Source: Candidatus Poribacteria bacterium (GTDB taxonomy: Bacteria > Poribacteria > WGA-4E > WGA-3G). From it: a DNA stretch of 36,716 nt. The notes below the pieces were generated by a model. That model was not told the origin of the DNA. It made no database searches and saw nothing but the letters and a program-made list of their open reading frames with translations. The position numbers and the translations under genes are program-made. Positions 1 to 36,716 of the stretch are shown here, piece by piece; positions within the stretch are counted from its first letter, which is position 1; every line of letters starts with the position of its first letter. The stretch spans positions 1 through 36,716 of the forward strand of contig JAPPBX010000015.1 of NCBI GenBank assembly GCA_026702755.1, read 5' to 3'.

Positions 1-117
1 GGTCATATTTTCTGATATAAATAACGAAATAATAATGACTTTATCTAACACTTTGGGATGGACGCGACTTTTTGCGAGACCTCTCGGATACATATTTCAT
101 AGCAGAGGCGGCGGAAG

Positions 118-336
118 ATGAGACGGGTTGCGCAAAAGGCTTGTGCGCACCCTAACAGGATGTGCTACAAAACGCTTTGGAAAGTTGGAAGAATAGAAGG
201 TTGGGGAAGAGCGAATAGCGGAGAGCTCGACCCGGAGCATCTCAGGCAGAAACTCTGCATCCCGCTCGGATGTGCTGAGAATGTGCTTGCTGGTTTGGAG
301 GAGAAGGGGATTATTGAAGACAACCGCGTGTTTTGA
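118..336 (+). CDS. doubtful small protein, possibly winged-helix
   Basis: This is a 72-residue ORF starting at ATG with only a weak purine-rich stretch (GGCGGCGGAAG) just upstream. The C-terminal half (about residues 36-72, ELDPEHLRQKL...LEEKGIIEDNRVF) has the spacing of a winged helix-turn-helix: a helix, a short turn, a recognition-like helix and a strand. That is only a resemblance. No catalytic or metal-binding motif is visible, and the basic N-terminal half is not recognisable. It could be a real small DNA-binding protein, the tail of a decayed longer gene, or spurious. No partner gene lies on the same strand nearby. Confidence 0.3.
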   Translation: MRRVAQKACAHPNRMCYKTLWKVGRIEGWGRANSGELDPEHLRQKLCIPLGCAENVLAGLEEKGIIEDNRVF

Positions 337-414
337 TCTTCAACACCGCTCAACATAGGGGAAATCCGCAGAAACACCTACGGGAGCACGGACACCCTAA
401 ATTGACACTTATGG

Positions 415-434
415 GTGCGGTTGGGAAACCGCAC
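415..434. repeat. perfect 8-bp hairpin in the 337-456 gap
   Basis: GTGCGGTT and AACCGCAC flank a GGGA loop. The hairpin lies between two convergent reading frames (one ending at 336, one on the minus strand ending at 457). It could act as a bidirectional terminator, but there is no clear T-tract on either side. Nothing else is seen in this gap. Confidence 0.45.
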
Positions 435-456
435 TGGATCGTGCTCAAGGTTTTAT

Positions 457-804
457 CTACTTGGTTAACCCCACAGAAAACTCTGGACTTCGCGAAACGC
501 TAACTACAGCATCAGCATGCTCAAGCTGCTCGGCAACCTTGGGTGTACAGGTGATGAACAACATATTGAAGGCTGTGGGTTCCTCAATCTCGAAGACTTC
601 GGCATCCAATCCGTGTGCCCTAATCCATGCCTTAATTTCATCCTTGCGTTTGACAGAATTTGCTTTTAACAATTTATACTTCTCTGCCCGATCAATTCCT
701 GCCAATTCTTTGGAAGATGGCCTATTTACCCTCACCATAAATTGAAGCATGTTCGGGGGTGGAACCGAGTGAATAGTTGCAGTTCTATGTCTTTTTGTTC
801 CCAT
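457..804 (-). CDS. small protein with inhibitor I9-like fold pattern
   Basis: The protein has 115 residues. ATG at 804 was chosen because a GCGAGG Shine-Dalgarno-like sequence lies about ten bases upstream; an upstream TTG at 822 would add six residues. It has no signal peptide. The C-terminal 60 residues (KAWIRAHGLDAEVFEIEE...FNMLFITCTPKVAEQLEHADAVVSVSRSPEF) alternate strand-helix-strand, with a terminal 'hydrophobic x x V x S V' strand. That pattern resembles the propeptide/inhibitor I9 domain of subtilisin-type proteases. This is a fold-pattern guess, not a recognised family. A trypsin-like protease lies 430 bases away on the same strand, so an inhibitor or chaperone role is conceivable, but there is no direct evidence for it. 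Confidence 0.55.
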   Translation of the reverse strand: MGTKRHRTATIHSVPPPNMLQFMVRVNRPSSKELAGIDRAEKYKLLKANSVKRKDEIKAWIRAHGLDAEVFEIEEPTAFNMLFITCTPKVAEQLEHADAVVSVSRSPEFSVGLTK

Positions 805-934
805 TTTCTGTAAACCTCGCAAGTCCTGCTCCCACCCTATCTACTGGTGCGTGGAGAGGGAGAGCTATATACTAACCCAAGTTGCTACTAACGGATTTCG
901 CACGCTTCAGAAAGGTTTTTCGTCTTTTTCCACA

Positions 935-1190
935 CCCCAGAGGGGTGATATATCTATAGAGAATGGCGTATTTGTGCGATTGCACTCCAGCGGAGTGCTA
1001 TGTGAATAAAAAGGTCGCAATTTGGGTTATATACTACCAATCGAAAAATAATAGAGGCTTTCTGTTAGGCGTACCGAACAACAAAAAATTTGCTATCTTT
1101 TCAAGGAATATCAGCCCCAGCGGGGCGATAGGTGTATAGAGACGCGCGCCTCCTAATCTTTAGCCCCAGAGGGGCGACAGGCGTAGAAAT
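935..1190. repeat. four GC-rich palindromic units in the 805-1236 gap
   Basis: Four related units occur at 935-960, 983-1006, 1112-1140 and 1162-1190. Each has a short palindrome (CCCCAGAGGGG, ACTCCAGCGGAGT, GCCCCAGCGGGGC, GCCCCAGAGGGGC), and most are followed by a GATA...TATAGA-like tail. Spacing is irregular (about 20-110 bases) and the spacers show no unit length, so this is not a CRISPR array. The same unit appears in the opposite orientation on the far side of the nuclease/protease cassette (3358-3545). The rest of the gap is AT-rich and featureless. Confidence 0.75.
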
Positions 1191-1236
1191 CCACTCATAA
1201 AAACAGAAGCAAAAGAATGATGCGAAAATTTACTTG

Positions 1237-2025
1237 TTAAGCTCCATGCGATGTTCTTCGTATATACTCACCAACAGCGAAATCTATAAGTTCCTGGACA
1301 TGCCTTTGCTTTATAATAATACCAAGCCCAAGTATTTCTTTGATTCCAATCTGCGGGGTATTCGCTTGTAAGACTTGCAGCTTTGAATCGCGAATCATTG
1401 TTTGAGAAACAACACCTAGCAATGAATATCTACCATCCCAAGGAACAAAAACAGGACTCCCACTTGACCCGGGAAATATTTGTGCGTCAATAACAATTTG
1501 TCCCTTACCATTAAAGTCAACATCAGGCATTGATGCAATCCACCCTTTTCTAATCAGAGGTAAGTTATTCACAACATCGTAGCGATTGTCTGGATATCCT
1601 ACAAATATAACATCATTTCCTGGAGTTACTTTTCCATAGTCTATTGGCGTTAGGAAATCGTCATTTAGGAATTTGTAAAAAGCATCTGCCTGTACAGTCC
1701 CGTAAGCATTAACACATGCCAAATCAATCTGTGGATCCGGATGTGAAAAATAATGATCTTCAAACCCAATCTGATCAAATTCAATTACATTTCCTAAGTC
1801 TGGAGAACCGTCGTCTCTCTGACGATTTAGGCTGACAGTCAACCTCCCTCTTGGATTAAGAAAAACATGTTTGTTTGATATCAACAATCTTAGTGAACGA
1901 TTTGTCCCATCTTGTATAAGAGCATCATAGAAAAACCCTGTTCCAATGGAGCGCGCATTGGGTATTTCAACGCTAATTCTAGCAGCAACATAAAATATGT
2001 GATGCTCAAAAAATGTATTAGTCAT
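1237..2025 (-). CDS. trypsin-like serine protease
   Basis: This 262-residue single-domain protein belongs to the chymotrypsin/DegP-type (S1) fold. The catalytic triad can be read directly: His53 in ISNKHV, Asp101 in DPQIDLACV, and Ser188 in PGSSGSPVF. GTGFFY near residue 28 is the usual first strand before the His. It has no signal peptide, no transmembrane segment and no PDZ domain, so it is probably cytoplasmic and not a periplasmic HtrA quality-control protease. The ATG start has AGGAA about eight bases upstream. It sits 69 bases downstream of the PD-(D/E)XK gene on the same strand, which in turn follows an HNH gene, so the three are probably co-transcribed. Such stand-alone trypsin-like domains occur in bacterial conflict systems, but nothing in the sequence shows its substrate. 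Confidence 0.88.
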   Translation of the reverse strand: MTNTFFEHHIFYVAARISVEIPNARSIGTGFFYDALIQDGTNRSLRLLISNKHVFLNPRGRLTVSLNRQRDDGSPDLGNVIEFDQIGFEDHYFSHPDPQIDLACVNAYGTVQADAFYKFLNDDFLTPIDYGKVTPGNDVIFVGYPDNRYDVVNNLPLIRKGWIASMPDVDFNGKGQIVIDAQIFPGSSGSPVFVPWDGRYSLLGVVSQTMIRDSKLQVLQANTPQIGIKEILGLGIIIKQRHVQELIDFAVGEYIRRTSHGA

Positions 2026-2094
2026 TTGAGTTCCTAATTATAAAATTATATCATAAAAATAGATAAAGGTTATGAGGTAGGTTTTAGTTTGTTG

Positions 2095-2946
2095 CTAACC
2101 AGCACCTTCAACTTGAACGTTTTCAATTACTTGTATACCGAGGGTGTTCTTCATGGCTCTGAGCTCTTTAGACAACGAACCCTCAATAGCAAGCCGGGCA
2201 TCAGCCTCGTAAGTTCCGCCCTCAAGGCTGCGGCAAGCTTTGAGAATCGCCCGATACTTTACACATTGGAAAATGCCGCGCCTGATGTCAGTTTCAGGTG
2301 ATATATGGGATTTAACCTCTACTGCAATGCGGCATCGCTCACTCTGAAATAAGACATCAGGAATATCACCTGATGGTAACTGATACTCTGTTTTGCCAGG
2401 TGCTAATGACTTTTTTAGTCTAACTGCCTCTGGATGATGCGCTATATAGTTTTTGAATGGCTTATGTGCTTCACTCTCACGAGTCCTGCTACGATGATCT
2501 TCCGGTTGTTCGAGTCGTGGGTTTAGAGGCTCAGCGGGTGATAATCCGAATGCCTCAAGGACATCTAACCATTTTGGATAGCTGAAAACCTTTCCGAGCA
2601 CTGCCTCAACAATTGCTTCTTTTTCCCGTGGGTCTGGTTTCCGTCCATAGAGGAAGTTAACACTTTCTCCCGGCATACCTGTCTCTTGATTTACTACAAG
2701 CCCTTGTATGGGTGGTACATCCTCTTGCCATCGTTTGCTCAGTTCTAAAGGTGTATCCCCAATACAACCAAGTGGGTGCCTCAGGGCTCGATGATGTAGC
2801 CCAAGCTCTTTCCCCAAATTTCCATGGGTAATCCTTTGACTTGCCATAGCTTGTCGTACAAGAATAGGTAATGTAACCCTTGCACGCTTTTGAGATAGGT
2901 TATCGCCAGACGGATCTTTCGTAAGTATAGGGCGATTTGTTGACAT
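2095..2946 (-). CDS. PD-(D/E)XK nuclease-like protein
   Basis: This 283-residue protein has a good start: AGGAGGA lies five bases before the ATG. Its C-terminal half contains the classic restriction-endonuclease-fold signature, Asp197 in GDIPDV followed by Glu210-Val-Lys212 in IAVEVKS, a D-x12-E-x-K arrangement. The segment after it (FQCVKYRAILKA) fits the helix that follows the core. The N-terminal region (about 20-100), with LGKELGLHHRALRHPLG and PPIQGLVVNQETGMPGE, resembles a module that I recall in other uncharacterised nuclease-like proteins. It may bind DNA or a partner, but I cannot name the family. There is no methyltransferase nearby, so a classical restriction-modification pair is not supported. 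Its neighbours are an HNH nuclease upstream and a trypsin-like protease downstream in a likely operon. Confidence 0.75.
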   Translation of the reverse strand: MSTNRPILTKDPSGDNLSQKRARVTLPILVRQAMASQRITHGNLGKELGLHHRALRHPLGCIGDTPLELSKRWQEDVPPIQGLVVNQETGMPGESVNFLYGRKPDPREKEAIVEAVLGKVFSYPKWLDVLEAFGLSPAEPLNPRLEQPEDHRSRTRESEAHKPFKNYIAHHPEAVRLKKSLAPGKTEYQLPSGDIPDVLFQSERCRIAVEVKSHISPETDIRRGIFQCVKYRAILKACRSLEGGTYEADARLAIEGSLSKELRAMKNTLGIQVIENVQVEGAG

Positions 2947-3014
2947 TTATTCCTCCTATCAAATGGTTAACTCTTAAGCATTAAGAGGTGTTTCGTTCAG
3001 TGTTAGAAAAGCTG

Positions 3015-3227
3015 CTACTTTCCATGAATCCGTTTATGGCACCCACCACACACCGCAGTCAGATCGCTAAGCCGTTCTCTGCCGACGCGTCTGTAAGTTT
3101 CGTGATGTACCTGTGTCGCGCGTCTGCCACACTTCCGACATTTATAGCCTGCACGCTTCATAATCGTCCGGCGTTTGGTCTGCCATCGTCTTGATTTTCG
3201 ATATCTGCGATATGATTTCTTGTTCAT
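3015..3227 (-). CDS. small HNH endonuclease-domain protein
   Basis: This 70-residue, very basic protein consists of little more than one HNH domain. Zinc ligands are visible as Cys30-x2-Cys33 and Cys60-x2-Cys63. The His41-His42 pair in QVHHETYRRVG is the catalytic/metal-binding core, and His68 in KRIHG is the final HNH histidine. The N-terminal 25 residues are Arg/Lys-rich and likely contact DNA. GAGGA lies about seven bases before the ATG. Free-standing HNH proteins of this size are common and can be homing-type, phage-associated or defence-associated. Here it is the first gene of a minus-strand run leading into a PD-(D/E)XK protein and a trypsin-like protease. Confidence 0.85.
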   Translation of the reverse strand: MNKKSYRRYRKSRRWQTKRRTIMKRAGYKCRKCGRRATQVHHETYRRVGRERLSDLTAVCGGCHKRIHGK

Positions 3228-3654
3228 TTTCTATCCTCAAAATGGGTTTTAAATTTTCAAGGACACTGTTGCCTTTACTTCTCAAAATTATAGCACATTT
3301 GATGAGGATATTCAAGGAAAACCGCGAGTATATACGCTACTCCCACAAGCACCATACAGATGTCGCCCCGCTGGGGCTAAAAATGAGGCAAGAACCCGCT
3401 GCTACACAGATACTGCCCCGCTGGGGCTAAGAATACCACACCATCAGAACCTCTTAAAATCCGCGCAATCTGCGTCATCCGCGACAATCCGCGATTCAGA
3501 CAAAAATACATAGATACCGCCGCTACGGGGTTTTAAGTATAATCCTGCCAATCTTTGAATCCTGTAAATCCGGCTTCAGACAATTCCCAATCTCCACCAA
3601 CTGATTACCCACCGCTGACTGTTGACCGCCGATAACGGACAATCAATCAAAAAC
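3228..3654. repeat. gap with inverted GC palindromes and other dispersed repeats
   Basis: No gene is seen here. Two palindromic units (around 3358-3378 and 3410-3432, both containing GCCCCGCTGGGGC) and a degenerate third (around 3505-3535, CCGCCGCTACGGGG) are in the opposite orientation to the units at 935-1190. Between them, 3458-3500 contains the low-complexity ATCCGCG repeat family (CCGCGCAATCTGCGTCATCC and variants). Around 3608-3650 there are traces of the GCTGACTG/CCGATAAC spacer repeats seen throughout the window. Confidence 0.65.
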
Positions 3655-3683
3655 TTGACACCAACCGAAACATCCGATACAAT
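3655..3683 (+). promoter_or_regulatory. strong sigma70-type promoter abutting the peroxiredoxin start
   Basis: A perfect -35 box TTGACA (3655-3660) is followed, after exactly 17 bases, by TACAAT (3678-3683), one mismatch from the consensus -10. Transcription would begin about seven bases further on, at about 3690. That base is the A of the second in-frame ATG of the selenoprotein peroxiredoxin, so the predicted transcript is leaderless or nearly so. No Shine-Dalgarno sequence precedes either ATG, which agrees with this. The prediction is from sequence only. Confidence 0.7.
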
Positions 3684-4181
3684 ATGCCCATGCCACGAAA
3701 AAACAAGATACTCAACACCGGCGACATCGCACCACTATTCACGCTGCCATCACACCAACGCGAGGAAATATCGCTGGAAACGTACCGCGACGCGCAAAAC
3801 CTTGTCCTAACCTTCTTCCGAGGGACATGGTGACCGAACAGTCGCCGCCAGTTGTCGGCAGTACAAGAAAATGTCGAAGCATACACAGAATACACAGCCA
3901 CGCCGCTCGCCATCGCGGGACAGTGGCCCCGTGAACTCCGAGGCTACGCCGACAAAAACGGCATCACATTCCCGTTATTGGTGGACAAAACCCGAAGCGT
4001 CATCAAAAGTTATGGGGTCTACCACTGGCTGAGTTTAGAAGCTTACAACATCGCGCGTCCCGCAACATTCATCATTGACAAAACTGGGATTATCAGATAT
4101 ATGTATATCGGCACGCATCAATTTGATCTTGTGAAACAGGCGGAAGTCCTCGAATCACTGAAAGAGATTGCAGCACTTTAA
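3684..4181 (+). CDS. peroxiredoxin (AhpC/TSA), probable selenoprotein with in-frame TGA
   Basis: Reading from ATG 3684 gives 165 codons with one internal TGA at 3831-3833 (codon 50). The frame is continuous on both sides. The N-terminal part has the AhpC/TSA pattern (NTGDIAPLFTLPSH, then NLVLTFFRGTW). The TGA follows at the peroxidatic-cysteine position of the usual RGxWCPxC motif, and then comes PNSRRQLSAVQENVEAY. The C-terminal part (ITFPLLVDKTRSVIKSYGVY, ARPATFIIDKTGIIRYMYIG) is typical thioredoxin-fold Prx. The whole protein contains no cysteine, so without selenocysteine it would have no redox residue. Reduction of peroxides through a Sec selenol is inferred. Start 3690 (Sec at codon 48) is an alternative that fits a leaderless transcript. 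Conventional gene calling would report only the fragment 3852-4181. A recent nonsense mutation is the alternative explanation. Confidence 0.8.
3844..3859 (+). promoter_or_regulatory. candidate bacterial SECIS stem-loop
   Basis: A hairpin begins ten bases after the TGA at 3831. The outer stem GCCG (3844-3847) pairs with CGGC (3856-3859). After one C-T mismatch there is an inner C-G closing pair and the loop AGTT (3850-3853). Known bacterial SECIS elements sit just downstream of the UGA and have a small apical loop with a G in its first two positions; this hairpin meets both conditions. It is short, so it supports the selenocysteine reading but does not prove it. Confidence 0.55.
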
Positions 4182-4189
4182 AAATGATT

Positions 4190-4217
4190 TTGATTTCTGA
4201 TTGAAATATGATATAAT
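4190..4217 (+). promoter_or_regulatory. promoter of the riboflavin operon
   Basis: TTGATT (4190-4195) and a perfect TATAAT (4212-4217) are separated by 16 bases. Transcription would start near 4224-4226, leaving a leader of about 80 bases before ribD. That leader is too short for an FMN riboswitch, and none of the conserved RFN blocks is present. Confidence 0.65.
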
Positions 4218-4262
4218 TTAAAAAACTTGGGTGTAGATAACGCATCGCTGTTTTCTTGGAAT

Positions 4263-4292
4263 CGCTGGCGAGGTTTCAAACTTCGCCAGCGA
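4263..4292 (+). repeat. palindromic repeat in the ribD leader
   Basis: TCGCTGGCGA and TCGCCAGCGA form a perfect 10-bp stem around GGTTTCAAACT, whose own GTTT/AAAC could extend the pairing. The 3' arm ends exactly where the ribD Shine-Dalgarno GAGGA begins (4291-4295). Nearly the same palindrome (GCTGGCGAGGTTT...CGCCAGC) occurs at 22524-22551, so it is a dispersed element. Its position next to the ribosome binding site could influence ribD translation. Confidence 0.7.
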
Positions 4293-4305
4293 GGAATTGT
4301 CGCAA

Positions 4306-5409
4306 ATGGACGAAACACATATAGCCTTCATGCAACGCGCGCTGGATTTAGCACGGCAGGCGAAGGGGCGCACGAGTCCCAATCCGCTCGTCGGCGCGGT
4401 CATTGTAAAAGATGGAAAGGTTATCGGTGAAGGGTATCACAAGAAAGCGGGAACCGCACATGCAGAAGTCCATGCGCTGAACGCCGCAGGCGGAAACGCC
4501 AAAGATGCAACGCTTTACACGAACCTTGAGCCGTGTTGTCATTGGGGAAGGACACCACCCTGCACAGAGGCACTGATTCACGCAGGTATTGCTCACGTCT
4601 ACATCGCAGAGGTCGATCTGAATCCGAGTGTCGCAGGCAAAGGCGTTCAACAACTTCAAAATGCGGGTATCAACGTCCATGTAGGTGTATGTGCACAAGA
4701 AGCATCAGACCTGAACGAGGTGCATCGGAAATACATTCAGACAGGCAAGCCGTTTGTTATCCTCAAAACAGCGATGAGCCTCGACGGAAAAATCGCCACT
4801 GCTTCTGGCGAATCGCAATGGATTACATCGGAGGCATCGCGACAGCGCGGACACGAAGTTCGGGACGCGGTGGATGCAATCCTTGTCGGTAGAGGCACAG
4901 TCGAACGTGACAATCCATCGCTAACGACACGACTTCACGATAGAAAAGGACAGGACGCGACCCGGATTGTGTTAGATTCACACGGGAGAATTTGCCCGGA
5001 TGCCCGTATTTTCAATGCCGAAAGTGAGGCAGGCGTTATCATAGCAGCAACGGCAGAGGCACCCCCTGAAAACGTTAACGCTCTCGACAAGGCAGGTGCG
5101 GAAGTCATCACTGTTCCAACATCGCACGGGAACAGGGTCTGTTTTGAAAGTTTGATGAAGATACTGGGCAAACGTGAGATAACAAGTGTCCTGATAGAAG
5201 GCGGTGGTGAAATCAACGCATCGGCGATCGCTGCAGGGGTTGTGGACAAGGTTATGTGCTTCGTTGCCCCCAAACTCATCGGTGGGCAGAATGCGCCTGG
5301 ACCGATCGGTGGTGTAGGCATCCGCAGTTTGGCTGACGCAGTAAACCTACGACGAATTAACGTCACACCGATACCTGAGCACGACCTTTTAATTGAAGGA
5401 TATCTATAA
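4306..5409 (+). CDS. ribD: RibD: riboflavin deaminase/reductase
   Basis: This bifunctional enzyme carries out the second and third steps of riboflavin synthesis: deamination of the pyrimidine ring and NADPH-dependent reduction of the ribosyl side chain. The N-terminal cytidine-deaminase-like domain shows the zinc site: HAEVHAL (His plus catalytic Glu) and PCCHWGRTPPC. The C-terminal reductase domain starts near residue 145 with VILKTAMSLDGKIA, followed by SQWITSEASR, AILVGRGTV..DNPSL and a late VLIEGGGEINAS. ATG 4306 was chosen over TTG 4297 because GAGGA at 4291-4295 is correctly spaced for the ATG and would touch the TTG. At 367 residues the length is normal. It is first in a D-E-BA-H operon, and its stop is one base before the ribE ATG. 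Confidence 0.96.
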   Translation: MDETHIAFMQRALDLARQAKGRTSPNPLVGAVIVKDGKVIGEGYHKKAGTAHAEVHALNAAGGNAKDATLYTNLEPCCHWGRTPPCTEALIHAGIAHVYIAEVDLNPSVAGKGVQQLQNAGINVHVGVCAQEASDLNEVHRKYIQTGKPFVILKTAMSLDGKIATASGESQWITSEASRQRGHEVRDAVDAILVGRGTVERDNPSLTTRLHDRKGQDATRIVLDSHGRICPDARIFNAESEAGVIIAATAEAPPENVNALDKAGAEVITVPTSHGNRVCFESLMKILGKREITSVLIEGGGEINASAIAAGVVDKVMCFVAPKLIGGQNAPGPIGGVGIRSLADAVNLRRINVTPIPEHDLLIEGYL

Positions 5410-5410
5410 C

Positions 5411-6082
5411 ATGTTTACTGGGATCGTTGAGGAGCTCGGAAAGATTCGGAGCATCCAAGTTAAATCTCAAGATGCGACGCTTGAAATTCAGGCGAGCGAT
5501 GTGCTCAACGATGCGAAAGTCGGGGACAGCATTTCTGTTGACGGTGCCTGCCTCACAATCCGTTTTCTCACATCGGAAGCATTCATTGTCGATGCTTCCG
5601 CTGAGACCTTGCGCAGGACAACATTGGGAGAGCGGAAGGTCGGAGACCCCGTTAATTTAGAACGTTCACTCCGACTCAGCGATAGATTAGGTGGACATCT
5701 CGTACTGGGACACGTCGATGAGGTAGCAACAATCTGTGGGTGGAAAGACGAAGGCGACGCTTCTTTGATGCAGGTAACGATAAGCAGTGCCACCAAACCT
5801 TACATCGCATATAAAGGATCAGTTACCGTCGACGGGGTCAGTTTAACTGTATCAAACCTACACGCAGGTGCCTTTGAAGTTGCATTGATTCCACATACAA
5901 AGGACGTGACAACCCTCGGAACGAAACGCACCGGGGCAAAGGTTAACCTTGAGGTTGATATCGTTGCGCGTTATCTTGAAACGCTTCTCAGAAATACCGA
6001 GGAAAAGAGGGATTGGACTGACCAACCCTCTACCGAGACTCTTAATTTAAACTTTTTATCGAAACACGGCTATATTAGTTAA
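5411..6082 (+). CDS. ribE: RibE: riboflavin synthase alpha chain
   Basis: This 223-residue enzyme dismutates two 6,7-dimethyl-8-ribityllumazine molecules to riboflavin plus the diaminouracil precursor. The two homologous lumazine-binding barrels are clear. The first begins MFTGIVEELGK with SISVDGACLT; the second has HLVLGHVDEVA, YKGSVTVDGVSLTVS and the closing VNLEVDIVARYLETLL. The MFTGIVE start is the family standard; a start 18 bases earlier would overlap ribD and add nonstandard residues. GAAGGA, within the end of ribD, gives a binding site about ten bases upstream. The alternative symbol ribC is used in some species. The last ~20 residues after the helix are a short unconserved tail. Confidence 0.96.
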   Translation: MFTGIVEELGKIRSIQVKSQDATLEIQASDVLNDAKVGDSISVDGACLTIRFLTSEAFIVDASAETLRRTTLGERKVGDPVNLERSLRLSDRLGGHLVLGHVDEVATICGWKDEGDASLMQVTISSATKPYIAYKGSVTVDGVSLTVSNLHAGAFEVALIPHTKDVTTLGTKRTGAKVNLEVDIVARYLETLLRNTEEKRDWTDQPSTETLNLNFLSKHGYIS

Positions 6083-6237
6083 TGGTTATCAGTTTTCAGT
6101 ACGGTTTTTCTGCGAAAAAACCTTTCAGTTATCAGTTAAAGAGGTCTGCTGTGGCAGTAACAACATATTTACCTGCCACAAGAGAGTAACTGACGACTGA
6201 CAACTGATAACTGACGACTCTAAAATGGTAGGCAAGA
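6083..6237. repeat. modular palindromic spacer between ribE and ribBA
   Basis: This spacer consists of GTTATCAGTTTTCAGT, the ACGGTTTTTC/GAAAAAACC hairpin (6101-6123), CAGTTATCAGTTAAAGAGG, an inner CTGTGGCAG...CTGCCACAAG stem, and then the inverted return arm of TAACTGACGACTGACAACTG units. The outer arms can pair to form one long branched hairpin inside the operon mRNA. No Shine-Dalgarno of note follows before ribBA. Confidence 0.8.
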
Positions 6238-7470
6238 ATGCCAAATAATTTTAACACCATTCCTGAAGCACTCTCTGCAATCCAAAACGGGGAAATGATC
6301 ATCGTCGTTGATGAACCCGATCGCGAGAACGAAGGCGATCTCATCATGGCGGCTCAAAAGGTAACGGCAGAGACTATCAATTTCATGGCGAGATACGGTA
6401 GGGGTTTGATATGCCTACCGACCTGTTCAGAACGCCTTACCGAACTCGAACTCTACCCCATGGTCACGTCGAACACGGCGCAAATGCAGACTGCTTTCAC
6501 GGTCACCATTGATGCCAAAGAGGTGACGACCGGTATTTCGGCACAGGAACGCGCCTACACGATCCAGAAATTCGTTGACCCTGAAGCCATCCCGTCAGAC
6601 TTCGTCCGCCCCGGACATATTTTTCCCTTAGAAGCGAAACCGGGCGGTGTACTCCGGCGCGCCGGGCATACCGAAGCCACTGTTGATTTAGCACAGATGG
6701 CGGGACTCTATCCCGCGGGTGTCCTCTGTGAGATACTCAATGAAGATGGAAGCATGGCACGCGTCCCTGAGTTAATGGAGTTCGCCGCGCAACATCAACT
6801 CAAGATTATCACCATTGCCGACCTCATCGCATACCGCCGTGAGACAGAGACTTTGATTAAACGTGTCGCCACTGCCGACATTCCGACCGCGCACGGTGAG
6901 TTCAAACTTTACGCTTACGAAAGCACCGACACAGGTGGTGAAAGCGTTGAAGACGATAGAACACACATCGCACTCACAAAAGGCGACCTTACCGATGCAG
7001 CCCCTGTCTTAGTCCGTGTGCACTCGCAATGTCTCACCGGTGATGTTTTCGGCTCTCTCAGATGCGATTGCGGTGAACAACTCGAAATCGCCTTGCAAAC
7101 CATTGAGAAGGAGGGTAGAGGCGTACTCGTCTATATGCGACAGGAAGGGAGAGGGATGGGACTCAAGGGGAAACTGCGGGCATATCAATTACAAGATAGC
7201 GATGGGTTGGACACCGTTGAGGCGAATGAACACCTCGGATTTCCTGCAGATTTGCGAGATTACGGGATCGGCGCGCAGATATTAGCCGACTTAGGTGTCC
7301 GAAAGATGCGATTGATGACGAACAATCCACAAAAGGTCACAGGACTGTCTGGACATGGACTTGAAATCGTCGAGCGCGTCCCTTTGCAAACCGAACCGAA
7401 CGCCTTTAACCGCCGATATTTAGAAACAAAACGTTCTAAACTCGGTCATCTCCTCCTACATGAGGAATAA
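6238..7470 (+). CDS. ribBA: RibBA: DHBP synthase / GTP cyclohydrolase II
   Basis: This 410-residue fusion provides both entry substrates of riboflavin synthesis. Residues 1-205 are 3,4-dihydroxy-2-butanone-4-phosphate synthase, with the acidic metal-binding motif [23 protein letters not shown] and [12 protein letters not shown]. Residues from about 210 onward are GTP cyclohydrolase II, with [20 protein letters not shown] (three zinc-binding Cys), [16 protein letters not shown] and [14 protein letters not shown], ending in the usual [20 protein letters not shown]. All key residues are present and the length is typical. The ATG follows a repeat island with only a weak AGGCAAG upstream, so translation may depend on coupling or on an unstructured A-rich start region. 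Confidence 0.96.
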
Positions 7471-7581
7471 AGAATGGAGAGTTGACGGTTAACAGTTAAC
7501 AGTTAAAAAAGGCATTCGGTTCATCAAAATCTCTCTTTAACCGACAACTGACAACTGACAACCGATAACTAATAAAAAACT
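7471..7581. repeat. palindromic spacer between ribBA and ribH
   Basis: This is a run of GTTAACAGTTAACAGTTAAAAA, a unique middle segment, and then an inverted run of TTTAACCGACAACTGACAACTGACAA ending ATAAAAAACT directly before the ribH ATG. The two runs are mutually complementary. No ribosome binding site is visible before ribH. Confidence 0.75.
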
Positions 7582-8061
7582 ATGCCAAACGTCTACGAAG
7601 GACATCTTCTCGGTGAAGGTCTCAGCTTCGGTATTGTTGTCAGTCGATTCAATAGTTTCGTTACCGAAAAACTCCTCGCTGGCGCGCAAGATGCCCTCAA
7701 ACGGCACGGTGTCGATCTGGACGAGGTCGATATTTTTTGGACACCTGGTGCTTTTGAGATACCGGGAATCGCTAAACGCCTCGCAGAAAGCGGACGCTAC
7801 GATGCTGTCATCTGCCTCGGCGCAGTGATCCGAGGTGCGACACCACATTTCGATTACGTCGCAGCCGAGAGTGCGAAGGGAATCGCCAACATATCATCAA
7901 GCACCAACATCCCCGTCATTTACGGCGTTATCACCACAGACACAATAGAACAAGCACTCGAACGCGCCGGTATAAAAGCCGGAAACAAAGGGGCTGAAGC
8001 TGCCGTTGCTGGCATTGAAACAGTCAACCTTTATAAAGCCGTCGAAAAAGTCATTACATGA
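7582..8061 (+). CDS. ribH: RibH: lumazine synthase
   Basis: This 159-residue enzyme condenses the diaminouracil intermediate with 3,4-dihydroxy-2-butanone-4-phosphate to form 6,7-dimethyl-8-ribityllumazine. Family motifs are in order: FGIVVSRFN at the N-terminus, [25 protein letters not shown] with the catalytic His, and [16 protein letters not shown] followed by [10 protein letters not shown]. The length fits the icosahedral or pentameric subunit. It closes the rib operon. The stop is TGA, which shows that TGA is a normal stop in this genome. Confidence 0.96.
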
Positions 8062-8195
8062 GTTATCAGTTATCGGTTTGCCTCGCAGTGAGAGTTGTCA
8101 GTCACTCGTGTGTGTAGCATTGACAATCATTCGCAACGCACCCAATGATCTCTTAACTGAAAACTGGTAACTGAAAACTGACAACTATAAAAAAA
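8062..8195. repeat. palindromic spacer between ribH and hisH
   Basis: It begins GTTATCAGTTATCGG and ends with TCTTAACTGAAAACTGGTAACTGAAAACTGACAACT just before the hisH start. These flanks are inverted copies of the CAGTTATCAGT family. The middle is unique. Confidence 0.7.
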
Positions 8196-8804
8196 ATGAT
8201 TGCAATTATAGATTACGAAGCAGGAAACCTTACAAGTGTCGCGCGTGCCTTGACACATCTCGGCTATAAAAACCAGATTACATCCACCGCTGAAACGATA
8301 CTTACAGCCGACCGCGTTATCTTTCCCGGTGTCGGTGCCGCAAAAGCCACGATGCAAACCTTACACAAACGCGGGTTAAACCAAGTCCTCACAGACTTCT
8401 ACCGCACCGGCAAACCGATGCTCGGCATCTGCATCGGAATTCAGATCCTCTTTGAACATAGCGAAGAAGAGGATGCCGAATGTCTGGGGCTTCTACGAGG
8501 ACGTGTAAAGAAATATCCTACGGCTGGTTCAGAAAAACTAAAGGTCCCACAAATCGGTTGGAACGAAGTGTATCAGACAAAACCGCACGCAATCTTCAAA
8601 GACGTTCCGAATCCGGCACACTTCTATTTCGTCAATTCCTACTATCCTGAGCCAGAGAAAACGGACGTTGTAATCGGAAAGACGACGTACGGACTTGAGT
8701 TCTGTAGTGCGATTGCCCAAGACAACCTCATCGCGACACAGTTCCATCTCGAAAAGAGTGGGCGTGTCGGGCTAAAAATGCTTAATAATTTTCTGAGCCT
8801 TTGA
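8196..8804 (+). CDS. hisH: HisH: imidazole glycerol-phosphate synthase glutaminase
   Basis: This 202-residue class I glutamine amidotransferase supplies ammonia to HisF for formation of imidazole glycerol phosphate in histidine synthesis. The start MIAIIDYEAGNLTSV is the family's signature. The triad is Cys79 in GICIGIQ, with His184 and Glu186 in TQFHLEKSG. The oxyanion strand PGVGAA is at 44-49. The Leu in place of the usual Pro between His and Glu (FHLEKS for FHPEKS) is a mild departure. No hisF or hisA lies next to it, so the partner must be elsewhere. The ATG follows a repeat island and an A-run, with no Shine-Dalgarno. Confidence 0.95.
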   Translation: MIAIIDYEAGNLTSVARALTHLGYKNQITSTAETILTADRVIFPGVGAAKATMQTLHKRGLNQVLTDFYRTGKPMLGICIGIQILFEHSEEEDAECLGLLRGRVKKYPTAGSEKLKVPQIGWNEVYQTKPHAIFKDVPNPAHFYFVNSYYPEPEKTDVVIGKTTYGLEFCSAIAQDNLIATQFHLEKSGRVGLKMLNNFLSL

Positions 8805-8903
8805 TTGTCAGTACTCAGTACTCGGTTATCAGTTAAGAGGCACTCTGAATAATCAAATCCTTCTTTAACTGAGTACTGATAACTGAAAACTGAGTACTAA
8901 AAA
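8805..8903. repeat. palindromic spacer before the histidine kinase
   Basis: GTCAGTACTCAGTACTCGG then TTATCAGTTAAGAGG on the left are complementary to CTTTAACTGAGTACTGATAA and CTGAAAACTGAGTACT on the right. The whole 85-base block can fold as one long hairpin ending six bases from the next ATG. It is a CAGTACTC variant of the window's common unit. Confidence 0.75.
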
Positions 8904-10478
8904 ATGCTAACATTCTTTCTCGCACTTTTTGTGCTCCTCATCAACGTCAGCGCGCATCTGTTTCAGATGTCGGAATACTATCCAGCAATAAGCCACTGCT
9001 ACTACGGGGTGATGATTCTCTCAGTCCTCTACATGAAACCTCGCGGACAGAATGTTTTGTTCGCTATTACGGCAGTAGCCAACTGGATTTATGTCTTCCG
9101 CTATCCGAATCAAGTCGAAAGCATCATCATCGCACTTCTCTATCCGTTTGTTGTATTCGGCGTTATCCGCGTCATTCGTCACTTCCACACGCAGCGACTG
9201 AGTGGTGCTGAAGAGATAGAGGAGATACACAGTGTCAATGCGAATTTAGAGAAACAGGTACGGGACATCTCGACGCTTTTTGAGGTAAGTAAAGCGGCAA
9301 ACGCAAATCTTGAGTTAGAGGGATTATTTCAGCGCATCATTGAGATTCTGTCCAAGCGACTCGGCATATATCGCGGGGCTTTACACCTCTACGAAAACGG
9401 GGAGGTCATCACTGAGGTCGAAACCGTCTTGGGACTCACACCCGCCGAGATGAAACGGGGCACCGACAATCAGATGGAAGACATTCAGAAACAGGTACTC
9501 GCAACAGGTAAAGCGATCGGCGTTCCACAAACTCGGAACCCGCTCAGTTATGTTAAACTCTTTGAATCCGAACGCGTTGAATCCAAAGACAGAATCGCGT
9601 TCTGGTGTATCCCGATTGTTGTCGAAGAGAACGTCATCGGTACATTGACGATAGACAAAGCATCCGATGAATTTTCAGCAGAGGACGATCGGAGGCTCTT
9701 AACAATTATCGCCTCCACCATTGCACAAGGCGTTAAAATCCAACAGACAATCGACGCATTGGTTGAATCAGAACGGATGGCAACACTCGGAAGACTCGTC
9801 CGAACCATCGCACACGAGGTGCGAAACCCACTCGGCAGTATCCGGCTTGGCACACAACTGCTGCAAAGTTCAGACGTGGACGGATTTTCACAAGTTTCCG
9901 AAACCCCTTCTGAAAATGTCCAACTCTCTCAAGACGAGATTCAGGAATACACCGCAATCATTATCAAAGAGGTGGACAGGCTGAATCGGTTCATTGAGCA
10001 ATTGTTGGCTTTCAGCAAACCCGCAATGCGTGCTGCAAAACGGACAGACATCCACCAACTCCTTGATAGCAGCCTCGCGATCTGCCGTCCGGAATTGGAG
10101 CATCAAGCCATCACGGTAATCACGCAATACGGCACTTGTCCAGAAGTCAATGTTAACGAAGACGGTATAACGCAGGTCATTCTCAACCTATTTTACAACG
10201 CCATTGAAGCGATGGATACAGAAGGAACGTTGACAATTCAGACAGAATATGTGCCAGAGACAGAAGTCGTCCTTATGCGTGTTCAGGATGACGGACCCGG
10301 GATTCCACCTGAAGATATACCGATGCTGTTCGATCCGTTTTACACCACCAAACAGAAAGGCACCGGGTTGGGACTCCACATCAGCCAAAGAATTCTTGCT
10401 GAACATCGGGGCAGCATTCAAGTTGATGAGAACCTCGAAGTCGGCACAGCGTTTGTCATGTCCCTCCCTGTGTATTAA
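8904..10478 (+). CDS. membrane sensor histidine kinase with GAF domain
   Basis: This is a 524-residue sensor. Residues 1-92 hold about three or four hydrophobic segments (for example TFFLALFVLLINVS and SIIIALLYPFVVFGVIRVI), placing it in the inner membrane. A coiled-coil linker with a GAF domain follows (about 115-265). The HisKA domain (SERMATLGRLVRTIAHEVRNPLGS) carries the phospho-acceptor His304. The HATPase domain has the N-box NLFYNAIEAMD, then VQDDGPGIPPED, FDPFYTTKQKGTGLGL and the G2 box, all intact. It lies 14 bases before an NtrC-type response regulator, which must be its partner. The signal is unknown; GAF domains bind small ligands or tetrapyrroles. It resembles the NtrB/AtoS-type kinases that feed sigma54 activators. 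Confidence 0.93.
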   Translation: MLTFFLALFVLLINVSAHLFQMSEYYPAISHCYYGVMILSVLYMKPRGQNVLFAITAVANWIYVFRYPNQVESIIIALLYPFVVFGVIRVIRHFHTQRLSGAEEIEEIHSVNANLEKQVRDISTLFEVSKAANANLELEGLFQRIIEILSKRLGIYRGALHLYENGEVITEVETVLGLTPAEMKRGTDNQMEDIQKQVLATGKAIGVPQTRNPLSYVKLFESERVESKDRIAFWCIPIVVEENVIGTLTIDKASDEFSAEDDRRLLTIIASTIAQGVKIQQTIDALVESERMATLGRLVRTIAHEVRNPLGSIRLGTQLLQSSDVDGFSQVSETPSENVQLSQDEIQEYTAIIIKEVDRLNRFIEQLLAFSKPAMRAAKRTDIHQLLDSSLAICRPELEHQAITVITQYGTCPEVNVNEDGITQVILNLFYNAIEAMDTEGTLTIQTEYVPETEVVLMRVQDDGPGIPPEDIPMLFDPFYTTKQKGTGLGLHISQRILAEHRGSIQVDENLEVGTAFVMSLPVY

Positions 10479-10492
10479 GGAAAATTAAAAAA

Positions 10493-11914
10493 ATGTCGAA
10501 TTTTGTGCTTATTGCTGACGACGACGACAGCCTCCGCCAAATACTCGCCGCCACCCTTAAAAAGGCAGGCTATCAGACCCTTACAGCCCGAAACGGCGCG
10601 GAGACCTTAGCCTGTGTCAGGGAAGCAAACGTCGATGTCATCCTGCTCGATATTTGGTTAGGCGATGCTAACGGAATCGAACTCATTGAAGATATTCAGC
10701 AATATAACAGCACCGCCGCAATTATTATAATCACAGCACACGGAACGACACAGACTGCGATCGACGCGGCGAAACAGCGGGCGTATGGATACCTCACAAA
10801 ACCCATTGACCAGCGGCAGTTGTTGGACCTCGTATTGCGCGCTGCCGACGCTACCGATCAAACGAGGAACGTCAAAACATCAACAACCTCCATTGATGTC
10901 GATGGACAGGGAAGGATGGTTGGACAGAGTCCGGCAATGCAAGAGGTGTACCATAAAATTGGACGCGCAGCTGTCAGCGACGAAACCGTTCTCGTTTTAG
11001 GTGAAAGTGGAACCGGTAAAGAGCTCGTCGCCCAATTAATCCACCAAAATAGCCACCGCTCTCATAATCCGTTCATCGTTGTCGATTGTGGCGCGATGCC
11101 GTCCAGCCTCATTGAAAGCGCGCTCTTCGGGCACGTCAAAGGCGCGTATACCGATGCACATACCGCAAGGAAAGGTAAATTTCAACAGGCAGACAGCGGT
11201 ACGATCTTCCTCGACGAAATCGGGGAATTGCCGATTGAGGTTCAGATGAAATTGTTGCGCGTGCTACAAGAGCGAGAAGTTGAACCGATGGGCGGGACCG
11301 AGACACACGCTGTCGATGTCAGGATCATCGCTGCAACTAACCGACGGCTTGAAACCGCAATCGCGCAGAAATCCTTCAGGGAAGACCTCTACTATCGGCT
11401 TAACGTCATCCCCATCTCTCTCCCACCCCTCCGGGAACGGAAAGAGGATATACCGGAACTCATAGACCTCTTCACACACAGGTTCATTGAAGAATACCAA
11501 TTGCCTGAAATCGGTATCTCTCCAGAGGTCGTAAAACGTCTCACGGCGCATGAGTGGCCCGGGAACGTGCGTGAATTAGAAAACGCCATTAAGCGGGCAC
11601 TCGTGATGTGTTCAGGACAAATGCTATTATCTGAACATTTCGATCCGATTCTCGATCAACCGGGTCCCACCAGTGAGTCAGGGAACCTTGACGCACAAAT
11701 TTATAGCCTACTCCAAGCGCACGTTCAACAGTATATGGACTCCGAAACATCGCCGGACGAACTCTACGCTGAAATCCGGGCGATCTTTGAGAAACCGCTC
11801 TTTAAAATCGTGCTTGAGTACACCAATGGAAACCGGAGTAAAGCCTCAGATATTCTCGGCATTAACCGGAATACGCTTCACACAAAACTTATTGAGTACA
11901 AACTTGTCTCTTAG
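10493..11914 (+). CDS. NtrC-family sigma54-dependent response regulator
   Basis: This 473-residue activator has three domains. The receiver (1-120) has the acidic pocket DDDD at 9-12, phospho-acceptor Asp53 in LLDIW, and Lys in LTKP. The AAA+ domain (about 140-370) has Walker A GESGTGKE, Walker B TIFLDEIGEL and the sensor region RIIAATNRRLE. Its sigma54-contacting loop reads GAYTDA where the consensus is GAFTGA. A C-terminal Fis-type helix-turn-helix (NRSKASDILGINRNTLHTKL) binds enhancers. AAGGAA lies upstream of the ATG. The kinase gene 14 bases upstream is its cognate sensor. Targets are unknown; the adjacent EutN-type genes and lipoprotein are candidates. Confidence 0.95.
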   Translation: MSNFVLIADDDDSLRQILAATLKKAGYQTLTARNGAETLACVREANVDVILLDIWLGDANGIELIEDIQQYNSTAAIIIITAHGTTQTAIDAAKQRAYGYLTKPIDQRQLLDLVLRAADATDQTRNVKTSTTSIDVDGQGRMVGQSPAMQEVYHKIGRAAVSDETVLVLGESGTGKELVAQLIHQNSHRSHNPFIVVDCGAMPSSLIESALFGHVKGAYTDAHTARKGKFQQADSGTIFLDEIGELPIEVQMKLLRVLQEREVEPMGGTETHAVDVRIIAATNRRLETAIAQKSFREDLYYRLNVIPISLPPLRERKEDIPELIDLFTHRFIEEYQLPEIGISPEVVKRLTAHEWPGNVRELENAIKRALVMCSGQMLLSEHFDPILDQPGPTSESGNLDAQIYSLLQAHVQQYMDSETSPDELYAEIRAIFEKPLFKIVLEYTNGNRSKASDILGINRNTLHTKLIEYKLVS

Positions 11915-12021
11915 GAGTAGTCAGTCATCAGTTAACAGTCGTCAGTTAAGAGATGGTTTAGTTAAATCATATCCCTCCTTAACTGATAACCAACGACTGA
12001 AAACTGAAAACTATTAAAAAA
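11915..12021. repeat. palindromic spacer before the EutN-type genes
   Basis: GTCAGTCATCAGTTAACAGTCGTCAGTTAAGAG on the left is complementary to CTTAACTGATAACCAACGACTGAAAACTGAAAACT on the right, followed by TTAAAAAA and the next ATG. There is no Shine-Dalgarno and no sigma54 (-24/-12) motif that I can see. Confidence 0.7.
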
Positions 12022-12336
12022 ATGGATTTAGCAAAAGTTATTGGAACCGTCGTCGCAACTCGAAAAGACCCGACCTTAGAAGGTACGCGTCTCCTCATCG
12101 TCCAACCTTTAGATGAGAAATATAACCCCATCTCCGAGCCGCTCGTTGCAGTTGATACACTGCACGACGCAGGCGCGGGCGAAATTGTCTACATCGTCAC
12201 GGGAGGCGATGCCGTAAGCGTGATACCCGGAAAGCGGATGCCGGTTGATGTCGCTATTGTTGGTATTGTCGATTCTCTTTCACTCGTTGACACGCTGGGT
12301 ACGTCAACAGAAACACCGTCCGAAACGGGGTCGTGA
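12022..12336 (+). CDS. EutN/CcmL-type microcompartment vertex protein 1
   Basis: This 104-residue protein is of the BMC-P family, pentamers that cap the vertices of bacterial microcompartment shells. The diagnostic N-terminus MDLAKVIGTVVATRKDPTLEG, then RLLIVQPLD, the central VAVDTLHDAGAGEIVYIVTGGDA and the late AIVGIVDSL match the family order. The last 15 residues (TLGTSTETPSETGS) are a polar tail. A second BMC-P gene begins five bases later. No BMC-H hexamer or encapsulated enzyme gene is in the window. It may serve a shell encoded elsewhere or have a shell-independent role. Confidence 0.88.
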   Translation: MDLAKVIGTVVATRKDPTLEGTRLLIVQPLDEKYNPISEPLVAVDTLHDAGAGEIVYIVTGGDAVSVIPGKRMPVDVAIVGIVDSLSLVDTLGTSTETPSETGS

Positions 12337-12340
12337 AAAA

Positions 12341-12628
12341 ATGTACATCGCTAAAGTAATCGGAAAAGCCGTTTCTATCGTTAAACATCCTGCATACGAA
12401 AATCGCACACTGCTGCTCATCCAACCGTTGAGCGTCAGATCCGAACTCGTTCGCACCCCAACGATTGCTGTCGATTATGTCGGCGCAGGCGAAGGAGACA
12501 CGGTGATTGTCGGTGCGGGCCCGGGCGTTGCACAAGAAGTATTCGGTATTGAAGACGCACCTATCCGTGAACTCGTCATGGGGATTGTCGATCGGGTTGA
12601 TATAACACTCCAGGAGGAAAAACAATGA
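12341..12628 (+). CDS. EutN/CcmL-type microcompartment vertex protein 2
   Basis: This 95-residue protein is a second BMC-P member: MYIAKVIGKAVSIVKHPAYENRTLLLIQPL, then IAVDYVGAGEGDTVIVGAGPGVAQEVF and VMGIVDRVD. It is a paralogue of the preceding gene with clear sequence divergence. The internal ATG at 12341 was chosen because the protein then starts at the family's usual residue; upstream codons in the frame only extend back through the first gene. Its stop overlaps the lipoprotein start (ATGA at 12625-12628), so the three genes are translationally linked. Confidence 0.88.
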   Translation: MYIAKVIGKAVSIVKHPAYENRTLLLIQPLSVRSELVRTPTIAVDYVGAGEGDTVIVGAGPGVAQEVFGIEDAPIRELVMGIVDRVDITLQEEKQ

Positions 12629-13218
12629 AGCGCATCACTTTATCTATTTGCTGCCTCATAGCCATCGGCTTACACCTTAGTGCTTGCAGAGTTGCCCAAG
12701 TGTTATCCACACAGTACAGCCAAAACATCGCGAGTGCCACTTACGGCACTGAAGCAAATCATCCGGGTATAAACGACGGAAATCTCGAAACGCTGGCAAC
12801 ACTGCCAGCACGAAATGAACGGAACTTCATCGTCAGGTTTGCCGAGATCCATCCCGTCCGAAAGATCGTCATTCACAATGGCAACCTCTTCCGGTTTGAG
12901 ATGGATTACCTGAACGATGAAACCGGCGAATGGGAAACTTTTGACACAGTCATTCAGCGACGCAATATCGGCGATGAGCGCGCACAAGCCGAGTTTATTT
13001 TCGATAGATTGAACTTTCAGACAAAGATGATCCGTGTCCATGTTACTCGAACCGTTGATGATGTCATCGTAAATAAAATACTGGCAGAACCGGGAGACAA
13101 AGTCATCGACCAGCGGAAAACCCTCGCAGGCAGATATTTCCCACACTATCGCATCATGCAACCCGCAATCGCCCAAATCCGCGAAATTGAAGTCTATCAC
13201 CTCGCTGAAAACAATTAG
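12625..13218 (+). CDS. lipoprotein with discoidin-like (F5/8 type C) domain
   Basis: This 197-residue protein begins with a signal peptide (MKRITLSICCLIAIGLH) and the lipobox LSAC, with lipidation predicted at Cys21. The mature part looks like a galactose-binding-type jelly roll: ASATYGTEANHPGINDGNLETLA is the standard discoidin opening, then NFIVRFAEIHPVRKIVIHNGN, and RVHVTRTVDD...IREIEVYH closes the fold. The function is probably surface carbohydrate or polymer binding. It overlaps the second EutN-type gene by four bases (ATGA), an unexpected operon partner for cytoplasmic shell proteins. A stretch around residues 150-175 (AEPGDKVIDQRKTLAGRYFPHYR) is inserted before the last strand. Confidence 0.8.
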   Translation: MKRITLSICCLIAIGLHLSACRVAQVLSTQYSQNIASATYGTEANHPGINDGNLETLATLPARNERNFIVRFAEIHPVRKIVIHNGNLFRFEMDYLNDETGEWETFDTVIQRRNIGDERAQAEFIFDRLNFQTKMIRVHVTRTVDDVIVNKILAEPGDKVIDQRKTLAGRYFPHYRIMQPAIAQIREIEVYHLAENN

Positions 13219-13575
13219 ATGCAATCTCCATCAGGGCTATCGGCTTTCAGCAGGAATGGAACCATCAGCGGTCAGGACGGTTTTTCTGCGAAAAACCTTT
13301 CAGGTTTGACCAAGAACTCGCGCCTTAGTAAAATTATTTGTAGACGAGTTCTTGGTCAAAGCAAAGAGAAAACCAAGAGGTAAAATTTCTTGAAATATCT
13401 TTGCCGATTGCTGATGGCTGATTGCTATTCTTGCTGATGCCTTCTTTTCTTAAATCTTAAAGAAAAGGGAAACAACCTACAACAAATACAATAAACAACG
13501 TCCGCTTGATTACAGATTTTTTCAAATTACAATTTGCCAGTCCGATAAATTTAGAACCTTGGAGTTAATTTTTTA
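13219..13575. repeat. 357-bp gap filled with dispersed repeats
   Basis: No gene is seen. In order it contains the GCTATCGGCTTTCAGCAGGAA spacer family, the ACGGTTTTTC/GAAAAACC hairpin (13277-13297), a 56-bp hairpin (13305-13360; see that entry), GATTGCTGATGGCTGATTGC repeats, and an AT-rich stretch leading to a GGAG-like site before the C25 peptidase. No obvious promoter consensus was found. Confidence 0.75.
13305..13360 (-). repeat. 56-bp hairpin element, copy 1
   Basis: The perfect 16-bp arms are TTTGACCAAGAACTCG and CGAGTTCTTGGTCAAA, with an asymmetric 24-base interior (CGCCTTAGTAAAATTATTTG...). The interior fixes the orientation: this copy is inverted relative to those at 34151, 35772 and 36608. 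It is one of five copies in the window. Confidence 0.9.
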
Positions 13576-16500
13576 ATGCAAACCCGCCTCACGAAGACAT
13601 GCACACGGTTACTCATCATAACACTTTTCCTTTATGCGGGAATAGGCAACCTGCCTATTATGCCCCCAATTGACTCGAAGAACGTCGCCGTAGCGGCACC
13701 GATCTCATCAAAGCAACGTCCCCGCGCTGCCGCAAGAAATAGGGCGAAAACCCAAAGAGAGATCGAATTAGTGAATAGCACCTCGCAGGGTGTAACAATT
13801 CAGCTCGTCATCCCGAAATCGGATTTTTCGTTTGATAATAAACCTGAACTTTTCAGCAGTACCGAAACAGGAACGGACGCACGGATCCCCGATTTTGAAA
13901 GTCCAACCGTCTCTTTCCCCGGGTGCCGCTTCACGACTGAATTAGGGGTGCTGCGTCTTCCCATCCAATCCACGCTCATCGGTGTTCCCGCCGATGTCCA
14001 TTTTCAACTACGAATTGTTGAAAAGGATTTCAGCACACATAAGGTGGAAGACCTTATGTCTACCTCAAATTTTTCGGTGCAGTCGGACACCACGCGGAAA
14101 AAAGATAGTTTCTTACCAGAAAATCTTGTAAAAATCGGAGAAGCAAGTCAGATTCGAGAGAACCACGTCCTACCCGTTCAGCTCAACCCAGTCCAGTACA
14201 ACCCTATTCGCCGTGAAATAAGGCTTCACCACCGACTTGTGGTAGAAATTCGCTTCAGCAGTACCGGCACACGTGAGCAATCTACCATCCTATCTACAAT
14301 ACCACGCGGTTTACATACCGAATCCACTGTGTACGACGCAATCTTCGATGATATGCTCATTAACCCACAGAGTGCCAATCGGTGGCGTTCTCCTATCCAA
14401 CGAGCACCCGCCGCCCCGAGTATTTCTCCCACAGGACCGCGTTATAGAATCAGTGTAACCGAATCCGCAATGTACAGCATCACAGCACAGGATCTCGCCG
14501 CTGTTGGTGCCAACTTAGAGACTATTACCCCGGCGACGCTGACGTTGACAAACAAAGGAAAACAGATACCGATCTTTGTCCGTGGCGAAGACGACCAAAG
14601 TTTCGATCCAACGGATGAAATTATTTTTTACGGTGAACGCCAACACGGGGAAACCAGTTATATTGATCCCTATTCCAATGAGAATATCTACTGGCTCTCT
14701 TGGAATACCGGACGAGGGATCCGAATGGTAACGAAAACCCCTCTCGCAAATGCAAACAACGCGCAAACTTACACACACTTCCTCACACGCGCACATTTCG
14801 AGAAAGACCAAGAGTTCAGACGCTTCCGTAATGCAAGTCTCACCGAAAACCAAATTTATACAGAATTCAGCCAAGGACTCCAAGAGCGTTTTTTCACGCT
14901 GACAGAACTACCACCGCTCCCAAACGACAGTTGGTTCTGGGCACAACTGACCGCGCCAGCGTCAAAACCATTTTCCTTCATGCTGCCCGGTGTCGAAGCA
15001 ACCGCTCGACCCGCCACAGTCCGTGTCGCTCTTCACGGTAGATCCAATACGGAACATGATTGCAATGTCTGGCTCAACGACAAAATCGAACTCGGAGAAG
15101 CACGCTGGAACGGCGAAACCGAATATCAACTTCAGAATCAGGAAATTTTCCAATCCTTTCTCAACAACGGAAAGAACACTATTCGGATTACAAATCCCAC
15201 AAGCGCAGGAGCACTTATAGACATCCTCATGCTCAATTGGATTCAGATTGATTATTGGCGAAATTTCAACGCAGAAAAAAATGTGCTTCCCTTTGCAATC
15301 ACCCCGCTTCTGGATGAAATTGGGGCTGTGAATCCAAACTTTGAAGTCCAATTAAAGAACTTCTCTACACCCGACATCGAAATTTACGGTATTGACGGCA
15401 CCCGTTACGTCGGTTTATCCCCGCTTGTTGACGAGGAGATTCCTGGAACTTATAGAGTCCTGTTTCAATCGAGTCAAATTCGCCCTAAGGCTGTGAACGA
15501 CCCCACCATCCAATACATCGCACTGACCGGTAACCAATTCCGAAAACCGAAAATCTCAGTAGACGCACCATCTGATTTGCGTAGCATTCAGAACGGGGCA
15601 GACTACATCATTATCACACATCATCACTTCCTTCAGGATGTTCAGCCCCTTGCTGACTTCCGCCGTCAACAAGGGATGCGTACCAAAATCGTTGACGTTC
15701 AAAACATCTATGACGAATTTAACCACGGTATCCTCAATCCTAAGGCTATCCGTGAATTCCTTAGTTACGCCTACCACAATTGGCAACCACCCGCCCCAAC
15801 TTACGTCCTTCTCGTCGGCGATACCGACATCAAAAACAAAATCGATTTTGTCCCAACGATGCAGGTGCAAATCCCGGGCTACGGATCCAGCGCGAGTGAT
15901 CATCAGTTCGTCACATTCCGAGGCACAGACAGTTTTCCAGACATGCTGATCGGAAGAATGCCCGCCAATAACCGCGTTGATGCCCGTATATTCGTTGAGC
16001 GCGCTATCAACTATGAAACCGCTCCCAAAGTCGGTCCATGGCACAAACGATTCCTCATGCTCGCAGGTTCGGATATTAGATTCCATTGGCAAACCAATGG
16101 ACTTATTTCCAATAATCAACTGAGTGGCAGATACGAGATCCAACGTATTTATGCGCCCCATACAGATGACGAACTGACTTTAACAACCGACGATGCCCTC
16201 ACGCCTATCGGGAGACGCGTCATTGACGGCTTTAACGATGGTGCCAGTATCGTCAACTATATTGGGCACGGCGGCGGTGGTAGATGGGCTTCCAGTCGGA
16301 TGCTCGACTTTAAAGATCCGGAACAGAACTTAACCAACATCTCGCAACTCCCATTCGTTATCAGTATGACCTGTTACACCGGCTCGTTTGACGGCATCAA
16401 AAATAGTCTCGCTGAAGAACTCCTCCGCTCCGAAAACGGCGGTGCCATCGCAGTTTTCGGGGCAACCAGTATTGGACTCTTAGATGGCGACTTCCTACTC

Positions 16501-18705
16501 AACCTCGAAATTTTTGATGTTATCTTCAACGATCAAACACACAATATCGGTGCTATTGTTGCACAAGCCAAAACCCAATTTCTTATTAACGCCTCCAAAT
16601 TTCTTGATCTCGCTGAAGTCTTTACCCTTTTCGGTGACCCAGCGACAAATTTAAGAATACCACGCGACGAGATACAGGTCACAGCGGAGATGAGTCCCTT
16701 CCAAGGACGAAACGCGTCTCAAGGAGATACACGCCTCTCCGTTTCTGCAACGCTGCCTGAACGTCTCTCCGATGCAGATGTCGAAATTACCCTTGTCCCC
16801 ATAACTGAAACCGCGGTCGCCAACAATATCGTCCTTGAACAGGAACCTGTTGCCATCGTTAACGGGCAGGTCAACACACAAATACGGGTTCCATCTGATC
16901 CCGAATTTGATGTTGGTGCTGTACAAATCTACGCATGGGATGCGGGTGAAGAAGCCATCGGACATGCAACCTACGATATCTTATCCCGATACGTTAAGAA
17001 CGTCCGCCTTGTTCCCTTTCCCGTTGCATCAAATCAACCGACGCATCTTTACGTAGAAGTAGTCGACAAAAATGCGATTGATGAAATAACTCTGTTTTGG
17101 TACGATTGGATCAAGGGAGACAACAAATTTTTCTCTATTCCGGTAGTGCCACATACTGGCACGACCTATAGGAGTGAACGCCCCATCCCCGGGTATCCAG
17201 ATGCGCAACCGATCGATTATTACTTAGAAGTTAAAGTCAAAACTGGGCGAACGTTCCAAACAGAGACGGTCGCTTACGATGTGGGAGATGTTGAAATTGA
17301 AATTGATCTCGCGCTTCTGGCACAAACCTTTACATGGGACACCACACCGCCCTTTACGCTCTCAGCACAAATCCGAAACATAGAAGAACAAACGGTACGA
17401 AATATCCCTGTTCAGTTCTTCGTAAAAGCGTTGAAAGGCGAGACAAATACCGCCAGTATAAACACCGCGACGACATCTATACTCGAACAACTGAAGGATG
17501 CGACACCAATCGGAAACCTGCAAATAATTCCCGAAATTCTCCCCGGTAACCAAGTTGCCGTGAGCGTCCCGTGGCAACCGCCACCGGGAGACTATCTGGT
17601 CACAATCTACGTGGACCCACCATCCGCCGAACTACCGAAGGGGAGTATCATCGAAAAACGTGAAGGGAATAACTGGACATCGAAGCGATTTTCGGGCAAC
17701 CGTATCATCCTGACACCTGAAACACGCAACCAACCCATTCAGAGTCCAGACGGCATCTTCCAGGTCACGATTCCACCCGATAGTATTCAAACCAGCACCG
17801 TTCTGACTTACACCGAAGAAGCCCTTACTATCACAAATCAGCCCGACATTGCGGTGGCAATCCCCGCATCGGCTATCGCGTATCAACTCGGGTTCACCGA
17901 ACAAACCGAATTAACAGCAAACGCGACCTTCCAAAAAGAGGGAAGCAACGGTGTCTACATCTATCGGCGTGACGAGGATAACGGAAATTGGATTCGGGTC
18001 GGTGGGGAAACCGTGGATGAAAAAACTGTCGCTGCAGAGGTTAAATTGCCTGGAACCTTCGCGTTGCTTTCGCATAGCGATACAAGCCCACCTGCTGTTG
18101 AATTGACATTCGAGCATCAAGGCTTCGTTGACGGCGATTATGTCTCTGATACACCGACTATCTCAGCACGGATTGAGGATGCAAACGGCATCGACTCGCG
18201 CATAGAAAACATAGTACTCACCAAAAACGGCGAAAGTGTGCCGCAAGATGAATATGTGATTGCCGCATCGCCGACCAACAACAATCTGCTTTTAATAACT
18301 TATACGCCTGTCTTGGACCCCGGCGAGTACCGCATCCGGTTGCAGGCACAAGACGCAAACGGGAATATATCAGATGCGGAGCGCAATGCGACCGTCGCCG
18401 GTGAATTTGAAATTACGAACATCGCCAACTTCCCGAATCCATTTGTGCCGGGAAGCGGCACCCATTTCGCCTATTACCTCACAGAAAGTGCCGATGAGGT
18501 CAGCCTAAAAATCTATACCATAACGGGTCGTCGCATCATCGCCATTGACACGCTTGATGCCTCTGTCTCCTACAACGAATTCCACTACGACGGTCGCGAT
18601 GCAGACGGTGAACCGCTGGCAAACGGGGTCTATCTCTACAAGTTCACTGCCCGCAAAGGGGATAGCCGCAAGCAAAAATTCGGGAAAATCGCCGTGCGAA
18701 AATAG
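13576..18705 (+). CDS. secreted gingipain-like C25 peptidase with FlgD-type C-terminus
   Basis: This is a 1709-residue exported protein. Residues 1-42 form a signal peptide (LLIITLFLYAGIGNLP...VAVAAP). A long N-terminal region (about 45-660) includes a propeptide-like part. The peptidase domain (about 670-1030) starts DYIIITHHHFLQDVQPLADF, has YVLLVGDTD and DMLIGRMPANN, and carries the C25 catalytic dyad His898 (YIGHGGGG) and Cys933 (SMTCYTGSF). Ig-like repeats follow. The last ~100 residues (NIANFPNPFVPGSGTHF..., LKIYTITGRRI, GVYLYKF) form an FlgD/type IX-secretion sorting-like domain. PorU, the type IX sortase, is a C25 enzyme, so this could be PorU-like or a secreted gingipain relative. 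No other type IX gene is in the window, and the substrate is unknown. The likely location is the cell surface. Confidence 0.88.
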   Translation: MQTRLTKTCTRLLIITLFLYAGIGNLPIMPPIDSKNVAVAAPISSKQRPRAAARNRAKTQREIELVNSTSQGVTIQLVIPKSDFSFDNKPELFSSTETGTDARIPDFESPTVSFPGCRFTTELGVLRLPIQSTLIGVPADVHFQLRIVEKDFSTHKVEDLMSTSNFSVQSDTTRKKDSFLPENLVKIGEASQIRENHVLPVQLNPVQYNPIRREIRLHHRLVVEIRFSSTGTREQSTILSTIPRGLHTESTVYDAIFDDMLINPQSANRWRSPIQRAPAAPSISPTGPRYRISVTESAMYSITAQDLAAVGANLETITPATLTLTNKGKQIPIFVRGEDDQSFDPTDEIIFYGERQHGETSYIDPYSNENIYWLSWNTGRGIRMVTKTPLANANNAQTYTHFLTRAHFEKDQEFRRFRNASLTENQIYTEFSQGLQERFFTLTELPPLPNDSWFWAQLTAPASKPFSFMLPGVEATARPATVRVALHGRSNTEHDCNVWLNDKIELGEARWNGETEYQLQNQEIFQSFLNNGKNTIRITNPTSAGALIDILMLNWIQIDYWRNFNAEKNVLPFAITPLLDEIGAVNPNFEVQLKNFSTPDIEIYGIDGTRYVGLSPLVDEEIPGTYRVLFQSSQIRPKAVNDPTIQYIALTGNQFRKPKISVDAPSDLRSIQNGADYIIITHHHFLQDVQPLADFRRQQGMRTKIVDVQNIYDEFNHGILNPKAIREFLSYAYHNWQPPAPTYVLLVGDTDIKNKIDFVPTMQVQIPGYGSSASDHQFVTFRGTDSFPDMLIGRMPANNRVDARIFVERAINYETAPKVGPWHKRFLMLAGSDIRFHWQTNGLISNNQLSGRYEIQRIYAPHTDDELTLTTDDALTPIGRRVIDGFNDGASIVNYIGHGGGGRWASSRMLDFKDPEQNLTNISQLPFVISMTCYTGSFDGIKNSLAEELLRSENGGAIAVFGATSIGLLDGDFLLNLEIFDVIFNDQTHNIGAIVAQAKTQFLINASKFLDLAEVFTLFGDPATNLRIPRDEIQVTAEMSPFQGRNASQGDTRLSVSATLPERLSDADVEITLVPITETAVANNIVLEQEPVAIVNGQVNTQIRVPSDPEFDVGAVQIYAWDAGEEAIGHATYDILSRYVKNVRLVPFPVASNQPTHLYVEVVDKNAIDEITLFWYDWIKGDNKFFSIPVVPHTGTTYRSERPIPGYPDAQPIDYYLEVKVKTGRTFQTETVAYDVGDVEIEIDLALLAQTFTWDTTPPFTLSAQIRNIEEQTVRNIPVQFFVKALKGETNTASINTATTSILEQLKDATPIGNLQIIPEILPGNQVAVSVPWQPPPGDYLVTIYVDPPSAELPKGSIIEKREGNNWTSKRFSGNRIILTPETRNQPIQSPDGIFQVTIPPDSIQTSTVLTYTEEALTITNQPDIAVAIPASAIAYQLGFTEQTELTANATFQKEGSNGVYIYRRDEDNGNWIRVGGETVDEKTVAAEVKLPGTFALLSHSDTSPPAVELTFEHQGFVDGDYVSDTPTISARIEDANGIDSRIENIVLTKNGESVPQDEYVIAASPTNNNLLLITYTPVLDPGEYRIRLQAQDANGNISDAERNATVAGEFEITNIANFPNPFVPGSGTHFAYYLTESADEVSLKIYTITGRRIIAIDTLDASVSYNEFHYDGRDADGEPLANGVYLYKFTARKGDSRKQKFGKIAVRK

Positions 18706-18741
18706 TTATCAGTTGTCAGTTGTCAGTCAAAGAGGAGTATT
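18706..18741. repeat. short spacer-repeat remnant
   Basis: TTATCAGTTGTCAGTTGTCAGTCAAAGAGGAG is a one-armed copy of the CAGTTATCAGT family. Its final AGAGGAG serves as the Shine-Dalgarno of the next gene, so a repeat module has become the ribosome binding site. Confidence 0.7.
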
Positions 18742-19032
18742 GTGGATTTTACCATAATTACCGACCACCTCCAAAAAGAAACTATTGGATGGCACGGGTG
18801 GATTCCCCAACTTCCTGAAGTCGAATACACGGCGAAAACCAAAAAAGAACTTTTGAACACGCTGGCAATCAGACTCCGTGAAGCACTTCAGGCACGTGAG
18901 GATGCTTGGGATAAACAGCTTGAAGCGGATATAGAAGCGGGAAAATTGGAGCATCTACGAGAGGACGCACGCCGCGCAAAAAAGGCTGGAAAACTCATTG
19001 ATCATCCTCGTGCAAACACCAGAACATCATAA
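18742..19032 (+). CDS. HicB-like protein with C-terminal antitoxin-type helix pair
   Basis: This is a 96-residue protein with a GTG start, AGAGGAG four bases upstream. Residues 1-50 (FTIITDHLQKETIGWHGWIPQLPEVEYTAKTKKELLNTLAIRLREAL) follow the HicB partial RNase-H-fold pattern: strand, strand with 'W.P.LP.V', then a helix. Residues 55-90 (WDKQLEADIEAGKLEHLREDARRAKKAGK) match a short helical segment seen in many small addiction-module-associated proteins. No HicA toxin or other toxin is adjacent. It is best called an orphan HicB-like or antitoxin-like protein. The 3' end overlaps the convergent GNAT gene by 31 bases. Confidence 0.7.
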   Translation: MDFTIITDHLQKETIGWHGWIPQLPEVEYTAKTKKELLNTLAIRLREALQAREDAWDKQLEADIEAGKLEHLREDARRAKKAGKLIDHPRANTRTS

Positions 19033-19979
19033 TGCTGTCCGCTGTATGTAAATTGATTTGTGAGTTGTCCTTCACAGGTGAACCCAGCATCCACTAAAAC
19101 CTCTGCCTTCTTCTCAGCACCGCTATCGACATAACACTGAACCTTTGTCTCAGGAAATGCCACCGCTGAAAGCAACGTCGGAACAGCATCCGCAAAATTC
19201 GGATGAAAAAACAGGTCTAACACCCCAGTCGTAGGTTGCCAACGCGTATCATGACTCACGGTTGCCCAGCCGACGATTGCACCACCCGACGAAATAAGCA
19301 ACTTCGCATCATTGTAGGCATCTTCAGTTTCCAAGTCATGCTTGAAACTCAGAAAACCACCCTCCATATTCGTGGGACCGTAAACATCCCACTTAAGACT
19401 CCGCAGCGTGTCCCATCCGACAATACCCGACAACGCTGTGACTTTCGGCCAATCATGCCATTCAATGGCCTTCGGTGCGGCAGACGTAGGAGCGAAGTAA
19501 CGTTCTTCAAAATCCGAATTCACAGGATATTTCATAAAACCGGACTCTGGAAATACACTCTCAAATCCGAAACTATGGTAGATGTAATACGGGTGGCTAT
19601 TGTACCCCGTACCGAGGTAGAGTGCGCGACCGGCGCGCTGTCGAAAATCCTCCATCTGATACGCCATTACCGCTTTACATGCGCCTTTCCGGCGTTGCTC
19701 CGGCAACGTAAAGACATGCCCTAAAATGCCAATGCCTTCATGCTCGACCGTCATGATGTTGGTAATCACACATCCATCAAGCTTGCCGACATAAAAACGT
19801 GTCTCCAACGCATCAAGCACTTCGGTGACGCATCGCTCAATATGCCACTCCCAGTTTCCACCTTTGTGTCCAAGGAACTGTTTCACCTCTTCGGCATGAG
19901 GCTCATCCGGTGCAGTAATCACACCGACTTCCATTTGTTCTCCCGTTTTCAGTCCGACTTCTCCCAATTTATCGTACAT
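19002..19979 (-). CDS. tandem GNAT acetyltransferase
   Basis: This 325-residue protein probably transfers an acetyl group from acetyl-CoA. The N-terminal GNAT domain (about 1-150) has the acetyl-CoA loop in GHVFTLPEQRRKGACKAVM (Q/R-x-x-G-x-A type) and the late YNSHPYYIYHSFGFESV. A second, more degraded GNAT-like half (about 165-325; AKLLISSGGAIVGWATVSHD, AGFTCEGQLTNQF) lacks a clear P-loop, so it may be structural. The internal ATG at 19979 was chosen because a perfect GGAGGT lies just before it; ATG 19991 would put that sequence inside the coding region. It converges on the HicB-like gene with a short overlap. The substrate is unknown. Confidence 0.8.
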   Translation of the reverse strand: MYDKLGEVGLKTGEQMEVGVITAPDEPHAEEVKQFLGHKGGNWEWHIERCVTEVLDALETRFYVGKLDGCVITNIMTVEHEGIGILGHVFTLPEQRRKGACKAVMAYQMEDFRQRAGRALYLGTGYNSHPYYIYHSFGFESVFPESGFMKYPVNSDFEERYFAPTSAAPKAIEWHDWPKVTALSGIVGWDTLRSLKWDVYGPTNMEGGFLSFKHDLETEDAYNDAKLLISSGGAIVGWATVSHDTRWQPTTGVLDLFFHPNFADAVPTLLSAVAFPETKVQCYVDSGAEKKAEVLVDAGFTCEGQLTNQFTYSGQHYDVLVFARG

Positions 19980-20013
19980 AGCCACCTCCATTAGAACTCT
20001 TTAGAAAATAAAA

Positions 20014-20044
20014 TTGGCAAATGCCCTGAAAAATATGGTATACT
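20014..20044 (+). promoter_or_regulatory. candidate ndk promoter
   Basis: TTGGCA (20014-20019) and TATACT (20039-20044) lie in the divergent gap between the GNAT gene and ndk. The 19-base spacing is longer than optimal, so this is a moderate candidate. Transcription would start near 20051, leaving a ~90-base leader. Confidence 0.4.
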
Positions 20045-20140
20045 TAAAATGGCTTGATGTCAAGACCCAAATGCTTGGTATTGCAGGCCTTAATATAGGC
20101 GTGCTGTGTAGGCGCGCACAAAGGTTAAAATGGAGGGACC

Positions 20141-20605
20141 ATGGAGACAGAACAGACATTGGTTCTAATTAAACCGGACGGTGTTCAACGTGGACTCATT
20201 GGTGAAGTCATCTCTCGCTACGAACACAAGGGGCTCAAAATCGTTGGGATGAAACTACTACAGTTCCCGCGCGATACGGCAGAAACACTCTACGCCATCC
20301 ATCAGGAAAAACCCTTTTACGATGTACTTATCGAATTCATAATCTCGGCACCTATTGTCGCCTTAGCTATTGAAGGACGGGGCGCAATAGAATTAGTACG
20401 TATCCTCAACGGAGAGACCGACCCAAAGGAATCACAACCGGGAACCATCCGAGGCGATTTCTCAATTAACATAACGCACAACATTGTACACGCATCGGAC
20501 TCTCTACAGAGTGCCCACCGCGAATTAGAGATAGTGTTCGCACCTGAAGAACGCTACAAGTATCACCGAATGGATGAAGCAATCCTACATCCGCCGGTGG
20601 TGTAA
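20141..20605 (+). CDS. ndk: Ndk: nucleoside diphosphate kinase
   Basis: This 154-residue enzyme transfers the gamma phosphate of ATP to NDPs and dNDPs through a phosphohistidine. It begins TEQTLVLIKPDGVQRGLIGEV, contains RGDFSINITHNIVHASDS with the active-site His117, and ends with the usual EIVFAPEERYKYHR region. A few family positions differ: the substrate-specificity helix reads FYDVLIEFIISAPIVALAIEG, where FM.SGPVVAMV.EG is typical. GGAGGG before the ATG is a strong binding site. It is monocistronic and is followed directly by a terminator. Confidence 0.97.
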   Translation: METEQTLVLIKPDGVQRGLIGEVISRYEHKGLKIVGMKLLQFPRDTAETLYAIHQEKPFYDVLIEFIISAPIVALAIEGRGAIELVRILNGETDPKESQPGTIRGDFSINITHNIVHASDSLQSAHRELEIVFAPEERYKYHRMDEAILHPPVV

Positions 20606-20610
20606 CATAT

Positions 20611-20633
20611 ACGCAGCCAACTGCGTTTTTATT
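20611..20633 (+). terminator. rho-independent terminator of ndk
   Basis: A 6-bp stem ACGCAG/CTGCGT around CCAA is followed at once by TTTTATTT. It lies six bases after the ndk stop. Confidence 0.75.
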
Positions 20634-20711
20634 TCGGACGCACAATTACTCAAAATTTTGTTCGAGTATTTTTGTGCAAAAGTATGAAAAACAACTGGAG
20701 GTTAAAAATAA

Positions 20712-21488
20712 GTGAAAATTATTAACGTATGCGCGTTAATCATCATGCTTACCCTCGGACTCGCATTTAGTGTCTACGCCGGTAAAGCCGACTGCGAAAA
20801 TTTGGATGGTAAAGGCGCGAAACCGGTCAAAGAGGTCGGTAAAGAAGCTGATGCTACTCAGAACGACTATGATGAGGTCGTCGAAGAGGATGATAGGAAA
20901 GGTGTCACCTATCTCTCCTTTATCGGTGGTAGCCAACCGAAACCAAATGCTTGTGGACTTTCCCCTAAGAACCCTGAAGCCGAATGGACAGGCTGGGGTG
21001 GACCCATAGATACAGACAACGCCACAATCGGTGAAGGTGCCGGCACCCGAAACGAAATCGTCATCGGCGGTATCTACTTTGAACGTGGAATCGGAAGCCA
21101 CTCCGTTGCCACGGTCGTTTACGATTTAACAGGCGACAATTACCTTAAATTTGAAGGTTACGTCGGTATGTCAGACGAAAAAGATCCAGCTGAGTGTGGA
21201 CACGGCGGCAGCGGTGATTTCGTCTTCACTATTGATGGAAAACAGGCTTTCAAATCTGAGAAGCTTCTCGGTACCGATGGCGGAAAAAACGTTGATGCTG
21301 TTAAAGTGGAAATTGACATTCCTGCCAACGCCAAGGAACTTGAAATTGTCATGGGTGATGGCGGCGACGGTGCCGGATGTGACCACTCCGCAATTGGCGA
21401 TGCCAAACTCCTCAACGCCCAAGCACTCGCTGTTGAACCTGCTAACAAACTACCTACAATCTGGGGACATTTGAAAGATAGTTATTAG
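20712..21488 (+). CDS. secreted NPCBM-domain protein with C-terminal WGH motif
   Basis: This is a 258-residue exported protein with a GTG start, GGAGGT nine bases upstream. The signal peptide is MKIINVCALIIMLTLGLAFSVYA. After a charged linker (30-65), the NPCBM/NEW2-type jelly roll runs about 67-235: EIVIGGIYFERGIGSHS, TVVYDLTGDNYLKFEGYVGM, DFVFTIDGKQAF, ELEIVMGDGGDGAGCDHSAIGDAKLL. Such domains bind carbohydrate. The last 18 residues (AVEPANKLPTIWGHLKDSY) closely match the end of the next protein, although the domains in front are unrelated. That tail may be a sorting or anchoring signal (inference). A terminator follows at once. Confidence 0.85.
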   Translation: MKIINVCALIIMLTLGLAFSVYAGKADCENLDGKGAKPVKEVGKEADATQNDYDEVVEEDDRKGVTYLSFIGGSQPKPNACGLSPKNPEAEWTGWGGPIDTDNATIGEGAGTRNEIVIGGIYFERGIGSHSVATVVYDLTGDNYLKFEGYVGMSDEKDPAECGHGGSGDFVFTIDGKQAFKSEKLLGTDGGKNVDAVKVEIDIPANAKELEIVMGDGGDGAGCDHSAIGDAKLLNAQALAVEPANKLPTIWGHLKDSY

Positions 21489-21514
21489 ACGTTGAGAATC
21501 TTTTAAAGTTTTAA

Positions 21515-21582
21515 AACCTGGTTTAGAAAAGGCACATTGTGTACAAACACAGAAGGCTTCGTCTAAATCAGGTTTTTTCTTG
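21515..21582 (+). terminator. rho-independent terminator with long loop
   Basis: AACCTGGTTTAGA and TCTAAATCAGGTT pair over 13 positions with one G-T wobble, around a 34-base loop. The 3' arm runs into GGTTTTTTCTT. It ends transcription of the NPCBM gene. Confidence 0.75.
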
Positions 21583-21688
21583 CAATTTTATGTCATATAT
21601 TTTACTATAAACTATATTTAGAAATGAATCCTAACGCCGTAGCGCGCTTTGCAAGTACGCTCACGGTCAATATTAGAAGGAAAAAACT

Positions 21689-22459
21689 ATGAAAAAAGTT
21701 CTATTAACGCTCGGTATAGTATGTTTCAGCCTCATCGCTGTTAATGTCAGCACCGCCGAGATTGACCTTGAAACAGCAGTCGGTATATGGTTATTCGACG
21801 AAGGCAAAGGTGGTGTCGCTGCTGATCTTTCTTCCGAAGGAAATGAGGGAGAACTCGTCAAATCTCCTGCATGGGTAGATGGCAAATTCGGCAAGGCACT
21901 CGAATTTGATGGAAAAGCGAGTTGTGTCTCGACTGGGCAGAAACTCCTTGATAATCTTGAAGAATTTACTATTCTCACTTGGGTAAAAACCACAAGTGCC
22001 CCTGCAAACCGGACTGGACTCGTCGGACAGAACGATTCTCCGGAGTTCGGTTTTATTGATGCCAATTCTATCAACCTCTGGACACCCACGGCTGGTGGAA
22101 CAACCAATCCTTGGAAATTCAAACACGGTGATGGTAAATGGCACCACGTCGGATGTGTCGCTACGACGGAATACGTCCACGTTTATATTGATGGTGAGTA
22201 TATCGAGAAGAAGGGTGGCTGGGCAAATCACGGCACATCTGCCTTTAACGTCAATATTGGTGGGTGTGGTGTCTGGGATCCAGCTGGAAACTTCTTCCCA
22301 GGCGCGATGGACGAAGTCGCCATTTTCCACTCGGCACTGGAACAAGCAGACGTTCAGGAACTGATGGAAAAAGGATTTAGTGCATATCTTGCAGTCGATC
22401 CGAGAGACAAACTCGGTACGACCTGGGGGCATATTAAATCAACGCACCATTTCAAATAG
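21689..22459 (+). CDS. secreted LamG/concanavalin-like protein with C-terminal WGH motif
   Basis: This is a 256-residue exported protein. The signal peptide is MKKVLLTLGIVCFSLIAVNVSTA, with AGAAGGAAAAA before the ATG. Residues about 28-232 are a LamG-like lectin jelly roll: VGIWLFDEGKGGVAADLSSE, GKFGKALEFDGKASCV, FTILTWVKTT, GKWHHVGCVATTEYVHVYIDGE, GAMDEVAIFHSALEQADVQELMEKG. This arrangement is common in Planctomycetes- and Poribacteria-type secreted proteins. The last residues (AVDPRDKLGTTWGHIKSTHHFK) match the tail of the preceding NPCBM protein. A polysaccharide-binding or surface role is inferred. Confidence 0.87.
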   Translation: MKKVLLTLGIVCFSLIAVNVSTAEIDLETAVGIWLFDEGKGGVAADLSSEGNEGELVKSPAWVDGKFGKALEFDGKASCVSTGQKLLDNLEEFTILTWVKTTSAPANRTGLVGQNDSPEFGFIDANSINLWTPTAGGTTNPWKFKHGDGKWHHVGCVATTEYVHVYIDGEYIEKKGGWANHGTSAFNVNIGGCGVWDPAGNFFPGAMDEVAIFHSALEQADVQELMEKGFSAYLAVDPRDKLGTTWGHIKSTHHFK

Positions 22460-22506
22460 GAACCCCATCTTTTCCAACGCTCGTAGACGTACTGTGTTAT
22501 AGTAAC

Positions 22507-22595
22507 AGGACTTACGCCTCCGTTGCTGGCGAGGTTTAAAACCTCGCCAGCGGCGCGTGGAATGTCCGTAGTTATCAGAAAATTGCGTAAGTCCT
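22507..22595. mobile_element. 89-bp MITE-like element
   Basis: Perfect 11-bp terminal inverted repeats AGGACTTACGC/GCGTAAGTCCT enclose 67 bases, including a GCTGGCGAGGTTT/AAACCTCGCCAGC palindrome. No coding capacity. AGTA occurs close to both ends (22501-22504 and 22597-22600) and might be a degraded target duplication. It lies in the 22460-22667 gap between convergent genes, where nothing else is recognised. Confidence 0.65.
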
Positions 22596-22667
22596 AAGTA
22601 AATTCTGTAGTGCGTCTATGAGTAACCTTCCGGTTGACGTTCCTACTCGTCACACATACCGGCACCT

Positions 22668-24479
22668 CTACTTTGATTCACGCAGTTCCCTGAGTTTGTC
22701 TAACGCAACCTTATTTCTCGGTTCTAATTCTAAAACCCGTTCAAAGGCACCAATCGCCTCGGGGATATTTCCAAGTTCCTGATAAGCAACACCTAAAGCA
22801 CCATAAGCGCGAACGTGCCTCGCCTCAATTGAGATAACTTTTTTAAACAGTGAGACGGCTTCGAGATAGTCCTCTTTCATCAGAGCAATTAAGCCGAGTC
22901 TATAAACGGCTTGGGCATCTGTTGCATCATGGGTGATGACCTGTTTGTAGTGTGGCTCGGCTGCTGCATAACGCTGTTTTTTCCAATAGGCACCGGCAAG
23001 ATCGCGATGCACGGACAGCTTAGATGGCACGAGTTCAAGTGCCTTCTGATAATGCTGAATCGCCTCTCCAAGTTGTCCCGTGTTCTCATACACCGTCGCA
23101 AGATTTGCGTGTACATTTGAGAAAAAAGTGTCGTAATCCGAAGGGTTCAACTGTCCGTGAGATTTGCTATCTGTTTTATTTTTTTTAAACTGAAGAACCA
23201 TTCGACACGCACGGATCGCTGCAGCCGTCTGTCCGATTTCATAATAGATCTGTCCTATATAGTTATAAGCTTGTGCTTTCAAGTAGGTTATCTCGTCTAT
23301 ACTTCTCTCCTTCTGAACCTCTATATCCTTATCGAGTAGCGAGAGGAGACGTTCTAATACGGCTAAGGCTTCGTGGTGTTGTGCCGTATAGAGCAGTGAA
23401 ACGGCATAGTCGAACCAGACCTTTATATCTTTCTGTGTGTCTGATATAAGCGGTTCAAATTCAGCAACAGCCCTCGCGTAATTGCCTTCTGACATATAAC
23501 GCCTACCACGTTCCGCATACAGCGGCGCAGTAACGCCCGCTTGAAGCACGTCCCACCATAAAGGATCTACTAATTCGTTGTATTCACTGGGAAGTCGCGC
23601 TGGCTGCGCGTGCTGCTTTGCTGCCTGTTTATCCCCGAGGACGATAGCAATTTGCGCCATTAGGGCATGTGCTTCACTTTGTCTCGGATTCAAGCGGAGT
23701 GCGTTCTCTAAATGCGTCCGAGCAAGTTTCATCTGCTGCTTCGCGAGCGCAATTTCGCCGAGCCAGAGTTCAGAAAATGGATTGTCCGGTTGAAAGTGTT
23801 TCGCTCGCTCCAAATGGTGTCGTGCTTCATCAAGTCTCCCTAAAATGCGGAGCGCGGAAGCGAGATAGAGATGCGCGGGCGCATATCCGGGTCTCAACGC
23901 AAGCGCACGGGTAAGATATTTCACAGCATCTTCAGGTTGACGCTGCTTCGTCAAACGTCCAAGAAAGTAGAGCCATCCGAATTCATCGGGCGCGAGTATA
24001 CTCGCTTGGCGATAACACGGTATCGCTGGTATTTCCCATCCGTGGCTGAGATAGACGTGTCCCAATTGCCCCCAGACATCGGCATCGTCCGGAGAAGCCC
24101 GAACCTTTGCTTGTGCCTCCTCAATCGCCTCCAAAAGCAATTTTTCCTCAACCAAGTCGAGATCAGCAGGTTGGGGAATAGTCGTCAGTACGGATTTTTT
24201 TTCAAAAAATCCTTTCAGTTGTCGGTTTTGACCAACAACTCGCGCTTTAGCAAAAGTATCGGTAGACGAGTTGTTGGTCAAAGTAAAAAGAAGTTTTTCG
24301 TCTGCGAGTATCTTCTTTAACTGACTGTTGACCGCTGATTGCGGCCTGCTAATTTCACTAACCGCAAAAATAGGAACACTCATCAGTATGAAAAGAAAAA
24401 GCCAATTATGTGAGAGGGCAATGATGTAGGAGGGAATTCTGATTCCCGTCCCAGTTATCTTCAAAAGTCTTTTCTTCAA
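22668..24479 (-). CDS. TPR-repeat protein
   Basis: This is a 603-residue protein. Residues about 22-42 (SHNWLFLFILMSVPIFAVSEI) form a signal anchor or signal peptide, so it is periplasmic or membrane-tethered. From about residue 100 onward it is nearly all tetratricopeptide repeats (for example DDADVWGQLGHVYLSHGWEIPAIPCYRQA; AHLYLASALRILGRLDEARHHLERA; VHANLATVYENTGQLGEAIQHYQKALEL), a scaffold for protein contacts. Residues about 48-101 are not TPR; they are the translation of dispersed repeat modules, including 56-bp hairpin copy 2. The start ATG overlaps the stop of the CRTAC gene (24476-24479), so the two are co-translated. TPR/CRTAC pairs probably act together at the cell envelope. Confidence 0.88.
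   Translation of the reverse strand: MKKRLLKITGTGIRIPSYIIALSHNWLFLFILMSVPIFAVSEISRPQSAVNSQLKKILADEKLLFTLTNNSSTDTFAKARVVGQNRQLKGFFEKKSVLTTIPQPADLDLVEEKLLLEAIEEAQAKVRASPDDADVWGQLGHVYLSHGWEIPAIPCYRQASILAPDEFGWLYFLGRLTKQRQPEDAVKYLTRALALRPGYAPAHLYLASALRILGRLDEARHHLERAKHFQPDNPFSELWLGEIALAKQQMKLARTHLENALRLNPRQSEAHALMAQIAIVLGDKQAAKQHAQPARLPSEYNELVDPLWWDVLQAGVTAPLYAERGRRYMSEGNYARAVAEFEPLISDTQKDIKVWFDYAVSLLYTAQHHEALAVLERLLSLLDKDIEVQKERSIDEITYLKAQAYNYIGQIYYEIGQTAAAIRACRMVLQFKKNKTDSKSHGQLNPSDYDTFFSNVHANLATVYENTGQLGEAIQHYQKALELVPSKLSVHRDLAGAYWKKQRYAAAEPHYKQVITHDATDAQAVYRLGLIALMKEDYLEAVSLFKKVISIEARHVRAYGALGVAYQELGNIPEAIGAFERVLELEPRNKVALDKLRELRESK
24227..24282 (-). repeat. 56-bp hairpin element, copy 2, inside the TPR gene
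   Basis: The arms TTTGACCAACAACTCG and CGAGTTGTTGGTCAAA are perfect and carry compensatory changes relative to copy 1 (AAG to AAC matched by CTT to GTT). It is flanked by an ACGGATTTTT/AAAAAATCC hairpin (24190-24212). The block is translated as part of the TPR protein without stop codons. Confidence 0.9.
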
Positions 24480-26377
24480 AAAGACACCCCCTTCCCCTGA
24501 TGAACTGTCACACGCTGATCGGCAGATGCCCCCGGAAATTTCTCACGACTTCCATCGGGCCAGTGCACCTCAATCGCCTGAACAGCATCGATTGGGCCCA
24601 ACCCGAAATGTACGCTCGGTTCACTGCTACTGAGATAACTGGTTCCGGGTAGCACATAACCCGTCAACGCGCGCGACGGAGTTCGGAGCGTTACCTGTGC
24701 ACCGAGTGCATCGCGATTTTGGGTAATAGCTCGCACGAAAAGCCAATGATGTTGCGGTGGAGGCACGTCGTTTCGGAAAAAGCGGAGCCGATTGTCGAGA
24801 CCACTCACCACTATATCAATATCGCCATCCGTATCCATATCACCAAAAGCCATTCCACGGCTCACCTCAACCCACTTCGCAAAATCAGGCGCACGCGAAC
24901 TCACATCGGTGAAATGGACTGTGGGCAAGAAAGGCTCTCGGCTCTCGGTTCTCGGCAAAGAGTCTTCTCTTGGCTGACTGCCGATGGCTGACTGCCGACT
25001 GCTATCTTGCTGGCTGCCGATGGCTGACGGCTGATCGCCATTTTGAAAGAGGAGATTCGGTTCAGCGTAGAAGTTCCAGAACTCACCAACGTCCGCACCC
25101 TCAAGGACAGCACCGCGCTTTACTCGACCATTGACGAGCGCGATGTCGAGATCAGTATCGTTGTCAAAATCCAAGAAACCGCACCCGAAACCTGTAAAAG
25201 GAAGGTCGCGACCAGCAAACCCTGCTACCTCGGTCATATCACCAAACACCTGGTAGGAGGGAACTCCGATTCCCGACGCAACATAAAGCGTATTCGTCTC
25301 ACCTGACAAATGGGTCACAAACATGTCCGGACGCATATCACTGTTGACATCGCCGACAGCGATGCCCATGCTACCTTCAGGTTGCCCGTAAGCGTTGAAC
25401 GCAAGTCCGTGCAGTATGGCTTCCTCGGCAAAAGTGCCATCCGTCTGGTTTACCCATAACTGGTTGGCTTCCCCATCATTCGCGACATAAAAATCCGCCC
25501 AACCATCGGCGGTTAGATCGAGGCACACAACGCCAAGCCCTCTGCCGGGCATTGCGGCGATCCCCGTTTGGCGCGTTACATCTGTGAAAGTGCCATCGCC
25601 GTTGTTTCGGAATAATCGATCACCTGCAGGCTCGAAGACTTGGGGATTACAGTAATCCGGGGCACTATGTTTCCCACGACACACCATCTCTGGATCAAAT
25701 TGAACGTAGTTCACAACATAGAGGTCGAGGTATCCGTCCCTATTGTAATCGCCAAAAGTTGCGGAGGTTCCCCACGCTTCATTTGAGAGTCCAGCATCTT
25801 CCAAAGCAAAGGTCCCATCCCCGTTGTTCCGATAGAAAGCATCAGTACCGTAGTTTGTTACATAGACATCCACATCACCATCGTTATCCACATCACCGAT
25901 TGCGACACCTTGTCCATATCCGTCGTGTCCAATGCCAGTCGCTTCGGTAACATCAACAAACGTTCCGTCAGATTGTTGCCGAAAAAGCCGATTCGGGGCG
26001 GGGATATCCTCACCCGGCGGCGGAAATCGGATATGTAAGACATCAAGCGCGGCATCATTATCGTAATCAAATAGGGCAACACCACTCCCGATTACCTCCG
26101 GCAAGGCATAAGTCCCTGCGCGCCTGTAGGGGTTGGGTGACCTGTAAGGGCTGGGTGACCCAGCCCCTACAGCTCCGAGCGCGGAGGTCACTTCCGTGAA
26201 TAACGGCGCATCCGTTTCCGCTTGTGCCATCCACAAACACTGCATAATAATGATAAATGTCGCGGCATACAGTTGTAAGGGCTGGGTGACCCAGCCCCTA
26301 CACATTTCATCGGCTCGGTAAGTGTGCGTTGGAAAGAGCAGGAGGATACGCGGCTTTTCCAAAGGTTGATGCTGCAT
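24476..26377 (-). CDS. secreted CRTAC/FG-GAP protein (ASPIC/UnbV C-terminus)
   Basis: This is a 633-residue exported protein. AGGAGG lies seven bases before the ATG. A hydrophobic signal segment (LYAATFIIIMQCLWMAQA) is at about 37-54, set back by a repeat-encoded stretch (GWVTQPL). Seven VCBS/FG-GAP blades carry calcium-binding D-x-D/N-x-D loops: DYDNDAALD, DVDNDGDVD, DYNRDGYLD, DLTADGWAD, DVNSDMRPD, DFDNDTDLD, DMDTDGDID. The ASPIC/UnbV domain (about 555-625: GYVLPGTSYLSSSEPSVHFGLG, IEVHWPDGS) closes it. It has three repeat-derived insertions (residues about 26-34, 70-85 and 445-482). It overlaps the TPR gene by four bases. An extracellular adhesion or polymer-binding role is inferred. Confidence 0.9.
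   Translation of the reverse strand: MQHQPLEKPRILLLFPTHTYRADEMCRGWVTQPLQLYAATFIIIMQCLWMAQAETDAPLFTEVTSALGAVGAGSPSPYRSPNPYRRAGTYALPEVIGSGVALFDYDNDAALDVLHIRFPPPGEDIPAPNRLFRQQSDGTFVDVTEATGIGHDGYGQGVAIGDVDNDGDVDVYVTNYGTDAFYRNNGDGTFALEDAGLSNEAWGTSATFGDYNRDGYLDLYVVNYVQFDPEMVCRGKHSAPDYCNPQVFEPAGDRLFRNNGDGTFTDVTRQTGIAAMPGRGLGVVCLDLTADGWADFYVANDGEANQLWVNQTDGTFAEEAILHGLAFNAYGQPEGSMGIAVGDVNSDMRPDMFVTHLSGETNTLYVASGIGVPSYQVFGDMTEVAGFAGRDLPFTGFGCGFLDFDNDTDLDIALVNGRVKRGAVLEGADVGEFWNFYAEPNLLFQNGDQPSAIGSQQDSSRQSAIGSQPREDSLPRTESREPFLPTVHFTDVSSRAPDFAKWVEVSRGMAFGDMDTDGDIDIVVSGLDNRLRFFRNDVPPPQHHWLFVRAITQNRDALGAQVTLRTPSRALTGYVLPGTSYLSSSEPSVHFGLGPIDAVQAIEVHWPDGSREKFPGASADQRVTVHQGKGVSF
24930..25045. repeat. GCTGACTGCCGATGG-type repeats inside the CRTAC gene
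   Basis: Three copies of a TGGCTGACTGCCGA-like unit and CTCTCGGCTCTCGGTTCTCGG are translated on the minus strand as a Ser/Gln/Arg-rich insert (SAIGSQQDSSRQSAIGSQ) between two FG-GAP blades. The same unit occurs intergenically at about 13405, 30190-30265 and 31015-31120. Confidence 0.8.
26125..26170. repeat. 27-bp palindrome (plus a partial copy) inside the CRTAC gene
   Basis: A truncated copy (26125-26142) is followed by a full one (26144-26170) with core GGCTGGGTGACCCAGCC. On the minus strand it reads GAGSPSPYR...SPNPYRR, placed between the signal region and the first FG-GAP blade. The reading frame is kept. Confidence 0.88.
26275..26301. repeat. 27-bp palindrome inside the CRTAC signal-peptide region
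   Basis: A full copy translated in a different frame from the one at 26144, giving RGWVTQPLQ just before the hydrophobic signal segment. It lengthens the n-region by about nine residues. Confidence 0.88.
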
Positions 26378-26505
26378 GTGGAACCTCCTGCTTCATTATG
26401 GGGACGGTTATCAGTTTTCAGTTAAAGAGGTTCTCGTTTAACAGAGGCTTCTTGTAACTGACGACTGACAACTGAAAGGAAACGTACTCGTTTCCGTACT
26501 GACAA
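26378..26505. repeat. palindromic spacer upstream of the CRTAC gene
   Basis: It contains GGTTATCAGTTTTCAGTTAAAGAGG, the inverse TTGTAACTGACGACTGACAACTG and a GGAAACG/CGTTTCC hairpin (26478-26497). The end nearest the CRTAC gene supplies its AGGAGG. Confidence 0.65.
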
Positions 26506-27465
26506 CTAACTAACACGGGAACCGCGTAACAACTTCTGATACTCCGCATGTGCGTTCTGCGGATCGTCCTCACCGTCAAGCACACGCCGCAGGCACTGCA
26601 CAAAACCGATTGGGGCATCTTCACCGAAGATAGTGCGCCCGAATAGGATAGCGCGCCCACCGTTGCTGACGACGTTGTCCGCAAGCGCAAATGTGCTACG
26701 CGCATTCTGACGGGGACCGCCCAACGCTCCGATTACTAACGTCGTGTCGAATTGACATAATTCGCTCCAGACTTCGGCGGTCGTATACGCCGTCTTGATA
26801 AAGCGTGGACGCTGGTGTTTCCGCAGATAACTCATCGTCCGAACAATAGAATCGGCGACATACATGCCACGTTTCTCATCATCCATCCCCGGCAGCTTGA
26901 CATTCGGCAAGAACACCTCTAAGAGATGATCAAATCCTTCAATTTCACCGACAACATGCGCGAACTGCACATACGCTTGCAACATCCGTTCATCGGCGAT
27001 TGGTTCATTGTTGAGTGTAATGGAATACAAACCAAGGTTGACTCGACACTCAAGTGCGGGACCGATGAGTGCCTCACAATAACGTTGCATATCTTCTGGA
27101 AACACCGTCTGAAACGGCATTGACGGACTCGACGTGTAAACCCCAAACCTCGGGTTCCAGATAGCCGTTTCCGAGTTCATACGGACAATCGGTGTAATTG
27201 GTGTGTTTTCAAACAGATTCTCATCAAGGGCAAGGATTTCTGCATCGGCAGGTGTCATCAGTAATCCATCTAACTGCCCATCAGCAACGAGGTCGCGTTG
27301 TAGTTGCAAAAACTCTGCGTGTGTTCGGTAGTGTGGTTTTGGATGCTGCACCTGCCCAAGTCCTTTAATCCCCGCGGATGCGAGTGGATCCGCAGCAAAA
27401 ACCAGGATCGGGCTACGTGCAAGTAAGTCAGTATCAGCGAGTTTATCAAATATCCGGTTACCCAT
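26506..27465 (-). CDS. class I aldolase-like (DeoC/LacD type) barrel protein
   Basis: This 319-residue protein probably has a TIM barrel. Barrel strands can be traced: SPILVFAADP (strand 1), LDGLLMTPADAEIL, ITPIVRMNS, RVNLGLYSITLNN, HLLEVFLPNV, RPRFIKTAYTTAEVW (with a possible Schiff-base Lys), TTLVIGALGGPRQNARSTF and NGGRAILFGRTIFG (phosphate-binding end). The pattern resembles the DhnA/LsrF/DeoC group of class I aldolases. The substrate cannot be told from sequence. It stands alone between repeat islands; AAGGAA lies about 12 bases before the ATG. No sugar-utilisation genes are nearby. The residue choice for the lysine is an inference. Confidence 0.65.
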   Translation of the reverse strand: MGNRIFDKLADTDLLARSPILVFAADPLASAGIKGLGQVQHPKPHYRTHAEFLQLQRDLVADGQLDGLLMTPADAEILALDENLFENTPITPIVRMNSETAIWNPRFGVYTSSPSMPFQTVFPEDMQRYCEALIGPALECRVNLGLYSITLNNEPIADERMLQAYVQFAHVVGEIEGFDHLLEVFLPNVKLPGMDDEKRGMYVADSIVRTMSYLRKHQRPRFIKTAYTTAEVWSELCQFDTTLVIGALGGPRQNARSTFALADNVVSNGGRAILFGRTIFGEDAPIGFVQCLRRVLDGEDDPQNAHAEYQKLLRGSRVS

Positions 27466-27587
27466 GTATAATTAATTCCTTGTAATTAGTTATCAGTACG
27501 GTTTTTCTGCGAAAAATCTTTCAGTTTTCAGTTAAGAGAAAGACTTGATGAATTCAGATCCGCCTCTTAACTGATAACTGACAACTA
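27466..27587. repeat. palindromic spacer between priA and the aldolase-like gene
   Basis: It contains TTAGTTATCAGTACGG, the CGGTTTTTC/GAAAAATC hairpin (about 27499-27517), TTTCAGTTTTCAGTTAAGAG and the inverted CTTAACTGATAACTGACAACT. Confidence 0.75.
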
Positions 27588-30170
27588 TTAAAGTGTATTC
27601 GTTGGATCAATATCTATCACAAATTCAACAGCATTCGATTTAATTGCAGCCGGTGGCTCCTCAGTTAAGCGTTTAAGGAGTTGACCGATTTTTCCAACGG
27701 CGTTGCTCCGGAGCAAGAAATGCCACCGAAATTTCCCCTCAATTTTCGAGAGCGGTGCTGGCGCGGGACCGAGGATTTCTACTGTTGCCATTTCACTTTC
27801 GGAAACCTCTGAGGTGCGTCCTTGATCCGTTGGTTTGTAGGGGCTGGGTGACCCAGCCACTACAAGCTGATCCCGTACGGCGTGTGCAGTCTTTATAACC
27901 TCTTCCTCGTCTTTACCGCGGAGCAACAGCGTCGCAACGTGTGAAAAGGGCGGATATCGTAATGCCCCCCGCGCTTCAACTTCCTGCGTATAGAAATTAA
28001 GATAGTCGTGTTTCTGCGCAGCCAAAATGCAGTAATGCTCAGGCATATAGGTTTGAATGACGACCTTACCCTCAAGTTCAGCACGCCCAGAGCGTCCGGC
28101 GACCTGCGTCAGCAGGCTAAACGTCTGTTCACTTGCTCGGAAATCCGGAAGGTTCAAAGCCGTGTCTGCTGCAATAACACCTACAAGAGTGACATTCGGG
28201 AAATCCAACCCCTTTGACACCATCTGTGTGCCTATTAGGATATCAATCTGCTGGCGCTCAAACGCTTCCAAAATCTGCTGATGTGCGTTCTTCCGTGACG
28301 TTGAATCCGCATCAAATCGTTTCGCATTCGCCTTCGGAAACGACTTGCGGACCTCCTGTTCAACGGCTTCTGTTCCTGCCCCAAAAAATCGGATAGCCTC
28401 ACTACTACACTGTGGGCATGCAGGGTGCGTCGGACGTTTGTTACCACAATGGTGACAAACGAGCTGCTTCGTTTCACGGTGATAGGTAAGCGAAATAGAG
28501 CAGTTGTCACACTGTTCAACATAACCACAGGTTCGGCAGAAGACATAGGTGGAATGTCCACGCCGATTGAGAAACAGGATAATTTGTTCACGCCGAACAA
28601 GCCGTTCTTCAATCGAACTTCGGAGCATCTCAGAGAAGATCGTCCGGTTGCCTTTTCTGAATTCGGCTCGCATATCAACGATGTGAACATCAGGCATCTT
28701 TCTGTCGAGAACACGGTCCGGCATCTCAAGAAGCCGGTAACTCCCGTTCTTTGCACGATAGAAACTCTCAAGTGATGGGGTCGCACTTCCAAGCAGGACG
28801 GGACAGTTTGCGAGTTCACTCCGCTTTTGTGCTACCTCCCGCGCGTGGTAACGCGGAGCGGTGTCCGACTTATAGGAATCCGAGTGCTCCTCATCTATAA
28901 TCAACATTCCAAGTTCTTTCACAGGGGCAAAGATAGCAGAACGCGGTCCAATCACAATATCCGCTTCACCCTTTTGGATACGATGCCACTGATCGTAGCG
29001 TTCCCCATCGCTTAACCGGCTGTGCAGCAACGCAACACGATCCCCGAATCTTCCAACAAACCGCGATGCTGTCTGCGGTGTGAGCGAAATCTCTGGCACC
29101 AATACGATAATAGATTTTCCGTGTGCAAGGATTTCTGCCATCGCCTGCATGTAGACCTCAGTTTTTCCGCTCCCCGTCACGCCATGCAGTAGGAAAGTTG
29201 GTGCTTGATCAACGGTGCCCCTGTAGGGGCTGGGTGACCCAGCCCCTACGGCGTTCCGAATCTCCTCAAATGCTATTGATTGTGCCGGATTCAGGTGAAG
29301 CGGTTGTGTTGCCGGGACCGGTTCAGAACTCAGTGGATTACGAACCGCACGCGTACGGGCGATATGAATAAACCCACGCCTTTCAAGCGTGCGGAGTAGT
29401 GAAATGCTGGTTCCTACCCGTTTCGTCAGGTCGGTTGTTCCCAACGGAACACCTTCGTCAAGCAAAATCTGCAGAATTTCGGCATGTTTAGCAGCGGCAG
29501 CGTGTCGACGATTGCTCGTGCGCTGTCCAAGCGGATTTTCAGAACCCTCCGCGGCACTTTTAAGTTGAGAAATCTCCGCCTCAATTTCAGCAGGCGACAA
29601 AGCTAAAGCTGCTACATTGGTTTCCTGCGTGGTTGCTTTCGGTTTGTGGGTAACATTGGTCTCGACAGCACCTTTTTCGCTGAGTTTGGTAATTCTCGAA
29701 CGGACACCTTGATAACTCAAACCCATCCGTCTGGCAAGTTGATTGATAGAAAGTTCACCCTCTGCTTCCAAAAGTTCGACGAGTTCTTTTTGGACTTTTC
29801 CGAGTGACCCTGAAAATTCAGGAAGAAGCCGGACCTGTTCTCTTTTCTGGGTTCGCACAGCAGCTGGCACTGCACAAAAAAGAGCGATACCCCACGGGCA
29901 AACATAATATTCCGCCATCCATTTAGTGAGAGCGAGCAGTTCAGCCGAGAACGTCGGAGCCTCATCAAGGCATTCGGAAATATTTTTGATAAGGTTAGGT
30001 GCCAGATCGGTATCATCGAGTCGTTCGACAACGACACCTTCCTGACGCGCGCTTCGGAAAGGTGCTAAAACACGGCTCCCAGGTTGTAAAACTGGGTCCA
30101 GTTTGGGAGGCACGCCGTACGTGAACACTTGATCGACCGATAGGGGAAAAGCGACATTTGCATAACGCAT
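27588..30170 (-). CDS. priA: PriA: primosomal replication restart helicase
   Basis: This 860-residue superfamily 2 helicase recognises stalled forks and reloads the replisome. The N-terminal DNA-binding part begins MRYANVAFPLSVDQVFTYGVP. Walker A is HGVTGSGKTEVY (about 328-339), the DEEH box is IIDEEHSDSYK (about 424), and motif III GSATPSLES follows. The zinc region CRTCGYVEQCDNC...CHHCG...CPQC has all eight cysteines. GTQMVSKGLDFPNVTLVGV and QVAGRSGRAELEG are motifs V/VI, and EILGPAPAPLSKIEGKFRWHFLL is the C-terminal domain. At 860 residues it is long for the family. Two of the extra segments are palindrome translations (about 308-316 and 770-778), both in linkers. Residues about 125-260 also hold an unusual winged-helix-like insertion. 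No Shine-Dalgarno precedes the ATG. Confidence 0.95.
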   Translation of the reverse strand: MRYANVAFPLSVDQVFTYGVPPKLDPVLQPGSRVLAPFRSARQEGVVVERLDDTDLAPNLIKNISECLDEAPTFSAELLALTKWMAEYYVCPWGIALFCAVPAAVRTQKREQVRLLPEFSGSLGKVQKELVELLEAEGELSINQLARRMGLSYQGVRSRITKLSEKGAVETNVTHKPKATTQETNVAALALSPAEIEAEISQLKSAAEGSENPLGQRTSNRRHAAAAKHAEILQILLDEGVPLGTTDLTKRVGTSISLLRTLERRGFIHIARTRAVRNPLSSEPVPATQPLHLNPAQSIAFEEIRNAVGAGSPSPYRGTVDQAPTFLLHGVTGSGKTEVYMQAMAEILAHGKSIIVLVPEISLTPQTASRFVGRFGDRVALLHSRLSDGERYDQWHRIQKGEADIVIGPRSAIFAPVKELGMLIIDEEHSDSYKSDTAPRYHAREVAQKRSELANCPVLLGSATPSLESFYRAKNGSYRLLEMPDRVLDRKMPDVHIVDMRAEFRKGNRTIFSEMLRSSIEERLVRREQIILFLNRRGHSTYVFCRTCGYVEQCDNCSISLTYHRETKQLVCHHCGNKRPTHPACPQCSSEAIRFFGAGTEAVEQEVRKSFPKANAKRFDADSTSRKNAHQQILEAFERQQIDILIGTQMVSKGLDFPNVTLVGVIAADTALNLPDFRASEQTFSLLTQVAGRSGRAELEGKVVIQTYMPEHYCILAAQKHDYLNFYTQEVEARGALRYPPFSHVATLLLRGKDEEEVIKTAHAVRDQLVVAGSPSPYKPTDQGRTSEVSESEMATVEILGPAPAPLSKIEGKFRWHFLLRSNAVGKIGQLLKRLTEEPPAAIKSNAVEFVIDIDPTNTL
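27837..27863. repeat. 27-bp palindrome inside priA (C-terminal linker)
   Basis: A full copy with core GGCTGGGTGACCCAGCC and one arm mismatch. It is translated as AGSPSPYK between two structural elements of the C-terminal part of PriA, in the same frame (SPSPY) as the copy at 29223. Confidence 0.88.
29223..29249. repeat. 27-bp palindrome inside priA (before Walker A)
   Basis: A perfect copy translated as AVGAGSPSPYRG, in the linker just before LLHGVTGSGKTEV. It is identical over the core to copies in the CRTAC gene. Confidence 0.9.
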
Positions 30171-30276
30171 AATTAGTTGTCAGTAAGATGGGCTGTCGGC
30201 TATCGGCTATCAGTAACAAGAGGTTTTTTGATTAACAGAAAACCCTCTTTGCTGACTGCCGACGGCTATTTCCTTT
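30171..30276. repeat. palindromic spacer between the UDG gene and priA
   Basis: GGGCTGTCGGCTATCGGCTATCAGTAACAAGAGG is complementary to CCCTCTTTGCTGACTGCCGACGGC across a unique centre. It is a GCTATCGG variant of the spacer family. Confidence 0.7.
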
Positions 30277-30996
30277 CTATGCTTCAGACAAACGAGCAAG
30301 CACCTTTTTAACATCTTCCCACACTTCACGCTTGGCACCCGGGTTCCTGAGTAGGTATGCCGGATGATACGTCGGCATCACAACCGGAGGTTGTCTATGT
30401 GGTGGGACGCGTAGTCCTGCTACATTACATGGATGGAACTCCCCGCGAAGTTTTGTAATACCTATTTTCGTATCAAGCATCATCTGTGCAGCAAAACTCC
30501 CGAGTGCCACAATCACCTTCGGTTGAATGAGTTCTATCTGACGCACCAAATAAGGACTACACGTTTCAACTTCATCTGGGGCAGGGTTTCTGTTACCCGG
30601 AGGACGGCATTTAAGCACGTTGGCGATATAAACATCCCCGCGCTTGAGTTTCATCCCAGCCTCGATGATTTGCGTTAGCAATTGACCTGCTCTCCCGACA
30701 AAAGGTTCTCCTTGACGGTCCTCGTCAGCCCCTGGTGCTTCACCGATGAACATAAGGTCGGCACTCGTATCTCCGACACCAAAGACAACACTATTCCGCG
30801 TTTCATGTAATGGACATTTGGTACAACTCGCGGCATCAGTCGCCAAAGTAGGCAGGTCAAAGTCCGAATAAGAGGACACCTCCGCAGACTCTTGTGATTC
30901 TGCTTCTATGAAACCGAAGTGAAGTTGTTCTTCCATATATTCCCTCACACTCGCAACAAGTTCAATGTAATCTTTTCTGAAGTTATCTCTATCCAT
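30277..30996 (-). CDS. family 4 uracil-DNA glycosylase (4Fe-4S)
   Basis: This 239-residue enzyme removes uracil from DNA as the first step of base excision repair. Cluster ligands are Cys58-x2-Cys61 (CTKC), Cys130 (LKCRPPG) and Cys146 (ETCSPYL). Motif GEAPGADED (85-93) is the water-activating loop, and MPTYHPAYLLRNP holds the DNA-contacting His. About 50 N-terminal residues precede the catalytic domain (acidic, SQESAEVSSYSD), which is longer than in minimal members. It lies upstream of priA on the same strand, a plausible replication/repair grouping. No Shine-Dalgarno precedes the ATG. Confidence 0.95.
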   Translation of the reverse strand: MDRDNFRKDYIELVASVREYMEEQLHFGFIEAESQESAEVSSYSDFDLPTLATDAASCTKCPLHETRNSVVFGVGDTSADLMFIGEAPGADEDRQGEPFVGRAGQLLTQIIEAGMKLKRGDVYIANVLKCRPPGNRNPAPDEVETCSPYLVRQIELIQPKVIVALGSFAAQMMLDTKIGITKLRGEFHPCNVAGLRVPPHRQPPVVMPTYHPAYLLRNPGAKREVWEDVKKVLARLSEA

Positions 30997-31123
30997 AATG
31001 GCTTTCAGTAAGAAAGGCTATCGGCTATCGGCTATCAGCAGTCAGTAAAGAAGTTTTTGGTAAAGAAACGTTTTCTTGCTGACCGCTGACGGCTGATGGC
31101 TTCTTTGCTATTGCCGCTGCCTG
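30997..31123. repeat. palindromic spacer between rseP and the UDG gene
   Basis: TTTCAGTAAGAAAGGCTATCGGCTATCGGCTATCAGCAGTCAGTAAAGAAG and the inverse CTTGCTGACCGCTGACGGC with GGCTGATGGC form the arms. The tail GCTATTGCCGCTGCCTGC adjoins the rseP stop. Confidence 0.7.
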
Positions 31124-32812
31124 CTAATTCCGTAGATCGTAAATCAGAGACATACCATCGAACCAAGTAATATACAAGAAGAGCGCAATCAGGAGAACAA
31201 TGCAGACCTGTTGGACAACCTCTTGTGCTTTCCGTGGCATCGGTCTGCCGCGGATCTTCTCAACGGCGAAAAACAGTAGATGTCCACCATCAGCGATAGG
31301 AATCGGCAACAGATTGACGATACAAAGGTTGATGCTAATAAACCCAATAAAAAAGAGCACGCTGCTCAACCCAACCCGATCGAACATACGGCTCGTCGCG
31401 TTTGCAATACCGATTGGACCGGCGAGATGCTTCGGTGATACCTCCCCACCTACCAGCTGTTGCAAGGTTCTACCGACAGTCGTAAATGTCAACCATGTCG
31501 CTTCGACCCCTTTTCCTAACCCTGTGAACAGGTTATACTCGGGTAGGGGTGCTGCTTTCTCCGAAAATTCTATTCCACTCAGGGAAACCTGCCATGCCAA
31601 TCCGAAGAGGAGTCCGTCAGTCTTTGTCTCTGGACTTTGATTTTCCGCTGCAAGGATTACTTTTTGCAGGTTTCCATCTCGCATCAAACCGATCTCAATC
31701 GGTTCGTTTGCCATCGCCTCGAGTTGCGCGTGGAGGGTCGTCTTGTCTATTTCCTCTCCGTTAAGCGTAACAAGCACATCCCCATTCCGAATTCCGGCAT
31801 CTTCAGCGACGCTCCCTTTCTGAACAGCTGCTGTCACACGCCAGTGTACTGGGATTTCAAGCGTGAATGTCTCATCACCACGACGAATGCCGAGCCGCAA
31901 CGCCTCTTGATTTGCGTTGATGCGCTCATAAAATGCCTTATATTTTTCATCGATCCAGTTTGCCGAAGGATGCCACACGAGGTAACCAAAATATGGGACG
32001 TTATAGAGCCTCTCGCCATTGATACTCTCAATCTGGTCTCCCACTTGGATTCCGGCTTCTGCAGCGAGACTACCCTCTCTGACGTGACCGGCAATTGTCT
32101 CCATTTTACTACTCACCGAAAGTACACCTATATCTCCCCTGACACTCGGTTCAGCATCAGGTTTAACCAGCAAGGTCTCGCGTTTACCATTCCGTTCAAC
32201 AACCAATTCGATCACTCTATTAGCACTCGTATATATCCTTGTTTGGAACATTGCCCAGTGACTCACCGAGTCGCCATTGACGGAAACAATTGTGTCGTCG
32301 GGCATCAATCCGCCCCTGGCACCGGCACCATCTTCAGCAACCCATCCTATCTGAATTGGACCCTTTTCACCGAGTGGTAAACCCGTCAATCCGCCGACTA
32401 ACCGTGCGGAATCTGCGTTAAGTCCGGTAGCGAAGACAAGCCAATATATCAATACACCAAACAGGAGATTAACAACAGGACCCGCGGCGACAACAAATGC
32501 ACGACTCCCAAGTGGTGCACTCGCAAATTCACCCGGAGCACCGGTTTGTTCGCTTGGGTTCTCACCCTCCATCTGCACGTATCCACCAAATGGCAATAGA
32601 GAGATTTTATACTCTGTTTCACCCCGTTGAAACCCGATAAGTTTAGGACCGAAACCGAGAGAGAACGTATTTACCTTAATACCACACCGTTTTGCCGCAT
32701 AAAAGTGGCCCAACTCATGTATAAAGATAATAAACCCGAGAGGAATAATCGCGAGGATCGCCGTTTTAATGTACGGAATGATGGAACTGATTAAGTCGAC
32801 CAAGAATTCCAT
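31124..32812 (-). CDS. rseP: RseP: site-2 membrane zinc protease with PDZ domains
   Basis: This 562-residue intramembrane metalloprotease (M50) cuts transmembrane segments of anti-sigma factors or signal-peptide remnants. The first membrane helix carries the zinc site His32-Glu33-x2-His36 in FIIFIHELGHFYAAKRCG. The third zinc ligand is the Asp of NLLPIPIADGGHL near residue 510. Two or three PDZ-like modules lie between (about 130-220, 235-340 and 345-390; for example GARGGLMPDDTIVSVNG, AAEAGIQVGDQIESING, AEDAGIRNGDVLVTLNG). The length is above the usual 420-455 because of the extra PDZ-like module. It is the last gene of the tsf-frr-cdsA-dxr-rseP run. GGAG lies about 12 bases before the ATG. 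Confidence 0.93.
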   Translation of the reverse strand: MEFLVDLISSIIPYIKTAILAIIPLGFIIFIHELGHFYAAKRCGIKVNTFSLGFGPKLIGFQRGETEYKISLLPFGGYVQMEGENPSEQTGAPGEFASAPLGSRAFVVAAGPVVNLLFGVLIYWLVFATGLNADSARLVGGLTGLPLGEKGPIQIGWVAEDGAGARGGLMPDDTIVSVNGDSVSHWAMFQTRIYTSANRVIELVVERNGKRETLLVKPDAEPSVRGDIGVLSVSSKMETIAGHVREGSLAAEAGIQVGDQIESINGERLYNVPYFGYLVWHPSANWIDEKYKAFYERINANQEALRLGIRRGDETFTLEIPVHWRVTAAVQKGSVAEDAGIRNGDVLVTLNGEEIDKTTLHAQLEAMANEPIEIGLMRDGNLQKVILAAENQSPETKTDGLLFGLAWQVSLSGIEFSEKAAPLPEYNLFTGLGKGVEATWLTFTTVGRTLQQLVGGEVSPKHLAGPIGIANATSRMFDRVGLSSVLFFIGFISINLCIVNLLPIPIADGGHLLFFAVEKIRGRPMPRKAQEVVQQVCIVLLIALFLYITWFDGMSLIYDLRN

Positions 32813-32850
32813 AGTGTCTATTACTCCTTTATTTGATGTTTCTTTTATCA

Positions 32851-32877
32851 GTAGGGGCTGGGTTACCCAGCCCTTAC
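32851..32877. repeat. 27-bp palindrome at the dxr 3' end
   Basis: A copy with centre GGGTTACCC in place of GGGTGACCC. On the minus strand the centre reads GGGTAACCC, and its TAA is the dxr stop codon (32863-32865). The last dxr residues (GVRAG) come from the repeat. Confidence 0.88.
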
Positions 32878-34053
32878 ACCTGATTGTGTTTTATTTTTTA
32901 TTATTGAACGTGCTGTTGATTTTGCCCACCGATCAACCTCAAGGATATCCGAAAGTGTTGGATCGGCAATCACCACATGCTTATCCATCACACTCGCAAG
33001 GATCGCCGGGATATCCATAAATCCGATGCAAGCGTTCAGAAAAGCCTCTACGACCACTTCATCCGCACTACTGAGAACCACTGGTAGCGTGCCACCGACT
33101 TCTGCGGCGGTATACGCAAGCGATAGACACGGAAACTTCTCGAAGTCAACCGGTTCAAAGTGTAGCGCGCGAGACTCCATCAAATCCAAACGCGGCACTG
33201 GTGTAGAGAGTCTGCGGGGATAGGTTAACGCGTATTGGATCATAATACGCATATCTGTAGGTCCCAGCTGGGCAAGCGTAGAACCATCTGTCCATTCCAC
33301 CATGGAATGAACAATACTCTCTGGATGAACAACGATGTCAATCTTTGAAAGTTCTATATCAAACAACCACTTCGCTTCAATGACTTCCAGTCCCTTGTTC
33401 ATCATCGTCGCGGAGTCGATTGTGATCTTCTGTCCCATTTTCCAATTTGGATGTTGGAGTGCCTGTTGCGGCGTGACGGAATAGAGTTCCTCTTTTGGCA
33501 CCTCTCGGAACGGTCCGCCTGACGCGGTAATCAAGAGTCGATGTATATCCGCTTGTCGGTCACGTGCGCCCTCCAAACACTGGAAAATGGCACTCATCTC
33601 ACCATCTATCGGTATCAAGTTAACGCCGTTTTCTTGAACCGCTGCATTCACAAGAGGTCCCGCCATCACCATGACCTCTTTGTTGACGAAAGCAATATCT
33701 TTACCGGCGTTAATCGCTGCCAAAGTCGGTAACAAGCCTGCACTTCCACCCATTCCGTCCAAAACTTGGGACACTTCAGGCATTGTAGCTACGACTTGAA
33801 GCCCCTCGGTACCAGCGAGCACTTGTGGGTTTCCATTGAGGTCTCGAATCCGTTCACGGAGTTGGCACGCCGCTGTCGGTTCATTTAGAGCCACCAACGC
33901 GGGACGATACCGTCGAATCTGTTGCTCAAGGGCATCAACGTCTCGGTTCGCTGCAAGACCAACGACCTTAAATTCGTCAGCATGCGTGTCAACAACGCTG
34001 AGGGCGTTCTTCCCAATAGAACCCGTGCTACCAAGTATGGCGATGTGCTTCAT
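32863..34053 (-). CDS. dxr: Dxr: DXP reductoisomerase
   Basis: This enzyme converts 1-deoxy-xylulose 5-phosphate to methylerythritol 4-phosphate in the MEP isoprenoid pathway. The start MKHIAILGSTGSIG is the family's N-terminus; a GTG 15 bases upstream lies within repeat DNA and was not chosen. Further motifs: ALVNKEVMVMAG, IPIDGEMSAIFQCL, ITASGGPFREVP, HPNWKMGQKITIDSATMMNKGLEVIEA and VHPESIVHSMVEW, all with metal and substrate residues in place. It has 396 residues. The terminal KTQSGVRAG is not conserved and partly comes from a palindromic repeat that also provides the stop. No Shine-Dalgarno is visible. Confidence 0.96.
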   Translation of the reverse strand: MKHIAILGSTGSIGKNALSVVDTHADEFKVVGLAANRDVDALEQQIRRYRPALVALNEPTAACQLRERIRDLNGNPQVLAGTEGLQVVATMPEVSQVLDGMGGSAGLLPTLAAINAGKDIAFVNKEVMVMAGPLVNAAVQENGVNLIPIDGEMSAIFQCLEGARDRQADIHRLLITASGGPFREVPKEELYSVTPQQALQHPNWKMGQKITIDSATMMNKGLEVIEAKWLFDIELSKIDIVVHPESIVHSMVEWTDGSTLAQLGPTDMRIMIQYALTYPRRLSTPVPRLDLMESRALHFEPVDFEKFPCLSLAYTAAEVGGTLPVVLSSADEVVVEAFLNACIGFMDIPAILASVMDKHVVIADPTLSDILEVDRWAKSTARSIIKNKTQSGVRAG

Positions 34054-34230
34054 AGTTTTAATAGTCACCAGTTATCAGTTATCGGTTATCAGTGAAGAGT
34101 CCCTTGTGGCAATCCCGTTTGCTGTATCCTCCACAGAAACCCTCTTTAACTTTGACCAAGAACTCGTCTACAGATAATTTTGCTAAGGCGCGAGTTCTTG
34201 GTCAAGACTGACAACTGATAACTATTCACG
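34054..34230. repeat. composite repeat island between cdsA and dxr
   Basis: The order is CCAGTTATCAGTTATCGGTTATCAGTGAAGAG, a TGTGG...CCACA module, CTCTTTAAC, a 56-bp hairpin (own entry), then ACTGACAACTGATAACT. The same layout recurs at 35689-35856 and 36510-36690. Confidence 0.8.
34151..34205 (+). repeat. 56-bp hairpin element, copy 3
   Basis: TTGACCAAGAACTCG pairs with CGAGTTCTTGGTCAA (15 bp). The interior TCTACAGATAATTTTGCTA is the reverse complement of that in copy 1. Confidence 0.9.
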
Positions 34231-35064
34231 CTATCCCAAATTTCCGGTCAATTCCAGATAATAATAAAGAACGGGTGTGCTAAAAATCAGGCTATCGCAT
34301 CTATCAATGAATCCACCGTGCCCCGGAATTACTTGTCCGGAGTCCTTAACACCGGCAGTTCGTTTCATAAGTGAGGCACTTAAATCCCCAAGTTGCCCCA
34401 ACACACTCAATAGCAATCCAATAAAGACGGCATTTACCCAAGAGAGCGTTCCCTTCAGGAGAATCATACTCAGCACGAAACTCGTCAAAGTCCCTACAAC
34501 CAATCCACCGATAGTCCCTTCGACCGTCTTTCGCGGACTCACCGGCGTGCCGAGTTTGTGTTTGCCGAACGCTCTCCCTACGAGATACGCACCGGTGTCA
34601 CTGCACCAAATTATTCCAGCCAACAGAAAGATAAGATGCCTGCCGACCGGCTCCGCATTTCGTAGCAAAATAAGGTGGTACCCGAGTGCCCAACCGATCG
34701 TTAAAATGCCGGTTAATTTGAGAGTAGCAGCGAGCAATTCACCGGCGACCTTCCCTCTAAAAATACTTTCTGCGAAAACGTAGATGAAGACGAAGGTGAA
34801 GAAACTAAATATTACCGTTGATGCAGATACTGTCTCTGTCAGTGTAGGCAAAAAATACGCGAACAAACAGAACGCACTTGTTAAGAGTACCGGCATCACC
34901 GGATTCAATTTTTCCGTGAAGTGCTGTGCTAAGCGACAGTACTCAACTTGCATCATTACAACTGCAATAGACACAAGTAGCAGATAGAGCCAATTTCCCC
35001 AATAGACAATCAGGAGAACTAACGGTACCAGCACAACTACACTCAAGGCTCTCCGCCAAAACAT
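34231..35064 (-). CDS. cdsA: CdsA: phosphatidate cytidylyltransferase
   Basis: This 277-residue integral membrane enzyme makes CDP-diacylglycerol from phosphatidate and CTP. About eight hydrophobic segments are visible, starting ALSVVVLVPLVLLIVYWGNW. The family signature sits in the C-terminal third: SLMKRTAGVKDSGQVIPGHGGFIDRCDS (reading S-x2-KR-x4-KD...HGG-x2-DR-x-D), preceded by SPRKTVEGTIGG. The length is typical. It lies between frr and dxr, where uppS would normally be next to it. GCAGGA lies about 11 bases before the ATG. One unusual point is the Cys within the DRCDS motif, where a hydrophobic residue is usual. Confidence 0.95.
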   Translation of the reverse strand: MFWRRALSVVVLVPLVLLIVYWGNWLYLLLVSIAVVMMQVEYCRLAQHFTEKLNPVMPVLLTSAFCLFAYFLPTLTETVSASTVIFSFFTFVFIYVFAESIFRGKVAGELLAATLKLTGILTIGWALGYHLILLRNAEPVGRHLIFLLAGIIWCSDTGAYLVGRAFGKHKLGTPVSPRKTVEGTIGGLVVGTLTSFVLSMILLKGTLSWVNAVFIGLLLSVLGQLGDLSASLMKRTAGVKDSGQVIPGHGGFIDRCDSLIFSTPVLYYYLELTGNLG

Positions 35065-35103
35065 AGGTTTTGTATCCTGCTAATCAGTAACTGACAACTA
35101 TTC
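35065..35103. repeat. short spacer-repeat remnant between frr and cdsA
   Basis: TAATCAGTAACTGACAACT is a single-armed remnant of the common spacer family. Nothing else is seen. Confidence 0.5.
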
Positions 35104-35688
35104 CTAAGTCTCTAATAACTCAGATTCTTTTGCCTCCGTCAACTCGCTAATCTGGTCGATGTATGCATCCGTGAGCTGCTGAACGGGGTCGTTACTTCCT
35201 TTTCCGCGCTTCTTATTGCCGCCGCGGCTCCTGCTTTTACCACCGCCATCGCCGTCACCACCTTCAAGTTTTTTGACAGCTTCATTGGCATCGCGGCGAA
35301 TATTCCGAATCGCCACTTTACCCTCTTCAGCGAGTTTACGGACGACTTTCGTCAACTCGGTTCGGCGTTCCATTGTGAGCTCGGGGACCAAGATCCTAAT
35401 AACGTTCCCGTCGTTACTCGTTGAGAATCCGAGATCGGAAAGAGCTATTGCTTTCTCAATTTCTGTAATTAGCGTTTTGTCCCAAGGTTGAATGACGAGC
35501 AGACGAGGCTCAGGAGTCGTAATCGTGCCGACCTGACTCAGCGGGCTTTTACTACCGTAATACGTAACGCTCACCTGGTCTAAGAGTGCTGTTGTCGCGC
35601 GCCCTGTTTGCACGTGCGACAGTTTCGTCGCCGTTGCTTCGACCGTTTTCTGCATTCGGGACTCAGCCTGTTGAAGAATTTGTTGCAT
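35104..35688 (-). CDS. frr: Frr: ribosome recycling factor with Gly/Arg/Lys-rich insert
   Basis: This 194-residue protein splits post-termination ribosomes with EF-G. The head and first helix are typical: MQQILQQAESRMQKTVEATATKLSHVQTGRATTALLDQVSVTYYGSKSPLSQVGTI, then WDKTLITEIEKAI and KVAIRNIRRDANEAVKKLE. The short acidic segment that normally follows (about 15 residues) is replaced by 26 residues rich in Gly, Arg and Lys (GGDGDGGGKSRSRGG...KGSNDP; coordinates 35185-35262), after which VQQLTDAYIDQISEL resumes the helix. GGGGAAA lies upstream of the ATG. pyrH, which usually precedes frr, is absent. Confidence 0.95.
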   Translation of the reverse strand: MQQILQQAESRMQKTVEATATKLSHVQTGRATTALLDQVSVTYYGSKSPLSQVGTITTPEPRLLVIQPWDKTLITEIEKAIALSDLGFSTSNDGNVIRILVPELTMERRTELTKVVRKLAEEGKVAIRNIRRDANEAVKKLEGGDGDGGGKSRSRGGNKKRGKGSNDPVQQLTDAYIDQISELTEAKESELLET

Positions 35689-35856
35689 CTGATTTTTCCC
35701 CAGAGTAGTTATCGGTTATCGGTTGTCGGTTAAAGAGTTTCCTCTGGCATCCACAGAAACCTCTTGTAACTTTAACCAAAAACTCGTCTACCGATACTTT
35801 TGCTAAAGCACGAGTTGTTGGTTAACACTGACAACCGTTCCGCTATTCCATTATCT
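35689..35856. repeat. composite repeat island between tsf and frr
   Basis: AGTTATCGGTTATCGGTTGTCGGTTAAAGAG, then CTGGCATCCACAG, CTCTTGTAAC, hairpin copy 4 and ACTGACAACCG. It has the same modular order as the islands at 34054 and 36510. Confidence 0.8.
35772..35825 (+). repeat. 56-bp hairpin element, copy 4
   Basis: TTAACCAAAAACTCG pairs with CGAGTTGTTGGTTAA with one mismatch. The outer TTAACC/GGTTAA pair is a compensated change from TTGACC/GGTCAA in other copies. Confidence 0.85.
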
Positions 35857-36450
35857 TTACTGTCCAAGGACATAGAGCACAAAACGTTTGACGACGATAT
35901 TCTCGCCTAATTGGGCTATAGCGTCCTTTACAAGGGTTTCAATGGTTTTGTCTGTATCGCGAATATAGGCTTGCTGTAGGAGGCATGTCTCTGAGTAAAA
36001 CTTAGATATCCGTCCTTCAACAATCCGGTCAGCGATGTGGGCAGGTTTACCTTCTTGCTCCGCTTGAGCTTTCAAAATCGATTTTTCAGCCTCAAGGTCC
36101 TCGGCGGGTACATCCTCCGGCTTAAGGTATTTCGGTTTAGCGGCTGCGACCTGCATCGCAATCTCTTTCCCTAACGCTTGGAATTGTTCCGTTCGTGCGA
36201 CAAAATCGGTTTCGCAATTCAGTTCAACTAATGTACCAACACGGCTGCCGGGGTGGATATATGAAATGATCAAACCCTCTTCTGTCGCCCTGCCACCTTT
36301 CACTTCGGAAGCTTTCAAGCCTTGCTCCCGCAACTTCTGAATCGCTTCGTCAATATTTCCATTCGTCTCTGTTAGCGCCTTTTTGCAGTCCATAATCCCT
36401 GCCCCCGTGCGCGAACGGAGGTCGCTAACGAGCTTTGCTGTAATTGCCAT
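35857..36450 (-). CDS. tsf: Tsf: elongation factor Ts, short form
   Basis: This 197-residue guanine-nucleotide exchange factor for EF-Tu belongs to the short type seen in Thermus and many other bacteria, lacking the second core subdomain of E. coli EF-Ts. The N-terminal UBA-like part is MAITAKLVSDLRSRTGAGIMDCKKALTETNGNIDEAIQKLREQG. Core signature ELNCETDFVARTEQFQALGKEIAMQVAA contains the TDFV motif that contacts EF-Tu. The C-terminal RISKFYSETCLLQQAYIRD and VVKRFVLYVLG complete it. GAGGAGG lies five bases before the ATG, one of the few strong sites in this half. It would normally follow rpsB, probably just beyond the window. Confidence 0.96.
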   Translation of the reverse strand: MAITAKLVSDLRSRTGAGIMDCKKALTETNGNIDEAIQKLREQGLKASEVKGGRATEEGLIISYIHPGSRVGTLVELNCETDFVARTEQFQALGKEIAMQVAAAKPKYLKPEDVPAEDLEAEKSILKAQAEQEGKPAHIADRIVEGRISKFYSETCLLQQAYIRDTDKTIETLVKDAIAQLGENIVVKRFVLYVLGQ

Positions 36451-36716
36451 TTATCCTCCTCTTATTTTCGCTTTGGCTTTCTTCACAGTGAAGGAGCCGT
36501 GAGCGGTCGGAGGAATGGTTGTCAGTCCGAGAACGGGGACGTTCCGTTTCGGTGGTCAGTTATCGGTTAAGGGACCGCTTGTGGCATCCACAGAAACCTC
36601 TTGTAACTTTGACCAAGAACTCGTCTACAGATAATTTTGCTAAAGCGCGAGTTCTTGGTCAAGACTGATAACTGATAACCCTTCCTCTGATAGCCAATTT
36701 ATTGAGACTGTTGTCG
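36451..36716. repeat. composite repeat island at the window end
   Basis: It contains the SD region of tsf, a GAACGG/CCGTTTC-like hairpin (about 36528-36550), GGTCAGTTATCGGTTAAGGG, CTTGTGGCATCCACAG, CTCTTGTAAC, hairpin copy 5 (36608-36662) and ACTGATAACTGATAACC. No gene is supported in the last 50 bases. A minus-strand gene such as rpsB may end near here, but the visible stretch is too short to tell. Confidence 0.7.
36608..36662 (+). repeat. 56-bp hairpin element, copy 5
   Basis: TTTGACCAAGAACTCG pairs with CGAGTTCTTGGTCAA. The interior TCTACAGATAATTTTGCTA is identical to that of copy 3. Confidence 0.9.

What the first reader, a model, noticed from the sequence alone, without database searches (positions are those of the whole stretch)
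3684..4181. Peroxiredoxin with in-frame TGA at the peroxidatic position: an overlooked selenoprotein
One frame runs from ATG 3684 to TAA 4181 with a single TGA at 3831. The residues around it read FFRGTW-TGA-PNSRRQL, so the TGA replaces exactly the catalytic Cys of AhpC/TSA peroxiredoxins. The protein has no cysteine anywhere. TGA acts as a normal stop in neighbours (ribH, hisH, both EutN-type genes), so a genome-wide code change is unlikely. Peroxiredoxin-like proteins are a known class of bacterial selenoproteins. A standard gene caller would annotate only a truncated C-terminal piece.
Basis: partly seen in the sequence, partly recalled or inferred. Interest (0 to 1): 0.88.

Follow-up and report, generated by a model that had tools for sequence, protein, structure and literature searches.

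The report
Selenium-using Prx-fold protein in Poribacteria
A Poribacteria-type bacterium reads a UGA "stop" inside a small antioxidant-type gene as the selenium amino acid selenocysteine; the gene is real and strongly conserved, but its selenium sits at a thioredoxin-like position rather than the usual peroxiredoxin catalytic position, which makes it a new variant of a known class of selenoprotein.

Summary
Confirmed, with one correction. Window 3684-4181 is an AhpC/TSA-family gene with one in-frame TGA (3831), and it is a selenoprotein gene. The genome holds SelA, SelB, tRNA-Sec and a Sec-containing SelD. 66 of 67 orthologues in Poribacteria-lineage genomes carry exactly one TGA; the other has Cys (TGT) at the same codon. 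Selection is equally strict before and after the TGA (pN/pS 0.20 and 0.19). The lowest synonymous variation falls at codons 54-59, where a bacterial SECIS would lie, although a stable hairpin is weak in the window's own copy.

Correction: the TGA is not at the peroxidatic Cys. It is three residues upstream, at the Thr of PxxxTxxC; the peroxidatic position is an invariant Ser and the Prx catalytic Arg position is Pro. The motif is UxxS in a Prx fold (AlphaFold pLDDT 93; nearest Bcp4 and 1-Cys AhpE). Reviews list PF00578 selenoproteins as TxxU, UxxC, UxxU or UGC, and UxxS only for PF13911; no NCBIfam model covers this protein. In genus and family it usually lies just upstream of ribD-ribE-ribBA. 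Most likely a one-selenol redox enzyme re-reduced by an external thiol; substrate unknown. New variant of a known kind.

The parts
3690..4181 (+).
   Evidence: start codon by orthologues
3831..3833 (+). In-frame TGA read as Sec (U50 counted from 3684)
   Evidence: TGA in 47 of 48 aligned orthologues, TGT (Cys) in one; 66 of 67 in whole-genome search
3840..3842 (+). Ser53 codon, at the place of the peroxidatic Cys of canonical peroxiredoxins
   Evidence: invariant in 48 orthologues
3843..3860 (+). Probable SECIS zone (codons 54-59) with the lowest synonymous variation in the gene; weak hairpin GCCG/CGGC at 3844-3847 with 3856-3859
   Evidence: p 0.0004 at this place, 0.07 over the gene; hairpin weak in the window copy, no covariation support
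4297..8061 (+). Downstream riboflavin genes ribD, ribE, ribBA, ribH; neighbours, co-oriented; the link to the first three is conserved in most genus and family members
   Evidence: ribH not tested in relatives

Best explanation
The gene encodes a genuine selenoprotein. UGA 3831 is decoded as Sec by SelB and tRNA-Sec, and the Sec sits at the N-terminal position of a UxxS active site (U50-P-N-S53) in a peroxiredoxin fold. Shown by sequence: conservation, machinery, predicted fold, Sec position, absence of any Cys in the window protein. Inferred: it works as a one-selenol redox enzyme. The selenolate at the start of the first active-site helix attacks a hydroperoxide (or another oxidised substrate), and since the protein has no resolving Cys, the oxidised selenium is reduced by an external thiol or thioredoxin-type partner, as in 1-Cys peroxidases. 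Residues invariant in this clade but not in its UxxC relatives (Q80-W81) probably tune the site or bind substrate. My separate estimates: selenoprotein 0.97; one-selenol mechanism 0.6; peroxide as main substrate 0.5.
For: Sec machinery: SelA, tRNA-Sec beside selB, SelD with its own Sec. TGA conserved in 66 of 67 orthologues, Cys in the other. pN/pS 0.198 before and 0.190 after the TGA. No Cys in the window protein. Prx fold with high confidence, nearest Bcp4 and 1-Cys AhpE. Local synonymous constraint at codons 54-59. Ser53 invariant in the clade.
Against: No protein or RNA data. The SECIS hairpin is weak in the window copy (z 0.26), fails the published bSECIS rules there and shows no covariation. 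About half of the orthologues have one Cys near the C-terminus, which could act as a resolving residue in those. Loss of the Prx catalytic Arg and motif Pro argues against ordinary peroxidase chemistry.
Confidence: 0.85

Rival explanations
1. It is a selenoprotein, but a thiol-disulfide or mixed-disulfide reductase (monothiol, thioredoxin-like) and not a peroxidase.
For: Thioredoxin-like site: Sec at the CxxC nucleophile position and Pro126 at the place of the Prx Arg. ResA is among the best NCBIfam hits, though below cut-off. Relatives carry UxxC or CxxC.
Against: The overall fold is nearest to AhpE and Bcp. The second Cys needed for dithiol exchange is absent.
Confidence: 0.35
2. A pseudogene, or a sequencing error that put a TGA into a Cys gene.
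For: An in-frame stop in a single assembly would look like this; one relative has Cys.
Against: The same TGA in 66 of 67 independent assemblies, no other stop in 48 sequences, pN/pS 0.19 downstream of it.
Confidence: 0.01
3. TGA is a sense codon (for example Trp or Cys) throughout this genome.
For: Several other AhpC-TSA genes of the genome also hold an in-frame TGA.
Against: ribH, hisH and both EutN-type genes end in TGA; the in-frame TGAs lie at redox motifs; SelA, SelB, tRNA-Sec and SelD are all present; the replacing residue in G038 is Cys.
Confidence: 0.01
4. Translation stops at the UGA and restarts at TTG 3852, giving a 109-aa C-terminal protein, with the UGA as a selenium-dependent switch.
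For: The tail is an ORF under table 11.
Against: The tail lacks the active site; selection upstream of the TGA is as strict as downstream, which fits one continuous protein.
Confidence: 0.02

Closest known systems
Prx-like thiol:disulfide oxidoreductase selenoproteins, PF00578, UxxC/UxxU (PMC13188914, PMC9312934; Prx-like 1 in PMC2398784)
   Same: Same Pfam domain, Sec at the same (thioredoxin N-terminal Cys) position; the genome itself has such a paralogue, FYRGGWUPFC (L004)
   Different: The second redox residue is Ser instead of Cys; own invariant residues GQWPRE, YHW, HQFD; no Cys in the window protein
AhpC/TSA family UxxS selenoprotein of the Olavius algarvensis symbiont, PF13911 / cd02970 (listed in PMC9312934 and PMC13188914)
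   Same: UxxS motif in an AhpC/TSA-type protein
   Different: Different Pfam family: the window protein has no PF13911 hit even at E 1. Sequences could not be compared directly because the original paper is not held
Canonical Sec peroxiredoxins, TxxU (PrxU type)
   Same: Prx fold, Sec in the active-site loop and helix
   Different: There the Sec is at the peroxidatic position; here it is three residues earlier and that position is Ser. PrxU model NF040737 scores 24 bits with a cut-off of 270
M. tuberculosis AhpE, a 1-Cys peroxiredoxin
   Same: Among the closest solved folds (TM 0.83-0.85) and the best sequence match in the PDB; one catalytic residue and an external reductant (the latter from my own knowledge)
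   Different: Catalytic Cys45 aligns with Ser53 and Arg116 with Pro126
Glutathione peroxidases, UxxT
   Same: Sec at the thioredoxin N-terminal Cys position with no second Cys; a conserved Gln after a central strand (loose resemblance, recalled from memory)
   Different: No glutathione peroxidase family among the Pfam hits at E 1; the geometry of the GPx catalytic residues could not be measured without coordinates

Membership tests
Bacterial selenoprotein | In-frame UGA at a redox-active position, conserved across relatives, with Cys in homologues | tested here: met
   66 of 67 orthologues with TGA, one with Cys at that codon
Bacterial selenoprotein | SelA, SelB, tRNA-Sec and SelD in the genome | tested here: met
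Bacterial selenoprotein | bSECIS hairpin just downstream of the UGA | tested here: inconclusive
   Synonymous dip at codons 54-59; 24 of 48 orthologues meet the rules against 17% background, but the window copy does not; no covariation
Bacterial selenoprotein | Selenium shown in the protein | not testable with these tools
   Needs 75Se labelling or mass spectrometry
AhpC/TSA (PF00578) family | Domain match above the gathering score | tested here: met
   97 bits with a cut-off of 26
Canonical peroxiredoxin | PxxxTxxC (or TxxU) active-site motif | tested here: not met
   R-G-T-W-U-P-N-S: Arg at Pro, Sec at Thr, Ser at the peroxidatic Cys
Canonical peroxiredoxin | Conserved catalytic Arg | tested here: not met
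   Pro126 aligns with Arg116 of AhpE; canonical rows L126 and L127 have Arg in that column
Prx-like selenoprotein, PF00578 UxxC | Sec followed by a Cys three residues later | tested here: not met
   Ser in 48 of 48 orthologues
PF13911 UxxS selenoprotein (Olavius symbiont) | PF13911 domain | tested here: not met
   No PF13911 hit for P0001 at E 1; the Cys orthologue L061 gives only 12.7 bits with a cut-off of 27
Any curated NCBIfam family | Score above the curated cut-off | tested here: not met
   Best 52 bits against a cut-off of 170

The most novel reading that the evidence does not exclude
A distinct, previously unnamed selenoenzyme subfamily of Poribacteria. It keeps the peroxiredoxin fold but has abandoned the peroxidatic Cys, its motif Pro and the catalytic Arg, and works as a one-selenol catalyst at the thioredoxin position with its own set of invariant residues (GQWPRE, YHW, HQFD), perhaps tied to flavin metabolism through its place in front of the riboflavin genes.
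Probability: 0.4. Interest if true: 0.62.

Novelty: new variant of a known kind. Interest (0 to 1): 0.52.

Why it matters
Reading by the standard code truncates this gene throughout the Poribacteria lineages that have it. It adds a lineage-wide selenoprotein with a motif (PF00578, UxxS) that the reviews read here do not list; by the rule stated in PMC9312934 (same domain but different Sec motif means a different subfamily) it would count as a new subfamily. It also offers a natural experiment: one lineage (G038) swapped Sec for Cys while keeping SelB and other selenoprotein genes. In the held literature the only relevant mention of Sec together with Poribacteria that I read is that SelA and SelB are frequent in sponge symbiont genomes (PMC5649159), so a concrete Sec user is useful.

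Tried and rejected
Pseudogene, sequencing error and code change were rejected by conservation, selection and stop usage. A single shared SECIS helix was tested and not supported by covariation. Rfam found nothing in the window and no tRNA is there. Placing the Sec at the peroxidatic Cys was rejected. A translation of the C61 locus in the wrong frame was discarded; the ORF is. The Olavius symbiont paper (PMC1976440) is not held. The tree does not firmly settle whether UxxS arose once: 66% of bootstrap trees, with long branches.

Full report
Observation. The frame 3684-4181 reads MPMPRKNK...FFRGTWUPNSRRQL...EIAAL* with one TGA at 3831 and no Cys. Pfam AhpC-TSA covers residues 13-140 at E 9.9e-28, across the TGA. 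With table 11 only the 109-aa tail is an ORF. TGA is the ordinary stop of ribH, hisH and both EutN-type ORFs. The true start is probably ATG 3690.

Is it a selenoprotein? Machinery in the same genome: SelA, full-length at E 7.5e-157; SelB at 351 bits with a cut-off of 242; tRNA-Sec at 78 bits directly after selB on the same contig; and SelD, itself with an in-frame TGA in CAGUASKL. Orthologues: 47 loci, all titled Poribacteria, and a search of 146 related genomes. Of 67 orthologues at 53% identity or more (the window gene and one partial copy included), 66 have exactly one TGA. The other (G038, seen as L061) has TGT, Cys, at the same codon. In 48 aligned sequences there is no other stop, 60 of 158 positions are invariant, and pN/pS is 0.198 before and 0.190 after the TGA. 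G038 keeps SelB and four other TGA-bearing AhpC-TSA domains, so its Cys is a local replacement and not loss of the trait. Among the genomes tested, those without a SelB above cut-off (G065, G074, G078) have no such orthologue; the numbers are small, and several genomes with SelB also lack it.

SECIS. Within the gene, the lowest synonymous variation over six codons lies at codons 54-59, which begins 9 nt after the UGA (observed/expected 0.41, gene mean 0.78). This is p 0.0004 for that place and 0.07 if any place is allowed. Codon 56 is CAG in all 48 sequences and codon 57 is TTG in 44. The rules for bacterial SECIS given in PMC13188914 are met, in my own implementation, by 24 of 48 orthologues against 17% of control positions, but not by the window copy. 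The 43-nt fold of the window copy is -6.0 kcal/mol with z 0.26, while two relatives give z about -2.4. Covariation gives no support. I take the SECIS as probable in place and undefined in structure. Other Sec genes of this genome (L004, L005, C61) do show hairpins that fit the rules, or nearly so.

Where the Sec sits. AhpE aligns without gaps as FFPLAFTGIC against FFRGTWUPNS, and the canonical homologue L127 as FYPKDKTPGC. The Sec therefore occupies the Thr position, Ser53 the peroxidatic Cys position, Arg46 the motif Pro, and Pro126 the catalytic Arg. The model (pLDDT 92.8, pTM 0.90) is nearest to Bcp4 and AhpE, with TM-scores normalised by the query of 0.83-0.89. The active site is therefore of thioredoxin type (UxxS plus a Pro) in a Prx fold.

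Relatives. Outside the clade the closest homologues are UxxC or CxxC, many with FYRG.WUP.C, including one in this genome (L004). A tree puts the UxxS rows on one side of a branch, with modest support (68/84) and long branches. Q80-W81 of GQWPRE, invariant in the UxxS clade, is absent from all UxxC and CxxC rows of that alignment.

Neighbourhood. In most genus and family members the gene lies tens to a few hundred bases upstream of ribD, ribE and ribBA on the same strand. In some family members the gap is larger (L061, L068, L077, L083), and in the more distant L078-L082 no rib gene was found in the roughly 3 kb held on that side. A link with flavin metabolism is only a suggestion.

Mechanism. 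Shown by sequence: conservation, machinery, predicted fold, Sec position, absence of Cys in the window protein. Inferred: one-selenol catalysis with an external reductant. A Cys near the C-terminus occurs in about half of the orthologues; the window protein and others lack it, so it cannot be essential. Peroxidase and mixed-disulfide reductase remain open.

Known or new. Reviews list PF00578 selenoproteins with TxxU, UxxC, UxxU and UGC, and UxxS only for PF13911. The window protein does not match PF13911, and no NCBIfam model reaches its cut-off. No held paper names both Poribacteria and selenoprotein; one reports that SelA and SelB are frequent in sponge symbiont bins. The verdict is a new variant of a known kind. 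That nobody noticed it earlier rests on the held library only.

Noticed in passing
L002/L003 (own genome C61:49345-50163): One reading frame with two peroxiredoxin domains and two in-frame TGAs (DFTGGUTAELC and DFGRGUTAQVC): a tandem protein with two Sec, both at the peroxidatic position. A similar pair of TGA-bearing domains lies at G038:C2:3603220-3604041.
   Followed up: partly
L024 (own genome C61:81600-81938, - strand): Thioredoxin-fold domain with WUGCR, an in-frame TGA at a UGC-type motif.
   Followed up: no
L004 and L005 (own genome C52:1112, C38:44205): Two further AhpC-TSA proteins with UxxC motifs (GGWUPFC, TGTUGTC), each followed by a hairpin that fits the bacterial SECIS rules.
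   Followed up: partly
L134 (own genome C96): SelD is itself a selenoprotein (VKCAGUASKL).
   Followed up: yes
window 3684-7470: The selenoprotein gene lies upstream of ribD-ribE-ribBA in most genus and family relatives; the reason is unknown.
   Followed up: partly
window 13576-18705: 1709-aa protein with a C25 (gingipain-type) peptidase domain, a C25 propeptide and a FlgD Ig-like domain.
   Followed up: no
window 1114, 3369, 3419: Three copies of a short palindromic repeat, GCCCCGCTGGGGC, in stretches without an obvious gene, two of them just upstream of the selenoprotein gene.
   Followed up: no

Follow-up and report, generated by a model that had tools for sequence, protein, structure and literature searches.

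Target replacement by a family of 27-bp GTAG-tagged palindromes in Candidatus Poribacteria, as suggested by comparison of occupied and empty sites

How does the same short palindrome come to stand in frame within unrelated conserved genes, and what occupied these places before it arrived? The question is raised by a stretch of DNA of 36,716 nucleotides (the window), contig C15 in the 5.84 Mb genome G000 of Candidatus Poribacteria, a group of sponge-dwelling bacteria; the named sequences nearest to its PriA come from Candidatus Poribacteria assemblies. The initial annotation of the window described four copies of a 27-bp palindrome within a CRTAC-type gene and priA, took them for in-frame insertions of nine codons and likened them to the palindromic elements of Rickettsia. 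All four copies were confirmed at their positions (Table 1), and an intergenic fifth one brings the number to five within 6.7 kb. As had been proposed, two reading frames are open when GGGTCACCC lies on the coding strand and both are in use, three copies giving peptides of the VGAGSPSPY type and one giving CRGWVTQPL. Both full copies in the CRTAC-type gene share one variant start, GTAA, which, like the crowding of five copies, speaks in favor of local copying. Since genome G007 has ATG TTTATTAGA TTGTATGC at this place, the true start codon of the gene is probably the ATG at 26304–26302, and the copy at 26275 would thus lie right behind it, in the N-region of the signal peptide.

Table 1. Palindrome copies in the window and the genes that carry them
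Feature	Coordinates	Strand	Remarks
CRTAC-type gene, 633-codon ORF, ASPIC/UnbV and FG-GAP	24476–26377	-	two full copies and one half copy
Half copy, left half of an older copy of the TTGGG variant	26126–26142		GTAGGGGTTGGGTGACC; abuts the full copy at 26144
27-bp palindrome, 1 mismatch, CRTAC-type gene	26144–26170		minus-strand reading VGAGSPSPY
27-bp palindrome, 1 mismatch, directly after the probable CRTAC-type start codon	26275–26301		minus-strand reading CRGWVTQPL
priA, primosomal protein N'	27588–30170	-	two copies
27-bp palindrome, 1 mismatch, loop near the PriA C-terminus	27837–27863		VVAGSPSPY; GAGCATTGG of G007 replaced
27-bp palindrome, perfect, PriA loop between helix 295–309 and the strand before Walker A	29223–29249		VGAGSPSPY
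Fifth copy, intergenic, 1 mismatch	32851–32877		

Distribution of the palindrome in Poribacteria genomes

The palindrome folds into a hairpin of 12 pairs with a 3-nt loop, with z-scores of about -6 to -7. Searching G000 for the 27-nt pattern (CTGGG and CGAGG sister variants, at most three mismatches) yielded 43 places, whereas the reversed pattern used as control yielded none in 5.84 Mb; these counts, together with the hairpin z-scores, indicate that the copies in the window are not due to chance. The 21-nt core, allowing at most two mismatches, occurs at 13 places in the same genome. Similar numbers were obtained for G001 (44 places) and G017 (43 places), again with zero for the reversed control in both. 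Related palindromes of the form GTAGGGGC...GCCCCTAC were recovered from 41 of the 60 Poribacteria genomes searched, with at most 30 per genome, and include other lengths: 28 nt in G049, 29 nt in G054 and up to 41 nt in G051. Fifteen pairs of copies lie less than 10 kb apart in G000 (2.95 expected); once contig C15 is removed, there are 5 close pairs for 2.28 expected and the clustering is non-significant (p 0.08).

A copy was counted as intragenic if it is flanked on each side by at least 25 open codons and coding-like composition. The genome-wide count of copies inside and outside genes that the initial annotation had called for was made on 42 of the 43 places of G000 (C96:150168 was left out): 16 copies (38%) are intragenic and 26 are not, as compared with 68% of 1500 random window positions, so that genes are avoided by the palindrome. 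The same rule is passed by 20 of the 57 copies examined in G001 and G017. Hosts include priA (twice in G000), the C-terminal domain of gyrA, transketolase between its domains, and tsaD, as well as a homocysteine methyltransferase-MTHFR fusion (between domains), ABC ATPases, a squalene-hopene-cyclase-like protein and a dipeptidase. Several ORFs end within a copy. Some old copies, common to several genomes, carry scattered substitutions and are decaying (C65, L239, L266). The tsaD gene of G001 (L242) also contains a second palindrome-like coded stretch, translated as VGLPNPY, after its TGGVA motif.

Occupied and empty sites compared

In order to see what each copy had displaced, its site was aligned with relatives that lack the copy, the four compared genomes being assemblies of uncultured bacteria. 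The flanking sequence is conserved up to the edge of the palindrome on both sides, and the ancestral stretch between the flanks is missing. Measured against one chosen empty relative per site, the ancestral DNA missing from each of the 25 compared intragenic sites amounts to 6–27 nt, with a mean of 13.2 and with every length divisible by three; a clean insertion of 27 nt relative to this empty state was observed at none of them. The description of the copies as nine inserted codons is therefore incorrect: they replace 6–27 nt, and the net change per copy is not 27 nt. Within the window, gene length increases by 12 nt at 29223, by 18 nt at 27837 and by 21 nt at 26275, while the composite of half and full copy at 26126–26170 adds 27 nt, with 51 nt in place of the 24 nt present in G007. 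At the site near the 3' end of priA, CTC-GAGCATTGG-AAACC of G007 corresponds to CTT-27 nt-AAACC; the copy at 29223 replaces 15 nt in a codon-anchored alignment (18–30 nt if flanking bases are counted), and behind the CRTAC-type start codon 9 nt of G007 have become 30 nt.

Eleven further sites of G000 and 17 from G001 and G017 follow the same pattern, shared old copies excepted. In the plainest case (C45), 30 nt of equal length in three relatives have been overwritten with no change in length, in a gene that is otherwise conserved; the net change is likewise zero for the second transketolase copy of G007, and at C48 the 18 nt between TCA and GAT have become 27 nt. The lost stretch is retained in three relatives at L223, L236, L253 and L268. 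More generally, among the 21 tabulated sites for which at least two empty relatives exist (L250 included), 19 have the same length in two of them or more and 14 in all, so the empty state is stable. Exceptions appear when other relatives are chosen: the loss becomes 0 at C99 and -3 at L237 (one of three relatives each), two of three relatives at L254 give a net gain of 36, i.e. a loss of -9, and the loss differs between relatives at C81 and at the C-terminal priA site. The count of 25 does not comprise sites at which the copy is common to all or most of the compared genomes or is decaying (C65, L238/L264, L239, L266), L218 and C102 (the same sites as C48 and L219, respectively), L259 (orthologue not found), L250 (two overlapping copies, loss 30), the composite S1, the start-codon site S2, and C6:18930, left uncompared. 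Taken as alignments, these data show full-length copies that have evidently entered new places by substituting a short target stretch, without long shared homology.

The residues encoded by both priA copies are absent from the PriA proteins compared within Poribacteria and, among the matches listed, from PriA of other phyla. An AlphaFold model computed from 20 sequences bears out the proposed location in linkers, since both copies reach into segments with a predicted pLDDT below 50: residues 311–320, between helix 295–309 and strand 325–330 before Walker A, and residues 775–794, between helix 755–773 and strand 798–810. Both linkers vary strongly among relatives, some of which carry other palindromes there: G001 has AGGGGCATCTCTTGTGGATGCCCCT, preceded by GT, at the C-terminal site and G005 an unrelated 29-nt palindrome at the N-terminal one. 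By this comparison, the PriA linkers are repeated landing sites. In another linker (L252 versus L285, L299 and L278), a CGAGG palindrome is found in G017, a different palindrome-like stretch of equal length in G000 and G001, and none in G007; these apparently represent independent landings at one spot.

Does the multiple of three reflect the way in which copies are placed, or what is kept afterwards? Intergenic sites are informative in this respect. From 19 candidates, 13 were queried and 12 compared, three of which were unusable (L140, L173, L224); L016 was queried and then left out, its tail recurring in many proteins. A C-terminal tail that resembles GLYFYTLTAGEFTATRKLLIRK and recalls a sorting signal is found in dozens of proteins of G000, G001, G007 and G017. 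The nine usable sites have lost 4, 8, 8, 8, 10, 11, 13, 13 and 17 nt, with no multiple of three and no zero, although L234 gives a loss of 15 against its other relative and for some of the values (L164, L166, L029, L025) the spacers are short and the relatives single. Because these intergenic losses are never multiples of three, the placing process appears to lose target sequence inside and outside genes alike and to be blind to the frame. We infer that replacement is the mode of entry and that retention of the frame is due to selection. Moreover, G049 has copies of 28 nt within long coding frames (L383, L386 and, more weakly, L380; 3 of the 12 copies examined), the L383 and L386 proteins having known Pfam domains, and 2 of 10 copies of 29 nt in G054 pass the intragenic rule. 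The earlier statement that reading frames survive because the length is nine codons is contradicted both by the lengths replaced and by these 28- and 29-nt copies. An adapted nine-codon length was accordingly rejected, the losses being 6–27 nt in genes and 4–17 nt between them. In-frame palindromes can thus be explained without a codon-adapted length.

Possible routes of entry

The reading that we prefer, with a probability of roughly 0.6, is that the elements are single (undimerised), fully symmetric, GTAG-tagged REP-like palindromes that would enter by replacement and whose survivors would be filtered by selection. Entry itself would be blind to the reading frame. Copies that disrupt a gene would be purged, so that flexible linkers (with the frame kept), stop codons and intergenic DNA would be the places where copies survive, to decay there in time as neutral sequence does. 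More tentatively, the copying may take place on single-stranded DNA: either a gap arising in replication or repair would be filled with a hairpin copy, or the polymerase would switch to a copy close by, traverse it and resume on its target 4–27 nt further along. The main alternative for this step would be a trans-acting Y1 (HUH) transposase cutting at GTAG. The broader proposition of a replacing mobility, in which a full copy is exchanged for 4–27 nt of target without long homology, each event being deletion and insertion at once, and in which essential genes are rewritten in frame where the lengths balance, seems to us slightly favored over its negation. The combination of fixed palindrome ends with a variable, concurrent loss of target constrains any mechanism and argues against both clean transposition and long-tract gene conversion.

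Overwritten sequence and element ends are identical at 103 of 330 positions, 84 being expected from composition (within-phase permutation p 0.20), and the first G matches at 17 of the 25 overwritten stretches. Microhomology for a template jump is therefore unsupported beyond this first G, and an extended homology, considered as a candidate, was discarded on the same figures. GTA was seen by eye at the left junction of 4 of 9 intergenic empty sites, versus 0 of the 25 intragenic sites used.

The most serious competitor, which we consider possible yet doubtful, is that a Y1 transposase (HUH, IS200-like or RAYT) mobilizes the palindromes in trans as non-autonomous REPs, cutting at GTAG and swapping a short target strand for the hairpin. 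The GTAG ends are in keeping with such a route, GTAG REPs being linked to RAYTs in portions of PMC3733652, PMC2817692 and PMC8266576. Y1_Tnp genes occur in 52 of the 60 genomes, five of them in G000, and copy and gene counts are correlated over the 60 genomes (Spearman 0.34, p 0.007); the within-genus correlation, however, is only 0.25 (p 0.15), one or two Y1 genes accompany 10–21 copies in four genomes, and copies are absent from six genomes with 3–7 Y1 genes. Four of the G000 genes are IS200/IS605 according to NCBIfam and the fifth is RAYT-like but below the cut-off (57 of 80 bits), and the palindrome is absent within 1.5 kb of all five, so that a RAYT bordered by the element, looked for at these loci, was not found. 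In addition, insertion of IS200/IS605 elements is not known to remove target sequence, which further counts against this route.

The remaining explanations are less probable. Import of whole linker alleles, palindrome included, from other species by homologous recombination, the lost stretch then being old divergence, would fit the patchy sharing among G000, G001, G007 and G017 and the fact that, around C103 and C48, proteins of G000 and G001 are 98% identical, but many sites have the copy in one of the four genomes only, with flanks that are not unusually diverged, and the origin of the replacement would merely be shifted elsewhere and left unexplained; we regard it as unlikely. Slightly less probable still is a two-step history in which 27 nt were inserted cleanly and the linker was afterwards shortened by independent small deletions beside the copy. 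Linker lengths in the genus do vary between species, and at C99, L237 and L254 some relatives would allow for an absence of loss; on the other hand, the losses abut an intact palindrome and never eat into it, perfect and presumably recent copies show them too, the overall length is unaltered at C45 and at the second transketolase copy of G007, and a clean insertion, though it would be in frame, is seen in 0 of 25 chosen pairs. That the palindrome is a true Rickettsia-type palindromic element (RPE), its nine-codon length adapted to insertion into proteins, we hold to be very improbable: in-frame intragenic palindromes in conserved genes are indeed what part of PMC2229807 describes for Rickettsia, with a published length of 105–146 bp versus 27 bp here, but the present copies are depleted in genes, lengthen them by 0 to 21 nt rather than 27, and have 28- and 29-nt versions in frame as well.

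Relation to known palindromic elements

By their anatomy, the closest kin of the Poribacteria palindromes are the GTAG-tagged REPs of Di Nocera et al. 2013 (PMC3733652), described there, as far as the available sections go, as 20–40 bp palindromes with a GTAG end, mostly intergenic near gene 3' ends, whose TAG is often a stop codon; intragenic GTAG and CGTC copies, including in replication and repair genes, have been published in the same work. The present family shares the GTAG, which terminates the listed copies apart from a few point variants, the size (27 bp), and the location, 26 of the 42 mapped copies being non-intragenic and several ORFs ending within one; with 43 places it is small by REP standards. 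In contrast, GTAG is unpaired in GTAG-tagged REPs whereas here it pairs with CTAC, both ends being tagged, and their RAYT is flanked by cognate REPs whereas around the five Y1_Tnp loci of G000 the palindrome is absent up to a distance of 1.5 kb. With GTAG paired and no flanked RAYT in G000, the palindrome is not formally a member of the GTAG REPs. Moreover, the Poribacteria copies are single and target-replacing, and the sections of PMC3733652 at hand make no mention of replacement.

The comparison with Rickettsia proposed initially holds as an analogy, the RPEs and their Wolbachia counterparts likewise being palindromes translated in frame in unrelated conserved proteins, but not as the nearest kinship, which lies with the GTAG-tagged REPs. 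In the excerpted text of PMC2229807 RPEs measure 105–146 bp and target duplication is described as unknown for them; the 27-bp, target-replacing copies are set apart from them by description, not by sequence. In PMC3733652, RPE-4 and RPE-6 are matched to the short CGTC repeats described there. In the way it works, the palindrome resembles REPs or RPEs that lie inside genes. REPINs (Bertels and Rainey 2011, partial text of PMC3116915) are also short palindromic DNA proposed to be mobile, but they are inverted REP doublets, whereas the Poribacteria elements are singlets, the closest full pair in the window being 131 nt apart and in the same register. IS200/IS605 elements share hairpin ends with the palindrome, and Y1 transposases occur in the same genomes, but no transposase gene bordered by the 27-bp element was found in G000.

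Intragenic REPs and RPEs are already known, and what appears to be new is the overwriting footprint. The dissemination of REPs is called poorly understood in the part of PMC8266576 consulted, and target replacement by a REP is not described in the portions available of that paper or of PMC3686654, PMC12306157, PMC2817692, PMC3116915 and PMC7218506, the last of which reports deletions near palindromes in fungal mitochondria. The footprint is apparently undescribed in the open-access literature searched, in part as excerpts, on the motif itself, REPs, RAYTs, footprints of REP insertion, Poribacteria repeats, coding palindromes and mitochondrial GC clusters. Through it, linkers of core proteins such as PriA, GyrA, TsaD and transketolase would change abruptly, and it can be tested in strain collections of any REP-rich or RPE-rich bacterium.

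Other repeats accompany the palindrome in G000. On contig C21 (L012:1200-2860), an IS200-family transposase gene lies in an array of repeats of about 50 nt with CCCCTACGGGG, a GTAG-centred palindrome distinct from the 27-bp element. The window itself contains many intergenic short repeats of the AGTTATCAGTT type and their complements (families D2–D16) at 6074–12018, 26398–27597 and 34057–36682. A dispersed repeat of about 60–124 nt around TTTGACCAA...CTCGCGC is present at 34092–34215, 35712–35835 and 36549–36672, and in inverted orientation at 24215–24296 and 13300–13361. A different palindrome, GCTGGCGAGGTTTNAAACCTCGCCAGC-like, is found in two copies, at 4263–4290 and 22525–22552.
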